A stretch of DNA of 49,156 bases, taken from Holophagae bacterium. GTDB taxonomy: Bacteria; Acidobacteriota; Thermoanaerobaculia; Thermoanaerobaculales; Thermoanaerobaculaceae. The notes under the pieces were generated by a model, which saw only the letters and a program-made list of their open reading frames with translations, did not search any database and was not told where the DNA came from. Made by a program: the position numbers and the translations under genes. This document shows, one piece after another, positions 1-49,156 of the stretch (its first letter is position 1; each line of letters opens with the position of its first letter). The DNA is taken from NCBI GenBank assembly GCA_012516935.1, contig JAAYVZ010000240.1, positions 1 through 49,156 of the forward strand, given 5' to 3'.

Positions 1-2
1 AC

Positions 3-62
3 ACCCGCCGCTACCTCGAGGTGAAGAAGAAGAAGATGGGCCACTTGTTGAAGATGGTGTAG
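3..62 (+). CDS. C-terminal tail of an unidentified gene (5' end outside window)
   Basis: An open frame enters from the left edge and stops with TAG at 60-62. The visible 19 residues are very basic (a run of four lysines, then MGHLLKMV). This looks like the end of a real protein because it is followed by about 330 bases without a convincing gene and by a GC-rich hairpin at 116-140. The piece is too short to identify the family, and I assign no function. It could also be chance reading frame. Confidence 0.4.
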   Translation, partial: TRRYLEVKKKKMGHLLKMV

Positions 63-115
63 GTCCGTCGCCGCCCCGGCTCGCCCAGAGCTCGCAGCCC
101 GCGCCGTCCTGACAG

Positions 116-140
116 CCGCACCCGTCGACGGCGGGTGCGG
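116..140 (+). terminator. GC-rich hairpin, possible terminator
   Basis: CCGCACCC (116-123) pairs perfectly with GGGTGCGG (133-140) across a 9-base loop, 54 bases after the stop of the gene that enters from the left. There is no T-run after the stem, so intrinsic termination is only a suggestion. Confidence 0.35.
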
Positions 141-301
141 GTCAGCGATTCGTACCCGGATGGGCCGCATGCCCGGGCCTGGATGGGGTCGCACCGGGGG
201 TAGGCTGAGCACGACGACGTCACCATTGGTGTCTTCGTCCAGGTGCGGAAGCACGGGTGGTGGAAGGCGGGAGGGTGCTCGGCGGCGGATGCGCGGGCGT
301 G

Positions 302-315
302 GGCTGTCGACAGCC
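302..315. promoter_or_regulatory. 14-bp perfect palindrome upstream of the serine hydrolase
   Basis: GGCTGTCGACAGCC is a perfect inverted repeat with no spacer, 80 bases upstream of the GTG at 395. Its right half recurs at 111-117 and 363-369. It could be an operator for a dimeric regulator. No regulator is recognised nearby, so this is inference only. Confidence 0.3.
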
Positions 316-394
316 GACTCGTGGATCTCGGTCCGGCGCTGGGAAGTGGCCGGGAAGGGCTTGACAGCCACGTGCATTCTGGGAAGGTGAGGTT

Positions 395-2251
395 GTGTTG
401 ATCCCTGCACGGGCAGGGGGTGCCCTTCTCCTTGCGCTGCTGACCGGTCTGGTGGCCGACGATGCGGCTTCCGAGCTCCACGAGGTCGTGGAGATGCCGC
501 CGCTTACCTCCATCGGTCTCGCAGTCGCGAGCTCCGCCAGGGTAGATCTGGCGCTCGCAGGCCTCGACGCACAAGTCGAGGCGGCGATGCAGCGGCTCAA
601 CGTCCCAGGGTTGGCCGTGGTGGTGGTGGCGGAAGGGCGGGTCGTGTTGCTGCGCGGCTACGGCTGGAGAGATGTTCAGCAGCAGTTGCCCGTGACGGAG
701 CACACGATCTTCCCCCTCGGTTCCGCCACCAAGCCGTTCACTGCCTTCGTGCTCGGGACACTGGCCGACGAGAAGAAGGTGGACTTCTTCGTGCCGGTGC
801 GGAGGGTGCTGCCGAGCTTCCGCCTGTGGGACGCCCTGGCGGGCGAGAGAATCACTCTCGCCGACATGCTCACCCATCGCTCTGGGCTGCCACGCCACGA
901 TGCAGTGTGGTACGGCGACTCTGGCCTCACGCGGGCCGAGCTGGTCGGCCGCCTCTCGAAGCTCGAGCCGACAGCCCGGTTTCGCAGTCGGTTCCAGTAC
1001 TCGAACTTGATGTTCGTGGCCGCCGGGCACGTGGCGGAGGTGGTATCCGGCCAATCATGGGAGCAGTTGGTGCGGGATCGCGTGCTGGTGCCTCTGGGTA
1101 TGGAGCGCACAGGGTTCTCGCTCGCCCAGGCGCAGGCCCTCGGTGACGTCGCTCGACCGTATCGGGACCGTGAGCATGAGATCGTTCGGGCCCCTTTCAG
1201 GGACGTCACCCTCATCGCTCCGGCGGGCGGGCTCTGGTCCTCGGCCGATGACCTTGGACGCTGGCTCCAGATGCTGCTGGCTCGTGGCACCTGGCAGGGG
1301 CGGCAGCTCATCGACGAGGGCACACTGACGGCGCTCATGCGCCCCATCACCCCCACCCGGTTGGCCACGGACGACAAGGCCCTGAGCCAGGCGTACTATG
1401 GCCTGGGCTGGTTCGTTGACACCTACCGCGGGCGGCTGCGCGCCTATCACGGCGGCAACCTCGATGGCTTCACGGCGCTCGTCACGCTGCTGCCCAACGA
1501 GAAGATCGGCGTTGCAGTGCTCGCCAATGCGGGTGGCACTGGGCTGCCGGAGGCGCTGGTTCGGACCGTGGCCGACCGCCTTCTCGGGCGCAGCGGCCAG
1601 GATTGGCTCGGGCGAGCAGCGTTGCTGCGCGAAGCAGCTTGGGGGGTTCGTAGTCACCTCAAGGAGATCAGGGCGAAGCGGCGTCTGACCCCCTCAGCGC
1701 CGGCTTTGCCCGTTGCCCGGTACGCCGGGCGCTACACGAACCCGGGGTACGGTGACCTCCTGATCGTGGAGAACGGAGCGGCTCTGGAGATGATCTACAA
1801 CCGCATCCACTCGCCGCTCGAGCACTGGCACTTCGAGACCTTCAACGTGGGCTCGAGCGAGGACCCGAGCTTCGAGGACGTGAAGCTGACGTTCAGCCTC
1901 GACGACGCGACCCACGCGACATCGGTGGCGGTCCCGTTCGAGCCCTCTGCCTCACCGATCGTCTTCCGTCGTGCCGACCCGCCCGCGGCTGCTGTCGATT
2001 GGCCGGCGGACGGGTTCGGATCGTTCCAGGATGGGGCGACGGTGGTCAGCGTCAGCAGACGAGACGAGCGTGCGTGGTTGAGCTGGCCCGGGGTAGCGGA
2101 AGGCGAGCTGGTGCCGGTCTGGACCGATGAGGCACGGATCGCCGGGCGGCCGCCGGTGCGCATCCGCTATGCACCGGCCACGAGTTCACGGCCTCCGAGC
2201 CTCATCGCCTTCACCACCGATGCGGTCAGGGTCGCCGACCGGGTGCCGTAG
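395..2251 (+). CDS. Secreted serine hydrolase, beta-lactamase class C / penicillin-binding-protein-like family
   Basis: This 618-residue protein starts at GTG 395, with an AAGGTGAGG ribosome site just upstream. Residues 1-26 look like a signal peptide, so the enzyme probably acts in the periplasm or outside the cell. The three active-site motifs of the serine beta-lactamase superfamily are all visible: SATK (S110, K113), YSN (202-204) and an HGG triad near residue 352. The C-terminal 170 or so residues, after about position 450, resemble the beta-barrel-like DUF3471 tail found on many of these hydrolases. Members act as esterases, D-amino-acid peptidases or beta-lactamases, so the substrate cannot be told. 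The gene stands alone, with 210 bases to the next gene. Confidence 0.9.
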   Translation: MLIPARAGGALLLALLTGLVADDAASELHEVVEMPPLTSIGLAVASSARVDLALAGLDAQVEAAMQRLNVPGLAVVVVAEGRVVLLRGYGWRDVQQQLPVTEHTIFPLGSATKPFTAFVLGTLADEKKVDFFVPVRRVLPSFRLWDALAGERITLADMLTHRSGLPRHDAVWYGDSGLTRAELVGRLSKLEPTARFRSRFQYSNLMFVAAGHVAEVVSGQSWEQLVRDRVLVPLGMERTGFSLAQAQALGDVARPYRDREHEIVRAPFRDVTLIAPAGGLWSSADDLGRWLQMLLARGTWQGRQLIDEGTLTALMRPITPTRLATDDKALSQAYYGLGWFVDTYRGRLRAYHGGNLDGFTALVTLLPNEKIGVAVLANAGGTGLPEALVRTVADRLLGRSGQDWLGRAALLREAAWGVRSHLKEIRAKRRLTPSAPALPVARYAGRYTNPGYGDLLIVENGAALEMIYNRIHSPLEHWHFETFNVGSSEDPSFEDVKLTFSLDDATHATSVAVPFEPSASPIVFRRADPPAAAVDWPADGFGSFQDGATVVSVSRRDERAWLSWPGVAEGELVPVWTDEARIAGRPPVRIRYAPATSSRPPSLIAFTTDAVRVADRVP

Positions 2252-2335
2252 GTCGTGGCGGTGGGCCGCCGCGGTCCCCGACCGAAAGGTCGGCGCGAGG
2301 CCGGTCGCAGCAAGCAATGCGCCCCGATCACCCCC

Positions 2336-2364
2336 TGGACTGCCTCGTCGTCGTGTTGTATACC
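2336..2364 (+). promoter_or_regulatory. Candidate sigma-70 promoter for the receiver gene
   Basis: TGGACT (2336-2341) and TATACC (2359-2364) are separated by 17 bases and each match the sigma-70 consensus at four of six positions. Transcription would begin about 2371, giving a leader of roughly 90 bases before the ATG at 2463. The -10 lies in an AT-rich island containing GTATAC and CATATG that stands out from the GC-rich background. Confidence 0.4.
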
Positions 2365-2462
2365 ATATGCACGCGACCGCGACGCACAATGGGTCGCTGG
2401 GCGACGGGCCCTGGCGCAGTAGAGCAGACGGGTTGGCTGGCAGGAGACGGGGAGGATGAGGC

Positions 2463-2870
2463 ATGGCCAAGCTGGTGATCGTCGTCGACAACGTCGCCGC
2501 CGTACGAGATACCCTCTGCGAGGCCTTGCGGACCATCTACGAGGATCGGATCCGTAGCGGTGAGCTGGCTGTCGAGGGGGTTCCGGACGGTCCCTCCCTG
2601 CTCGCTCGTAGCGCCGCGAAGGTCCCGGACCTCGTGTTCATGGATGTGGACATGCCCGACGTAGACGGCATCGACACGTTCTACAGGTTCAAGCAGCAGT
2701 TCCCTGCTGCGACCCGGGGGGTGTTTTTCCTCACCGGTCTGGCTGGGGTGCCCTCGACCAACCAGCGCCTCGAGCAGGCGGTGATGGACGGAGCCGGTGG
2801 CTTCATGTCCAAACCTACCAGTGCCGCCTCGCTGCACGCGGTGGCCGAACGCATCCTCTTCTCGCGCTGA
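2463..2870 (+). CDS. Single-domain response regulator (CheY-like receiver)
   Basis: This 135-residue protein consists only of a receiver domain, with no output domain. The phospho-acceptor Asp sits in FMDVDMPDVDG, the switch Thr in FLTG and the conserved Lys in MSKP. The usual acidic pair at the end of strand 1 is reduced to VVDN, leaving one Asp and one Asn for Mg2+ binding. A GGGGAGG ribosome site lies just upstream of the ATG. No histidine kinase lies next to it, so the partner is unknown. It is convergent with the patatin-like gene; the 282 bases between them show no clear gene or T-tailed terminator. Confidence 0.88.
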   Translation: MAKLVIVVDNVAAVRDTLCEALRTIYEDRIRSGELAVEGVPDGPSLLARSAAKVPDLVFMDVDMPDVDGIDTFYRFKQQFPAATRGVFFLTGLAGVPSTNQRLEQAVMDGAGGFMSKPTSAASLHAVAERILFSR

Positions 2871-3152
2871 TCCAAAGACTTCACGGGGTTGCAACGGGCG
2901 TCCGCGATGGCGTGTGCCAAGGCAACGGCGGCTGGTGGAAATACGAGAAAGCAGCGCGCCGCCGGCTGCGCGCGGGTTGGTGGAGCGGTGTCGGCCGCAG
3001 GGTTGCCACCCGTGCCGCACGGCCCATTCGGTGTCCACGACGCCATCCGTCAAAGCAAGACAGTATCGCAGTGAGGGCGCCTCTCGAGCTCGCCAAGACC
3101 TTGCGATCCCATCACATAACGTACCGTAACTCATCTCATCCGCGGCCTTGTG

Positions 3153-4034
3153 TCACGGCGTGAGCCCATAAGACGCGAGCAGCTCGCGGGCGGCGGCACG
3201 GCCGGCGGCGACGGCGGTGTCGACCGCTGTGTAGTCGGCCCAGTAGAGGTGGTTGACCTTCGGCGAGACGACGAGATCGGCCTCGGCCAACATGCGGCGC
3301 CGGAGCGCCTGCCAGCCCATGGCGGCGGCGCGGAACATCGCCTTGGGGAGGCGGTCGCGGTCGGGGTCACCGGCGGGTAGGCCCTCGCTCGTCTCGACAG
3401 CGAGGACGGGGTCACCGAGAGCACGGGCGGCACGCACCGGGATCTCGGCTACGGTGCCGCCGTCTTGCAGGCGGCGGCCGGCCCAGTGGTAGGGCGTGAC
3501 CACGCCCGGCATCGCCAAGGATGCGGCGACGGCCAAGCGCAGCGGGCCGCTGTCGAGCCAGACCTCCTCGCCGGTGGCGTGGTCGGTGGTGACGATGCGG
3601 AAGGGCACCGGCATCTCCTCGATCCGGCGATCGGGCACCAGGAAGTCGACGAGCCTGGAGAACGCCTCGTGCGTCATGGCGTTGCGGGTGAAGACGATAC
3701 GCAGCAGCCCAAGGCCGCGCTTGAGGCGGGCGAAAGCGCCGGCGAGGCCGGTCTTGCCCTCGATCTCGCCGATGTCGGGTAGCTTGGCGCCCATGCCGCG
3801 GGCGATGAACTCGCGCACCTGGTTCTCGGCGCCGGGGTCGCCTAGAAGCAGGAACATCGCGCCGAGCAGCGCCCCCGAGCTGCTGGCAGCCACCGCCTTG
3901 AACGGCACGCCGGCGGCGGCGAGCTCGGCCATCACACCAAGGTGGGCGACGCCGCGCATCCCCCCCGAGCCGAGGGCGAGGACGACTCCGGAGCGGAGGT
4001 CCTGCAGTCGAGCTGGCGGTGTCTCGTGCCGCAT
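3153..4034 (-). CDS. Patatin-like phospholipase / acyl hydrolase
   Basis: The start is set at ATG 4034 because AAGGAGCAG lies immediately upstream; a longer frame to 4181 has no support. The 293-residue protein has the patatin layout: oxyanion-hole glycines in GSGGMRG (residues 22-28), a nucleophile motif ASSSG with Ser52 in the elbow position, and the catalytic Asp191 in QDGG. The nucleophile motif has Ala and Ser where GxSxG is usual. No signal peptide or membrane segment is evident. Family members hydrolyse phospholipids or lysophospholipids. It is divergent from the DUF2298 operon, sharing a 182-base intergenic region. Confidence 0.88.
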   Translation of the reverse strand: MRHETPPARLQDLRSGVVLALGSGGMRGVAHLGVMAELAAAGVPFKAVAASSSGALLGAMFLLLGDPGAENQVREFIARGMGAKLPDIGEIEGKTGLAGAFARLKRGLGLLRIVFTRNAMTHEAFSRLVDFLVPDRRIEEMPVPFRIVTTDHATGEEVWLDSGPLRLAVAASLAMPGVVTPYHWAGRRLQDGGTVAEIPVRAARALGDPVLAVETSEGLPAGDPDRDRLPKAMFRAAAMGWQALRRRMLAEADLVVSPKVNHLYWADYTAVDTAVAAGRAAARELLASYGLTP

Positions 4035-4202
4035 CTGCTCCTTGCCGCGCCGGCGCGGGGGGGCGCCGCCGACCCGGGCGCGGCACTCTAGCACGCGCCG
4101 CCACACGGCTTTGCAACCAGGTCCGGTGACCGCCTTTCCACCAGGCCTTTGGTCGTGGTTGTTGTCGCCGGTTCCAGTCACGAGGCGAGCTCGTCGACGC
4201 GG

Positions 4203-4208
4203 TACAAT
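4203..4208 (+). promoter_or_regulatory. -10 element (TACAAT) placed for near-leaderless transcription
   Basis: TACAAT at 4203-4208 matches the -10 consensus at five of six bases and lies only 8 bases before the ATG at 4217. A transcript starting 6-7 bases after the hexamer would begin almost at the start codon. There is no Shine-Dalgarno sequence before this ATG, which fits a leaderless message. No good -35 is seen. Confidence 0.4.
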
Positions 4209-4216
4209 GTTCGTCT

Positions 4217-6361
4217 ATGGTCCTGCCTTTGTTGCTCTGGTACGCCATCTTGACCGTTTTCGGAGCGCTGGCTTTTGGGGCGGTCCGCCGCCTCGGGATC
4301 GGCGCCGGGGCCGCCTGGGCCGTGGCGCGTGTGGCCGGCCTCGTCGCGCAGGCGTACGTAGCGTGGCTGGCTGGCAACCTCGGGCTGGTCTGGTGGTGGT
4401 GGATCGGCGTGGCACCAATGGCGGTGCTGGCGTGGTGGGGGTTCCGGGAGTGGAAAGGGATGGGCTGGCGGCACCTCGTGGAGCCGGAGCTGATCGGAGT
4501 CTGTGCTTTCCTCATGCTTGCGTTTCTTCGGCTCCCGACGCTGGCGGTGACGGCAACCGAGAAACCCATGGATCTGGCGATCCTCAACACGCTGCTGCGG
4601 CCGGGGACGTTCCCGCCAACCGACCCGTGGCTGTCGGGGTTCGACCTGCCGTACTACTACTGGGGTTTCATGCCGTGGGTCTTGCCCACGAAGCTTTCGT
4701 TGCTGGCACCTGACGCGGTCTTCAACTTGCTGGTGCCGACGCTGGCAATGGTCAGCGCGCAGGCGGCGTGGGCGCTGGCGCGCAGTCTCGGTGGCAGCCG
4801 CCGCACCGGGATCATGGCGGCTGGCTTGGTGGTCTTCACCGGTACTCTTGCTGGTTGGCGGCAGTGGCTATCGGGGACCGACCTGGTGGGACTCGACCTG
4901 TGGCCGGCTTCGCGGCAGATCACCGGCACGATCACGGAGTTCCCCTTGTTCACGTTCCACCTCGGCGACCTTCACCCGCACCTGCTCGCAGTCCCACTCA
5001 TGCTGGTGGCTATGTTTTTGGGGCGCGCGTTGAGTGCGCACCGGAAGCAGCCGCCAGCGCCGCTGCTCGGGCTGACGGTGCTGGTGTTCGGGGCCGCCGC
5101 CGCCGCCAGCCCGTGGTGTGCGCTCCCCACCGGTTTAGCGATACTCCTGGGCGCGGTAGCGGATGAGCGGAGTTTTCTCGGTTTCCGGGGAGGCGGCTGG
5201 AGGCAGTGGGGAACGGTGGCGGCGATCGGGGCCGGCGGCTGGCTCGCGTACTCGCCGTTCTGGCTCCGGTTCCACCCGCCAGCGGAGGGTTTCGGTCTGG
5301 TCACGGCCGGAACCCGGGTCGACCAGTTCGTTTTGTTGATGGGGGCGTTGATCCTGCCGTTGTTCCTGACGTGCGGAGAGCTGGCGTGGCGCTGGGGTGG
5401 GCTCGATCGAGCGTGGCGCCAGCTCATGCGCGCGACCTGGCTGGCCGGTACGGTCGCACTGATCGTGCTGTCGCGCCGGTTCGTGCTGGGGCTGGCGATC
5501 GGTCTCGGAGCCGTTATGCTGGCGACGGTGCTGCGAGGCAAGGTGCGGCCGGTGCGTCCGGCACTGGCACTGGCATTGGTGGGCCTGGCGCTGCTGGCGT
5601 TGATGGAGCTCATCTACTTCAAGGATCCCTACGGAACCGAGTACTACCGCATGAACACGGTTTTCAAGGCGACCCACATGGCGTTCGTGGTGCTGGCGGT
5701 CACGGCGCCGGTGCTGCTCGGGTTTCTGCGGCGCCGCCGGCCATGGCTTGCCGTGTTCTCGGCTGTTGTGGTGCTGGCCGCTGGGCTGCCACAGCTCGCG
5801 GCGCTGGGGGTCCGGGCGTTCGGCGAGAGGCCGGGGAGCTGGAGCGGGCTGCGCTGGATGGCCGAAGGTGAGCCCGAGGTCGTGGCTTGGTTGCGCACGC
5901 AGCCCAGGGGGACGGTGCTCATCGAAGCGGTAGGGGACGCGTACTCCGACGCCGCCCGGATGTCGGCGTCCTCTGGTGTGCAAGCGGTGCTCGGGTGGGA
6001 CAACCACGAGGGGGTGTGGCGCGGTTCGTCGATCAACGAGGAGACGGGACGCCGACGGCGTGCCGTCGAGACGCTGTATCGCGCCGCCGACCCCGAGCAG
6101 GTACGCACGATAGCTCGCGAGCTCGGCGCCCACCTGATCGTCGTCGGCTCGGTGGAAGAGCGTCTGTATCCGGAAGCGGGGCTCGACGCAGTGCGCGGCG
6201 CCGGACCGGTCGCATTCCGCGCCGGGGTGTGCACCGTCGTGCGCATCGCGCCCGTAGAGGGGACAGGGGTCGGAGAACACGAGACAGGTATCAGCACGGT
6301 TTCCGCCGCTTGCGACTCCCGGCTCTCGGCTTTCGGCTGGCGAGGCGGGGGTGCCCCGTGA
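4217..6361 (+). CDS. DUF2298 (Chlor_Arch_YYY family) multi-pass membrane protein, probable GT-C-fold glycosyltransferase
   Basis: This 714-residue integral membrane protein has ten or more hydrophobic segments. It carries the family's hallmark region EKPMDLAILN ... FDLPYYYWG around residues 115-152; the triple tyrosine gives the family its YYY name. Further conserved-looking pieces include a TEF ... HLGDLHPHL segment near residue 245 and a DPYGTEYYRMNT segment near 470, followed by a soluble C-terminal part. The family was defined from Chloroflexi and archaea and is linked to surface glycosylation. The next gene overlaps by four bases (GTGA), so the two are translationally coupled. No ribosome site precedes ATG 4217, in keeping with the -10 element right before it. 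Confidence 0.82.
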   Translation: MVLPLLLWYAILTVFGALAFGAVRRLGIGAGAAWAVARVAGLVAQAYVAWLAGNLGLVWWWWIGVAPMAVLAWWGFREWKGMGWRHLVEPELIGVCAFLMLAFLRLPTLAVTATEKPMDLAILNTLLRPGTFPPTDPWLSGFDLPYYYWGFMPWVLPTKLSLLAPDAVFNLLVPTLAMVSAQAAWALARSLGGSRRTGIMAAGLVVFTGTLAGWRQWLSGTDLVGLDLWPASRQITGTITEFPLFTFHLGDLHPHLLAVPLMLVAMFLGRALSAHRKQPPAPLLGLTVLVFGAAAAASPWCALPTGLAILLGAVADERSFLGFRGGGWRQWGTVAAIGAGGWLAYSPFWLRFHPPAEGFGLVTAGTRVDQFVLLMGALILPLFLTCGELAWRWGGLDRAWRQLMRATWLAGTVALIVLSRRFVLGLAIGLGAVMLATVLRGKVRPVRPALALALVGLALLALMELIYFKDPYGTEYYRMNTVFKATHMAFVVLAVTAPVLLGFLRRRRPWLAVFSAVVVLAAGLPQLAALGVRAFGERPGSWSGLRWMAEGEPEVVAWLRTQPRGTVLIEAVGDAYSDAARMSASSGVQAVLGWDNHEGVWRGSSINEETGRRRRAVETLYRAADPEQVRTIARELGAHLIVVGSVEERLYPEAGLDAVRGAGPVAFRAGVCTVVRIAPVEGTGVGEHETGISTVSAACDSRLSAFGWRGGGAP

Positions 6362-7875
6362 GTCGCCGTGAGCGCTGGGCATGGATCGCCCTCGTCCTCG
6401 GCGCCCTGCTGCTGCGGCTGCTCGATCTCGAATCGAGACCACCCCACCATGACGAGTCGGTGCATGGCGACTTCGCGCATGCTGTGCTGGTCGAACATGT
6501 TTACCGCTACGACCCGACGTACCACGGGCCGCTGCTGTTCTACGTCACGGCGCCGATATTCGGCCTGTTCGGCGAGAGCAACACGACACTCCGCCTGTAC
6601 CCGGTGGCGTGTGGGGTGGCGCTGGTCGCGCTGCCGTTTTTCCTGCGCCGGCGGATGGGACCGCGGGCCGCGTGGTGGGCCGGCCTGGGCGCCGCCATCT
6701 CGCCGTCGCTTTTCTACTACTCGCGGTTCGGGCGCAACGAGGCAATGGTGCTGCTGTCCACCGCAGCGGCGCTGGCGCTGTTCTGGCTGGTACGGCGGCA
6801 CGGTCCCCGGCTCATCCCGCACATCGGCTGGGTTGCGGCGCTGCACGCCATCTCCAAGGAGACGATCTACGTCATCACCCCGCTCATCGGCCTCGCTGCG
6901 TTTGCTGCCGGGTGGCGTGAGGGCCTGTGGAACGGCGTACGCAAGGGGTTTTTCTGGTTCGACCGGTATCGTATCCAGATCGCGACAGCGCTCCTTTGGG
7001 CGTTCGTCGTGTGCATGACCGCGTACACGTTCTTTTTCTACCACCCCGAGGACTTTCTCTTTCCCTTGAAGGCGGTCAAGTACTGGTACGGCCAGCACGC
7101 GACCGAGCGCGTCGGGGGGCCGTGGTTTTTCTACCTGCATCGCTTGGCGTTGTACGAGTTTCTGCCGATCGTGGCGGCAGTTGCCTGGTGTATTCGACGC
7201 TGGAACCGGTTGCGCCGGGTCGAGGTGTTCTGCCTGGTCTGGGGCGTGGCGTCGATCGCCATGTTCTGCTACCTCGGCGAGAAGGTACCGTGGCTTTTGG
7301 TGTACCAGGTCCTGCCGTTCATCCCGCTGGCGGGGATGCAGCTCGGGCGGACGTTCGGTCCGAGCGGGCGGTGGTGGTCGCGCACGCTGGCCGGGGTGGG
7401 GATCGCTGCCACCGTCTGGAGCACGGTGGCGTCCTCGTTCCTGTACCCTTCGCTCACGCCCGCGAGCCCGCACGCCGAGATGATGGTTTTCGTGCAGACG
7501 ACACCAGAGGCGGGTGAGGTCGCGAAGCGCGTCAAAGCGATGGCCAAGGTGCCGCACGAGGGAACGATCGCCACCGTGCAGGGCGAGGCGGCGTGGCCGT
7601 ACTCCTGGCAGTGGAAAAGGCTACCGGTGTATTGGGATCTGCCGGGGGAAGGCATGCGGCCGCTGGTGGCCCTGTGCGACGTCGACAAGGAGCAGGAGAT
7701 GCGGGCGCGGCTGGGCGACGGATACACGATGCGCCGCGTGCCGCTGCGAGCGTGGTGGGTGGAGGACGTCGAGGGAGTAACGGCAGGCGCGGTCGTGAGG
7801 TGGTTTTTCACTCGCCGGGCCTGGTCCGAGATCGGCTCCACGGACATGCTGGTCTTCGAGGCGAGCCGTCCATGA
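6358..7875 (+). CDS. Agl23-like (TIGR03663 type) membrane glycosyltransferase / flippase-associated protein
   Basis: The start is GTG 6358, overlapping the upstream stop by four bases. The product is 505 residues with about ten membrane segments. Near the N-terminus, after the first helix, it has PPHHDESVHGD, the acidic loop expected for GT-C/GT39-type enzymes that use lipid-phosphate sugar donors, and then TYHGPLLFY. The family is usually found beside DUF2298 proteins, as here, and is named for a role near the archaeal N-glycan flippase. The likely job is transfer or handling of lipid-linked sugars on the outer face of the inner membrane. The substrate is unknown. Confidence 0.8.
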   Translation: MSRRERWAWIALVLGALLLRLLDLESRPPHHDESVHGDFAHAVLVEHVYRYDPTYHGPLLFYVTAPIFGLFGESNTTLRLYPVACGVALVALPFFLRRRMGPRAAWWAGLGAAISPSLFYYSRFGRNEAMVLLSTAAALALFWLVRRHGPRLIPHIGWVAALHAISKETIYVITPLIGLAAFAAGWREGLWNGVRKGFFWFDRYRIQIATALLWAFVVCMTAYTFFFYHPEDFLFPLKAVKYWYGQHATERVGGPWFFYLHRLALYEFLPIVAAVAWCIRRWNRLRRVEVFCLVWGVASIAMFCYLGEKVPWLLVYQVLPFIPLAGMQLGRTFGPSGRWWSRTLAGVGIAATVWSTVASSFLYPSLTPASPHAEMMVFVQTTPEAGEVAKRVKAMAKVPHEGTIATVQGEAAWPYSWQWKRLPVYWDLPGEGMRPLVALCDVDKEQEMRARLGDGYTMRRVPLRAWWVEDVEGVTAGAVVRWFFTRRAWSEIGSTDMLVFEASRP

Positions 7876-7900
7876 GGGCGGCGGTGGGAGGGAGTGGGCA

Positions 7901-8854
7901 GTGAGCATCGAGCTATCGGTCGTCGTGCCGGTCTACAACGAGGAAGAGAACATCCCGGAGCTCCACCGGCGGCTCGCAGCCGTCCTTGCACCGCTCGTGA
8001 GGTCGTACGAGATCGTCTTCGTGGACGACGGCTCGGCTGACCGCACGTGGTCGGTGGTCGGTGAGCTGGCGGCCGCCGACCCGCACGTCAAGGGGCTGTC
8101 GTTCTCACGCAACTTCGGGCACCAGGCGGCGTTCACGGCCGGCCTCGACCACGCGGGCGGCGAGGCCGTGGTGATCATGGATGCCGACCTGCAGGACCCG
8201 CCGGAGCTTCTCCCCGAGCTCGTGGCCAAGTGGCGCGAGGGCTACGACGTGGTCTACGCCCAGCGCTCCAGGCGTGAGGGCGAGACGGCGTTCAAGCTGG
8301 TCACCGCGGCGGCGTTCTACCGGTTGCTGCAACGCCTCACGCAAGTGGACGTGCCGGTCGATACCGGGGACTTCCGGCTCATGAGCGGTAAGGCGGTGGA
8401 GGCGTTCCGACGTCTGCCGGAGCGCCACCGCTTTACGCGCGGGCTGGTGGCGTGGATGGGGTTCCGCCAGATCGGCGTCCAATACGTCCGCGCAGCGCGC
8501 CGTGCCGGCGAGACCAAGTACACGATGCGCAAGATGTTGCGGCTGGCCACTGACGGGTTGACGGCGTTCTCGCGCCTGCCGCTGCTGGCGGCGCTGTGGA
8601 CCGGTGTGGCCTTGGTAGGCGTGGGTGCTCTCGGTGCGCTCGGCTTCGTGGCCGCGCGGCTGTCGGGGACTTACGTGTCCGGGCTGTGGGGGCTTGCCGC
8701 CGGCGTGCTGGCGCTCGCCGGGGTCCAGCTCGTGGGGCTCGGCCTTCTCGGGGAGTGGGTGGGCCGGATCTACGAGGAGGTCAAGGGGCGCCCGCTCTAC
8801 CTGGTGCAGGCGACGGCGAACCTCGGCTCCCAGCCCGTGGCCCGCCGCCGGTGA
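7901..8854 (+). CDS. Family 2 glycosyltransferase, polyprenyl-phosphate sugar transferase (DPM1/GtrB/ArnC-like)
   Basis: This 317-residue protein starts at GTG 7901 after a GGGAGGGAG ribosome site, 25 bases after the Agl23-like gene. The N-terminal GT-A domain shows VVVPVYNEEENI at the start, the VDDGSAD nucleotide-binding motif near residue 46 and MDADLQDPPELLP as the metal-binding and acceptor region near 93. Two hydrophobic hairpins follow after about residue 230, the layout of polyprenyl-phosphate glucosyl- or mannosyltransferases. It would make the lipid-linked monosaccharide donor that the two upstream GT-C-type proteins could use. This links all three genes to one glycosylation pathway. 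Confidence 0.9.
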   Translation: MSIELSVVVPVYNEEENIPELHRRLAAVLAPLVRSYEIVFVDDGSADRTWSVVGELAAADPHVKGLSFSRNFGHQAAFTAGLDHAGGEAVVIMDADLQDPPELLPELVAKWREGYDVVYAQRSRREGETAFKLVTAAAFYRLLQRLTQVDVPVDTGDFRLMSGKAVEAFRRLPERHRFTRGLVAWMGFRQIGVQYVRAARRAGETKYTMRKMLRLATDGLTAFSRLPLLAALWTGVALVGVGALGALGFVAARLSGTYVSGLWGLAAGVLALAGVQLVGLGLLGEWVGRIYEEVKGRPLYLVQATANLGSQPVARRR

Positions 8855-9191
8855 CCGGGGATCAGCCCGACGATACCCTCGTCCTGGGCTCGACAACGTC
8901 GTCCCGGACCTGCCCGTCGCCGGGCTCGGGAGCCGCTGCCTCGCCGCCTTCATCGACCAGCTCATCCTGTCCCTCGTAGGCCTCGTGGGCGTGGTGGCCG
9001 GGATCGCCGGCGCCTGGGCCATTTGCTTCGAGTGGAGCGTCGTGGTGGTGATCCTGCAGGTCCTGGTCGGGCTGTTCATTGTCAACACCGGGCGTTGCTT
9101 CGTGGTCTTCGAGCTGGCGCTCCAGGCCATCGCTGCCTACCTCACCACGCTCGTTGTGCACGGAGTTGGTCACGTTGTCCCGGTTGCCTGA
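8851..9191 (+). pseudogene. RDD-family membrane protein remnant (frameshifted and truncated)
   Basis: A GTG at 8851 overlaps the stop of the GT2 gene and begins VTGDQPDDTLVLG, a plausible RDD N-terminus. The rest of the domain, DNVVPDLPVAGLGSRCLAAF then IDQLIL, is in another frame from about 8892, so about one base is missing near 8885-8895. The second helix (LVGLFIVNTGRCFVVFEL) is recognisable. The usual following GxTPGK(R) segment and third helix are absent, and the frame stops at 9191. I read this as a decayed gene. Sequencing error or a frameshift product are alternatives. No ATG, GTG or TTG would start the second frame correctly. Confidence 0.6.
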
Positions 9192-9389
9192 GCCGGGAGA
9201 CCTCATCTGTTTGGGCCCGCGAGGGCTGACCTTGAAGCGCTGACCGGCATGCCTGGGGATGACACCTGGCGGTGTGCGGTACCAGCATGCCGCGAGTGCT
9301 TACCCAGCAGCTCGCCCACCATGATCGGCCTCTGGGCCCTCTCGCGGTGGACCCATCCAGGGCTTTTCGGCTGCGTGGCACCGGTCTGG

Positions 9390-9395
9390 TAGACT
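9390..9395 (+). promoter_or_regulatory. Possible -10 element upstream of ugd
   Basis: TAGACT at 9390-9395 resembles a -10 hexamer and would give a leader of about 38 bases before ATG 9440. The same hexamer occurs upstream of the outer-membrane gene at 23668-23673. No convincing -35 is seen at either place. The rest of 9192-9439 shows no gene. Confidence 0.25.
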
Positions 9396-9439
9396 TCGCG
9401 GTCGCGTGGCGCCGAGGCGTCCGCCCGGGAGGGTTTCTC

Positions 9440-10765
9440 ATGCACATCGCGGTGGTTGGCAGTGGGTATGTCGGGTTGGTGACCGGCGCCTGCCTGGCCG
9501 ATTTCGGTATGTACGTGACCTGCGTAGATAAGGACGAGCACAAGATCGCCATGCTCAAGCGCGGCGAGGTGCCGATCTACGAGCCTGGGCTGGACTCGCT
9601 CATCGCCACGAACGTCAAGGCCGGGCGCTTGCACTTCACGACCGAGCTCAAGGAGGCCGTGGAGAAGGCGCTGGCAGTCTTCATCGCCGTCGGCACTCCG
9701 CCGCGGGAAGACGGGTCAGCCGACCTCACGTACGTGGTGCAGGTGGCCGAGGCGATCGCCGATTACATGGACGGATACAAGGTGGTCGTCACCAAGTCGA
9801 CGGTGCCGATCGGCACCGGCCAGCTCATCGAGAAGACGATCAGGGAGCGCAACGGCCGCTTTCCGTTCTCGGTCGTCTCCAACCCCGAGTTCCTGCGCGA
9901 GGGCTCGGCGATAGCCGACTTCATGCGGCCAGACCGGGTGGTCATCGGTGCCCGCGATCCGCAAGCCGTGGCGATCATGAAGGATATCTACGCGCCGCTA
10001 TACCTTATCGAGACGCCGTTCGTGATCACCAACGTCGAGTCCTCGGAGCTCATCAAGTACGCCTCGAATGCCTTCCTGGCGACCAAGATCACCTTCATCA
10101 ACGAGGTGGCTCGACTGTGTGAGCGGCTGGGCGCGGACGTGCACCACGTGGCCAAGGGAATGGGCCTCGACGGCCGCATCGGCCCGAAGTTCCTGCACCC
10201 CGGTCCGGGCTACGGCGGCTCCTGCTTTCCCAAGGACACCAAGGCGGTAACCGACATTGCTCGCCACGTCGGCTGCCCGTTCGAAATCGTCGAGACCGTG
10301 GTCAAGGTCAACGAGGACATCAAGCACCGGATGATCGACAAGATCCGCGAGGCGTGTGGCGGCTCGGTAGCAGGCCTGACGCTCGGTGTGCTCGGCCTGG
10401 CATTCAAGCCGGAGACCGACGACATGCGCGAGGCTGCGGCGATCCCGATCCTTCAGGCGCTCGTGCCCGAAGCCGCGGCGGTGCGCGCCTACGATCCGGC
10501 TGCGATGAGCAATGCCCGCGAGCTTCTGCCTTCAGGGATCATCTACTGTGAGGACGCCTACGATGTGGCGCAGGGTGTCGACTGTCTGATCATCATGACC
10601 GAGTGGAACCAGTTCCGCTCGCTCGATCTCGAGCGCCTGAAGTCGTTGGTCCGGGTCCCACGCATCGTCGACCTCCGCAACGTCTACGAGCCCGATCGGA
10701 TGCGTGAAGACGGCTTCCAGTACGAGTGTGTCGGGCGGGCGGCGCGGTTGCAGAAGCTGGGCTGA
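9440..10765 (+). CDS. ugd: UDP-glucose 6-dehydrogenase
   Basis: ATG 9440 follows a GGGAGGG ribosome site and gives a 441-residue protein, the usual length for the family. The N-terminal Rossmann motif GSGYVGLVTG (residues 8-17) binds NAD+. The catalytic cysteine is C262 in GYGGSCFPKD. The C-terminal UDP-binding domain contains AFKPETDDMREA and ends near a WNQFRSLD segment. The enzyme oxidises UDP-glucose to UDP-glucuronate, a precursor for acidic surface polysaccharides. It lies just after the glycosylation operon, separated by 248 bases that include the RDD remnant's end. It may supply sugar donors to that system or to exopolysaccharide synthesis. Confidence 0.95.
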   Translation: MHIAVVGSGYVGLVTGACLADFGMYVTCVDKDEHKIAMLKRGEVPIYEPGLDSLIATNVKAGRLHFTTELKEAVEKALAVFIAVGTPPREDGSADLTYVVQVAEAIADYMDGYKVVVTKSTVPIGTGQLIEKTIRERNGRFPFSVVSNPEFLREGSAIADFMRPDRVVIGARDPQAVAIMKDIYAPLYLIETPFVITNVESSELIKYASNAFLATKITFINEVARLCERLGADVHHVAKGMGLDGRIGPKFLHPGPGYGGSCFPKDTKAVTDIARHVGCPFEIVETVVKVNEDIKHRMIDKIREACGGSVAGLTLGVLGLAFKPETDDMREAAAIPILQALVPEAAAVRAYDPAAMSNARELLPSGIIYCEDAYDVAQGVDCLIIMTEWNQFRSLDLERLKSLVRVPRIVDLRNVYEPDRMREDGFQYECVGRAARLQKLG

Positions 10766-10809
10766 GACGAACGCGGGCAGGCGGCGCGCTGGCGGAGCGG
10801 GGCGAGACC

Positions 10810-10822
10810 TGCGCTACCCTGT
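10810..10822 (+). promoter_or_regulatory. 13-base element shared with the alpha-2-macroglobulin upstream region
   Basis: TGCGCTACCCTGT is identical to the sequence at 48038-48050 on the minus strand, upstream of the macroglobulin gene. In both places a GCGGAR hexamer precedes TACCCT by 17 bases (here GCGGAG at 10792-10797). This may be a promoter recognised by one particular sigma factor, or chance. Confidence 0.35.
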
Positions 10823-10827
10823 GACGG

Positions 10828-10847
10828 TCCAGTCGTACATGACTGGA
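10828..10847 (+). terminator. Hairpin after ugd, possible terminator
   Basis: TCCAGTC and GACTGGA form a perfect 7-bp stem with a 6-base loop, followed by ATTT. It lies 62 bases after the ugd stop and before the PilZ gene. The short T-run makes termination weak or uncertain. An inverted-repeat operator is the alternative. Confidence 0.4.
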
Positions 10848-10901
10848 ATTTCAGCCGGCCCTGGTGTATTGTCGGATTGTAGCCATGAGTGTGGAATGCA
10901 C

Positions 10902-11483
10902 ATGAACGAGCGCCGTGCGGTTCCCAGAGTCGAGGTACCGCAACCAGTTCCAGCCAAGGTCAAGGCCGCCTTGCCGGCGCGTGTTCTCGATATCTCGTCC
11001 CAGGGAGCGCAGCTCGAGGTGACGACGTCGCTTCGCCCGCTCACCAGTTGTGACCTGCGCATCTCGCTGCCGGACGGCGAGGTGACGATCCGATCTGTGG
11101 TGCGGCGATGCCGGGCCTGGGGCTTCGGCCTCGACGAGAAGGAGCAGCGTGTACTGCTCTATCGGGCCGGAGTCGAGTTCTCGGAGGTCGCGCCCGAGGT
11201 GCTGGCGAGGTTGTCGTCGGCGTTTCTCTACCAGGCGCCGCCCACCATGGCCGACGAGCCAATTGAGGACGAAGCGGGTTCTGAGCTTCGATTCCTCAGG
11301 GACGAGAGCGGCGACCTTCGCCGCGCGCCGGTGAACGGCCCGGTGAAGATCAAGTTCGACACCGCGGTGTTCAACGCCATGATGCGCGAGGCGGCGAAGC
11401 AGGCGGCTGCCGAGACTCCGGCCGGCGACCCGCACGAGGAAGCCACCGATCCGCTCGTTGTCATCGACGAAGAACAACGATGA
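10902..11483 (+). CDS. PilZ-domain protein (predicted c-di-GMP receptor)
   Basis: This 193-residue protein starts at ATG 10902; an in-frame ATG at 10896 is an alternative. It has the two PilZ nucleotide-binding motifs: an RRAVPR cluster at residues 4-9, then DISSQG near residue 31, and the closing YRAGVEF segment near 90. The tail after about residue 110 is polar and acidic, with no recognised domain. PilZ proteins bind c-di-GMP and control motility, secretion or polysaccharide synthesis. Here the neighbours are ugd and glycosyltransferases, and an HD-GYP protein is encoded 6 kb away. It ends two bases from the stop of the convergent mtaD gene. Confidence 0.8.
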   Translation: MNERRAVPRVEVPQPVPAKVKAALPARVLDISSQGAQLEVTTSLRPLTSCDLRISLPDGEVTIRSVVRRCRAWGFGLDEKEQRVLLYRAGVEFSEVAPEVLARLSSAFLYQAPPTMADEPIEDEAGSELRFLRDESGDLRRAPVNGPVKIKFDTAVFNAMMREAAKQAAAETPAGDPHEEATDPLVVIDEEQR

Positions 11484-11485
11484 CG

Positions 11486-12799
11486 CTACCGGCGACCGAA
11501 CGCCGCAGCGACGCGGCGTGCGGCGGTCAGCGTCGACCTCTCGTCGATCGTCAGCAGCTCTCGGTTCTGGAGAAGGATCCGACCCCGCACCACGACGTGC
11601 AGCACGTCGGCGGCTCGCGCTGCGTAGGCGAGGTGCGAGTACGGGTCGTGCAGCGGGGTCGCGTGGGGCGCGTCGACGCCCAGGCACACGAGGTCGGCCT
11701 CCTTGCCGATCTCGAGGGTGCCGATGCGGTTGTCGAGCCCCAGCACGCGGGCGCCGCCGAGGGTCAACATCTCGCCGAGCTGGCGCGCCGGCAGGCAGGT
11801 TGGAGAGCCCGAGACTCCCTTGTATAACAACGCCGCGAGCTGTGCGTCGCGCAGCAGGTCGAGGGTGTTGTTGGAGGCCGCGCCGTCGGTGCCGAATCCC
11901 ACCTTGACGCCGGCCTCCAGCATCTGTGGTACCGGTGCGACACCGCTCGAGAGCTTGAGGTTCGAGACGGGGTTGGTCGCCACCCCGACCTCGAGCTCGG
12001 CCAGGAGCTCGAGGTCATCGGGCGAGACGTGAACGCAGTGAGCAGCGATCGTACGCTCGGAAAGGATCCCGAGGTCCGCGAGGTAGGCAGCGGGCGTCAC
12101 GCCCTTGTCGCGCAGTAGCTCGTCCACCTCCTTGCGCGTCTCGGCGAGGTGGATCATGAGCGGGGCATCGAACTCCTCCGCCAGCTCGGCGGCCTTGACG
12201 AGGTTCGAGGCGGAGAGCGAGTAGGGGGCATGGGGGGCCAGCGCACCGGAAACCAACGGGTGGGAGCGAAAGCGCTGGAGCAGCTCGCGCGACAGACGAA
12301 GCCCTGCTTCAGGCGAGGGCGCAGCCGGCGTCGGGTGGTCGATGAGCCCCTCGCCAACCACGGCGCGCAGCCCTACATCCGCCAGCACCTCGCCGATACC
12401 GAGGGCGAAGAAGTACATGTCGCACACCGTCGTGACTCCGGCGCGGATGCACTCGGCGGCCGCCAGCCGCGTGCCGACCGCCACCGTATCCGGGCGCATG
12501 AACGCCCCCTCGGCTGGCCAGATGTGCTGGGAGAGCCACTCCTGCAGCAGCAGGTCGTCCGCGAAGCCGCGCAGCAACGTCATGGCCAGATGGGTGTGGG
12601 TGTTGACGAACCCTGGGAGGATGAGCCCGCCGCCAGCGTCGAGGATCGACGCAGTCGGGACCTGCTCCACGAGCTCCGCCGCCGCCGCCACCGCGACGAT
12701 GCGCCCATCGCGCACCGCCACCGCACCGTCTGCGAGCGGCTGGCTTCCGGGCGCCATGCTGAGTACGGTGCCGTTGGTGATGATGAGATCGCACTCCAT
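11486..12799 (-). CDS. mtaD: 5'-methylthioadenosine / S-adenosylhomocysteine deaminase (amidohydrolase superfamily)
   Basis: ATG 12799 follows a CCAGGAGGGG ribosome site and gives 437 residues; the longer frame upstream is discarded. The metal-binding HTHLAMTLLRG lies at residues 68-78, with AEGAFM after it. Later come HLAET, the conserved HCVH and TDGAASNNTLDLL, as in the MTA/SAH deaminase group rather than guanine deaminase or TrzA. The cytosolic enzyme deaminates MTA to methylthioinosine and SAH to S-inosylhomocysteine in methionine salvage. It lies 59 bases downstream of the TPM gene on the same strand and is convergent with the PilZ gene. Confidence 0.88.
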   Translation of the reverse strand: MECDLIITNGTVLSMAPGSQPLADGAVAVRDGRIVAVAAAAELVEQVPTASILDAGGGLILPGFVNTHTHLAMTLLRGFADDLLLQEWLSQHIWPAEGAFMRPDTVAVGTRLAAAECIRAGVTTVCDMYFFALGIGEVLADVGLRAVVGEGLIDHPTPAAPSPEAGLRLSRELLQRFRSHPLVSGALAPHAPYSLSASNLVKAAELAEEFDAPLMIHLAETRKEVDELLRDKGVTPAAYLADLGILSERTIAAHCVHVSPDDLELLAELEVGVATNPVSNLKLSSGVAPVPQMLEAGVKVGFGTDGAASNNTLDLLRDAQLAALLYKGVSGSPTCLPARQLGEMLTLGGARVLGLDNRIGTLEIGKEADLVCLGVDAPHATPLHDPYSHLAYAARAADVLHVVVRGRILLQNRELLTIDERSTLTAARRVAAAFGRR

Positions 12800-12858
12800 C
12801 GCCCCTCCTGGCGCCGCCGCCGTGGGCGCGGCGCAACTGGTGATGGTACACGAGGACA

Positions 12859-13578
12859 CTACCAGGAGCCCGAAGAGCCCCCGCCGCCGAACGATCCACC
12901 GCCACCGGAAAAGCCGCCGAAGCCGCCTCCTCCCCAGCCACTGCCGCCTGAGGAGCCCCAGCCGCCGGGCCCGCCCCACCAGATCCCGGAGCGGCGGCCC
13001 CGCCGTCGGCGGCCGTCCAGGCTCTGAAGGAGCAGTAGGAGCACCACCGTGACGATCAAGGGCAGCACCGACGAACCGTGCCCGGATCGCCGTTTCGGGG
13101 TCGGCAGTGGCTCACCGGCGAAGATGCGCTCGAGGCTAGAGACGAGGGCGCCGATCCCCTCGGCGTAGTCGCCGCGTCCGAACGCTGGCTTGACCTGCTC
13201 GGCGAGCAGCCGTGAGGCGAGAGCGTCGGGGATCTTCTCCTCGAGGTCGTAGCCGACCTCGAGGCGCATCCGCCGGTCCTGGATGAAGGCGAAGAAGATG
13301 AGACCATCATCGAGCCCTTTTCGACCGACCTTCCACGCCGTGGCGGAGCGGATCGTGAAGTCCTCGAGGTTCTCGCCTCCGAGGGAGGGGAAAAGCACGA
13401 CAATGACCTGGTGGCCGGTACGCTGCTCGAGGCTACGCAGCCGGTCGTCGAGCCGCGCCGCCTCTTTGGGTGCGAGCACATCGGCGCGGTCCGTAACCCA
13501 CGCCGTCGGCGCCGGCGGCACCTCGAGCGCCGCCGCGGACGCCGCGACCAGTAGGCAGGCGCCGCCGAGTGCGCGCAT
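12859..13578 (-). CDS. TPM-domain protein (YgcG/Psb32-like) with Gly/Ser-rich tail
   Basis: This 239-residue protein has a signal peptide (residues 1-18, cleavage after AAA) and then a TPM domain at about 25-155. The domain shows VTDRADVLAPKEAARL, a segment TGHQVIVVLFPSLGG, and GLDDGLIFFAFIQDRRMRLEVGY spread through it. A single membrane helix at about 170-185 precedes an unusually Gly/Ser/Trp-rich tail ending in GSSGSW. Many YgcG-type proteins end in a similar low-complexity tail. The gene starts three bases after the lemA stop. LemA-TPM pairs are common and are thought to act in envelope maintenance, but the biochemical role is not settled. Confidence 0.85.
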   Translation of the reverse strand: MRALGGACLLVAASAAALEVPPAPTAWVTDRADVLAPKEAARLDDRLRSLEQRTGHQVIVVLFPSLGGENLEDFTIRSATAWKVGRKGLDDGLIFFAFIQDRRMRLEVGYDLEEKIPDALASRLLAEQVKPAFGRGDYAEGIGALVSSLERIFAGEPLPTPKRRSGHGSSVLPLIVTVVLLLLLQSLDGRRRRGRRSGIWWGGPGGWGSSGGSGWGGGGFGGFSGGGGSFGGGGSSGSW

Positions 13579-13581
13579 CGG

Positions 13582-14172
13582 TCAGAACTTGACCTGCGGC
13601 GGTCGGTCGGAGCCCGGCGTGGCCTGGAAGTACGGTCGCTCCGAAAAACCGAGAAGGCCGGCGACCAGCACCGTGGGGAAGCGTCGCCGGGCGGTGTTGA
13701 ACGCCTGCGCCGCGTCGTTGAAGCGCTTGCGTTCGACGGCGATCCGGTTCTCGGTGCCCTCGAGCTGAGCTTGCAGGTCGCGGAACGCCTCGGTGGCTTT
13801 GAGCTCCGGGTAACGTTCCACCACCACCAGCAGGCGCGAGAGGGCGGACGAAAGGCCGTCTTGGGCCGACTGGAACTGCTGAAGCTCGCCGGCGGTGGGC
13901 ACGCGGCCGAGATTGATCTGGCTGATCTTGGCGCGGGCCTCCACGACCGCGGTGAGGGTGTCGCGTTCGAAGTCCCGCGCGCCCTTGACCGTTTCCACGA
14001 GGTTCGGGACGAGGTCGGCCCGACGCTGGTAGACGTTCTCCACCTGCCCCCACGCAGCCTTGACGCTTTCGTCGAGGCCGACGAGGCGGTTGTAGGAGCC
14101 GAGGGCGACGACCATTGCGAGCACGAGCGCGATCACTGCGACAACGGCGCATCCGATTGCGAGCTTTTTCAT
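13582..14172 (-). CDS. lemA: LemA family protein
   Basis: ATG 14172 follows a GGCGGGAGGA ribosome site and gives 196 residues. One N-terminal membrane helix (residues 3-25) is followed by a helical LemA domain. That domain includes YNRLVGLDESVKAAWGQVEN, the RRADLVPNLVETVKG segment, and an ENRIAVERKRFNDAAQAFN stretch near residue 145. The topology expected is a short N-terminus and an extracytoplasmic helical bundle. The paired TPM protein is encoded three bases downstream. Function is uncertain in all bacteria. Confidence 0.92.
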   Translation of the reverse strand: MKKLAIGCAVVAVIALVLAMVVALGSYNRLVGLDESVKAAWGQVENVYQRRADLVPNLVETVKGARDFERDTLTAVVEARAKISQINLGRVPTAGELQQFQSAQDGLSSALSRLLVVVERYPELKATEAFRDLQAQLEGTENRIAVERKRFNDAAQAFNTARRRFPTVLVAGLLGFSERPYFQATPGSDRPPQVKF

Positions 14173-14212
14173 GCCGGTCCTCCCGCCGCGGTGCTGCCGC
14201 GACCGTGACATT

Positions 14213-15175
14213 CTACGCCGAGGGCTCGAGGAGCTTGGCCCCCACCGGCCCGTTTCCACCCCAGACGGTGTCATCTGGCTGTGGCCGCCGCTTCCACCGC
14301 TTGTGCATCCACACCCACTGGCTCGGGTGCGAGCGGATCTGAGCCTCGATCCTTTCGGTCAGCCGGGCGGTGAGCAGGCTGGCACGCTCCTCGAGGGTGC
14401 CAGTGTCCGGATGGGGCAGTGGGGGCTCGAAACGAAGCTGCATGCGCCCATCGGGCAGGCGCGTGGCGAAGCCGGGCACCACTGGGACGCCGGTGCGCAG
14501 AGCCAGCAGGGCGGCCCCGACCGGTGTCCAGGCGGGGTGGCCGAAGAAAAGAACGAAGGCACCCGGGGCATCGATGTCCTGGTCGATCAGGAAACCAGCT
14601 ACTCGACCGCGGCGCAGAGCGCGGACCAGCCGCCCGCCGGCTTCCGGGCCACGAATGACGGTGTCGCCGCCGAAACGCCCCCGCAGCCTCCTGGCCACCC
14701 GGTCCAGGCGCGGGTCGTAGACCTCGCGAGCCGCCACGCTCATCGGGATACCGGCGGCACCCAGCGCCAGGTTCATCCACTCCCAGTTGCCGCAGTGGGC
14801 CGTGACCAGCACCGCGCCGAGCCGCTCGTAGCAGGCGTCGGCGAGGTGGTCGAGGCCCACGAGCTCGGTGCGCTCGAGCAGCGCCTGCGGTGACACCGAC
14901 CACAGCCAGGCGATCTCACCGAGAAGCGCTCCGATGTGGCGCGACGTCCCCGCGAGCGTGGTGGCCCGCCACGCCTCGTCCAGCGCAGGGAAGGCGGCTT
15001 CGAGGTTGTCGAGAGCCTGGAGGCGGTCTTTGCGGGCAAGGTGAAAGGCCAACGTTCCCACCCCGCAGCCGAAGGCTCGCAGCCCGGCCAGCGGAAACGG
15101 GCGGGAGGCACCCAGAAAGCCGCGTAGGATCGTGTATCCGAGATCGTGGCGTAGGCGTCGCAGGCGGTGTCCCAC
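14213..15175 (-). CDS. Lysophospholipid / lipid A acyltransferase (LpxL/HtrB family)
   Basis: The likely start is GTG 15175, giving 320 residues; the frame is open further upstream but would run across the gmk start. The HxxxxE acyltransferase motif is HCGNWE at residues 127-132. Other family marks are RRLRGRFGGDTV near residue 160, a FLIDQD ... FFGHPAWT region near 200-215 and the closing PSQWVWMHKRW. LpxL-type enzymes add a secondary acyl chain to lipid A at the inner membrane, which implies an LPS-type outer membrane. The GTG lacks a strong ribosome site. The gene is divergent from gmk, with only 37 bases between starts. Confidence 0.85.
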   Translation of the reverse strand: MGHRLRRLRHDLGYTILRGFLGASRPFPLAGLRAFGCGVGTLAFHLARKDRLQALDNLEAAFPALDEAWRATTLAGTSRHIGALLGEIAWLWSVSPQALLERTELVGLDHLADACYERLGAVLVTAHCGNWEWMNLALGAAGIPMSVAAREVYDPRLDRVARRLRGRFGGDTVIRGPEAGGRLVRALRRGRVAGFLIDQDIDAPGAFVLFFGHPAWTPVGAALLALRTGVPVVPGFATRLPDGRMQLRFEPPLPHPDTGTLEERASLLTARLTERIEAQIRSHPSQWVWMHKRWKRRPQPDDTVWGGNGPVGAKLLEPSA

Positions 15176-15212
15176 GAGCGCGATCGTACTATCATCCGCG
15201 GCGGAGGCGCGC

Positions 15213-15860
15213 GTGAGCCCGAGGCTGGGAGGCCTGTTCATCGTTGCGTCGCCTTCGGGCGGCGGCAAGACCACGATCATCCGCGAGGTAATGGCGGCGA
15301 TGGCGGAGCGTGGTTGGCCGTCCCACTTTTCGGTCTCCCACACCACACGGGCGCCGCGCGAGGGCGAGCGGGAGGGGGTGGACTACCACTTCGTGGACCG
15401 CTCGACGTTCCAGACCATGGTCACGCGTGGCGAGTTTCTGGAGTGGGCTGAGTACGTCGGTAACCTCTACGGCACCTCCCGGGCGACGGTCGATGCGCAG
15501 CGGGCGGGTGGCGCTGACGTTTTCCTCGACATCGAGGTGCAGGGAGCCGAGCAAGTGCGAGCCCACGTGCCCGAGGCGGTGAGTGTGTTCGTGCTGCCGC
15601 CCTCTCTCGCCGTTCTGCGTCAGCGGCTCGCTGGCCGCGGCAAGGACGCCCCAGCCGTGATCGAGAAGCGTATCCACATTGCGTTCAGGGAAATGACTCA
15701 CTACGTCGAGTTCGACTATGTTATCATCAACGATCGCCTCGATGAGGCGGTGCAGGCGTTGGACGCCATCGTCGTAGCGGCGCACTGCCGGACGGCGCGG
15801 CGGGCAGCGCTGGCGGAGCGGATCCTGGACGACTTCCGGGCCGCATGTACGGAGGCTTGA
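15213..15860 (+). CDS. gmk: Guanylate kinase
   Basis: GTG 15213 has GGAGG a few bases upstream and gives 215 residues. The P-loop is SPSGGGKTT at residues 13-21, where GPSGAGKST is more usual. The GMP-binding region HTTRAPREGEREGVDYHFV follows, and a lid/LID-side segment with RLAGRGKDAP near 135-150. The enzyme phosphorylates GMP to GDP with ATP. Its stop overlaps the rpoZ start by one base (TGATG), so the two are translationally coupled, an arrangement found in many bacteria. A TACTAT sequence at 15187-15192 could be the -10. Confidence 0.95.
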   Translation: MSPRLGGLFIVASPSGGGKTTIIREVMAAMAERGWPSHFSVSHTTRAPREGEREGVDYHFVDRSTFQTMVTRGEFLEWAEYVGNLYGTSRATVDAQRAGGADVFLDIEVQGAEQVRAHVPEAVSVFVLPPSLAVLRQRLAGRGKDAPAVIEKRIHIAFREMTHYVEFDYVIINDRLDEAVQALDAIVVAAHCRTARRAALAERILDDFRAACTEA

Positions 15861-16270
15861 TGTTTCAGTTGCCCGAGGCTGTCGAGAGCACGTTCCGGTT
15901 CATTCTGATCGCGGCGAAGCGCGCCGAGCAGCTCATCGGCGGCGCTCGGGCGCGGCTGGCTCCCAGGGGCGTCAAGCCCACCAGCATCGCGCTCGAGGAG
16001 CTCATGGCGGGAGCTGTGCCGTGGCACGCAGTCAGCGCCGAGGAGTACGAGCTGCTCAAGCAGCAGGCGACCCTGGAGCGCGAGCGCGAGGAGCAAGCCC
16101 CGCTGTTCCCGACCCCGCTGCCGGTAGTGGCGGTTGCGGTCGAGCCGGAGGTCGAGACCGAAGACGAAGAGTTCGAGGAGGATCTGGATGCTCTCGACTT
16201 CGAAGACGACCTCGAGGTAGACGATCCCAACACCGAGGACCTGCTGGCCGAGGCACCGCTGGAAGAGTGA
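15860..16270 (+). CDS. rpoZ: RNA polymerase omega subunit with acidic C-terminal extension
   Basis: ATG 15860 follows GGAGG at 15851-15855 and overlaps the gmk stop by one base. The 136-residue protein has the omega core at about residues 8-70: FRFILIAAKRAEQLIGGAR and then KPTSIALEELMAG, the segment that binds the beta' C-terminus. The last 45 or so residues are almost wholly acidic (EVETEDEEFEEDLDALDFED and onward), which is longer than the roughly 90-residue E. coli protein. Omega helps assemble and stabilise RNA polymerase and contributes to ppGpp binding in proteobacteria. Confidence 0.9.
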   Translation: MFQLPEAVESTFRFILIAAKRAEQLIGGARARLAPRGVKPTSIALEELMAGAVPWHAVSAEEYELLKQQATLEREREEQAPLFPTPLPVVAVAVEPEVETEDEEFEEDLDALDFEDDLEVDDPNTEDLLAEAPLEE

Positions 16271-16274
16271 ACCG

Positions 16275-16952
16275 GTGGCGGAGCGCGACGAGCGCGATCT
16301 CCTGCTCTATCTCCGGGATCTGCGGTGGCTCGACGTGGATCGTGGTGCCGGTGCGGGGGAGTTCCTAGCTGATAACCTCCCTGAGGCCTCGGACGGTTCG
16401 AAGGCACCGCTGGACGCCTTGGCGGTGCAGGCCTCGAGCTGCCGGCGGTGCCGGCTGGCCGCCAACCGCCGCAAGGTCGTTTTCGGAGTCGGCAACCCCC
16501 ATGCTCGTCTGATGTTCGTGGGCGAAGGGCCGGGTGCCGAGGAGGACGCTCAGGGCGTGCCGTTCGTTGGCCGGGCCGGGCAGCTTCTCACGGCGATGAT
16601 CCGCGCCATGCGTCTGCGTCGTGAGGATGTCTACATCGCCAACATCGTCAAGTGCCGGCCTCCAGGCAACCGCGACCCCGAGTCGGACGAGGCGGCGGCT
16701 TGCCTGCCCTATCTGCGGCACCAGATCGAGCTGGTGGATCCGGCGGTCATCGTGCTGCTTGGCCGCGTCGCCGCTCGCTTCTTGCTCGGCACGACAGCCC
16801 CCATGCACTCCTACCGCGGGGTTTGGACGAGTTGGGAGGGACGGGATGTCTTGCCGACCTTCCACCCGGCGTACCTGCTTCGCAACCCCGCCGCCAAGGC
16901 CCAGGCGTGGACGGACCTGCAACAGCTTCGTGCTTTCTGGGGGCCTGAGTGA
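16275..16952 (+). CDS. Family 4-type uracil-DNA glycosylase (4Fe-4S)
   Basis: This 225-residue protein starts at GTG 16275, four bases after rpoZ. Four cysteines are placed as in the iron-sulfur UDGs: C56 and C59 in SCRRCR, C127 in VKCRPP and C143. The active-site motif 1 is GEGPGAEEDAQGVPFVG (residues 83-99), with Glu rather than a catalytic Asp, as in family 4. Motif 2 is HPAYLLRNP near residue 195. It excises uracil from DNA to begin base-excision repair. It is probably cotranscribed with gmk-rpoZ. The first 40 residues are a poorly conserved extension. Confidence 0.92.
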   Translation: MAERDERDLLLYLRDLRWLDVDRGAGAGEFLADNLPEASDGSKAPLDALAVQASSCRRCRLAANRRKVVFGVGNPHARLMFVGEGPGAEEDAQGVPFVGRAGQLLTAMIRAMRLRREDVYIANIVKCRPPGNRDPESDEAAACLPYLRHQIELVDPAVIVLLGRVAARFLLGTTAPMHSYRGVWTSWEGRDVLPTFHPAYLLRNPAAKAQAWTDLQQLRAFWGPE

Positions 16953-17009
16953 ACCAAGGTCCTTTTGCTCAAATGCTTGAGTGCGCACGCCGCGAGCACT
17001 GCGCCGTGC

Positions 17010-17015
17010 TATAGT
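17010..17015 (+). promoter_or_regulatory. -10 element (TATAGT) very close to the HD-GYP start
   Basis: TATAGT matches five of six -10 positions and ends 11 bases before ATG 17027, leaving a leader of about five bases. No ribosome site precedes this ATG. The arrangement is like that at 4203-4208 and suggests leaderless transcription. No convincing -35 is seen. Confidence 0.4.
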
Positions 17016-17026
17016 CGCTGCGACAG

Positions 17027-18739
17027 ATGCCGCCTCACTGGCCTTTTTCTCGGTCGCTTCTGTACCCGCTGACGGCCGTGCTGGTCGCCTTGGCGGTCGT
17101 GCCGGTCGGAATGCTCGGCTGGGGTTTCGTGACCTCCAACCGCGAGCAGGTCGCGACGCTCGAGAAGCAGTACCTCACGCGTCAGTCCGTGGGTCTGGCG
17201 AGCGAGATCGAGCTCCGCTTCCTGGGGTCGGTCGGTAGGTTGCGGACAGCCGCCGAGATCCTGCGTTCGGGGGCGAAAGGGCCGTTGGACGGGGAGGCCG
17301 CGTCGGCGCTGCTGCGTGACCTCGCCGCCGGCTCACCGAGCACGGTGCTGTTGCGGCTGCTCGACGATGCCGGCAAAGGGACGTTTCTGCAGGGTGCGGG
17401 GCTGTCGGACGAGGCCTTGCGGCGTCTCGAGCCTCGGTTGGGAAACGTCTTCACAGCCACACTTCAGGGTGAGCCGGTGAATGAGCTCATCGAGCGGCTG
17501 CCGTCGGTGGGCTCGGTGATCCTGGTCTCATTGCCTGTCCGTGATGCTCAGGACGAGGTCGTGGGGGTACTGCAGGGCGTCGTGGCATTGCAGGATATCG
17601 CGTCGCTCCTTGTCCAGGACAGCGGTTTGGGTGTCACGGTGGACGTCGTCGACCACCAGGGGATGGTGCTGTTTTCCAGCGATCGTAACCGGGTCGGCCG
17701 TGACGCCCGAGCCAATCCGCTGGTGGCGCAGTTCGTGCGCAGGCCGGTGCGCCTCACGATGACCTACCAGGATCCGTTGCGCGGTGACGGGAGCGAGATG
17801 CTGGGCTCGCTCTGTCCGGTCGGGGACCCGTCGTGGGCGGTCGTTACCGCGCGGGACGTCGACGTCGCTTTTGCGGCCGTCAACGCCATGGCCGCCCGCA
17901 GCTTCCTCCTGGCAGTGCTGACCGGCCTGGTCGCCATGCTTGCCGGGATCATGCTCGCGCGCCGGATCACCCTGCCATTGCGCAAGCTGGCCGACGTGAC
18001 CACGGCCGTGGCGGGAGGTGATTTCACCCAGCGGGCGCCGGTGGCGTCGCGCAACGAGATGGGCCAGCTCGCCGAGAACTTCAACGTCATGACCGATGCG
18101 GTCGACCGCTATGTGCGCTCGCTGCGACAGGCTTTGCAGGAGAACGAGGAGCTCCTCATCGATTCGATTCGGGCGCTGGCAGCGGCGATCGACGCCAAGA
18201 ACCCGTACACGCGCGGCCACTCGGAGCGGGTGAGCCAGTACGCGGTGGCGGTGGCCCACCACTTCGGGGTCAAAGGGCGGGAGCTCAAGCAGGTCGAGAT
18301 CGCTGCGCTGCTGCACGACGTGGGTAAGATCGGCATCGAGGATGCCATCCTGCTCAAGCCCGAGGCACTGACGGCCGAGGAGTTCGCGCAGATGCGTAAC
18401 CATGTGGTCAAGGGGGCGGCCATCGTGAGCCCGATCAAGCGTCTCAAGGACATGCTCCCGGGTATCCGGTCTCACCACGAGAACTGGGACGGCAGTGGCT
18501 ATCCCGACCGTCTGCAAGGCGATGCCATCCCACTCGTTGCCCGACTCATCGCCATCGCCGACGTGTTCGACGCCATGACCACGGATCGGCCGTACCAGAA
18601 GGGCATGAGCCTGGAGGCCGCGATGGAGCGGCTACGGGCCATGGCCGGACAGCGCTTGGATCCCAAGGTCGTGGATGCGTTTTTCGGTGCGGTCAGGGCT
18701 GGGGACCTGGTTCCCATCGCCCGTTCGGAGGTTGCATGA
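17027..18739 (+). CDS. Membrane HD-GYP phosphodiesterase with extracytoplasmic sensor and HAMP domain
   Basis: This 570-residue protein has a membrane helix at about 13-35, an extracytoplasmic Cache-like sensor region to about 285, a second helix at about 287-308 and a HAMP linker (LPLRKLADVTTAVAGGDFTQ). The C-terminal HD-GYP domain shows HSERVSQYA near 398, LLHDVGKIG with H430-D431, HHENWDGSGYP near 487-497 and IADVFDAMTTDRPY. HD-GYP enzymes hydrolyse c-di-GMP, or cGAMP in some lineages. It is translationally coupled to a TPR lipoprotein and a roadblock-like protein, suggesting a polarity or surface-organelle function. The start has no ribosome site. Confidence 0.92.
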   Translation: MPPHWPFSRSLLYPLTAVLVALAVVPVGMLGWGFVTSNREQVATLEKQYLTRQSVGLASEIELRFLGSVGRLRTAAEILRSGAKGPLDGEAASALLRDLAAGSPSTVLLRLLDDAGKGTFLQGAGLSDEALRRLEPRLGNVFTATLQGEPVNELIERLPSVGSVILVSLPVRDAQDEVVGVLQGVVALQDIASLLVQDSGLGVTVDVVDHQGMVLFSSDRNRVGRDARANPLVAQFVRRPVRLTMTYQDPLRGDGSEMLGSLCPVGDPSWAVVTARDVDVAFAAVNAMAARSFLLAVLTGLVAMLAGIMLARRITLPLRKLADVTTAVAGGDFTQRAPVASRNEMGQLAENFNVMTDAVDRYVRSLRQALQENEELLIDSIRALAAAIDAKNPYTRGHSERVSQYAVAVAHHFGVKGRELKQVEIAALLHDVGKIGIEDAILLKPEALTAEEFAQMRNHVVKGAAIVSPIKRLKDMLPGIRSHHENWDGSGYPDRLQGDAIPLVARLIAIADVFDAMTTDRPYQKGMSLEAAMERLRAMAGQRLDPKVVDAFFGAVRAGDLVPIARSEVA

Positions 18740-19518
18740 GAGCAGGCCGGATCTTCGAGATCATCTTCTTCGCCGGGCTTGTCGCGATCATTTCCGGTTG
18801 TGGCAGCAGCGCGCCGGCGCCCCCGAAAGTGGCACCTGAGCTCGACCCCAACGACCCGCTGGCGGCGATCAAGCTCATGCAGCGTGGGCAAGCCATGCTC
18901 GCCGAGGGGAGGGTGGACGGGGCAGTGGAGCACTTCCAGGCGGCGAGGACGCTGCAGCCAGGCAACCCCACCATCCACAACGTGCTCGGCGTCGCCGAGC
19001 TGAGACGTCGCAACGCGCAGGCGGCAGTTGCTTCTTTCAACCGGGCTTTGGAGCTCGCTCCGACGTACTCCGACGCCCGCAACAACCGTGGAGCAGCGTA
19101 CCTACAGCTCGGTCAGCTCGCCATGGCCGAGGCCGATTTCCTGGCGGTGCTTTCGGACGCAACCTACGCGAATCGGGCGGGCGTGTTCTTCAACCTAGGC
19201 TCGTTGTACCTGCGGAAAGGGAACCTTTCGGCGGCAGGGGAGAACTTCCGTCGCGCGACCGCGAGCGGTGGTCCGGTGGACGCCTACCTCGCACTCGCCG
19301 ACGTCGAGGAAAGGCTGGGGCACCGCGAGCTGGCCGAGAAGGCGTACCTCGAGGCGCTGGCGCGGGCACCAGAGCGCGCCGACATCGGGATGGCGCTGGC
19401 GAAGCTGTATGAGAGCCAGGGCCGCACCAAGGAAGCCGAGGAGCAATACCAGCGGATCCTGAGCGTCAGCCCGGATTCCCCGGAAGCGCATCTGATCCGG
19501 GCCAAGCAGGGGAAGTGA
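18736..19518 (+). CDS. TPR-repeat lipoprotein (PilF/PilW-like)
   Basis: The ATG at 18736 overlaps the HD-GYP stop by four bases (ATGA). Residues 1-21 form a lipoprotein signal with lipobox ISGC, Cys22 being the acylation site. The rest of the 260 residues is a run of about six TPR units starting near residue 50, with typical pieces such as NPTIHNVLGVAELRRRN and AVASFNRALELAPTYSDARN. The layout resembles PilF/PilW, the outer-membrane lipoprotein that helps type IV pilus secretin assembly. That match is inference from architecture; no other pilus gene lies in the window. Its stop overlaps the next GTG. Confidence 0.85.
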   Translation: MRAGRIFEIIFFAGLVAIISGCGSSAPAPPKVAPELDPNDPLAAIKLMQRGQAMLAEGRVDGAVEHFQAARTLQPGNPTIHNVLGVAELRRRNAQAAVASFNRALELAPTYSDARNNRGAAYLQLGQLAMAEADFLAVLSDATYANRAGVFFNLGSLYLRKGNLSAAGENFRRATASGGPVDAYLALADVEERLGHRELAEKAYLEALARAPERADIGMALAKLYESQGRTKEAEEQYQRILSVSPDSPEAHLIRAKQGK

Positions 19519-19883
19519 CGGTGCCGTTCCAGTACCTGCTGACCAACCTCCTGGTGGACGTTCAGGGGGCGCATGGGGCGATCTTCCTCGACTGGGAGGG
19601 TGAGGCCGTCGAGTACGTCACGCGGCAGGCGACACCATACGAGCTCAAGATCGAGGGGGCCTACCACGGGATCTTCCTCAGACGCCTACAGAAGGTCTCG
19701 GAGCATCTCGGCTCCGGGGCGGTGGTTTCCGTCACGCTCGTCGGCCAGCACCTCAAAGTCATCGGCCAGAACCTGAAGGGCGGCTACTACCTGCTCCTGC
19801 TCATGGAGCCGGCATCCCCGCTGTCCCATGCCGTGCGGGCAATGCAGCGGACGGCCGAGGCACTCAACCGCGAGATCGTATAA
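19515..19883 (+). CDS. Small roadblock/LC7-like domain protein (MglB-like)
   Basis: This 122-residue protein starts at GTG 19515, overlapping the lipoprotein stop by four bases; GTG 19521 is an alternative. It lacks a signal peptide, so it is cytoplasmic. The pattern of an N-terminal helix, GAHGAIFLDWEGEAVEYV, a central helix and paired strands (AVVSVTLVGQHLKVIGQNLK, YYLLLLM) fits the roadblock/longin fold used by regulators of Ras-like GTPases such as MglB. No MglA-type GTPase is in the window. The coupling to an HD-GYP gene suggests a part in polarity or c-di-GMP output. I assign the fold with moderate confidence. Confidence 0.6.
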   Translation: MTVPFQYLLTNLLVDVQGAHGAIFLDWEGEAVEYVTRQATPYELKIEGAYHGIFLRRLQKVSEHLGSGAVVSVTLVGQHLKVIGQNLKGGYYLLLLMEPASPLSHAVRAMQRTAEALNREIV

Positions 19884-19991
19884 CGGCCGATCGGGCTCTG
19901 GTCGGAGGGGACGAGGGCAGGGTACACTTTCCATCTGCCCCTGCCGATCGTCGGCGAGGCAGCCATGACGGCCAGACAGCGAGGAGGTTCT

Positions 19992-20885
19992 GTGCAGCTT
20001 CTGGAGCGATTGCGGCGGGGACTCGGCGCAACGAGGAGCGTGCTCTTCGAGCACTTCCGCGCTTCCGCGTGGCACCTGTCCCCCGAGGCCCTCGAGGAGG
20101 TCCTGCTGGCAGCCGATGTAGGTGTCGAGGCGGCGGAAGCGGTCGCTGGCGAGTTCGAGCGGGCCCGTCGAAAGGGTGAGATTGGAGCTGGAGAGGAGGC
20201 GGATTGGCTGCGTCGGCTGGTGGCGCGGCAGCTTTCAGCGTCGACCAGCTCGGTGCGGCGCGGCACCCCGCACGTCGTGCTGGTGGTCGGTGTCAACGGG
20301 ACCGGAAAGACGACCACGGCGGCAAAGCTCGGGGCGGTCGTCAAGGCGGGCGGCGGCATGCCCTTGCTCGTGGCCGCCGATACCTTCAGGGCGGCAGCCA
20401 TCGAGCAGCTTCAGAGCTGGGGGCGTCGGTTGGCAATCGAGGTGGTCGCACAACGCCCGGGTGCTGACCCCGGTGCCGTGGTCTTCGACGCACTCCAGGC
20501 GGCGGTGGCGCGCGGTATCAGCGATGTGCTCATCGATACGGCCGGCCGTCTTCACACCAAGCACAACCTGATGGCGGAGCTCGACAAGGTGCGTCGCGTC
20601 TGCAGCCGAGCCGTGCCTGGAAGCCCCCACGAGGTCCTCTTGGTGCTCGATGCGTCGACCGGGATCAACGGGCTTGCGCAAGCGCGTGAGTTCCGCACTC
20701 ACGGCGGCGCCACCGGTGTCGTGCTCACCAAGCTCGACGGCACGGCCAAGGGCGGCGTGGTTCTGGCGGTGGCGCGCGAGCTGCAGCTTCCCGTGCGTTG
20801 GATCGGTGTCGGCGAGACACCCGAGGACCTGCTGCCGTTCGACCCCGACACCTTCACGACCGCGCTTTTGGAGGGGTTGCGGTGA
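19992..20885 (+). CDS. ftsY: Signal recognition particle receptor FtsY
   Basis: GTG 19992 is chosen because GAGGAGG ends five bases upstream; an ATG at 19965 has no such site. The 297-residue protein is an NG-domain FtsY without the long acidic N-terminal A domain of E. coli. The N domain covers about 1-80. The GTPase shows GVNGTGKTTTAAKLG (G1), AADTFRAAA (G2), DTAGR (G3), TKLDGTAKGG (G4) and the closing GVGETPEDLLPFD. It docks ribosome-SRP complexes at the membrane. A possible -10, TACACT, lies at 19923-19928. Its stop overlaps the ribD start. Confidence 0.95.
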   Translation: MQLLERLRRGLGATRSVLFEHFRASAWHLSPEALEEVLLAADVGVEAAEAVAGEFERARRKGEIGAGEEADWLRRLVARQLSASTSSVRRGTPHVVLVVGVNGTGKTTTAAKLGAVVKAGGGMPLLVAADTFRAAAIEQLQSWGRRLAIEVVAQRPGADPGAVVFDALQAAVARGISDVLIDTAGRLHTKHNLMAELDKVRRVCSRAVPGSPHEVLLVLDASTGINGLAQAREFRTHGGATGVVLTKLDGTAKGGVVLAVARELQLPVRWIGVGETPEDLLPFDPDTFTTALLEGLR

Positions 20886-21991
20886 GCGCCGTGTGGTCCA
20901 CCCTGATGGGTGAAGCCCTCGAGCTGGCGAGCAAGGGGAGATACGGCGTGAGCCCGAACCCCATGGTCGGGGCCATCGTGGTGGACCGCGATGGACTCGA
21001 GGTGGGGCGGGGTTACCACGAGCAGTGTGGTGGTCCTCACGCCGAGGTGGTCGCGCTCGCCCAGGCTGGCTCGCGCTCGGCCGGTGGCACGCTGGTCGTG
21101 ACGCTGGAGCCCTGTGTTCATCACGGCCGGACTCCCCCATGCGTCGACGCCGTGCTTGCTGCCGGGATCGCCCGGGTCGTGGTGGGTAGCCGGGATCCCA
21201 ACCCGCTGGTCAACGGCCACGGCGTCGAGACACTTCGGGCGGCGGGGGTGGAGGTGGTCGAGGGTGTTCGAGGGGAAGAGTGCGAGCGCCTCAACCGGCG
21301 GTTCGGTCACTGGATGAGGAGCGGCCTTCCGTTCGTGACCCTCAAGATGGCGGTCACGCTGGACGGCAAGATCGCGGCCCGTGGCGGACGCTCGCGGTGG
21401 ATCACCTCCGAGGCGTCACGGCGAGCTGGTTACGCGCTGCGGGAGGAGTACGACGCAATCCTGGTCGGTATCGGGACGGTCATGGCCGATGACCCCAGGC
21501 TGCGGCGCCACCTCGGCCTCAACCCGAGCCCTCACATCGTCCGTGTCGTGCTCGACAGTGAGCTGCGGCTGCCGCTCACCAGCCAGCTCCTCAGCCAGGA
21601 GCCGGGCGACGTTATCGTCTTCTGCCGCGCTCCGGCTGCGGCCGATCGCGGGCAGGAGCTCGAGCGGATCGGTGTCACCGTCGTTGAGGTAGGTCCGGAC
21701 GAACGCAGTCGCTGCGAGCTGTGGCCGGTTCTGCGCTGGCTGGGGTCACACGGCATCAGCTCACTTCTGGTCGAAGGTGGAGGCGAGGTGCACTGGTCGT
21801 TTCTCCGCGAGCACCTGGTGCAGCAGGTGCACGCCTTCGTCGCGCCGCTGCTGCTCGGCGGCAAGGAAGCCACCTCGGCGGTCGGCGGGCTGGGGTTCGG
21901 CTCGCCACAGGAGGGTGTGCGCCTCGTCTTCGAGGAGGTGCGGCGGCTCGGCGAGGACGTTGAGATCATTGCCGGGGTGGCCGGTGTTTAG
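20882..21991 (+). CDS. ribD: Bifunctional riboflavin biosynthesis deaminase/reductase
   Basis: GTG 20882 overlaps the ftsY stop by four bases, giving 369 residues, the usual length. The N-terminal deaminase has its zinc site at HAEV (about residue 53) and in EPCVHHGRTPPC (about 77-88). The C-terminal reductase begins near residue 150 with FVTLKMAVTLDGKIA and includes WITSEASR and LLVEGGGEVHWSFL. It converts the first pyrimidine intermediate of riboflavin synthesis by deamination and then NADPH-dependent ribose reduction. ribE follows with an 8-base overlap. No FMN riboswitch is apparent, and the gene seems to be transcribed with ftsY. Confidence 0.95.
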   Translation: MSAVWSTLMGEALELASKGRYGVSPNPMVGAIVVDRDGLEVGRGYHEQCGGPHAEVVALAQAGSRSAGGTLVVTLEPCVHHGRTPPCVDAVLAAGIARVVVGSRDPNPLVNGHGVETLRAAGVEVVEGVRGEECERLNRRFGHWMRSGLPFVTLKMAVTLDGKIAARGGRSRWITSEASRRAGYALREEYDAILVGIGTVMADDPRLRRHLGLNPSPHIVRVVLDSELRLPLTSQLLSQEPGDVIVFCRAPAAADRGQELERIGVTVVEVGPDERSRCELWPVLRWLGSHGISSLLVEGGGEVHWSFLREHLVQQVHAFVAPLLLGGKEATSAVGGLGFGSPQEGVRLVFEEVRRLGEDVEIIAGVAGV

Positions 21992-22625
21992 CGGTCTGGT
22001 CGCGGCGATCGGCCAGGTGTCGTCGGTACGCCCTGCCGGCGGCGGGCTTCGGCTCGAGCTGCGTGCCACCCTCGGTGCGGAACCGCTCAAGGTTGGAGAA
22101 AGCATCGCCGTGCAGGGGGTGTGTCTGACGGCGAGTGCGATCCTGGCGGATGGTTTCGCGGCCGACGTGTCGCCCGAAAGCCTCGCCCGGACGACGGTGC
22201 GGAGCCTGCGGGCCGGGCACCGTGTCAACCTCGAGCGAGCATTAAAGCTCGGCGATCGACTGGGAGGCCATCTGGTCAGCGGGCATGTGGACGCTGCCGT
22301 CGCACTCATCTCGGTACGGACCCGAGACGCCTTTCGTGCGGTCCGAATCGCGCTCCCTGGCGGGCTCGCCCCGGAGGTCGTCGTCAAGGGTTCCGTGGCC
22401 GTGGACGGTGTGTCGCTCACCGTGGCGGCGGTGGGAGAGGGGTGGCTCGAAGTGGTGGTGGTTCCCGCTACCTTGGCCGCCACGACCCTGGCCGATCGGC
22501 GCGCCGGCGATCTGGTGAACCTCGAAACGGACATGCTGGCGAAGTACGTTCGTCGCGCTGTGGCGGGCCACCGCCCCGGGCTCGGGGGGCTGTTGGGGGG
22601 AGGGGCTTGGCATGCAGAGGATTGA
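21984..22625 (+). CDS. ribE: Riboflavin synthase, alpha chain
   Basis: GTG 21984 starts eight bases inside the ribD end and gives 213 residues. The start VFSGLVAAIGQV matches the family's near-invariant MFTGI/LVE type opening. Two lumazine-binding repeats are visible: one with GESIAVQGVCLTA and the segment LKLGDRLGGHLVSGHVD that joins them, the second with VKGSVAVDGVSLTV. The enzyme dismutates two 6,7-dimethyl-8-ribityllumazine molecules to riboflavin. The genes for ribBA and ribH, which often follow, are absent. Instead an unrelated gene overlaps by 14 bases. Confidence 0.95.
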   Translation: MFSGLVAAIGQVSSVRPAGGGLRLELRATLGAEPLKVGESIAVQGVCLTASAILADGFAADVSPESLARTTVRSLRAGHRVNLERALKLGDRLGGHLVSGHVDAAVALISVRTRDAFRAVRIALPGGLAPEVVVKGSVAVDGVSLTVAAVGEGWLEVVVVPATLAATTLADRRAGDLVNLETDMLAKYVRRAVAGHRPGLGGLLGGGAWHAED

Positions 22626-23589
22626 GCCCGCCTACCCCGACCTGCTACCGATCACTCACCGCTTGGGGACGTTCTCGTTCGTCGGGCCCGGCCCGGGTGT
22701 CGACCCCGTGAGCATGCGGCTGCGCTATGCCGACAGCGCCCCTCCGCCTGCCCAGCCCGACCGCTCGGTGCCTCGTCGTCCGTTTTCGTTCCTGCTCCAC
22801 GCCGATACGGCTCGGGACGAGGCCGACCAGGTCTCGAGGCTCCTGGAGGCTGGCTGCGGGGCGGTCATCGTGCTCGACGGCCGGTTGGATCCGGCGGAGC
22901 TCCCTGCCGGGGGGACGAAGAGTCAGGTCGTGGTCCTCGCGCCGTGGTTTCCGGAGCTGTTCGGGGGCACCAACCTGGGTGATCTCGCCGCCTGGAGCGC
23001 CAGCGGGTTCCGGGTCGGAGTGCTGCTCGCGCTGGCACCCTGTCGAAGGCCACGACGTTGCATCGAGGAAGCGGTGGCCGACGCGGCACGGGTTGGTGCC
23101 GAGTTCGTGCTGGCGGCGCCACTCTGCCTACCGGCGGAGGAACGTCACCGTGCCTACGACCGCCACTCCGGCGAGGCGGGCGACGGGGAGCTCGAGGATC
23201 TCCTGTTCCACAGTGACCTCGCTCAGCTGAGCCTCGATCTCGAGCGGGCTGCGAGTCGAGCAACGCTCAGCAACGGGCTAGGAGAGGGGCTGCCGGGGCC
23301 CGCCACCTCGCTCGTGCCTGCCGAGACCGTATGGGCGTCGGGACAGCTCCTGCTCTGGGCCCGTCGCCTCGACGCACTCGAGGCCATGGGCTCGCGCGGG
23401 TGGCAGCTCAGACGAGCGGCGAGGGCGTTGTTGGCCTCTCGCCTGGTACTGAGGACGCTGCTGGATGAGGACAACCTGCGGGTGGTCCCTGGGTTCAACC
23501 CGTGGGTCGAGGCCTTCGCGCGCGGGGTGTGGGGCGGTGGGAGCTCACCGTTCGACGAGGTCCAATCGCGCTGGCTGTACGAAGGCTGA
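22612..23589 (+). CDS. Uncharacterised protein translationally coupled to ribE
   Basis: I do not recognise this 325-residue protein. It starts at ATG 22612, inside the last 14 bases of ribE. It has no signal peptide, no membrane segment and no Cys cluster. The first half alternates strands and helices (SFLLHADTARDEADQVSRLL, then AVIVLDGRLDP, QVVVLAPWFPELF, RVGVLLALAPC, EFVLAAPLCLP), suggestive of a TIM-barrel-like fold. A helical C-terminal half ends in VVPGFNPWVEAFARGVW. A barrel that lost radical-SAM cysteines is one possibility, but I have no motif to support it. Codon use looks like its neighbours. Confidence 0.7.
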   Translation: MQRIEPAYPDLLPITHRLGTFSFVGPGPGVDPVSMRLRYADSAPPPAQPDRSVPRRPFSFLLHADTARDEADQVSRLLEAGCGAVIVLDGRLDPAELPAGGTKSQVVVLAPWFPELFGGTNLGDLAAWSASGFRVGVLLALAPCRRPRRCIEEAVADAARVGAEFVLAAPLCLPAEERHRAYDRHSGEAGDGELEDLLFHSDLAQLSLDLERAASRATLSNGLGEGLPGPATSLVPAETVWASGQLLLWARRLDALEAMGSRGWQLRRAARALLASRLVLRTLLDEDNLRVVPGFNPWVEAFARGVWGGGSSPFDEVQSRWLYEG

Positions 23590-23689
23590 GCTCCGAGAGC
23601 TGCTGACGAGGCGCTGGTGGCGCTTTGGGGATCTTGGCCAGGGGCGGCGGGATCGCCGACGTGGTGTTAGACTGCACGCGGAGGTGCTT

Positions 23690-24412
23690 GTGCAGCGGCT
23701 GTTTCCGGTCCTGCTCCTGGTGGCGGTGGTCGTGGCCGTGCCGTGTGCGGGGGAGATCAGGTTCGAGCCGCAGTTCACGGTCTCCGAGCTGACCGCTCTG
23801 AGCGAGGCGATCGCCGACGCCCTGGCGTTTCCCAACCTCGGTCCGGCAGCCGCCTCCGGGTTGACGGGCTTCGAGATCCTTGCCGCCGGAGGGGGGCCGC
23901 GAGTGGCCACCTCGTCGCGCTGGTGGCGCTATGGAGTGCAGGGCTCGACGACCGCGGGCCTGATGGCTGGAGGGCGGGCGATCGTCCGCAAGGGCTTGCC
24001 GCTGAGGCTCGACGTGGGCGCTCAGTACGGGACGCTTCTGGGCGAGCGTTTCTGGGGGGTCGAGGCGAGGTGGGCGCTGCTGGAAGGTGGCGTGATCGAG
24101 CCGGGTCTGGCCGTGCGCGGGTCGTACTCCCGGTTCGAGCAGAGCGATGTGATGGAGGTCGAGGTGAGCGAGGTCCAGCTCGTGCTCTCGAAGGGCTTCA
24201 CCTTGCTCACGCCGTACGTCGCGGGAGGGTATCGTCGGGTCAACAGCCGCGGTTACTTCGGTGACCTCGTACCGCAGTGGTGGGACGTCGAAGCCGAGAG
24301 GTGGACCGCGGTCGGCGGTGTGAGGCTCAACCTGCTGCCGTTCAGGGTCGTCGGCGAGGTGAAACGGGCGCATGGCACCTCACTGTTCGTCGGCGTAGGG
24401 GTGGGCCTGTGA
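23690..24412 (+). CDS. Probable outer-membrane beta-barrel / exported protein
   Basis: GTG 23690 is chosen because GGAGGT lies at 23680-23685, a good distance upstream; a longer frame to 23465 would overlap the previous gene. The 240-residue protein has a signal peptide (about residues 1-18, ending PCAG). It then has many short amphipathic strands with aromatic and Gly-rich ends, such as RLDVGAQYGTLLGERFWGVE and TLLTPYVAGGYRRVNSRGYF, and finishes LFVGVGVGL. This fits a small outer-membrane barrel. No specific family is recognised. A lipoprotein gene overlaps its stop by four bases. Confidence 0.7.
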   Translation: MQRLFPVLLLVAVVVAVPCAGEIRFEPQFTVSELTALSEAIADALAFPNLGPAAASGLTGFEILAAGGGPRVATSSRWWRYGVQGSTTAGLMAGGRAIVRKGLPLRLDVGAQYGTLLGERFWGVEARWALLEGGVIEPGLAVRGSYSRFEQSDVMEVEVSEVQLVLSKGFTLLTPYVAGGYRRVNSRGYFGDLVPQWWDVEAERWTAVGGVRLNLLPFRVVGEVKRAHGTSLFVGVGVGL

Positions 24413-24900
24413 GGGTGTTCGTTCGCAGCGCAGTGATGCTCGGCGTGGCGCTGCTTCTCACGGGTTGCTATCAGCCCCGCCGGGAGAAGCCGTACGAGCG
24501 CATCACGCGCTTGCGGTTGCAGTACAAGATCGAGGCCAACTGGTACGAGAACCGCACCGATAGCGACGGCCAGCCAGTGCTGTGCATGTCGCTGTTGGGG
24601 CGCAACCTGGGCCGGGAGGGGCTGACGAAGCTGACGATGATCATGCACGTCCGCCACTACGATGGCACGGTACGGTTCAGCCAGCCGCTGACGCTCGACG
24701 TCGCGGCGATTGCCCCGCAAGCGCCCAAGGCCACGCCACTCGAGGTGCTGGTGCCGGGTGTGGAGGTGCGCGAGGGCGAGGAGCTGGCGCTCCAGCTCGA
24801 GGACCAACCTCACCAGGACGCAATGCCGAGCTACCCGGAGTACGCCGGGACCACTAGCTGGGCCCCTGCGGCGGCGGCAACCCGAACCGGCGCTCGATGA
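24409..24900 (+). CDS. Small lipoprotein of unknown function
   Basis: This 163-residue protein starts at GTG 24409, overlapping the upstream stop by four bases. A lipoprotein signal ends in the lipobox LLTGC, with Cys20 as the probable acylation site. The mature part has a beta-rich look (ITRLRLQYKIEANWYENRTD, then LTKLTMIMHVRHYDG, TPLEVLVPGVEVREGEELAL). The last 20 residues are low-complexity Ala/Thr/Arg. They overlap the end of a possible minus-strand gene (24854-25114), so the true stop could have been extended by mutation. It is likely to act with the coupled outer-membrane protein. Confidence 0.75.
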   Translation: MRVFVRSAVMLGVALLLTGCYQPRREKPYERITRLRLQYKIEANWYENRTDSDGQPVLCMSLLGRNLGREGLTKLTMIMHVRHYDGTVRFSQPLTLDVAAIAPQAPKATPLEVLVPGVEVREGEELALQLEDQPHQDAMPSYPEYAGTTSWAPAAAATRTGAR

Positions 24901-25114
24901 TGGCATCGAGGCGTGGCCGGACCACGAGGTCGAATACCTCGCTATGCTCGGGGAAGTGGCGCAGGACCGCCTTGCGGGCTGCGTCGACGAGGCGGAGCGC
25001 TTCGCAAAACGTCAGGCCCTGGTCTTCGCCCAGCACTTGGGCCGTGACCGAGACCATCAGCTCGATATGGCCGAGCGCCTCGTCCCGCGTCTCGAGGGTG
25101 GGTGCCACCAGCAT
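24854..25114 (-). CDS. Possible small helical protein
   Basis: This 86-residue reading frame has the look of a real soluble helical protein: GLTFCEALRLVDAARKAVL is followed by RHFPEHSEVFDLVVRPRLDA and IIERRFGLPPP. Hydrophobic residues are spaced regularly and the composition is unlike random GC-rich antisense. It has no strong ribosome site at ATG 25114; ATG 25057 is another possible start. Its 3' end overlaps 47 bases of the lipoprotein gene on the other strand. Without it, 24901-25156 would be an unexplained 256-base gap. No family is recognised. Confidence 0.5.
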   Translation of the reverse strand: MLVAPTLETRDEALGHIELMVSVTAQVLGEDQGLTFCEALRLVDAARKAVLRHFPEHSEVFDLVVRPRLDAIIERRFGLPPPQGPS

Positions 25115-25156
25115 TCGTGGTCAGCAACCCGCCGGGGAGGCTGGGCCATTCCTCGG

Positions 25157-25990
25157 GTGGTGGAGGTGAGGACGCCCCCCATCGGGTACGCCGGCCTGCT
25201 TCCACTGGCGATCACTGCCGCCGAGCTCGGGGCGGACGTGCTCAGGCGCTACTTCCGGGAGCTTGGGCCCAGCCAAATCAGCGAGAAGCTCGAAAACGAC
25301 GTCGTGACCGATGCTGATCACGCCGCCGAGACCGCAGTGGTGCGGCTACTGCACGAGCGCACGCCCGAGCTCGGAATCCTGGCCGAAGAGCGAGGTGCCA
25401 GTGGCCAGAGCGAGGCGCGGTGGGTGCTCGACCCGCTCGATGGCACGCTCAATTTCGTGCGCGGCTTTCCGCACTTCGCCGTGTCGCTGGCCCTCGTCAC
25501 CCGAAGCGGGATCGAGCTGGGCGTGGTGGTTGACCCCATGCGCCGGGAGACGTTTTACGCAGTGGCAGGCGGAGGGGCGTTCCGCAACGGCGTGCCGATC
25601 ACCGTGAGCCGCCGCCAGGGTTTGGCCGGAGCCTTCGTCACCACCGGCTTCCCGTATCGGATCAAGCCGTACTTCGACGACTACGTGGCGATCTTCCGAG
25701 ATGCGTTCGACGCCGTTGGAGCGCTGCGTCGACCCGGCGCTGCCGCCTTGGACCTGGCCCACACGGCAGCCGGCATCTTCGATGGGTTTTTCGAGTTCGG
25801 GCTGTCGATCTGGGACGTCGCTGCCGGGATGCTGATCGTGCGCGAGGCAGGGGGAAAGGTGACCGATGCGACCGGGGGTGACGAGGTTTTTCGCAACGGC
25901 AACATCGTCGCGGGCGGCCCGACGGTCCAGGCGGCGCTCCTCGGGCTCATCGGTCGCCATCTGCCGGAAAGCCGAATTCCTCTGCCGTAG
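25157..25990 (+). CDS. Inositol monophosphatase family protein
   Basis: The metal-binding motifs of the family are present: LAEERG for the first acidic site, DPLDGTLNFVRGFP for the main DPxDGT site and WDVAAGMLIVREAGG near the C-terminus. The protein is about 277 residues, the usual length. The start is uncertain. GTG 25157, 25160 and 25166 are in frame without a well-placed ribosome site. An in-frame ATT at 25148 has GGGGAGG seven bases upstream. Members hydrolyse inositol phosphates, fructose-1,6-bisphosphate, histidinol phosphate or PAP. The substrate here cannot be told. Confidence 0.9.
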   Translation: MVEVRTPPIGYAGLLPLAITAAELGADVLRRYFRELGPSQISEKLENDVVTDADHAAETAVVRLLHERTPELGILAEERGASGQSEARWVLDPLDGTLNFVRGFPHFAVSLALVTRSGIELGVVVDPMRRETFYAVAGGGAFRNGVPITVSRRQGLAGAFVTTGFPYRIKPYFDDYVAIFRDAFDAVGALRRPGAAALDLAHTAAGIFDGFFEFGLSIWDVAAGMLIVREAGGKVTDATGGDEVFRNGNIVAGGPTVQAALLGLIGRHLPESRIPLP

Positions 25991-26278
25991 AAGACTCCAG
26001 CGCGGGGCCCACACGAACCGGAGGCGGAGCCGGTCCGTAAACCACGTGGTGTGAGCCGACCCGTCCATGAGCTCGGGTGAAGCTGGGTTTTTGCGGGGTG
26101 GTCACGGTCTGCCACCAGTGTGGCCAGCAACTCGCTGTATTTCCGTGGACCTGAGAGCTGTGAGGCGACGCAGGGTGCGCGGTGGTGCTGTCAGTGAACG
26201 CCAGCGCCGACCGCTGGAAGGCCCCAGCTCCGTGACGATCCAGGCTAGTATTCCTGGCGACGGGAGTGCGTGGGGCGA

Positions 26279-26506
26279 ATGAGGGCCTTTTTTCGACATG
26301 CGGCAGGGTGGGGATCCCTCGGTCTAGGGGTGGCCGGACTGTTTCTGCCGATCCTTCAGGGCTGGCTCCTCATCGGCCTGGGTGCGTTGCTGCTCTCACC
26401 CGATGTGCCGTTTTTCCGCCGTCTCGTCTCCTCGATCGAGCGGCGCTCCCCGAGCTTCAAGCGTGGGATCGGCGCGCTCAAAAAGAAGCTGCGCCTTCGC
26501 TACTGA
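26279..26506 (+). CDS. Small PGPGW-type transmembrane protein
   Basis: This 75-residue protein has a hydrophobic core with two helices joined by a short turn. The segment GVAGLFLPILQGWLLIGLGA corresponds to the PGPGW family (PF09656), with LPILQGW where the name motif would be. After the helices come SPDVPFFRRLV and a lysine-rich cytoplasmic tail. ATG 26279 is used; GTG 26270 is in frame and may be the start, since GGGAG lies just before it. The 288 bases upstream (25991-26278) contain a 10-bp palindrome (ACCACGTGGT) but no gene I can support. Confidence 0.7.
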   Translation: MRAFFRHAAGWGSLGLGVAGLFLPILQGWLLIGLGALLLSPDVPFFRRLVSSIERRSPSFKRGIGALKKKLRLRY

Positions 26507-26536
26507 CTGCCGGTCCCCCAGACCGGGGGCCGGCAG
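26507..26536 (+). terminator. Strong GC-rich hairpin, probable terminator
   Basis: Immediately after the stop of the PGPGW gene, CTGCCGG-T-CCCCC pairs with GGGGG-CCGGCAG around a 5-base loop, with one bulged T. The 12-bp stem is very stable, although only a short TTT follows four bases later. The remaining bases to 26796 show no supportable gene. Confidence 0.6.
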
Positions 26537-26796
26537 GCGTTTCGCGGCTCGCGGGGCTCGTTCGGGTGCTCACCCTTCCTGGGACTCGGGCTCTCTACCG
26601 CCACGGCTCCACCGGGGCCATGTCCATCGCGTTGCCAGCGTGGTGTGCGGCCGGACACCCTCGGCGCCGCCACCGGCGGTGCGGCTGTCATCGCGCCCTT
26701 GATGTTGGGCGCCGGGGAGGCGAAGGACGCCTCCGGAGGAGCTGCAGCACGCGGCACGACGTATCACCGTGATTCGGGGCGCTGGACGCGTGTGGG

Positions 26797-27741
26797 TCAG
26801 GTCTGGGCGGAGATCGCCTCGACGACGGCGACCGCGGCGGCCAAGGCGGTCGTGCCGGCAACACCGTCGACTAGCTGGCCAGGCTCACCTCTGCACGCGC
26901 GCTGGAACGCCAGGTGCTCGGCAGCGAGCGGCTCACCCTTGTCGAAAGCGATAGCCACCGGTTCGATCTGTGGATGTGGGCTACCGCGCACGAGACGAAA
27001 TGCCGACACGGCCTGGTCGGCATAGTCCACCGAGTAGTACCCGTCAGGCTCGAACAGCCTCAGCTTGCGCACCCGATCCGACGACACCCGGCTGGCCGTG
27101 AGGTTGCCGACACAGCCGTTCGCCAGCTCGACGCGAACGTTGCAGAGGTCAACCTTGCCGGTGAGGACCGGTACACCCACGGCACGCACTTCGGTGAGCG
27201 GCGCGTTCGCGCACAGCGCCTGGACAATCTGCAGGTCGTGAACCATCAGGTCGACGACGACGTCGATGTCGAGCGACCGTGAGGAAAACGGGGAGAGCCG
27301 CTGGGTCTCGATGTAGCGCGGGCTCGGCTGCCGAGCCAGGACGGCCTGGACGGCGGGGTTGAAGAACTCGACGTGGCCGACGCAGAGCACGGCCCGGGAG
27401 CGGAGCGCAGCAGCGACCATCGCCTCGCCTTCGGCCACGGTGGCGGCGATCGGTTTCTCGACCATGACGTGGCGTCCGGCGTCCAGGCATCGCACCACCA
27501 GCTCGCAATGGGTGGTGGTCGGAGAAGCGATGATGAGCGCCTCTGAGCGCTCGATCGCCTCGTCGATGCTCCCGAGCACCGGCGCGCCATGCTCCGCACA
27601 CACCGCCTCCAAGCGGCTACGGTCAGGATCCCAGGCCCCAACGCAGGTCCAGCCCGGTAAGGAGCGGGTGAGACGGACATGGTGGCGCCCGAGGTGCCCG
27701 ACGCCTACGACGCTGACGGATTGGGGGTGGTGCTCGTTCAT
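26797..27741 (-). CDS. Gfo/Idh/MocA family NAD(P)-dependent sugar oxidoreductase
   Basis: This 314-residue protein has an N-terminal Rossmann motif VVGVGHLGRHHVR (residues 11-23) and the family's catalytic EKP in HVMVEKPIAATV near residue 95. The C-terminal alpha/beta domain carries a DLMVHDLQIV segment, with the conserved His near 168, and ends in a helix-rich tail. The nearest type in appearance is the group acting on UDP-N-acetylhexosamines, which often sit near lipid A genes, but the substrate is not certain. The start at ATG 27741 has no strong ribosome site. It is divergent from the pseudokinase gene with 111 bases between. Confidence 0.88.
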   Translation of the reverse strand: MNEHHPQSVSVVGVGHLGRHHVRLTRSLPGWTCVGAWDPDRSRLEAVCAEHGAPVLGSIDEAIERSEALIIASPTTTHCELVVRCLDAGRHVMVEKPIAATVAEGEAMVAAALRSRAVLCVGHVEFFNPAVQAVLARQPSPRYIETQRLSPFSSRSLDIDVVVDLMVHDLQIVQALCANAPLTEVRAVGVPVLTGKVDLCNVRVELANGCVGNLTASRVSSDRVRKLRLFEPDGYYSVDYADQAVSAFRLVRGSPHPQIEPVAIAFDKGEPLAAEHLAFQRACRGEPGQLVDGVAGTTALAAAVAVVEAISAQT

Positions 27742-27813
27742 GGAGTGGGAGCGTAGCCGCCGTCAGCTCCCTCGGCAAGCCGTTCCCGATCCTGGGCGAT
27801 TGCCGCGTTGGGG

Positions 27814-27819
27814 TATACT
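27814..27819 (+). promoter_or_regulatory. -10 element upstream of the pseudokinase operon
   Basis: TATACT matches the -10 consensus at five of six positions. It lies 33 bases before ATG 27853, which has GGAGG at 27842-27846. No clear -35 lies 17 bases upstream. The same hexamer precedes the divergent TPR kinase at 36522-36527. Confidence 0.4.
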
Positions 27820-27852
27820 TCGCACAGCTTGTGAAGTGGGTAGGAGGTCTGG

Positions 27853-30129
27853 ATGGGTAGCGTCGCCCGAGGTGGCAAGAAAAGCGGGAAGGGTGCCGGC
27901 GCGGCCGGTCTCTCGCCGGTGTTCTCGGTCTTTGAACAGCTGGAGATCGGCCAACCGCTGGATGTCAGCGGCGAGCTCGAGTATCGCGGGGTTGCCGCCG
28001 AGGGTTGCTACGGGAGCATTCTCAAGGTTCTGCACCGTCCCAGCAATGCGCTGCGTGCGGTCAAAGCGATGCACCCGAGCCTGCTGGCGAACGACGTCTC
28101 GCAGCGGCTGTTCGAGGAAGAGTTCGAGAAGCTGGCCGGTGTGGCCGGTGAGTTCGCAGTCAAGGTCTTCGACTTGGGACCGATCGCCGTCGTCGGGCAG
28201 GACCAGCCGTGGTGGGTGATGAGCCTGGAGTGGGTCGAGGGACGCACCTTGCGGGATGTGGTCTCGGGCTCACGGTTTTCGCAGCAGTTCTCGTTCGAAC
28301 GCTACGTGGACCGGCTCGCGGCCGAGGAGGACGCAAGCGGCTCAGGGCTGACCTCGGACGAGGCGCTGCACTTTCTCGAGCAGGCCGCTCACGGTGTGGC
28401 CGAGCTGCACCGGGCAGGTCTTTGCCACCTCGACGTGAGGCTCGACCACCTGTTGCTGGCGAAGAGCGGTTCGGTACGCCTGATCGGGTTCGGTCTCGGT
28501 GCCGAGCTGCGTCGAGCTGCCCAAGAGGCGCTCGGTGTGCGCTGGCAAACCTCGCCGTACGCACCTCCGGAGCTGCTGCGTGGTGATTGGGCGGCCCTCG
28601 GACCGCAGTCCGATGTCTACCAGCTCGCGCTGCTCGCCTACGAGCTGTTCAAAGGCACGGTGTGCTCGCCCTGGGTGGGGTACGAGGAGCTGTGCGAGAG
28701 CGCCGATTTCCTGCCCGTCTCGATGGACGAGCTCGTCCAGGACTGCCTTGGCGATATCGACCAGCGGCCTGCTGATGCAGACGCCTTCTTGGTCCGCCTG
28801 CGCGACGTTGCGGCCGTGCTCGACGAGAATCAGCGCCGAAGTCGCACCCGCCCCAACCGCAAAGCCAAGGAGATCTGGCAGCGGGCCCTGGCGATGGCCG
28901 GGCGCGAGCGTCCGCAGTGGGGTTACATCGCCGGCATGTGCCAGCGCCTGCTCGAGGAGAAGCCCCATTTGCTGCCTTTCGGAAAGATTCCGGTGAAGCG
29001 GGTCGACGAGCTTCTGGGCTCGGCACAGACCGAGCTGGCCGCACGGCGCCGGGCGATGCTCGACGAGCTGCTCACGGCTCAGGCGTGGGGCGAGGCGGCG
29101 GCTTTCGTCGAGCGGCTGGGCGGCGAGGTGGCGACCGACGAGGTGGACGAGCTCAAGCTCAACCTGGAGCTGGCGCAGGTGGCAGCACACCAAGAGGATC
29201 CGGCGGCCCGGAGCCTGGCGCACCAGCGGATCATGGAGCTGCTCAAACAACCGCGTCTTTCATCGGCGGTGCGCGACCGCGCGGCGCAGGCGCTCGAGTC
29301 GCTGCTGGCTCAGGGACGAACGATCGAGGACTCGCCGGGCGCGACCCTGCCCCCGCCGGTACCGGCGTCCGTCACCGTGGCGCCGCCGCTCGAGCCGATG
29401 CCTGGGCCGCCCGTCGCGGCGGCGCCGCAGACGGAGGCTGCGGCGCCTCCGATCGCGGTCGTCACGGACCTCGGGCTGTTGGCTCCGGTCGAACGTTTCC
29501 AGGTCGAGTCGGCGCGCGAGCTGACGACGTGGCGGGTGGTGGTGGGGCCGGCGGTACGTTTCGGCCGGGGCTCGTTCGAGGAGTTCGGCAACCACCTCGA
29601 CCTCAGGCCGACTCGCAGGGAGGCAGCCGAGAACTCGATCACGTTGGCCCTGGCGCAGCGGTTGAGCCGCGCCGGGCACATGGAGTTTCGGGTCGCTCCG
29701 TCCGGGCTCGAGGCCTTCTGCATGGGCACCCACGGCGCGGCGATGGACGGCAAGGTCCTCAAGCGGGGCGAGAGGTGCGAGCTGGGAGACGAGGGCCGAT
29801 GCCTGCTCGCGCAGGGGGCGGCGGAGTTCGTGTACAAGGTATGGCGAGGCCGCGAAGGCTCGCCGCAGGCGGTCGAGTTCGCTTTCACGGCCGGGGTCGG
29901 TGCAGGGCGCCACGCGGTTTGGGTGTTCTCGTCGCTGCCCATTCACCTCCTGGTCCCGTCGACGGCCGCTAAGGTCCTGGTAGTGCCCACCCGCCAGGGG
30001 TGGATGGTGGAGGCACGCAGCGAGGCGGTGAAGCTCGACGAGGTCGAGCTGGTCAGGGGCACGCGTCACCCGTGGGCGGCGGAGGCGGTTTTGGAGCTGC
30101 CCGAGGGGACGCGAATCGTCCATGGATAA
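27853..30129 (+). CDS. Predicted protein pseudokinase with C-terminal FHA-like domain
   Basis: This 758-residue cytoplasmic protein has a Hanks-type kinase fold at about residues 40-320. The beta-3 lysine is kept (K71 in RAVKAM). The glycine-rich loop is degenerate (EGCYGS), the catalytic HRDxKxxN is HLDVRLDH (D194 kept, Lys to Arg, Asn to His) and DFG is GFG (G212). Loss of both Mg-binding residues predicts little or no phosphotransfer. A helical middle region (about 325-500) and a Pro/Ala linker (about 500-545) lead to a beta-rich domain at 557-670 resembling FHA, with RFGRGS, NSITL and THGAAMDGKVLKRG. The downstream lipoprotein gene overlaps by eight bases. Confidence 0.8.
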   Translation: MGSVARGGKKSGKGAGAAGLSPVFSVFEQLEIGQPLDVSGELEYRGVAAEGCYGSILKVLHRPSNALRAVKAMHPSLLANDVSQRLFEEEFEKLAGVAGEFAVKVFDLGPIAVVGQDQPWWVMSLEWVEGRTLRDVVSGSRFSQQFSFERYVDRLAAEEDASGSGLTSDEALHFLEQAAHGVAELHRAGLCHLDVRLDHLLLAKSGSVRLIGFGLGAELRRAAQEALGVRWQTSPYAPPELLRGDWAALGPQSDVYQLALLAYELFKGTVCSPWVGYEELCESADFLPVSMDELVQDCLGDIDQRPADADAFLVRLRDVAAVLDENQRRSRTRPNRKAKEIWQRALAMAGRERPQWGYIAGMCQRLLEEKPHLLPFGKIPVKRVDELLGSAQTELAARRRAMLDELLTAQAWGEAAAFVERLGGEVATDEVDELKLNLELAQVAAHQEDPAARSLAHQRIMELLKQPRLSSAVRDRAAQALESLLAQGRTIEDSPGATLPPPVPASVTVAPPLEPMPGPPVAAAPQTEAAAPPIAVVTDLGLLAPVERFQVESARELTTWRVVVGPAVRFGRGSFEEFGNHLDLRPTRREAAENSITLALAQRLSRAGHMEFRVAPSGLEAFCMGTHGAAMDGKVLKRGERCELGDEGRCLLAQGAAEFVYKVWRGREGSPQAVEFAFTAGVGAGRHAVWVFSSLPIHLLVPSTAAKVLVVPTRQGWMVEARSEAVKLDEVELVRGTRHPWAAEAVLELPEGTRIVHG

Positions 30130-31054
30130 TCGGCCCCGTCCGGCCCGCCAGACAGTCGCTACCGCTGTGCTGCTCGCTCAGCTCACGGCCATGCTCTCGG
30201 GTTGTCTGTCGGTCAAGACCAGGACCATTCGGGCGGCTGAGGGGGAGGGTGGTGGTGTGGCGCTCCAGGTGTTCGCCGACGACGGCGCGCGAAAAGCGGG
30301 TCGCGTCGGCCCCGGGGGGCTGGTCAGCGAGCTCGAACGCAAGGAGGGCAGGACCTGGAGGCCGGTTTTCCGCTCCCTCAACCCGAGCTGGGCAGTGGTC
30401 GGTTTGCCGGAGGGTACCTACCGCGTCGGCTTCCCAGCTCGCCTGAGCGAGGCCGGAGACGTCGAGCGGTTGGGCAGCTCGAAGCACAAGGTCTTCGAAG
30501 TACGTGACCGCATGATGACGGACGTCCAGGTCACGCTCGCGCATGTCTCTCCGGCGCTCGTCGTGGTCGGGATCGTGACCGTCGTTGTGGCCGCCGTGCT
30601 CATCTCCGACTATCTCGGCGACCACGACCTGCCGACGCCACCCGTACCGCCAGCGGAGCTCGTCGAGCTGGCGTTCCACGTCTCGCTCGACCTCGCTGCG
30701 CAGGCGGCCTGGTCTGCAGGCGGGGATCGGATGGCGCCGGTCGTGACCTCCCACTTCCCGGCGTCCGGGGCGCTGGTGGCCGCGCGACAGCCGAAGGTGA
30801 TCTTCTGCTTCTCGGAGCCGCTTGCCGGGCGCACGCTCGAACCCGAAAGCGTCGTGGTCCTCGGCGAGAGGTCGGGAGTGATCGCCGGCACCGTGCACTA
30901 CGACGGTGCGAACTGGTGGGTCGTGTGGACACCACGCGAGGATCTGCCGGGTGGCGACCGTTTCCACGCCACCCTGAGCGGCGACGCGATCGAGGATCTG
31001 GCCGGTAACGAGCCCGGCAAGCCCACGTCGTTCTCCTTCAGGACCGCCCCCTGA
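30122..31054 (+). CDS. Lipoprotein with transmembrane segment and Ig-like (SbsA/Big_5) domain
   Basis: ATG 30122 lies inside the last eight bases of the pseudokinase gene. A lipoprotein signal ends in the lipobox LSGC (Cys28). A beta-rich region follows to about residue 135, then a hydrophobic stretch at about 141-160. The C-terminal 110 residues form a bacterial Ig-like domain of the SbsA type: APVVTSHFPASGALVAARQP, then FSEPLAGRTLEPESV and the closing GNEPGKPTSFSFRTA. Such domains sit on surface or periplasmic proteins. An acylation site followed by a membrane helix is unusual. The coupling to a pseudokinase suggests an envelope partner of that protein. Confidence 0.75.
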   Translation: MDNRPRPARQTVATAVLLAQLTAMLSGCLSVKTRTIRAAEGEGGGVALQVFADDGARKAGRVGPGGLVSELERKEGRTWRPVFRSLNPSWAVVGLPEGTYRVGFPARLSEAGDVERLGSSKHKVFEVRDRMMTDVQVTLAHVSPALVVVGIVTVVVAAVLISDYLGDHDLPTPPVPPAELVELAFHVSLDLAAQAAWSAGGDRMAPVVTSHFPASGALVAARQPKVIFCFSEPLAGRTLEPESVVVLGERSGVIAGTVHYDGANWWVVWTPREDLPGGDRFHATLSGDAIEDLAGNEPGKPTSFSFRTAP

Positions 31055-31132
31055 GCGCGAGTCGAAGGCTCGGGCCCGGTGCCCCTGCCAGCCCGCCACG
31101 TCGCCTCACCACCGACCGAAGATCTTGCCTTT

Positions 31133-31148
31133 TGCCAGCCTTCTGGCA
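31133..31148 (+). promoter_or_regulatory. Inverted repeat upstream of the YitT gene
   Basis: TGCCAG and CTGGCA form a perfect 6-bp inverted repeat around CCTT, ending 12 bases before ATG 31161. It could be a small hairpin limiting translation, an operator, or the end of the preceding transcript. Confidence 0.3.
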
Positions 31149-31160
31149 GGATGCCGGCCC

Positions 31161-32045
31161 ATGAGATGGGATTTTCGGGCGCCGGGTGGTCGGCTCGGGA
31201 TCGTGTTCGACTACGGCCAAATCGTGCTGGGATCGGTGCTCGTCGCGATCGGCACCAACATGTTCTTCGTGCCGAACAACGTCGTCTCGGGCGGTGCGGT
31301 GGGTGTCTCGATCATCCTCCATCACCTCTTGCACACGCCTGTCGGTCTCGTGACCCTGGCGCTCAACGTGCCGCTCATTTGGCTCGGGTGGAAGTACGCA
31401 GGCGGGATGCGCTTTTTCATCCGCACGGTGGTGGCAGTGCTGGTGATGTCGCTGGCGATCGATGCGTCGGCGCCGTTCATCACCCCGCCGACCACTGACC
31501 GGCTCCTCGTGATCTGCTATGGGGGCCTCCTCGATGGGCTGGGAATGGGCCTGGTGTTCAGAGGGCGCGGCACGACCGGTGGTACCGACGTGCTGGCCCG
31601 TCTCGCACACCGTTTCCTGGGAATCGGGGTCGGCCAGGCTCTGTTGGCGATCAACGTCGGTATCTTCGCCGTCGCGGCGTTCATCTTCGGCGCCGAGGCG
31701 GTGATGGTGGCGCTGGCTCTGGCGTTCGTGTCGGCCCGAGTGCTCGACCTCGTGCAGGAAGGCTTCTCGGCAGCTCGCACGGCGATCATCATCAGCGAGC
31801 AGCCTGAGGCGGTGAAGCAGGCGGTCTTGTTCCGGCTGGGACGAGGGGTCACGGTGCTGCGCGGGGAAGGAGGGTATACCGGCCAGCCGCATCCCGTGCT
31901 CTACGTTGTGCTGGCCCCGCAGGAGGTGGGCCGCCTCAAGCGGCTGGTGGCACAGGTTGACAGGAAAGCGTTTGTCGCGATCACACCGGCCCAGGAGGTT
32001 CTGGGTGAGGGATTCGCGGCTCACAGTGGCGAGGAGGCGATGTGA
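31161..32045 (+). CDS. YitT family membrane protein
   Basis: ATG 31161 gives 294 residues; a TTG-started frame 36 bases upstream is less likely. Five or six membrane helices occupy about residues 17-205, with the family-type opening IVLGSVLVAIGTNMFFVPN and then VSGGAVGVSIIL. Later the segment GRGTTGGTDVLARL is also typical. The C-terminal cytoplasmic domain is of the DUF2179 type (VTVLRGEGGYTGQPHPVLYV). YitT proteins are widespread and of unsettled function; transporter roles have been suggested. Its stop overlaps the next gene by four bases. Confidence 0.88.
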   Translation: MRWDFRAPGGRLGIVFDYGQIVLGSVLVAIGTNMFFVPNNVVSGGAVGVSIILHHLLHTPVGLVTLALNVPLIWLGWKYAGGMRFFIRTVVAVLVMSLAIDASAPFITPPTTDRLLVICYGGLLDGLGMGLVFRGRGTTGGTDVLARLAHRFLGIGVGQALLAINVGIFAVAAFIFGAEAVMVALALAFVSARVLDLVQEGFSAARTAIIISEQPEAVKQAVLFRLGRGVTVLRGEGGYTGQPHPVLYVVLAPQEVGRLKRLVAQVDRKAFVAITPAQEVLGEGFAAHSGEEAM

Positions 32046-32842
32046 CGAGAACCTGGCAATGTTGGCTCCTGGCGGTAGCAGTCACGCTGGGCTCGGTAAT
32101 CTGGCAGCGGCTGACCGGTCCAACCCACCCGGCCCGGATCCGGGTCGAGATCGCGGGGCAGTCCATCGCGCTCAGGTTGCTGCGTTCAGGTACCACAGGG
32201 GAGAACCTGCCGGTTCGCGTCACCGCCGCGGGGGGCACGACCGGGGCGGTCGCGTGGCGCCGCTATCCGACCAGCGACGAGTGGAAGGTCATACCGATGA
32301 CGCGGACTGGGGCGGAGCTGGTGGCCGAGCTCCCACACCAGCCAGCAGCTGGAAAGATCGAGTACCAGGTCCGCCTTGACGACGGAACGCGGGCCGTCAC
32401 CGTCCCGGAGCGTGCTGCCATCGCCCGCTTCAAGGACGCGGTGCCGGTCTGGGTTCTGATTCCCCACGTGCTGGCGATGTTTTCCGGGATGCTTCTCGCG
32501 ACCCGCGCCGGTATCGAGGCGGCGGCCGGGCGGCCGCGCATTCGCTCTTTGTCGTGGGCGGCGTTCGGGCTCATCCTCATCGGTGGGTTCGTGCTCGGTC
32601 CGGCGGTGCAGAAGTATGCCTTCGGCGCGTGGTGGACCGGTGTGCCGTTCGGTTGGGACCTCACCGACAACAAGACGCTCGCCGCCGGCGTCGCCTGGGC
32701 TGTGGCATTGACGAGCTTCCGCAGCCGACGGTCCGGGCGGACGGCGGTGCTTCTGGCTGGGCTCGTGACCCTCGTGGTGTTCGCCATCCCTCACTCGGTA
32801 ATGGGCTCGCAGCTCGACTGGTCGAAAGTGTCTGCACAGTGA
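32042..32842 (+). CDS. Uncharacterised membrane protein with extracytoplasmic beta-rich domain
   Basis: This 266-residue protein starts at GTG 32042, overlapping the YitT stop by four bases (GTGA). A first helix at residues 5-22 is followed by a soluble region of about 100 residues that looks like an Ig-like sandwich (RIRVEIAGQSIALRLLRSG, AAGKIEYQVRLDD). Four further helices are at about 135-155, 172-190, 215-232 and 240-258. A conserved-looking segment GVPFGWDLTDNKTL lies between the third and fourth helices. I do not know the family. It is convergent with the beta-helix kinase gene, 34 bases away. Confidence 0.7.
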   Translation: MTRTWQCWLLAVAVTLGSVIWQRLTGPTHPARIRVEIAGQSIALRLLRSGTTGENLPVRVTAAGGTTGAVAWRRYPTSDEWKVIPMTRTGAELVAELPHQPAAGKIEYQVRLDDGTRAVTVPERAAIARFKDAVPVWVLIPHVLAMFSGMLLATRAGIEAAAGRPRIRSLSWAAFGLILIGGFVLGPAVQKYAFGAWWTGVPFGWDLTDNKTLAAGVAWAVALTSFRSRRSGRTAVLLAGLVTLVVFAIPHSVMGSQLDWSKVSAQ

Positions 32843-32876
32843 TCGCCAAACCGCGAGCAGGACTCGGAGGTTATGG

Positions 32877-34940
32877 CTACTGCTTGCGGATCGTGGAGCT
32901 GCGATCGGCGAGCTGTTGCCCTCTCACGTTACCGGTAAGGGTGCTCTGCTCGATGATGACGGTCGCGCCTTCTCGCGCCCAGACCCCTCGGCCGCCGTTG
33001 CTCCGGATGGTGCAGCCAACCAGCTTCGCCTGAGCGCCCACCACATCGACACCGTGGCCGTCGTTGTCGGCGATCTCCGTGCTCTCCACCGCCGCCTCTG
33101 CCTGCTCGCGCACCAGCAGCCCAACCCCATGGCCGCCCCGCACCGTACCGAGACGCATGTGCAGCTTGCCACCGCCGCCGATGTCGATTCCGGTCTGACC
33201 GCACCGCTCGATGCGCCAGCCGTCGAGGATCGCGAGCCCCCTGGTCAGTACCTGGACACCGGCTGCAGGGCAGGCGGAGACGGCGCCAGCCCGCAGGGTC
33301 GCTGCGGCATCCTGACGCACCACCACACCGTTCCGGGCACCGGTCACCTCGCACCCCTCCAGCAGCGCTCGCGCCTGGCCCTCGACCACCATGGCGTCGC
33401 CCATATCGACCGATTCCACCCGGCAACGCCGCAGGGTGGCGAGCGACGTGCCCTCCAGCCGAGCCGCTGCCTCGCCCGAGCCGGTAATCGTGCAGTCCTC
33501 CAGCAGCGGCTCCCCCCCCCGCCCCCGCACCGCGGCGGCTGGTGCGTTGCCGGCCTCGCCCAGGGTACGGAGCGTGAGCCCGCGCAAGGTCGCCCGGTGG
33601 CTTTTGAGCGTCACGGCCGGAGCCGAACGGCCGTCGATCACGACTTCTGCACGCGCCCCCTCGGCGACGAGCTCGACGTCGCGCTCAATCCGCACCGATT
33701 CCCGGTAGACTCCCGGAAAAACCGTGATCGTCCCGCCCGTCCGAACCCGAGCGAGGGCAGCGCCGAGGCTGCGCTCGTCGGCACCCTCCAAGCCGACGGT
33801 GAGCCTGGAAGCGGGCAGCGCCCACAGCACCAAGAGCCCCAGGGCGACGAGCAGAGGAGCCGCGAGGAGGGCGAGCACGAAGACGGACGAGGCGCTCGAA
33901 CGGCGGCTGGGGCGAGTGGCCGGGGCCGGCTGCACTGCCTCGGCGACGTACGGCAGGACGGGTTCGGTCGGCACCGGCGGACGCGGTTCGGGTGAAGACG
34001 GTGTCGACTCCTGAGGGGCTGGCCCAGCCGCGTTCGGCGTCATCGCGGCCCTTACCGCAGGTAGCACCACCGTCGTCGCGGTGCCGATCGGTTCGAGCGC
34101 CGCCGAAGTGAGGGCCGAGGCGAACGCGCCACAGGTCTGGTAGCGGTCCTCCGGCTGCTTGGCGAGCGCACGCAGGATCACCAGCTCGAGCGAGTGTGGC
34201 AGCGCCGGGTTGAACGCCCTCGGTGACGGGGCTGGGGTGCGCAAATGCGCTTCCTTGACGACGAAGTCCGCATCGACGCCCTCCGTCGTGACGTCGAATG
34301 GAGGCCGACCGGCCAGCATCTCGAACAGAACGCATCCGAAGCTGTAGATATCGGTCCGGTGGTCGAGCTGGCGGGGACGCAGGATCTGCTCGGGGCTCAT
34401 GTAGTGAGGTGTGCCGATGGAAGCGCCGGTCTGAGTCAGCCGTTGTTGGCCGATCATGAGGGCGATCCCGAAATCGGTGAGATACCCATGCCCTTGTGTG
34501 TCGACCAGGATGTTGGACGGCTTGACGTCGCGGTGGATGACGCCCTTGCCGTGCGCGTACTCGAGCGCGCCGAGGATGTCGACCGCAATGGCGAAAGCAT
34601 CGGAGACGGGCAGCGGGTGCACCCGCTCCAGCCGGCGCTCGAGCGACTCCCCGCTGATCAACGGCATAACCAAGAAAAACCCCTCGGGAACGGAGAAGAA
34701 GTCGTTGACCGAGACGATACGAGGGTGGACCAGGGCCGCTTGCGCCTTGGCTTCGAGCCGAAACCGGCTGGCAAACTGTGGGTCGAAAGCAAGGTGCGGT
34801 GCGATGGATTTGATGGCGACCGGGCGGGCGAGCAGCTCGTGACGTCCCTTCCACACCTCGCCCATGCCGCCGACTCCGATGCGCTCCTCGAGCAGGTAGT
34901 GCCCGACGCGCTGGCCGGTGCGCAGCACCGAGAAGGGCAT
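32877..34940 (-). CDS. Receptor-type Ser/Thr protein kinase with extracytoplasmic right-handed beta-helix
   Basis: ATG 34940 overlaps the phosphatase stop by one base and gives 687 residues. The kinase domain (about 10-275) is intact: GVGGMG loop, K44 in VAIK, HRDVKPSN with D138, DFG at 156-158 and a TxxYMSPE activation segment end. After a Pro-rich linker, one membrane helix lies at about 352-375. The extracytoplasmic part (about 385-680) begins like a pectate-lyase/NosD beta-helix (VRTGGTITVFPGVYRESV). It then repeats short strands with CTI or EGC turns, as in LLEDCTITGSGEAA and LVGCTIRSNGGRGV. It probably senses a carbohydrate or surface polymer, which is inference from the fold. Confidence 0.88.
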   Translation of the reverse strand: MPFSVLRTGQRVGHYLLEERIGVGGMGEVWKGRHELLARPVAIKSIAPHLAFDPQFASRFRLEAKAQAALVHPRIVSVNDFFSVPEGFFLVMPLISGESLERRLERVHPLPVSDAFAIAVDILGALEYAHGKGVIHRDVKPSNILVDTQGHGYLTDFGIALMIGQQRLTQTGASIGTPHYMSPEQILRPRQLDHRTDIYSFGCVLFEMLAGRPPFDVTTEGVDADFVVKEAHLRTPAPSPRAFNPALPHSLELVILRALAKQPEDRYQTCGAFASALTSAALEPIGTATTVVLPAVRAAMTPNAAGPAPQESTPSSPEPRPPVPTEPVLPYVAEAVQPAPATRPSRRSSASSVFVLALLAAPLLVALGLLVLWALPASRLTVGLEGADERSLGAALARVRTGGTITVFPGVYRESVRIERDVELVAEGARAEVVIDGRSAPAVTLKSHRATLRGLTLRTLGEAGNAPAAAVRGRGGEPLLEDCTITGSGEAAARLEGTSLATLRRCRVESVDMGDAMVVEGQARALLEGCEVTGARNGVVVRQDAAATLRAGAVSACPAAGVQVLTRGLAILDGWRIERCGQTGIDIGGGGKLHMRLGTVRGGHGVGLLVREQAEAAVESTEIADNDGHGVDVVGAQAKLVGCTIRSNGGRGVWAREGATVIIEQSTLTGNVRGQQLADRSSTIRKQ

Positions 34941-36430
34941 CAGCGCCCCCCAGCTCGGTCCATGGGGACGCCGAGGCCCGACTGCCGGCGCTCGATCGAT
35001 AGCGGTATCTTGAAGCGGCCGAGCCGCCATTGGGCGTCGATTTCGGCCTCGATCCTGGTGCTCACGCTTCCCCTGCCGAGGATCGTCAAGGCGACGCCGG
35101 CGAGTCGGTTCGGATCGAGATCCGCCTGAAGCTCCACCTTGGCGCTCCCATGGGCTGGAAGCTCCAGCGGTGTGGCCGGGCTCCATATCCCGCGAGCGAT
35201 CTCGTGCCCTTCCACCTCGACCCGGTAGCGAAGCCCGTGGAGGCGGAGCCGAATCGGCGTGCGATTGGAAAGGCGCAGGCTGGCATGGGCCTGCAAGAGC
35301 CCCGACTGCTCGGGACCGCGATGCACCCACAGGTCGCCGAGCTCGACCCGGGTGAGGTGGGACGCCCAGCGATGGGCCCCGAGCCAGAGCGCGAGCGCCA
35401 GAAGCACGAGGACTGCCAAGGTGCCGCCGAGGCCCCAGCAGCATCGACGGAGCACCGTATCGAGCCGGTGGCCGTGGGCCGGCCGAGCCCCAGCATCCAC
35501 CGGCTCGGCCTCGGCAAGGGCGCTCACGGCCTGCGGTGTGGAGGCCGATACCGCCTCTGCAGCCGGGGGTGATGCCGAGCTTGTCGCGGAAGGCAGGGGC
35601 AGAAGAGCCGGCCGCGAGCTACGGGTCGGCCGGCGAAAGGGTTTCCCTTGCCGGGGCAGGACCCGGTGTGAGTGCCAGCCGGGACGCTCGGTGAAGACGA
35701 TGAGCTGGACCGTGATGTTGTCGTGTCCTCCGGCCGCCAGAGCGGCTTCGATGAGCGCTTCGGCCGCGAGCTGCGGGTCGTCGTGACGGGAAAGCACGGC
35801 CGCGATCTCGTCGCCCGCGAGGTAGCCCGAGAGGCCGTCGGAGCAGAGCAAGACGGCATCGCCTCGGCGCGCTGCGAGGCCGGGCGAAAGCGCGATCGGC
35901 AGCTCCGATTGGCGTCCGAAGGCGTGGGCGAGGACGCTGGCTTCTGGGTGGTGACGGGCCTCCTCCTCGGTGAGGAGGTTCTGGTCCACGAGCTGTTGCA
36001 CCCAGGTGTGGTCGCGGGTTAGCTGGACCAGCCTGCCCTGTCTCCAAAGGTAGGCGCGGCTGTCGCCCAGGTGGCCGACGAAGACCTCCCGGCCCCGGAC
36101 GACGAGAAGGACCGCCGTTGACCCCATGTGGTCGGTGGTTGGGTCACCGGAGGTAGCGGCAGCACACACGGCGAGGTTGACGTCACCGGCGGCGGAGCGC
36201 AGCGCCGCGCGCAGTGAGCGCGGCTGGGGGCGGGCGACCAAGGCCTGCTGCAGCCCATCGAGCACCATCGAAGCCGCCTGTGATCCGCCCTTGTGCCCAC
36301 CCATCCCGTCCGCAACCACGAAGAACTCGGCGTTGGGCGTTCGGAAACGCCCCATTCTGTCCTGGTTCTCACGTCTCACCAGACCGATATGACTGAGAGC
36401 ACCAACTGCGAAGCGGGGCGGGCGCGTCAT
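34940..36430 (-). CDS. PP2C-type Ser/Thr phosphatase fused to a membrane helix and LEA2/WHy-like domain
   Basis: The 496-residue protein begins with a PP2C catalytic domain (about 1-248). It has ENQD at 21-24, DGMGGH with D41, GDSRAY near 122, SDGLSGYL near 198 and GGHDNITV near 235, so all metal-binding acids are present. A Ser/Pro/Ala linker leads to one membrane helix at 332-351. The C-terminal 360-482 resembles a LEA type 2 / water-stress (WHy) domain: LGDLWVHR, LRLSNRTPIRLRLHGLRYRV and AKVELQADLD, ending with IPLSIE. PP2C plus an extracytoplasmic LEA2-like part is an uncommon fusion. It would reverse phosphorylation by the coupled kinase. Confidence 0.85.
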   Translation of the reverse strand: MTRPPRFAVGALSHIGLVRRENQDRMGRFRTPNAEFFVVADGMGGHKGGSQAASMVLDGLQQALVARPQPRSLRAALRSAAGDVNLAVCAAATSGDPTTDHMGSTAVLLVVRGREVFVGHLGDSRAYLWRQGRLVQLTRDHTWVQQLVDQNLLTEEEARHHPEASVLAHAFGRQSELPIALSPGLAARRGDAVLLCSDGLSGYLAGDEIAAVLSRHDDPQLAAEALIEAALAAGGHDNITVQLIVFTERPGWHSHRVLPRQGKPFRRPTRSSRPALLPLPSATSSASPPAAEAVSASTPQAVSALAEAEPVDAGARPAHGHRLDTVLRRCCWGLGGTLAVLVLLALALWLGAHRWASHLTRVELGDLWVHRGPEQSGLLQAHASLRLSNRTPIRLRLHGLRYRVEVEGHEIARGIWSPATPLELPAHGSAKVELQADLDPNRLAGVALTILGRGSVSTRIEAEIDAQWRLGRFKIPLSIERRQSGLGVPMDRAGGR

Positions 36431-36499
36431 GCTGGAACGCCCTTCGTCGAAGCGGCCCCATGCAGCCGGCTGGGTGCGGCGTGGCCCATCCTGTCGACA

Positions 36500-36527
36500 T
36501 TGTAGCCGAGCGACCGGCGGCTATACT
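36500..36527 (+). promoter_or_regulatory. Candidate promoter for the TPR kinase
   Basis: TTGTAG (36500-36505) and TATACT (36522-36527) are 16 bases apart within the 179-base gap between the divergent phosphatase and kinase genes. The -10 is good and the -35 matches only the first three bases. The transcript would have a leader of about 75 bases. Confidence 0.45.
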
Positions 36528-36609
36528 GCCAGCGATCGATGCGCGCACCCTCGCTTCTCGCACCCGAACCAACACCTCGACGGCGGCAGGGTCTCGGTGG
36601 AGGTCGCCG

Positions 36610-39600
36610 TTGAGCCAGGGGTGGCGGGCACGCCGACTGCTGCGGCGCGCGATCGAGCGTCGATGGCTCGACCCCACGCAGCTCATCGCTCTCGACGGTC
36701 CGCAACGCTCCGACGAAGCAGCTCGTGACGCCGGCTTCGAGGAGTGGTTGAAGCACCTGCTGGACCGTGAGGCGCCCGTGGCTTCGCCTCTCGAGGCCGA
36801 GACGGCCCCAACTCTCGATCCGCTGCCCTCCGCAGTGATGGCCGTCGCCGACTTCGGCACGGCACCGACGGAAGGCGATGCGTTGCCGCTTCCCGGGTGG
36901 GAGCGCTACGAGCTCCTGAGCCTGATCGGGCGCGGCGGCATGGGCCGTGTGTTCCGCGCTCGCGACCCCCGCCTGGGGCGCTTCGTCGCCATCAAGCTGC
37001 TGCGCCACGACGAGCCCGAGCTGGTGGCTCGTTTCCTGCGCGAGGCGCAGGCGCAAGCGCGGGTCGAGCACCCGGCGATCTGCCGCGTCTACGAGGTCGG
37101 CGACGCTTCCGGCCAGCCGTACATCGCCATGCAGCTCATCGACGGTGCCTCACTGCGCGAGCGGGCAGCGGAGCTGTCACTCGAGCAGAAGCTCCTGGTG
37201 GTTCGCGAGGTGGCGCTTGCCCTCCACGAGGCGCACCGCAACGGCCTCGTCCACCGCGACATCAAGCCGGGGAACATCCTCCTGGAGCGCGGCGAGGACG
37301 GGGAGTGGCGCCCGTACGTGGTGGACTTCGGTCTCGCCCGCGAGGTCGAGCAGCCCGGCACCACGCTCCCGGGCGCGCTCATGGGGACCGCGGCGTACAT
37401 GTCCCCGGAGCAGGCGTGTGGAGACCTGCAAGCTCTCGACCGCCGCACCGACGTCTACTCGCTGGGCGCGACGTTGTACGAGCTGCTGCGCGGCGCCCCA
37501 CCGTTCGTGGGCCGCACCGACGTCGAGGTGTTGATGAAGGTCGTCAGCGAGGAGCCGGAGCCGCTCCGGCGCCGGCTCCCGCACCTGCCGCGCGACGTCG
37601 AGACCATCGTTCAAACCTGCATGGCAAAAGAGCCTTCGCGGCGCTACCCATCAGCTCGCGCCGTGGCTGACGACCTGCAGCGCTTCCTCGACGGAGAGCC
37701 GATCGCGGCCAGGCCGGCGAGCGTGACCTACCGGCTGGGGCGCAAGCTCATCAAGCATCGGGCCGTGGCGGGCGTGGTGGTGGCGGCCTTGGTGGTTGCC
37801 CTCACCGCCGCCGCGATGGCGGCGAGGACGGCGTGGGTGGCGGCGCGGCAGGAACGCCTCGCTCAGGAGTTCGCGGGCGATGTCGGCTACGTCGAGGCGC
37901 TGCTCCGCCACGCTCACACCTCGCCGCCGCACGACGTGCGGCCCGAGCGGGCCCAAGCGCGCCTGCGGTTGCAACACATCGAGGCACGCATGGCGGCCGA
38001 GGGGAGCGTGGCGCGTGCGCCCGGCAACCTGGCGCTAGGCCAGGTGTGGCTGGCGCTCCAGGAGCCGGAAAAGGCGAGGTCCAGCCTCCAGGCTGCATGG
38101 GACGACGGGTACCGCGGGCCGCAGGTCGCCCTGGCGTTGGGGCAAGCGCTCGGGCAGCTTTACCAGCAGGCCGTCGAGCAAGCGCAGCGGGCGGAGGATC
38201 TCGGCCAGCGCGAGCGCCTGAAGGAGGAGGCGACGGCGCGCCTGCGCGGGCCTACGCTCGAGCTGTTGCGGGCGGGTGAGGGCTCGTCGGCTGAAAGCTC
38301 ACGACTGGCCAAGGCACTCATCGAGCTGTACGGCGATCATTTCGGTGAGGCCCTGGCGCTGGCGCGCGAGACAGCACGGGAGTACCCGTGGCTGTATCAA
38401 GCGCACAAGCTCGAGGGCGACGTGCTGGTCGCCGAGGGGCGGGAGGCGGCTGCGCAGGGGAGGTATGACCAGGCGGGTGCTTCTTACGGCGAGGCCGAGC
38501 GTGCCTTCGCCCGGGCGCAGGAGATCGGCCGCAGCGACGCCGAGATCGTTCTCGCCGACAGCCAGCGGCTGCTCGAGGTGGCCGACGCGGTGGGACGTCA
38601 GGGGCGGTCGCCCGTGGCTGCTCTCGCCACCGCCGTGCACCAGGGCCGCCTGGCGGCACTCATCAACCCCGACAGTGGCTCGGCGCTGGCCAGGCTTGCC
38701 GAGGCTCACGCGAGGCTCGCGGACTGGCAGCGCGACCACGGTGAGGACCCGCGGCCCTCGCTCGGACAGGCGATCTCGCTGGCCGAGCAGGCGCTCGAGC
38801 TGCGCAACGGCGACGGTCCTGCCGCCGCCACGCTGGGCCGGGCGCTGACCATGCTGGGCGACCACGACGCGAAGGAGGGCGGCGACCCCAGGCCCGTCCT
38901 GGACCGCGCGGTCGCCAGCTACCAGGTGGCACTCAAGGCGCTGCCGACCGACGCGGAGATCAGCACCGATCTCGGCTACGCCCACGACAAGCGCGCCCGG
39001 TGGGAGTCCTCCCACGGGATCGACCCCAGGCCCTCGATCGCGGCCGCCATCGTGGCCTACGAGCGCGCTATCAGAATCGACGAGCGCTATGCCAACGCCA
39101 GAAACACGCTCGGCATCGCCTGGTGGCGGCAGGCGGAGTACGAGCGCCGAATCGGCCTCGACCCCACGGCCTCGCTCGCCAGCGCCGAGCAGTCGTATCG
39201 CGAGGCGCTGGAGGTCAACCCCAACTATGCCAACGCCTGGGCCAATCTCGGCTCGACCCTGCGCTCGCAAGCGGTGGCGCTCGTGGACGCGGGCCGCGAC
39301 CCGACCGGCCGGCTGGAGGAGGCCCGGGCGGCGTTCCGCAGTGCCTTCTCGACCAATCAGGACATCTTCTGGGCCTGGAGCGAGCTGGTGGAGACGGAGC
39401 TGGTGGCCGCGCGCTGGGCGCTCGCCGAGGGTTCGACGCCCGAGCCTTTCTTGGCGGCGGCACGGCCGGCCCTCGAGCGGGCGCTGGCGCTCAACCCGCG
39501 CAGCGCGGAGTGCCACCACACCGCCGCCCGTCTCAGCCTGCTCGAGGCGGAGTGGACCAGGCAGCAGGGGGGCAACCCGGCCCGGGCGGTCGCGGCGGGG

Positions 39601-39819
39601 CTGCGCGAGGTGCGGCAGGCCCTCGACATCAACGCGCGGCGGCCCGACACGTTGGCGGTGCGGGGCGCACTGCGCCTCGTACAGGCGCGGGCCGATGCCG
39701 CCACGCTTCACCTCGCCGCCGCCGACCTGCGTGCGGCGATGGCGGGCAATCCCTTGCTGCGTCGGGATTACGGTCAGTACCTCGAGACTGCCGAGGCACT
39801 GCTGGCTCGGAGGCGCTGA
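36610..39819 (+). CDS. Ser/Thr protein kinase with membrane helix and 46-residue TPR-like tandem repeats
   Basis: TTG 36610 is preferred because GGAGGT lies five bases upstream; an ATG at 36460 would run through the promoter. The 1069-residue protein has an intact kinase domain at about 98-362 (GRGGMG, K129 in VAIK, HRDIKPGN with D217, DFG 239-241, YMSPEQ). A membrane helix lies at about 386-407. Residues 420-620 are helical. Residues 621-1034 are nine tandem units of exactly 46 residues with a DPRPSL-type start. The repeats would be extracytoplasmic if the single helix is used. This is a receptor-like kinase with a large protein-binding solenoid, divergent from the phosphatase-kinase operon. 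Confidence 0.88.
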   Translation: MSQGWRARRLLRRAIERRWLDPTQLIALDGPQRSDEAARDAGFEEWLKHLLDREAPVASPLEAETAPTLDPLPSAVMAVADFGTAPTEGDALPLPGWERYELLSLIGRGGMGRVFRARDPRLGRFVAIKLLRHDEPELVARFLREAQAQARVEHPAICRVYEVGDASGQPYIAMQLIDGASLRERAAELSLEQKLLVVREVALALHEAHRNGLVHRDIKPGNILLERGEDGEWRPYVVDFGLAREVEQPGTTLPGALMGTAAYMSPEQACGDLQALDRRTDVYSLGATLYELLRGAPPFVGRTDVEVLMKVVSEEPEPLRRRLPHLPRDVETIVQTCMAKEPSRRYPSARAVADDLQRFLDGEPIAARPASVTYRLGRKLIKHRAVAGVVVAALVVALTAAAMAARTAWVAARQERLAQEFAGDVGYVEALLRHAHTSPPHDVRPERAQARLRLQHIEARMAAEGSVARAPGNLALGQVWLALQEPEKARSSLQAAWDDGYRGPQVALALGQALGQLYQQAVEQAQRAEDLGQRERLKEEATARLRGPTLELLRAGEGSSAESSRLAKALIELYGDHFGEALALARETAREYPWLYQAHKLEGDVLVAEGREAAAQGRYDQAGASYGEAERAFARAQEIGRSDAEIVLADSQRLLEVADAVGRQGRSPVAALATAVHQGRLAALINPDSGSALARLAEAHARLADWQRDHGEDPRPSLGQAISLAEQALELRNGDGPAAATLGRALTMLGDHDAKEGGDPRPVLDRAVASYQVALKALPTDAEISTDLGYAHDKRARWESSHGIDPRPSIAAAIVAYERAIRIDERYANARNTLGIAWWRQAEYERRIGLDPTASLASAEQSYREALEVNPNYANAWANLGSTLRSQAVALVDAGRDPTGRLEEARAAFRSAFSTNQDIFWAWSELVETELVAARWALAEGSTPEPFLAAARPALERALALNPRSAECHHTAARLSLLEAEWTRQQGGNPARAVAAGLREVRQALDINARRPDTLAVRGALRLVQARADAATLHLAAADLRAAMAGNPLLRRDYGQYLETAEALLARRR
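38470..39711 (+). repeat. Nine tandem 46-residue protein repeats (138-base period)
   Basis: Within the TPR kinase, residues 621-1034 align in steps of exactly 46 residues with no insertion or deletion. The unit starts D-P-R-P-S-L (degenerating to DPTASL, TPEPFL and NPARAV), has Ala at position 9, Tyr/Phe near 13, Ala at 16, Asn-Pro at 20-21 and Leu-Gly at 30-31, and ends with Trp near 40 and a Gly pair. The first unit is the most diverged. The pattern is a 34-residue TPR helix pair plus a fixed 12-residue connector. Confidence 0.85.
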
Positions 39820-39843
39820 GGTTCGGCCCGAGGTCGAGACGGG

Positions 39844-40065
39844 TTATGGTATGCGGGCGTACGCCGGCGCGGTGACGTGCTTGCCGGCCTCACCCGCGGT
39901 GACCAGAGCACCCCAGCGACCGAAGCAGTCAGCGCATACCAGCCGAGCCGGACGGTGGCCGTTGTCGGTCACCTCCCCCTCGACGTACAGGCCCTCCGCC
40001 GGTCGCAAGCAGACACCACACCGGCCGCTTCGCTTCGACTCGAACCTCCAGACCGGGCCGCTCAT
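39844..40065 (-). CDS. Small four-cysteine protein next to ssb
   Basis: This 73-residue protein has two Cys pairs: CGVC at residues 16-19 and CADC near 44-47. A basic N-terminus (WRFESKRSGR) and a GEVTDNGHRPARLV linker separate them. The pattern suggests a zinc ribbon holding one zinc ion. It lies 17 bases downstream of ssb on the same strand, so cotranscription is likely. No closer family is recognised. A DNA- or protein-binding accessory role beside SSB is only a guess. It is convergent with the TPR kinase, 24 bases away. Confidence 0.65.
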   Translation of the reverse strand: MSGPVWRFESKRSGRCGVCLRPAEGLYVEGEVTDNGHRPARLVCADCFGRWGALVTAGEAGKHVTAPAYARIP

Positions 40066-40082
40066 CCGACTCGCCTCACGGC

Positions 40083-40493
40083 TCAGAACGGGACCTCGTG
40101 CCCGTCCTCGTCGGGTGGGAAGTCCGGCGGGCCCTCTGCGCTGGGCTCACTTCCGCCGCTTTGAGAGCGCGGGCCGACGAGATGGATGGAGCTGGCCCGC
40201 AGGTCCGTGAAGTAGCGCCGGTTACCTTTGTCGTCGTCGTAGGTGCGGGTGCGCAGCGTACCCTCGACGAGCACCGTGCGGCCCTTGGCGAGGTATTGGG
40301 CGCAGAACTCGGCCTGCTTGCCGAAGCACACGACGTTGAACCACTCCGTGTGCTCCTGCTTCTGGCCGTTCTTGTCCTTCCAGACCTCGTTGGTGGCGAG
40401 CGAGAACTTGGCAACTGCCAGGCCGCCGGGGGTCTGACGGAGCTCGACGTCCCTGCCTACGTTTCCGAGTGCGAATACTCTGTGGAAGCTCAT
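40083..40493 (-). CDS. ssb: Single-stranded DNA-binding protein
   Basis: ATG 40493 follows GCCGGGAGGG and gives 136 residues. The OB fold fills about residues 3-105, with GNVGRDVELRQTPGG near the start, then TEWFNVVCFGKQAEF and the GRTVLVEGTLRTRTYDD segment. The C-terminal tip is DEDGHEVPF, a variant of the DDDIPF peptide that recruits repair and replication partners. The linker between the OB fold and the tip is short. SSB coats single-stranded DNA during replication and repair. dinB and a uracil-DNA glycosylase in this window are other genome-maintenance genes. Confidence 0.95.
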   Translation of the reverse strand: MSFHRVFALGNVGRDVELRQTPGGLAVAKFSLATNEVWKDKNGQKQEHTEWFNVVCFGKQAEFCAQYLAKGRTVLVEGTLRTRTYDDDKGNRRYFTDLRASSIHLVGPRSQSGGSEPSAEGPPDFPPDEDGHEVPF

Positions 40494-40685
40494 GTTTCCC
40501 TCCCGGCGTGAACGGGGCTCCAGCCTAGCAAAACGAGCGCCGAAAATCGAGCCCACGGGCGCCGGTGCCCGTCCGATGGTCGGGGCTCGGTTACCCGCCC
40601 CGTCTCCCAGGAGTTGCGGTCTCGACTGTCGGGCTTGTCCGACGCCGGGGGTCGCTGCTCCCGGTCTCCGGCCACGAGCGGTCTT

Positions 40686-41813
40686 CTACGTCTCCTGCGC
40701 CGGTTCGCCGCTCGTCGGCCGGTCGGCCTCACCCAGCGCCTCGAACAGCTCGAGCTGGAGAAGCGTGGCGGGCACGAGTGTCGAAGCGGATACGCCCAAT
40801 AGCCGCACACGGCGCCGTCCGGCGGGGGTGAGCCGCAGCAGGTGGTGGGCCAAGCTCGCGATCCGCGCCGGGCGCTGCGTCGGGACCTGCACCGTGCGGG
40901 AGCGGGTGAGGGTGGTGAAGTCATCGAGGCGAACCTTGACCGTGACGGTGCATGCGGCGAGCTGTCGGCGCTGCAAGTCGTCGCCCACCTCCTCCGCCAT
41001 CCGTCCCAGCTCCTCGTCCATCGGTCCGAGATCCTGGAGGTCGCGCGGGTAGGTCGTCTCGGTTCCCAGGCTCTTGCGCTGGTGCTCGGCCGCAACCGGC
41101 CGCACATCGAGCCCGCGGGCGAAGTCGTGCAGCATCCGGCCGTGGCTCTTGAAGCGCTCGAGCAGGGCCGCGAGCGGGTGGGAGCGCAGCTCGGCCACGG
41201 TCGCGATTCCGAGCTCTTTGAGCGCCGCCTCGGTGGCCGGCCCGACGCCGTGCAGCCGCCGTACCGGGAGTGGGTCGAGGAACGCCTGTACCTTCTCGGG
41301 AGGCACTACGGTGAGGCCGTTCGGCTTGCGGAAGTCGGAGGCGATCTTGGCGATGAGCATGTTGGGTCCCACCCCGACCGAAACCGTGAGGCGGCGTTCC
41401 TCGCGCACCCGTTGCCGGATCTCGCGGGCGACCGCCGTCGCCGTCCCGTGCCGCTCGAGGTGGTCGGTGACATCGAGGTACGCCTCGTCGAGAGAGAGGG
41501 TCTCGACGAGCGGCGTGTACTCTCGGTAGATGGCGAAGATGCGGTCCGACTCCCGTCGGTAGCGCGAGAAGTCGGGCCGGATGAACACCACCTGCGGGCA
41601 CAGCCGCAGGGCGTGAGCGGCCGGCATCGCCGAGCGGATGCCGAACCGGCGGGCCTCGTACGAGGCCGAGGCGACGACGCCCCGCCCCTGGGGGTCGCCG
41701 CCCACCACGACTGGCCGCCCCCCGAGCGTCGGGTCGTCGCGCATGTGCACCGCGGCGTAGTAGCAGTCCATGTCGCAGTGCAGAATCCGCCGCACCCGGA
41801 CTGGCTCGGTCAC
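40686..41813 (-). CDS. dinB: DNA polymerase IV (Y family)
   Basis: This 375-residue protein starts at GTG 41813. The catalytic residues of Y-family polymerases are visible: the Asp of HCDMDCYYAAV near residue 13 and SLDEAYLDV near residue 107. The thumb helix-hairpin-helix includes LHGVGPATEAALKELGI, and the little-finger domain starts near residue 240 (KSLGTETTYPRDL). The C-terminus is short, and a LLQLELF segment near 358 resembles a beta-clamp binding peptide (QLxLF). The enzyme copies damaged DNA. There is no strong ribosome site at the start and no visible LexA box. It sits 192 bases upstream of ssb's start on the same strand. Confidence 0.93.
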   Translation of the reverse strand: MTEPVRVRRILHCDMDCYYAAVHMRDDPTLGGRPVVVGGDPQGRGVVASASYEARRFGIRSAMPAAHALRLCPQVVFIRPDFSRYRRESDRIFAIYREYTPLVETLSLDEAYLDVTDHLERHGTATAVAREIRQRVREERRLTVSVGVGPNMLIAKIASDFRKPNGLTVVPPEKVQAFLDPLPVRRLHGVGPATEAALKELGIATVAELRSHPLAALLERFKSHGRMLHDFARGLDVRPVAAEHQRKSLGTETTYPRDLQDLGPMDEELGRMAEEVGDDLQRRQLAACTVTVKVRLDDFTTLTRSRTVQVPTQRPARIASLAHHLLRLTPAGRRRVRLLGVSASTLVPATLLQLELFEALGEADRPTSGEPAQET

Positions 41814-41894
41814 GCTGCGATTCTAGTCCCGAACTCGCCGGACATCGGGCTGCGGTCGTGCCCGGCTGGTACGCGCCGTCTCGGCCTCGACAGC

Positions 41895-44800
41895 CTAGTC
41901 CGCGGCCTTCACCTCCATCACGTGGCCGGTGGAGTAGGCGGAAAACTCCGGGGCGTACATCGACTGCACGGTGGCGGGACCGATGCGGAAGGTGCCGGCC
42001 ATGTTGGCCCGGAGGCGGTAGCGGAAGGTGTACTCGCCGACCGGCAGGCTCTCGAAGAAGAAGTTGGACCCGGAGTCGCGGATCTCCTCGTACCAGCCGA
42101 TGCCCAGGTCCCACTTGTACCCCGAGCGCGGGTTCTCCGGCTCGAGCCCGGCGGCGCGTGGGTCGCGCAGGTGCACGTACTCCGCCTCGTGCTTGGACCG
42201 CAGCGAGATCTGCACCTCGATCTGGTCGCCGACGGCGATCGGTACGCCCTCGGCGAGCGGCCTGAGCACCCACTCGCGCCCGACCATCTCGCGCTTGAAG
42301 TAGCGCCGTCTGACCTGGAAGAAGTCGCCGCGCTCGGCGTCGGGGAGCCGCTCGGTCGAGAACTGCCAGGTGGCCGAGGCGAAGGCGAACCCCTTCGAGG
42401 TCTTCTCGACCGCGATCTCGGCGGTCGAGGGGCCGACCTTGGGTCCGGGGATGACGACCTGGTTCTTCTTGCCCTCGTACCGCTCGGGGTCGAAGGCGAA
42501 GGTGGTGGTTTGGGGCCCCACCGTCACCGTCATGTCCTCCTTGATGCCCAGGGTCTTTTCGGCCTTCATGTAGTGGACAAGGGCGTAGATGACCTCGGCC
42601 GTGGCGCGGGTGGACTTCCACTGGTTGAGCTTCTTGTTCAGCAGCAGCCACTGTACGAGACCGTCGCGTCGGCGATCTTGGGGTGCCAGCTCCATCAGCG
42701 TGCGGAGCGCGAAGGCGTGGCTCTCGATGGTGTCGTTGTACCAGAGCCAGGAGCGGTCCTCGGGCGCCCAGAACGTGCCCTCGTCGAGCGTCGTCCGCGC
42801 CGAGTCCATGACCGAGTCCCACACCAGCCGCGCGTCGTTCGGGCGGTCCATGCGGGCGAGCGTGAGGGCGAGGTAGCCCTTGAGGTACGGCGAGTGCCGC
42901 TTCCAGTGCCGGAACGAGAAGTCGAGGATCCCCTTCCGCTCGTCGAGCGTGAGCGCGTCACCGGTCCACGAGGCGTCCGGGTAGGCGGTGGCGACGTAGT
43001 TGAGGAAGGTGAGGACCTCCCAGCAGCAGTCGTGCTTCATCATGTCCCGCCAGGTCTCGCGGTAGTACTTGGCGAGGTACTGCCAGCCCTGCTGGACCAT
43101 GTCCTTGGGCACCTCGACGCCGAACTCGGTGGCCTTGGCGAAGCCGTGCATCAGGTAGAGCGTCATGTACGGCGAGGGCGGGCCGCCTTCCCACCACGGG
43201 AAAGCGCCGCTCGCGGTCTGGGCCTTGGCGAGTTTGGCGAGCGCCTGGTCGCGGTTGGCCCTGGCGAGGCGCGGATCGAGCACGTTGACGAAGCCCTCGT
43301 CGGCGTCCTCGCCGCCGCGCGCCGGCACGAGCCACGGCGTCTCCTCGATTGCCATCCGGCGGTTGGGGTCAGCCTGATCGAACGTCTCGAGCACCGTGTC
43401 GCGCGTGGCCATCTGCTCGGCCATGCGGGCGACGGCGGGGTAGTCCTCGTAGACCGAGGCGACGATGCCGGTGGAAAGGAACCGGTTGAGCGTCTGCTCG
43501 GTGCACTCGTACGGGTAGTTGACGAGGTAGGGGAGCGCCGCCAGCACCTGGTAGAAGAGCTGCGCGTCCACGGTCACGACCAGTTGCTCGTTGAGCAGCG
43601 TTGGGTCGCCGCCTTGCGCCAGATCGTCGAAGCGCATGACCCGGCGGTCGGCGTTGCGCAGCGTCACGAAGCGCGACTGCGCGAGGTGCAGGCGGGAGGG
43701 CAGCACCGGCAGCGGACGCAGCTCGCCGTCCGAGAGGTCGCCCGCGGTGGCCACGACCTTGAACGCGACCTGGCCGACACGCTTGGGGGCGGTGAGGTCG
43801 AACGAGAGGTTGGCGCCGCCGCCGGCCTTGACGGCGAACGGCCGGACCGCGTCGGACGGCCCAAGGCCGAACTCGGCGAGCAGGCTCCGGTTGGTCTCTG
43901 GGTCGAGGATGTCGAAGGCGAGCCGGCCCGAGAGGTCGGTCTCGCCGGCGTTGTTGACCACGACCTTGATGACCGCGCGGTCGCCCTCGCGCAGGAAGCG
44001 CGGCACGTACGGCCGCACCATGAGGTCCTTCACCGAGCGCGCCTCTTTGTGGAGCGAGCCCGAGCGGAGGTCGCGCGTCACCGCGTGCACCCAGACGTTC
44101 CACGAGGTCACCGAGTCGGGCACCGTGAACTCGATCGCCGCTGTGCCGTCCCTGTCGGTCAGCAGGTGCGGCTGCCAGAACGCGGTCTCGGCGAAGTCGG
44201 AGCGCAGCTCGGCGGGGGGCGCCTCTGGCGTCTGCTGTGCACCGTCGGGCGGCGCCTCTTTGGCGAGCGAGACCTCCTCGTCCACCCCGTCTAGAATGCC
44301 TCCCATCACCCCGCCTTTAACGCCTCCCTCCACTGGCGGGGCTGGAGCAGACGCCTGAAGCGCCATCGGCGCTGCCACCTCAGGTATCTCGCCGGTGGCG
44401 CCGAACGCCACCGAACGCATCTGGCGGCCTGGGCCGCCGAGGCCATATCCGGGGTAGAACCGCAGACGGTCGCCTTGTAGCCGCGGTGCGCGGGGTAGGG
44501 CCGGGAACGACGAGCGGTCGAACGACAGCGCGTATACCGGTGCGAGGTTGGGTCGCACGGACACTAGCCACGTGCGGAGCGGGTAGAGCGAGAGCGGGTT
44601 CGGCGGGGTGTGCGGCGCGAAGAGGTCGAGGCTGCGGTCGAACATGTACGCGAGCAGCTCGGCCGCGCCGGCCTCCGCGGGCCGGCCATCCGAGCTCTTG
44701 ACCTGGATCCGCCAGGTCTCCGGCCCCTTCGGTCGCATCCGGTCGCGAAACGTCGCGAAGCTCACGTCGAGCGTCCGGTCATCCCATGGCACGTTGATCG

Positions 44801-47800
44801 GCTCTCGTGCCGTCAGCACCTGGTAGTCGCGCACCGCTACGACGAGCACCGAGAACCCGCCGCGGTCCTCTTCGCGGATCGGCAGCTCGACGAGCGCGCC
44901 GTCGCGCCCGGCGACGAGCTGCCGGCGGTCGAGCAGCTCGCCGTCCCGGAAGCGGTAGAAATACATTGTCTGCCCGGCGATGCCGCTGTGGACGAGCAGG
45001 CGCGCCGTCTGGCCCACGCGCACGGAGCTGGCCGCGGCGCGCACCACCAGCGGTAGCGCGAGCGCCGGTCTGGCACCGCCCACTATCAGCTCACGGCTCG
45101 TCTCGTAGACCGCCCCGAACTCGTCTTTCGTGGTGTAGACGATCCTGAACGCCCCGGCTGGAAGCGCAGGCAGCGCTACCGTCGCCCGGCCGCCCAGATC
45201 GTGCGTGCACGGCGCGCCGGCGAGACGCTTGCCGGCCTTCCAGCTCCGCAGCGTACGCTCCGGCCGGTAGGCGGGTTCCCAGCGTGGCTTCAGGCGATCC
45301 CCCTCGGTCGCGTACCTCGCCTCCGCCTCCTCGAGCGGCAGCTCCTCGTCGGCTGGCATGGCAGCCTGGGCGGGCTGGACGAGCTCGACGAGCTCCCACG
45401 TGCCCTCGCCGGGGCGCGCCACGCCGTCGAGGGTCTGCCTAGTCACCGTCACCTGCGATGGCGTGTTGACCTGCGTGAACCCGCCGCCGAGGTCGATGCT
45501 GGCCTCCACCGCCACGAACCCCAGCCGGAACGCCCGCGAGGCGCTGCGCGTTTCGCCCCCCTCGTCGGTGACGTCGGCCTCGAGCCGGAAGCGGTACGTC
45601 GTTTCCGCGCTCGTCTGGGCGAGCCGCTCGTCCGCCTTGGGCACGAAGGCAACCGTGAACGTCCCATCCTCCGCGAGCGTGGCCTCACCCGACGCGACCT
45701 TCTGTGCCGCGGTGTTGACCGGCCGTCCCCACCACCACCCCCACCACCAGGGGTACACCGGCTCGCGGGTGACGCGCCACCGCACTTTGCCGGCGGTCAC
45801 CGGCAGCCCGAAGTAGTAGCGCGCCTCGCCGACGAACGATGCCTCGCGGTTGAGGCGCAGGGCGCCCTCGGGGTCCTTCACCGAAACCTCGAACGTCGGT
45901 CGCTTGTACTCCTCGACTCGCAGTGAGGCGACGCCAGCGAGCGAGGTGCGGAGCTGCCACGAGCCGAGCGGCCGGCCCGACGGCACCACCATCTCGCCGG
46001 AAGCCGAGCCGAACGCGTTGGTGACGAGTTCGAGCGAGGCCACGGTCTCGCCGTTGGGGTCGTCGAGCATGACGCGGACCGGGGTGGCCGCGGTGACCCG
46101 GAAGCGTCCCTTCTCGCGGCTGCCTTCGTACACCAACACCTTGAAGAGCACTTTCTGCATCGGCCGGTAGACGCTGCGGTCGGTATACACGAACGAGCTC
46201 CGGTTCTCCCACGGCTGCGGACGCTCGCTGAACCCGAAGTAGTGCTCGTCGAGCAGCGCCTCCCCGGGGCGCTCGGCTACCAGGAAGTAGCTCGAGTCGC
46301 GCTGGCCCGCGGTGCTGTCGAACGACGCGATCCCGGTGGCGTCGGTGACCAGGGTTTTCACCCGCTTGTGGCCCTCCCGCCAGTTGCGCTCGTAAAGATG
46401 CAGCGACACCCCCGCCAGCGGCTCGCCGGTAGTACCCGCCACGACGCGGACCTCCTGGCCTCCGGTGTCGTCGTCGCGGCGCAGCAGCACCATGTCGGTG
46501 ACGGCGAACGGCACCGCCAGCATGCGGTTGTCGCCGCTGCCGAAGTCGGCGCGCGCGGAGGAGGCGACGATGTAGAAGCCTTTGTGAGTCAACTGCGGCG
46601 TCACGAACGTGCGATGCGAACGCAGATCGGGGGTCGGGGGTAGCTCCACCGACCAGGCAGCAGCCGGCGACTGGTTTTGCACGAGCTCGCGGATCTCCTC
46701 GGTGTCCGGCCGCAGGTTCCAGTCGCGCGACCGCTCGGCGAACCGCACCGCGTCCACGCGGTAGGCGCGGAAGTGGAGCTTCGGCAGGTTCCTGTGCTCG
46801 ACCTGCAGGGAGCGCCGGCCGGGTCCGTCGGCGTTGAGCCCCGAGAGCGTGTATTTCGGCGCCTCGAGGCGGGCGGCGATGGCCGTGCAGTGCTGGGCGC
46901 CAAGCGAGCCGGGGTAGGCCTTTTCACCCTGCCGTGCCAGGTCACGCGCGCGGATCAGGCTGTCGGGCGCGCTCTCGTTCTCGTGCAGCTTGGCGAGCGA
47001 CGCCATCCCCTCCGCCCACCAGCCGACCTGGCGAAAGTCGGGAAGGCGCTTTTCGAGGTCCTCGCGGATCGCGATTCGATCCTCGTCCGCGGTGAACGCG
47101 CCGCTCAACCGCCGCGTGCGCTCCAGCCGCGCCTCGAGCTGCGCCTCACGACGCTTCGCCGCGCCGGTCCACGCCTCCTGGTCGTCGAGCACCGCGCACA
47201 CGCGCAGCAGCGGGTGGACCGCCGGGTCGTCGAGCGCGAGCTGCGACGACTCGGCGACGTTGCCTTGCAGCAGCCGCGCGAGCCCCAGGTCGAACGTCTC
47301 GTTCTCGTGCTCGGGCCGCCAGTACGAGGTGTCGGCGAGCAGCTCGACGAACAGGTACGTTACCGCGTCGCGCAGCGTGCCGCGCACCTCGGGCGGGTAG
47401 GTGTTCTGCGCGAGGTACTCGGAGAGGCGCCCGATCGGCACGTCGGAGAGCTTCGCGCGGCGCTTCCAGATGTCGACGTAGGCGCGCACCGCGGCGGTGT
47501 AGATCTCCTCCATCGTCCACGCCTTGAGGTCGACCTCTCCCTTGGACTCCACCTTCTCGCGCTCGCGGATCTCCCATCCGTAGCGCCCGGCGTAGGTCAT
47601 GAGGGCGTGCGCGTAGTAGAGGTCGAGCGTGGTGCGCGCCCACTCGTCCTGCGGCCACGGCTGGTCCTTGAGGTGGCGCACTGCGGTCTCGTACCCGTGG
47701 AGCGCGATGCGGAGCTGGGTCTCCTTGACGAGCGCGCGCGTCCACTCCTCGGCGTTGCCCGCCACTGAAGCCGCCTTGCGGATCGCAGCCGCGCCCTCGG

Positions 47801-48023
47801 CGGCTTCCGACAGCTTCTCCTCGGCGATGAGCTTCTCGATCGTCTTCCAACTCGGCGGTGTGCTCACCTTGGGGCTCCCTTCGGGCGCCGGGCTCGGCCT
47901 TGCGGCCGGCAGCGCACCGTGTCCGCTCCCTCCGCCGGCCATCACCCCTACGGTGACGGCGAGGCAGGCGACGGCGACGGCGATGTACGTCCTGACGCGG
48001 CGGATGGAGGTCTTCTCGTTCAT
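41895..48023 (-). CDS. Large alpha-2-macroglobulin family protein
   Basis: ATG 48023 follows AGGAGGTG and gives 2042 residues. A basic N-terminus and a hydrophobic segment (about 13-30) form a signal peptide or membrane anchor; no lipobox Cys is seen. Macroglobulin-like domains contain FVYTDRSVYRPMQKVLFKV, then the bait-like middle region with Pro-rich low complexity around residue 1225-1265. The A2M core has SVTSWNVWVHAVTRD. The thioester-type motif is C1507-T-E-Q1510, inside an alpha/alpha barrel region ending near 1860. Bacterial members are thought to trap invading proteases in the periplasm. No PBP1C gene, the usual partner, is adjacent. Confidence 0.9.
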   Translation of the reverse strand: MNEKTSIRRVRTYIAVAVACLAVTVGVMAGGGSGHGALPAARPSPAPEGSPKVSTPPSWKTIEKLIAEEKLSEAAEGAAAIRKAASVAGNAEEWTRALVKETQLRIALHGYETAVRHLKDQPWPQDEWARTTLDLYYAHALMTYAGRYGWEIREREKVESKGEVDLKAWTMEEIYTAAVRAYVDIWKRRAKLSDVPIGRLSEYLAQNTYPPEVRGTLRDAVTYLFVELLADTSYWRPEHENETFDLGLARLLQGNVAESSQLALDDPAVHPLLRVCAVLDDQEAWTGAAKRREAQLEARLERTRRLSGAFTADEDRIAIREDLEKRLPDFRQVGWWAEGMASLAKLHENESAPDSLIRARDLARQGEKAYPGSLGAQHCTAIAARLEAPKYTLSGLNADGPGRRSLQVEHRNLPKLHFRAYRVDAVRFAERSRDWNLRPDTEEIRELVQNQSPAAAWSVELPPTPDLRSHRTFVTPQLTHKGFYIVASSARADFGSGDNRMLAVPFAVTDMVLLRRDDDTGGQEVRVVAGTTGEPLAGVSLHLYERNWREGHKRVKTLVTDATGIASFDSTAGQRDSSYFLVAERPGEALLDEHYFGFSERPQPWENRSSFVYTDRSVYRPMQKVLFKVLVYEGSREKGRFRVTAATPVRVMLDDPNGETVASLELVTNAFGSASGEMVVPSGRPLGSWQLRTSLAGVASLRVEEYKRPTFEVSVKDPEGALRLNREASFVGEARYYFGLPVTAGKVRWRVTREPVYPWWWGWWWGRPVNTAAQKVASGEATLAEDGTFTVAFVPKADERLAQTSAETTYRFRLEADVTDEGGETRSASRAFRLGFVAVEASIDLGGGFTQVNTPSQVTVTRQTLDGVARPGEGTWELVELVQPAQAAMPADEELPLEEAEARYATEGDRLKPRWEPAYRPERTLRSWKAGKRLAGAPCTHDLGGRATVALPALPAGAFRIVYTTKDEFGAVYETSRELIVGGARPALALPLVVRAAASSVRVGQTARLLVHSGIAGQTMYFYRFRDGELLDRRQLVAGRDGALVELPIREEDRGGFSVLVVAVRDYQVLTAREPINVPWDDRTLDVSFATFRDRMRPKGPETWRIQVKSSDGRPAEAGAAELLAYMFDRSLDLFAPHTPPNPLSLYPLRTWLVSVRPNLAPVYALSFDRSSFPALPRAPRLQGDRLRFYPGYGLGGPGRQMRSVAFGATGEIPEVAAPMALQASAPAPPVEGGVKGGVMGGILDGVDEEVSLAKEAPPDGAQQTPEAPPAELRSDFAETAFWQPHLLTDRDGTAAIEFTVPDSVTSWNVWVHAVTRDLRSGSLHKEARSVKDLMVRPYVPRFLREGDRAVIKVVVNNAGETDLSGRLAFDILDPETNRSLLAEFGLGPSDAVRPFAVKAGGGANLSFDLTAPKRVGQVAFKVVATAGDLSDGELRPLPVLPSRLHLAQSRFVTLRNADRRVMRFDDLAQGGDPTLLNEQLVVTVDAQLFYQVLAALPYLVNYPYECTEQTLNRFLSTGIVASVYEDYPAVARMAEQMATRDTVLETFDQADPNRRMAIEETPWLVPARGGEDADEGFVNVLDPRLARANRDQALAKLAKAQTASGAFPWWEGGPPSPYMTLYLMHGFAKATEFGVEVPKDMVQQGWQYLAKYYRETWRDMMKHDCCWEVLTFLNYVATAYPDASWTGDALTLDERKGILDFSFRHWKRHSPYLKGYLALTLARMDRPNDARLVWDSVMDSARTTLDEGTFWAPEDRSWLWYNDTIESHAFALRTLMELAPQDRRRDGLVQWLLLNKKLNQWKSTRATAEVIYALVHYMKAEKTLGIKEDMTVTVGPQTTTFAFDPERYEGKKNQVVIPGPKVGPSTAEIAVEKTSKGFAFASATWQFSTERLPDAERGDFFQVRRRYFKREMVGREWVLRPLAEGVPIAVGDQIEVQISLRSKHEAEYVHLRDPRAAGLEPENPRSGYKWDLGIGWYEEIRDSGSNFFFESLPVGEYTFRYRLRANMAGTFRIGPATVQSMYAPEFSAYSTGHVMEVKAAD

Positions 48024-48037
48024 GGCAGCACCTCCTG

Positions 48038-48050
48038 ACAGGGTAGCGCA
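48038..48050 (-). promoter_or_regulatory. 13-base element shared with the PilZ upstream region
   Basis: Read on the minus strand this is TGCGCTACCCTGT, identical to 10810-10822. A GCGGAA hexamer lies 17 bases before TACCCT, similar to the GCGGAG at the other site. It ends 14 bases before ATG 48023 and directly adjoins the ribosome site, so a start point here would give a very short leader. Confidence 0.35.
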
Positions 48051-48176
48051 AGTTTTCGTTCCTTCCGCCTCGCCGTCGCCACGGTCGGGAGGCAAAAGTC
48101 GAAGCTTTTTCTCCGTTCGGTCTTCGGGCTCGCAGTCGTTCGCAATCCAGCGAGGACCAGCGCTTTGGCCGACGGT

Positions 48177-48680
48177 TCAGCCGGCGGAGGCGTCGCCGCG
48201 GAGGCGCTCGGCCCGGGTCCACAGCTGGAGCAGCGCAAAACCACCGGAGAGGTTGCGACAGACAAAGCCACGCTGGGAGAGGATTCGGCATGCGACGTAC
48301 CCGCGCTGGCCGACGGCACAGACGACGAGCAGCTCGCGATCGTGCGGTAGCTCGTCGAGCCGGTCGTAGCTCAGGCGGTACTCCTTCCCGGCACGCAGAT
48401 CACGGACCAGCACCTGGCGCGCCGGGCGGTCGATCGCCAGCACCTCGTGCTCGACCCGCACGTCGAGAGCGTAGCGTGCGGCCAGCAGCTCGGGCGTGGC
48501 GACGAGCAGCCGTTCGCGGTCGCGGATCGCGCCGCCGATGTGATAGGGCAGCCCGCAGTTGGCGAACGAGACGTGGGGGCCGCGCTCGAGGACGACGATC
48601 GAGGCCTGCTCGTCGAGACGGCGCAACCGGCACGCGGCGCTCATCCCCGCGGCCACGCCCCCAACGATGACGACGCGTAT
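48177..48680 (-). pseudogene. Internally deleted CoA-disulfide-reductase-like / rhodanese fusion remnant
   Basis: The first 105 or so codons match the FAD-binding N-terminus of CoA-disulfide reductase-type enzymes: VVIVGGVAAGMSAACRLRRL, then SFANCGLPYHIGG with the active-site Cys. At YDRL the sequence passes straight into the end of a rhodanese domain (DELPHDRE, then VVCAVGQRGYVACRIL and NLSGG). About 350 residues normally between are missing, with the frame kept. The expected start codon is ATA (48680-48678), and no ATG, GTG or TTG lies close upstream. It follows the aminotransferase gene by 26 bases. A short functional protein or an assembly join cannot be excluded. Confidence 0.7.
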
Positions 48681-48706
48681 GCTCGTACCCGGACCCGCTC
48701 TCGAGG

Positions 48707-49156
48707 CTACGAGCGGACCGCGCGCAGCGAGGCGATCTCGGCCACGGCGGCGATCGCCGCGTCGATGTGCGCTTCGGTGTTGAACGGGCCGATGCCGAAC
48801 CGCACCGCGCCGTGGATCTGGTCGGTGCCGAGGTGCTCGTGGACCATCGGCGTGCAGTGCAAGCCGGTGCGGCAGGCGATGTTGTGGTCGACGTCGAGCA
48901 TGGTGCCGGTATCGGCCGCCTCGAGCCCCTCGACGTTGAACGACAGGACGCTGATCCGCCCCTTGCCCGGCACGTCGTCGGCGCAGTAGAGGATCACGCC
49001 CGGGATCTCCCGCAGGCCGTCGCGCAGCCGGGTCCACAGACGCATCTCGTGCTCGTGAAGCTTCGCCATGCCTTGCTCGAGCACCCAGCGCACACCGGCT
49101 TGCAGCCCGGCGATGCCGGGGAGGTTGGGGGTGCCGTACTCCATGCGGTACGGGTA
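48707..49156 (-). CDS. Class V aminotransferase / cysteine desulfurase family protein (5' end outside window)
   Basis: The reading frame enters from the right edge and ends at TAG 48709-48707, showing about 149 C-terminal residues. Features of the cysteine-desulfurase-like group are present: MEYGTPNLPGIAGL, then ISVLSFNVEGLEAAD, CRTGLHCTPMVHE with the conserved Cys-containing loop, and GAVRFGIGPFNTEAHID. This fits the TIGR01977-type PLP enzymes rather than IscS. The pyridoxal lysine lies in the missing part. These enzymes take sulfur from cysteine. The neighbouring rhodanese/FAD remnant would have been a fitting sulfur-handling partner. Confidence 0.88.
   Translation of the reverse strand, partial: YPYRMEYGTPNLPGIAGLQAGVRWVLEQGMAKLHEHEMRLWTRLRDGLREIPGVILYCADDVPGKGRISVLSFNVEGLEAADTGTMLDVDHNIACRTGLHCTPMVHEHLGTDQIHGAVRFGIGPFNTEAHIDAAIAAVAEIASLRAVRS

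Follow-up and report, generated by a model that had tools for sequence, protein, structure and literature searches.

A predicted FHA-tailed pseudokinase and its kinase and phosphatase neighbours in a Thermoanaerobaculaceae genome

Genes of the locus

We analysed a 49,156-nt contig stretch, hereafter the window, of a Thermoanaerobaculaceae-type Acidobacteriota genome (GCA_012516935.1, JAAYVZ010000240.1; referred to as G000). A preliminary description of this DNA had outlined a group of signalling genes between positions 27853 and 39819. All the genes it named were found at their places, and its domain readings (a pseudokinase with an FHA-like tail, a beta-helix receptor kinase, a PP2C-LEA2 phosphatase and a repeat-solenoid kinase) held (Table 1). 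The two membrane-protein genes in between, described there as small, proved to be of ordinary size.

Table 1. Positions of the features in the window
Feature	Position	Strand	Remarks
PK, predicted soluble pseudokinase	27853..30129	+	758 aa; Pfam Pkinase, E 2.5e-17
PK FHA-like C-terminal tail, model residues 540–758	29470..30126	+	AF2 fold match
LIPO, predicted lipoprotein with C-terminal Big_5 Ig-like domain	30122..31054	+	Pfam Big_5, 5.5e-11
YitT-family membrane protein	31161..32045 (ORF from 31125)	+	~294 aa; Pfam YitT_membrane 1e-59 and DUF2179 2.2e-19
266-aa membrane protein, unnamed family	32042..32842	+	overlaps the YitT gene by 4 nt
BHK, beta-helix transmembrane Ser/Thr kinase	32877..34940	-	Pfam Pkinase 2.2e-46, Beta_helix 2.7e-21
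PP2C-LEA2 phosphatase	34940..36430	-	Pfam PP2C_2 4e-16, LEA_2 3.9e-9
TPRK, transmembrane Ser/Thr kinase with TPR-type solenoid	36610..39819	+	Pfam Pkinase 2.1e-41, TPR_17 7.2e-15

The YitT gene is unlinked from LIPO in genomes G006 and G010, and lies 30 kb away from it in G005. The 266-aa membrane protein matched no Pfam or NCBIfam family, and its orthologs (45–69% identity) were found in G001–G004, G007 and G009. This protein has conserved His-containing segments and is paired with YitT in the genera g1, g2 and g3. Pfam and locus comparison also identified a MocA-type oxidoreductase, SSB and DNA polymerase IV among the other neighbours.

The pseudokinase PK and its FHA-like tail

PK consists of a kinase fold (residues ~27–330), a helical region (330–490), a Pro-rich linker and an FHA-like/beta tail (540–758), with no transmembrane segment detected by hydropathy. 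The best PDB matches of its AF2 model (mean pLDDT 75.8) were PknB and PknA. In the window protein, HRD is replaced by HLD (HLDVRLDH), DFG by GFG and the catalytic Asn by H. Among seven aligned PK members, none has the catalytic Asn and five (G000, G001, G004, G007 and G009) lack the DFG Asp, which is kept in G003 (DYG) and G005 (DVG). The beta3 Lys is changed to Arg in G004, G005, G007 and G009; G000 and G001 retain both this Lys and the HxD Asp. A Ser/Thr pseudokinase has been defined by the loss of at least one of the beta3 Lys, HRD Asp and DFG Asp (PMC12599244). By this definition, six of the seven aligned members, including the window PK, are pseudokinases, while the G003 member keeps all three residues (Lys, HGD and DYG) and, judged by these motifs, could still be an active kinase.

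The tail is the best conserved part of PK, with 83% identity to the protein of G001, and the invariant residues of the aligned members cluster in it. Its AF2 model (pLDDT 88.9, pTM 0.86) was nearest to PDB folds that are mostly FHA domains, with a best E of 1.6e-3 and none at or below 1e-3; SMAD MH2 domains were among the remaining matches. Pfam FHA (PF00498) gave no match in any of the seven members at E values up to 10, and the PDB sequence search with PK returned no FHA match, so a sequence-based assignment as FHA was rejected; ten ordinary FHA domains were found elsewhere in the window genome. The FHA tail of the preliminary description thus stands as a predicted FHA beta-sandwich, recovered by fold alone, and falls as a sequence-level assignment. 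Since no PDB match reached E 1e-3, we assign the tail to FHA at the level of the modelled fold only. Compared with the phosphothreonine-binding pattern GR...SxxH...N, the tail carries an invariant GRG and an invariant SRAGH, and differs from the canonical binding site in an S–H spacing that is one longer and in Asp-Gly where Asn-Gly is usual.

The kinase region shares 77% identity with that of G001 (dN 0.15, dS 0.99, dN/dS ~0.16, from plain pairwise counting at nearly saturated synonymous sites), a clear indication of purifying selection on the sequence. Two readings of PK depart from a cytosolic scaffold or reader. In one, which we consider distinctly unlikely, PK functions wholly through the FHA-like/beta tail and the helical middle, with the kinase fold left as a relic in decay. 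The clustering of invariant residues in the tail and an active site that decays differently in each genus are consistent with such a relic, but a kinase region conserved like the rest of the protein between G000 and G001 argues that the fold is still selected. In the other, PK would be a still-active atypical kinase, binding or transferring phosphate without a canonical DFG. The Lys and HxD Asp that G001 and the window protein still have, together with the G003 motifs, speak for residual activity; set against them are the general loss of the catalytic Asn, the loss of the DFG Asp in five members, the change of Lys to Arg in four, and a tail better conserved than the active site, and we regard this reading as very unlikely.

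Distribution and coupling of the neighbouring genes

A peptide-pattern scan of 84,980 species genomes detected PK relatives in five records, all of them Acidobacteriota or unnamed MAGs; the ones named to family or genus belong to Thermoanaerobaculaceae or Thermoanaerobaculum. In a search of 100 relatives, full-length PK matches were confined to four genera of one family (g1, g3, g4 and g5). The tail had no match in 296 other genomes sampled across Acidobacteriota, a sample that evidently does not contain the known PK carriers besides G000; G006, a member of the same family in the listed part of this sample, is without PK. By sequence search, the PK family is detected only in Thermoanaerobaculaceae.

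The LIPO gene shares its first 8 nt with the end of PK and follows it directly in six of the seven PK genomes; in G005 it lies on another contig. Its lipobox is LSGC, and Cys28 is invariant in 16 relatives. In addition to this conserved lipobox, LIPO has a later, strongly hydrophobic segment (143–161, hydropathy), which would place the Big_5 Ig-like domain in the cytoplasm, an odd prediction. LIPO occurs without PK in seven further genomes of the family and, beyond it, in others of the same class, and we regard it as much older than PK and usually without a pseudokinase beside it. LIPO as an obligate kinase partner was rejected, given that at most LIPO loci none of this set's kinases has an ortholog next to the gene. 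In G069 and G081, another kinase gene, an intact one, was observed close to LIPO. In two f5 genomes (loci L045:2-1525 and L054:2652-4229), a LIPO relative has near it, in divergent orientation, a gene whose product is an intact Ser/Thr kinase ending in a TonB-like stretch.

In G003, PK and LIPO lie downstream of a trp operon; in the genus g6, LIPO and an alpha/beta-hydrolase gene occupy this place without PK. An earlier candidate for the upstream genes, a lipid A operon, fitted in gene sizes and was rejected because Pfam identified tryptophan biosynthesis genes; this context therefore provides no link to the envelope. With their overlapping genes and their adjacency in six of seven PK genomes, PK and LIPO look like a coupled sub-pair, and this coupling could be positional, via a shared locus.

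The PP2C-LEA2 and BHK genes also look coupled. The one-base overlap reported for them was confirmed, the TGA of PP2C-LEA2 and the ATG of BHK having one base in common, and this is a standard bacterial arrangement. PP2C-LEA2 is composed of a PP2C domain, a Pro-rich linker, a transmembrane segment (334–352, hydropathy) and a C-terminal LEA_2 domain. Its motifs DGMGG, GDSR, SDG and GGHDN are intact, and it matched the Stp1-type NCBIfam model at 6.3e-61 with 205.8 bits, below the cut-off of 230. BHK likewise has intact motifs (AIK, HRDVKPSN and DFG), a transmembrane segment at ~353–371 (hydropathy) and a predicted extracytoplasmic domain in the form of a right-handed beta-helix. Identity to G001 was 36% for the LEA2 tail and 46% for the beta-helix, compared with 74–78% for the catalytic domains (78% for the BHK kinase). 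The outer domains thus appear to diverge approximately 2–3 times faster than the catalytic ones, as expected of sensors tracking different ligands. Full-length relatives of BHK and PP2C-LEA2 were detected in the same genus only (G001); elsewhere, only the kinase or PP2C domain matched, and LEA_2 domains were mostly found in short open frames. In the G001 ortholog (L013:10603-12473, G001:C53), the LEA2 part is read in another frame than the PP2C part on the far side of the Pro-rich linker, either from misassembly or because the frame is truly broken. A promoter scan of the divergent gap between PP2C-LEA2 and TPRK found nothing.

The start of TPRK is probably TTG 36610, which has GGAGG six bases ahead of it, rather than ATG 36460 of the longest ORF, because homology to G001 begins at this TTG. 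Its 46-residue repeat was reproduced, with autocorrelation peaks at 46, 92 and 138, and is read by Pfam as TPR. The active-site motifs VAIK, HRDIKPGN and DFG are intact, and the label of divergent kinase given to TPRK was dropped. Orthologs of the solenoid were identified in the family f2 with 36–41% identity over ~500 aa, and in the 12 loci examined (5.5–19 kb) no ortholog of PK, LIPO, PP2C-LEA2 or BHK was detected near TPRK. On these sequence comparisons, the TPRK family has the breadth of an order and elsewhere occurs on its own.

One circuit or separate signalling units

The preliminary description had proposed that these genes form one circuit. Comparison of gene order did not sustain this proposal: linkage of the set is not kept across genera, related genomes of other genera having only isolated members, an outcome that this description had itself listed as counting against the proposal. 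The order is kept in G001, of the same genus, where the collinear region corresponds to 24.4–48.6 kb of the window (~24 kb) and includes inositol monophosphatase, SSB, DNA polymerase IV and alpha-2-macroglobulin genes. Because this collinearity spans unrelated or housekeeping genes, the signalling genes are not singled out. The occurrence of three kinases within 9 kb had P ~0.05 under random placement (28 kinase hits in a 3.7 Mb genome).

Taken together, we consider it likely that the locus comprises two or three signalling units that are independent of one another and are neighbours in a single genus, their adjacency being lineage-specific. A genus-specific envelope circuit, in which BHK and TPRK would phosphorylate PK as a scaffold, or targets associated with LIPO, for the PK tail to read and PP2C-LEA2 to erase, seems unlikely. 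Such a circuit would agree with the way in which three kinase folds, an FHA-like tail and a PP2C are placed next to one another, here and in the only other genome of the genus, with the purifying selection on the PK kinase region, and with the similar writer–eraser–reader logic of the mycobacterial PknA/PknB/PstP/FhaA locus and the MviN–FhaA complex (PMC11898655, PMC12599244). However, its members lie apart in every other genus, the collinearity with G001 extends across unrelated genes, and g3, g4 and g5 keep PK but have neither BHK nor PP2C-LEA2 nor a TPRK nearby. A young circuit specific to the genus is possible, the comparison within the genus being one of two genomes, of which one is 81% complete. 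Adjacency by itself is no indication of a shared pathway, and cross-talk within the genus is possible. Drawing a circuit from adjacency is risky in kinase-rich genomes; this genus keeps the order only because everything is kept.

With separate units as the preferred reading, PK would be a cytosolic scaffold or reader, its degenerate kinase fold fused to the FHA-like tail, and would probably bind a phosphothreonine partner or let partners dock on the dead kinase fold. LIPO, presumably co-translated with PK, may be its envelope-side partner. PP2C-LEA2 and BHK would form a co-transcribed membrane eraser–writer pair, in which a ligand on the beta-helix leads BHK to phosphorylate cytosolic targets and PP2C reverses this, the LEA2 and beta-helix domains, both evolving fast, being predicted to face outside the inner membrane. 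TPRK would be a divergently transcribed receptor kinase with its TPR solenoid facing the periplasm.

The order in which a PP2C gene immediately precedes the gene of a transmembrane Ser/Thr kinase is reported to be common in bacteria (PMC12088040). The PrpC–PrkC and Stp1–PknB pairs share with PP2C-LEA2 and BHK this order, the overlapping genes and the intact catalytic motifs. In contrast to these pairs, the BHK sensor is a beta-helix and not PASTA, and PP2C-LEA2 is itself predicted to be membrane-anchored with an outer LEA_2 domain. Membrane Ser/Thr kinases of Planctomycetota and Myxobacteria have a kinase, a single transmembrane segment and a C-terminal TPR array predicted to be periplasmic (PMC11032199); TPRK has the same layout and is a 46-residue repeat variant, otherwise ordinary.

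The mycobacterial pstP-pknA-pknB-fhaA-fhaB locus, together with the MviN–FhaA complex, likewise includes a writer, an eraser, an FHA reader and a pseudokinase (PMC11898655, PMC12599244), whereas the present locus has no RodA or PbpA neighbours and is not conserved beyond one genus. The pairing of pseudokinase and FHA is otherwise known from two separate proteins, MviN and FhaA; in PK, the pseudokinase and the FHA-like domain are in one predicted soluble protein. The bacterial pseudokinase families ActPs1-3, GLW, CP1, DYD and DLHK, and EssB/YukC, resemble PK in a kinase fold with degraded motifs, and CP1 and DLHK are likewise soluble; as far as the available excerpts of their descriptions go, the FHA-like tail, the Acidobacteriota distribution and the HLD/GFG motifs with the lost Asn match none of them. 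The new part of the locus is this small, previously undescribed FHA-tailed pseudokinase family. The fuller proposal, that PK founds a soluble family of decayed kinase fold and divergent FHA-like reader, with one molecule serving as both docking platform and phospho-reader, paired with a lipoprotein and written and erased in this genus by the adjacent BHK or TPRK and PP2C-LEA2, we hold to be highly improbable. Should members of the PK family bind phosphoproteins, they would offer a compact test case for the cooperation of a dead kinase fold with an FHA reader.

Elsewhere in the window, a large bacterial alpha-2-macroglobulin gene (41895-48023, 2042 aa) was observed beside SSB and DNA polymerase IV. 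Further upstream, at 17078-18739, lies a gene for a dCache-HAMP-HD domain sensor protein (HD_5, HD-GYP-like).
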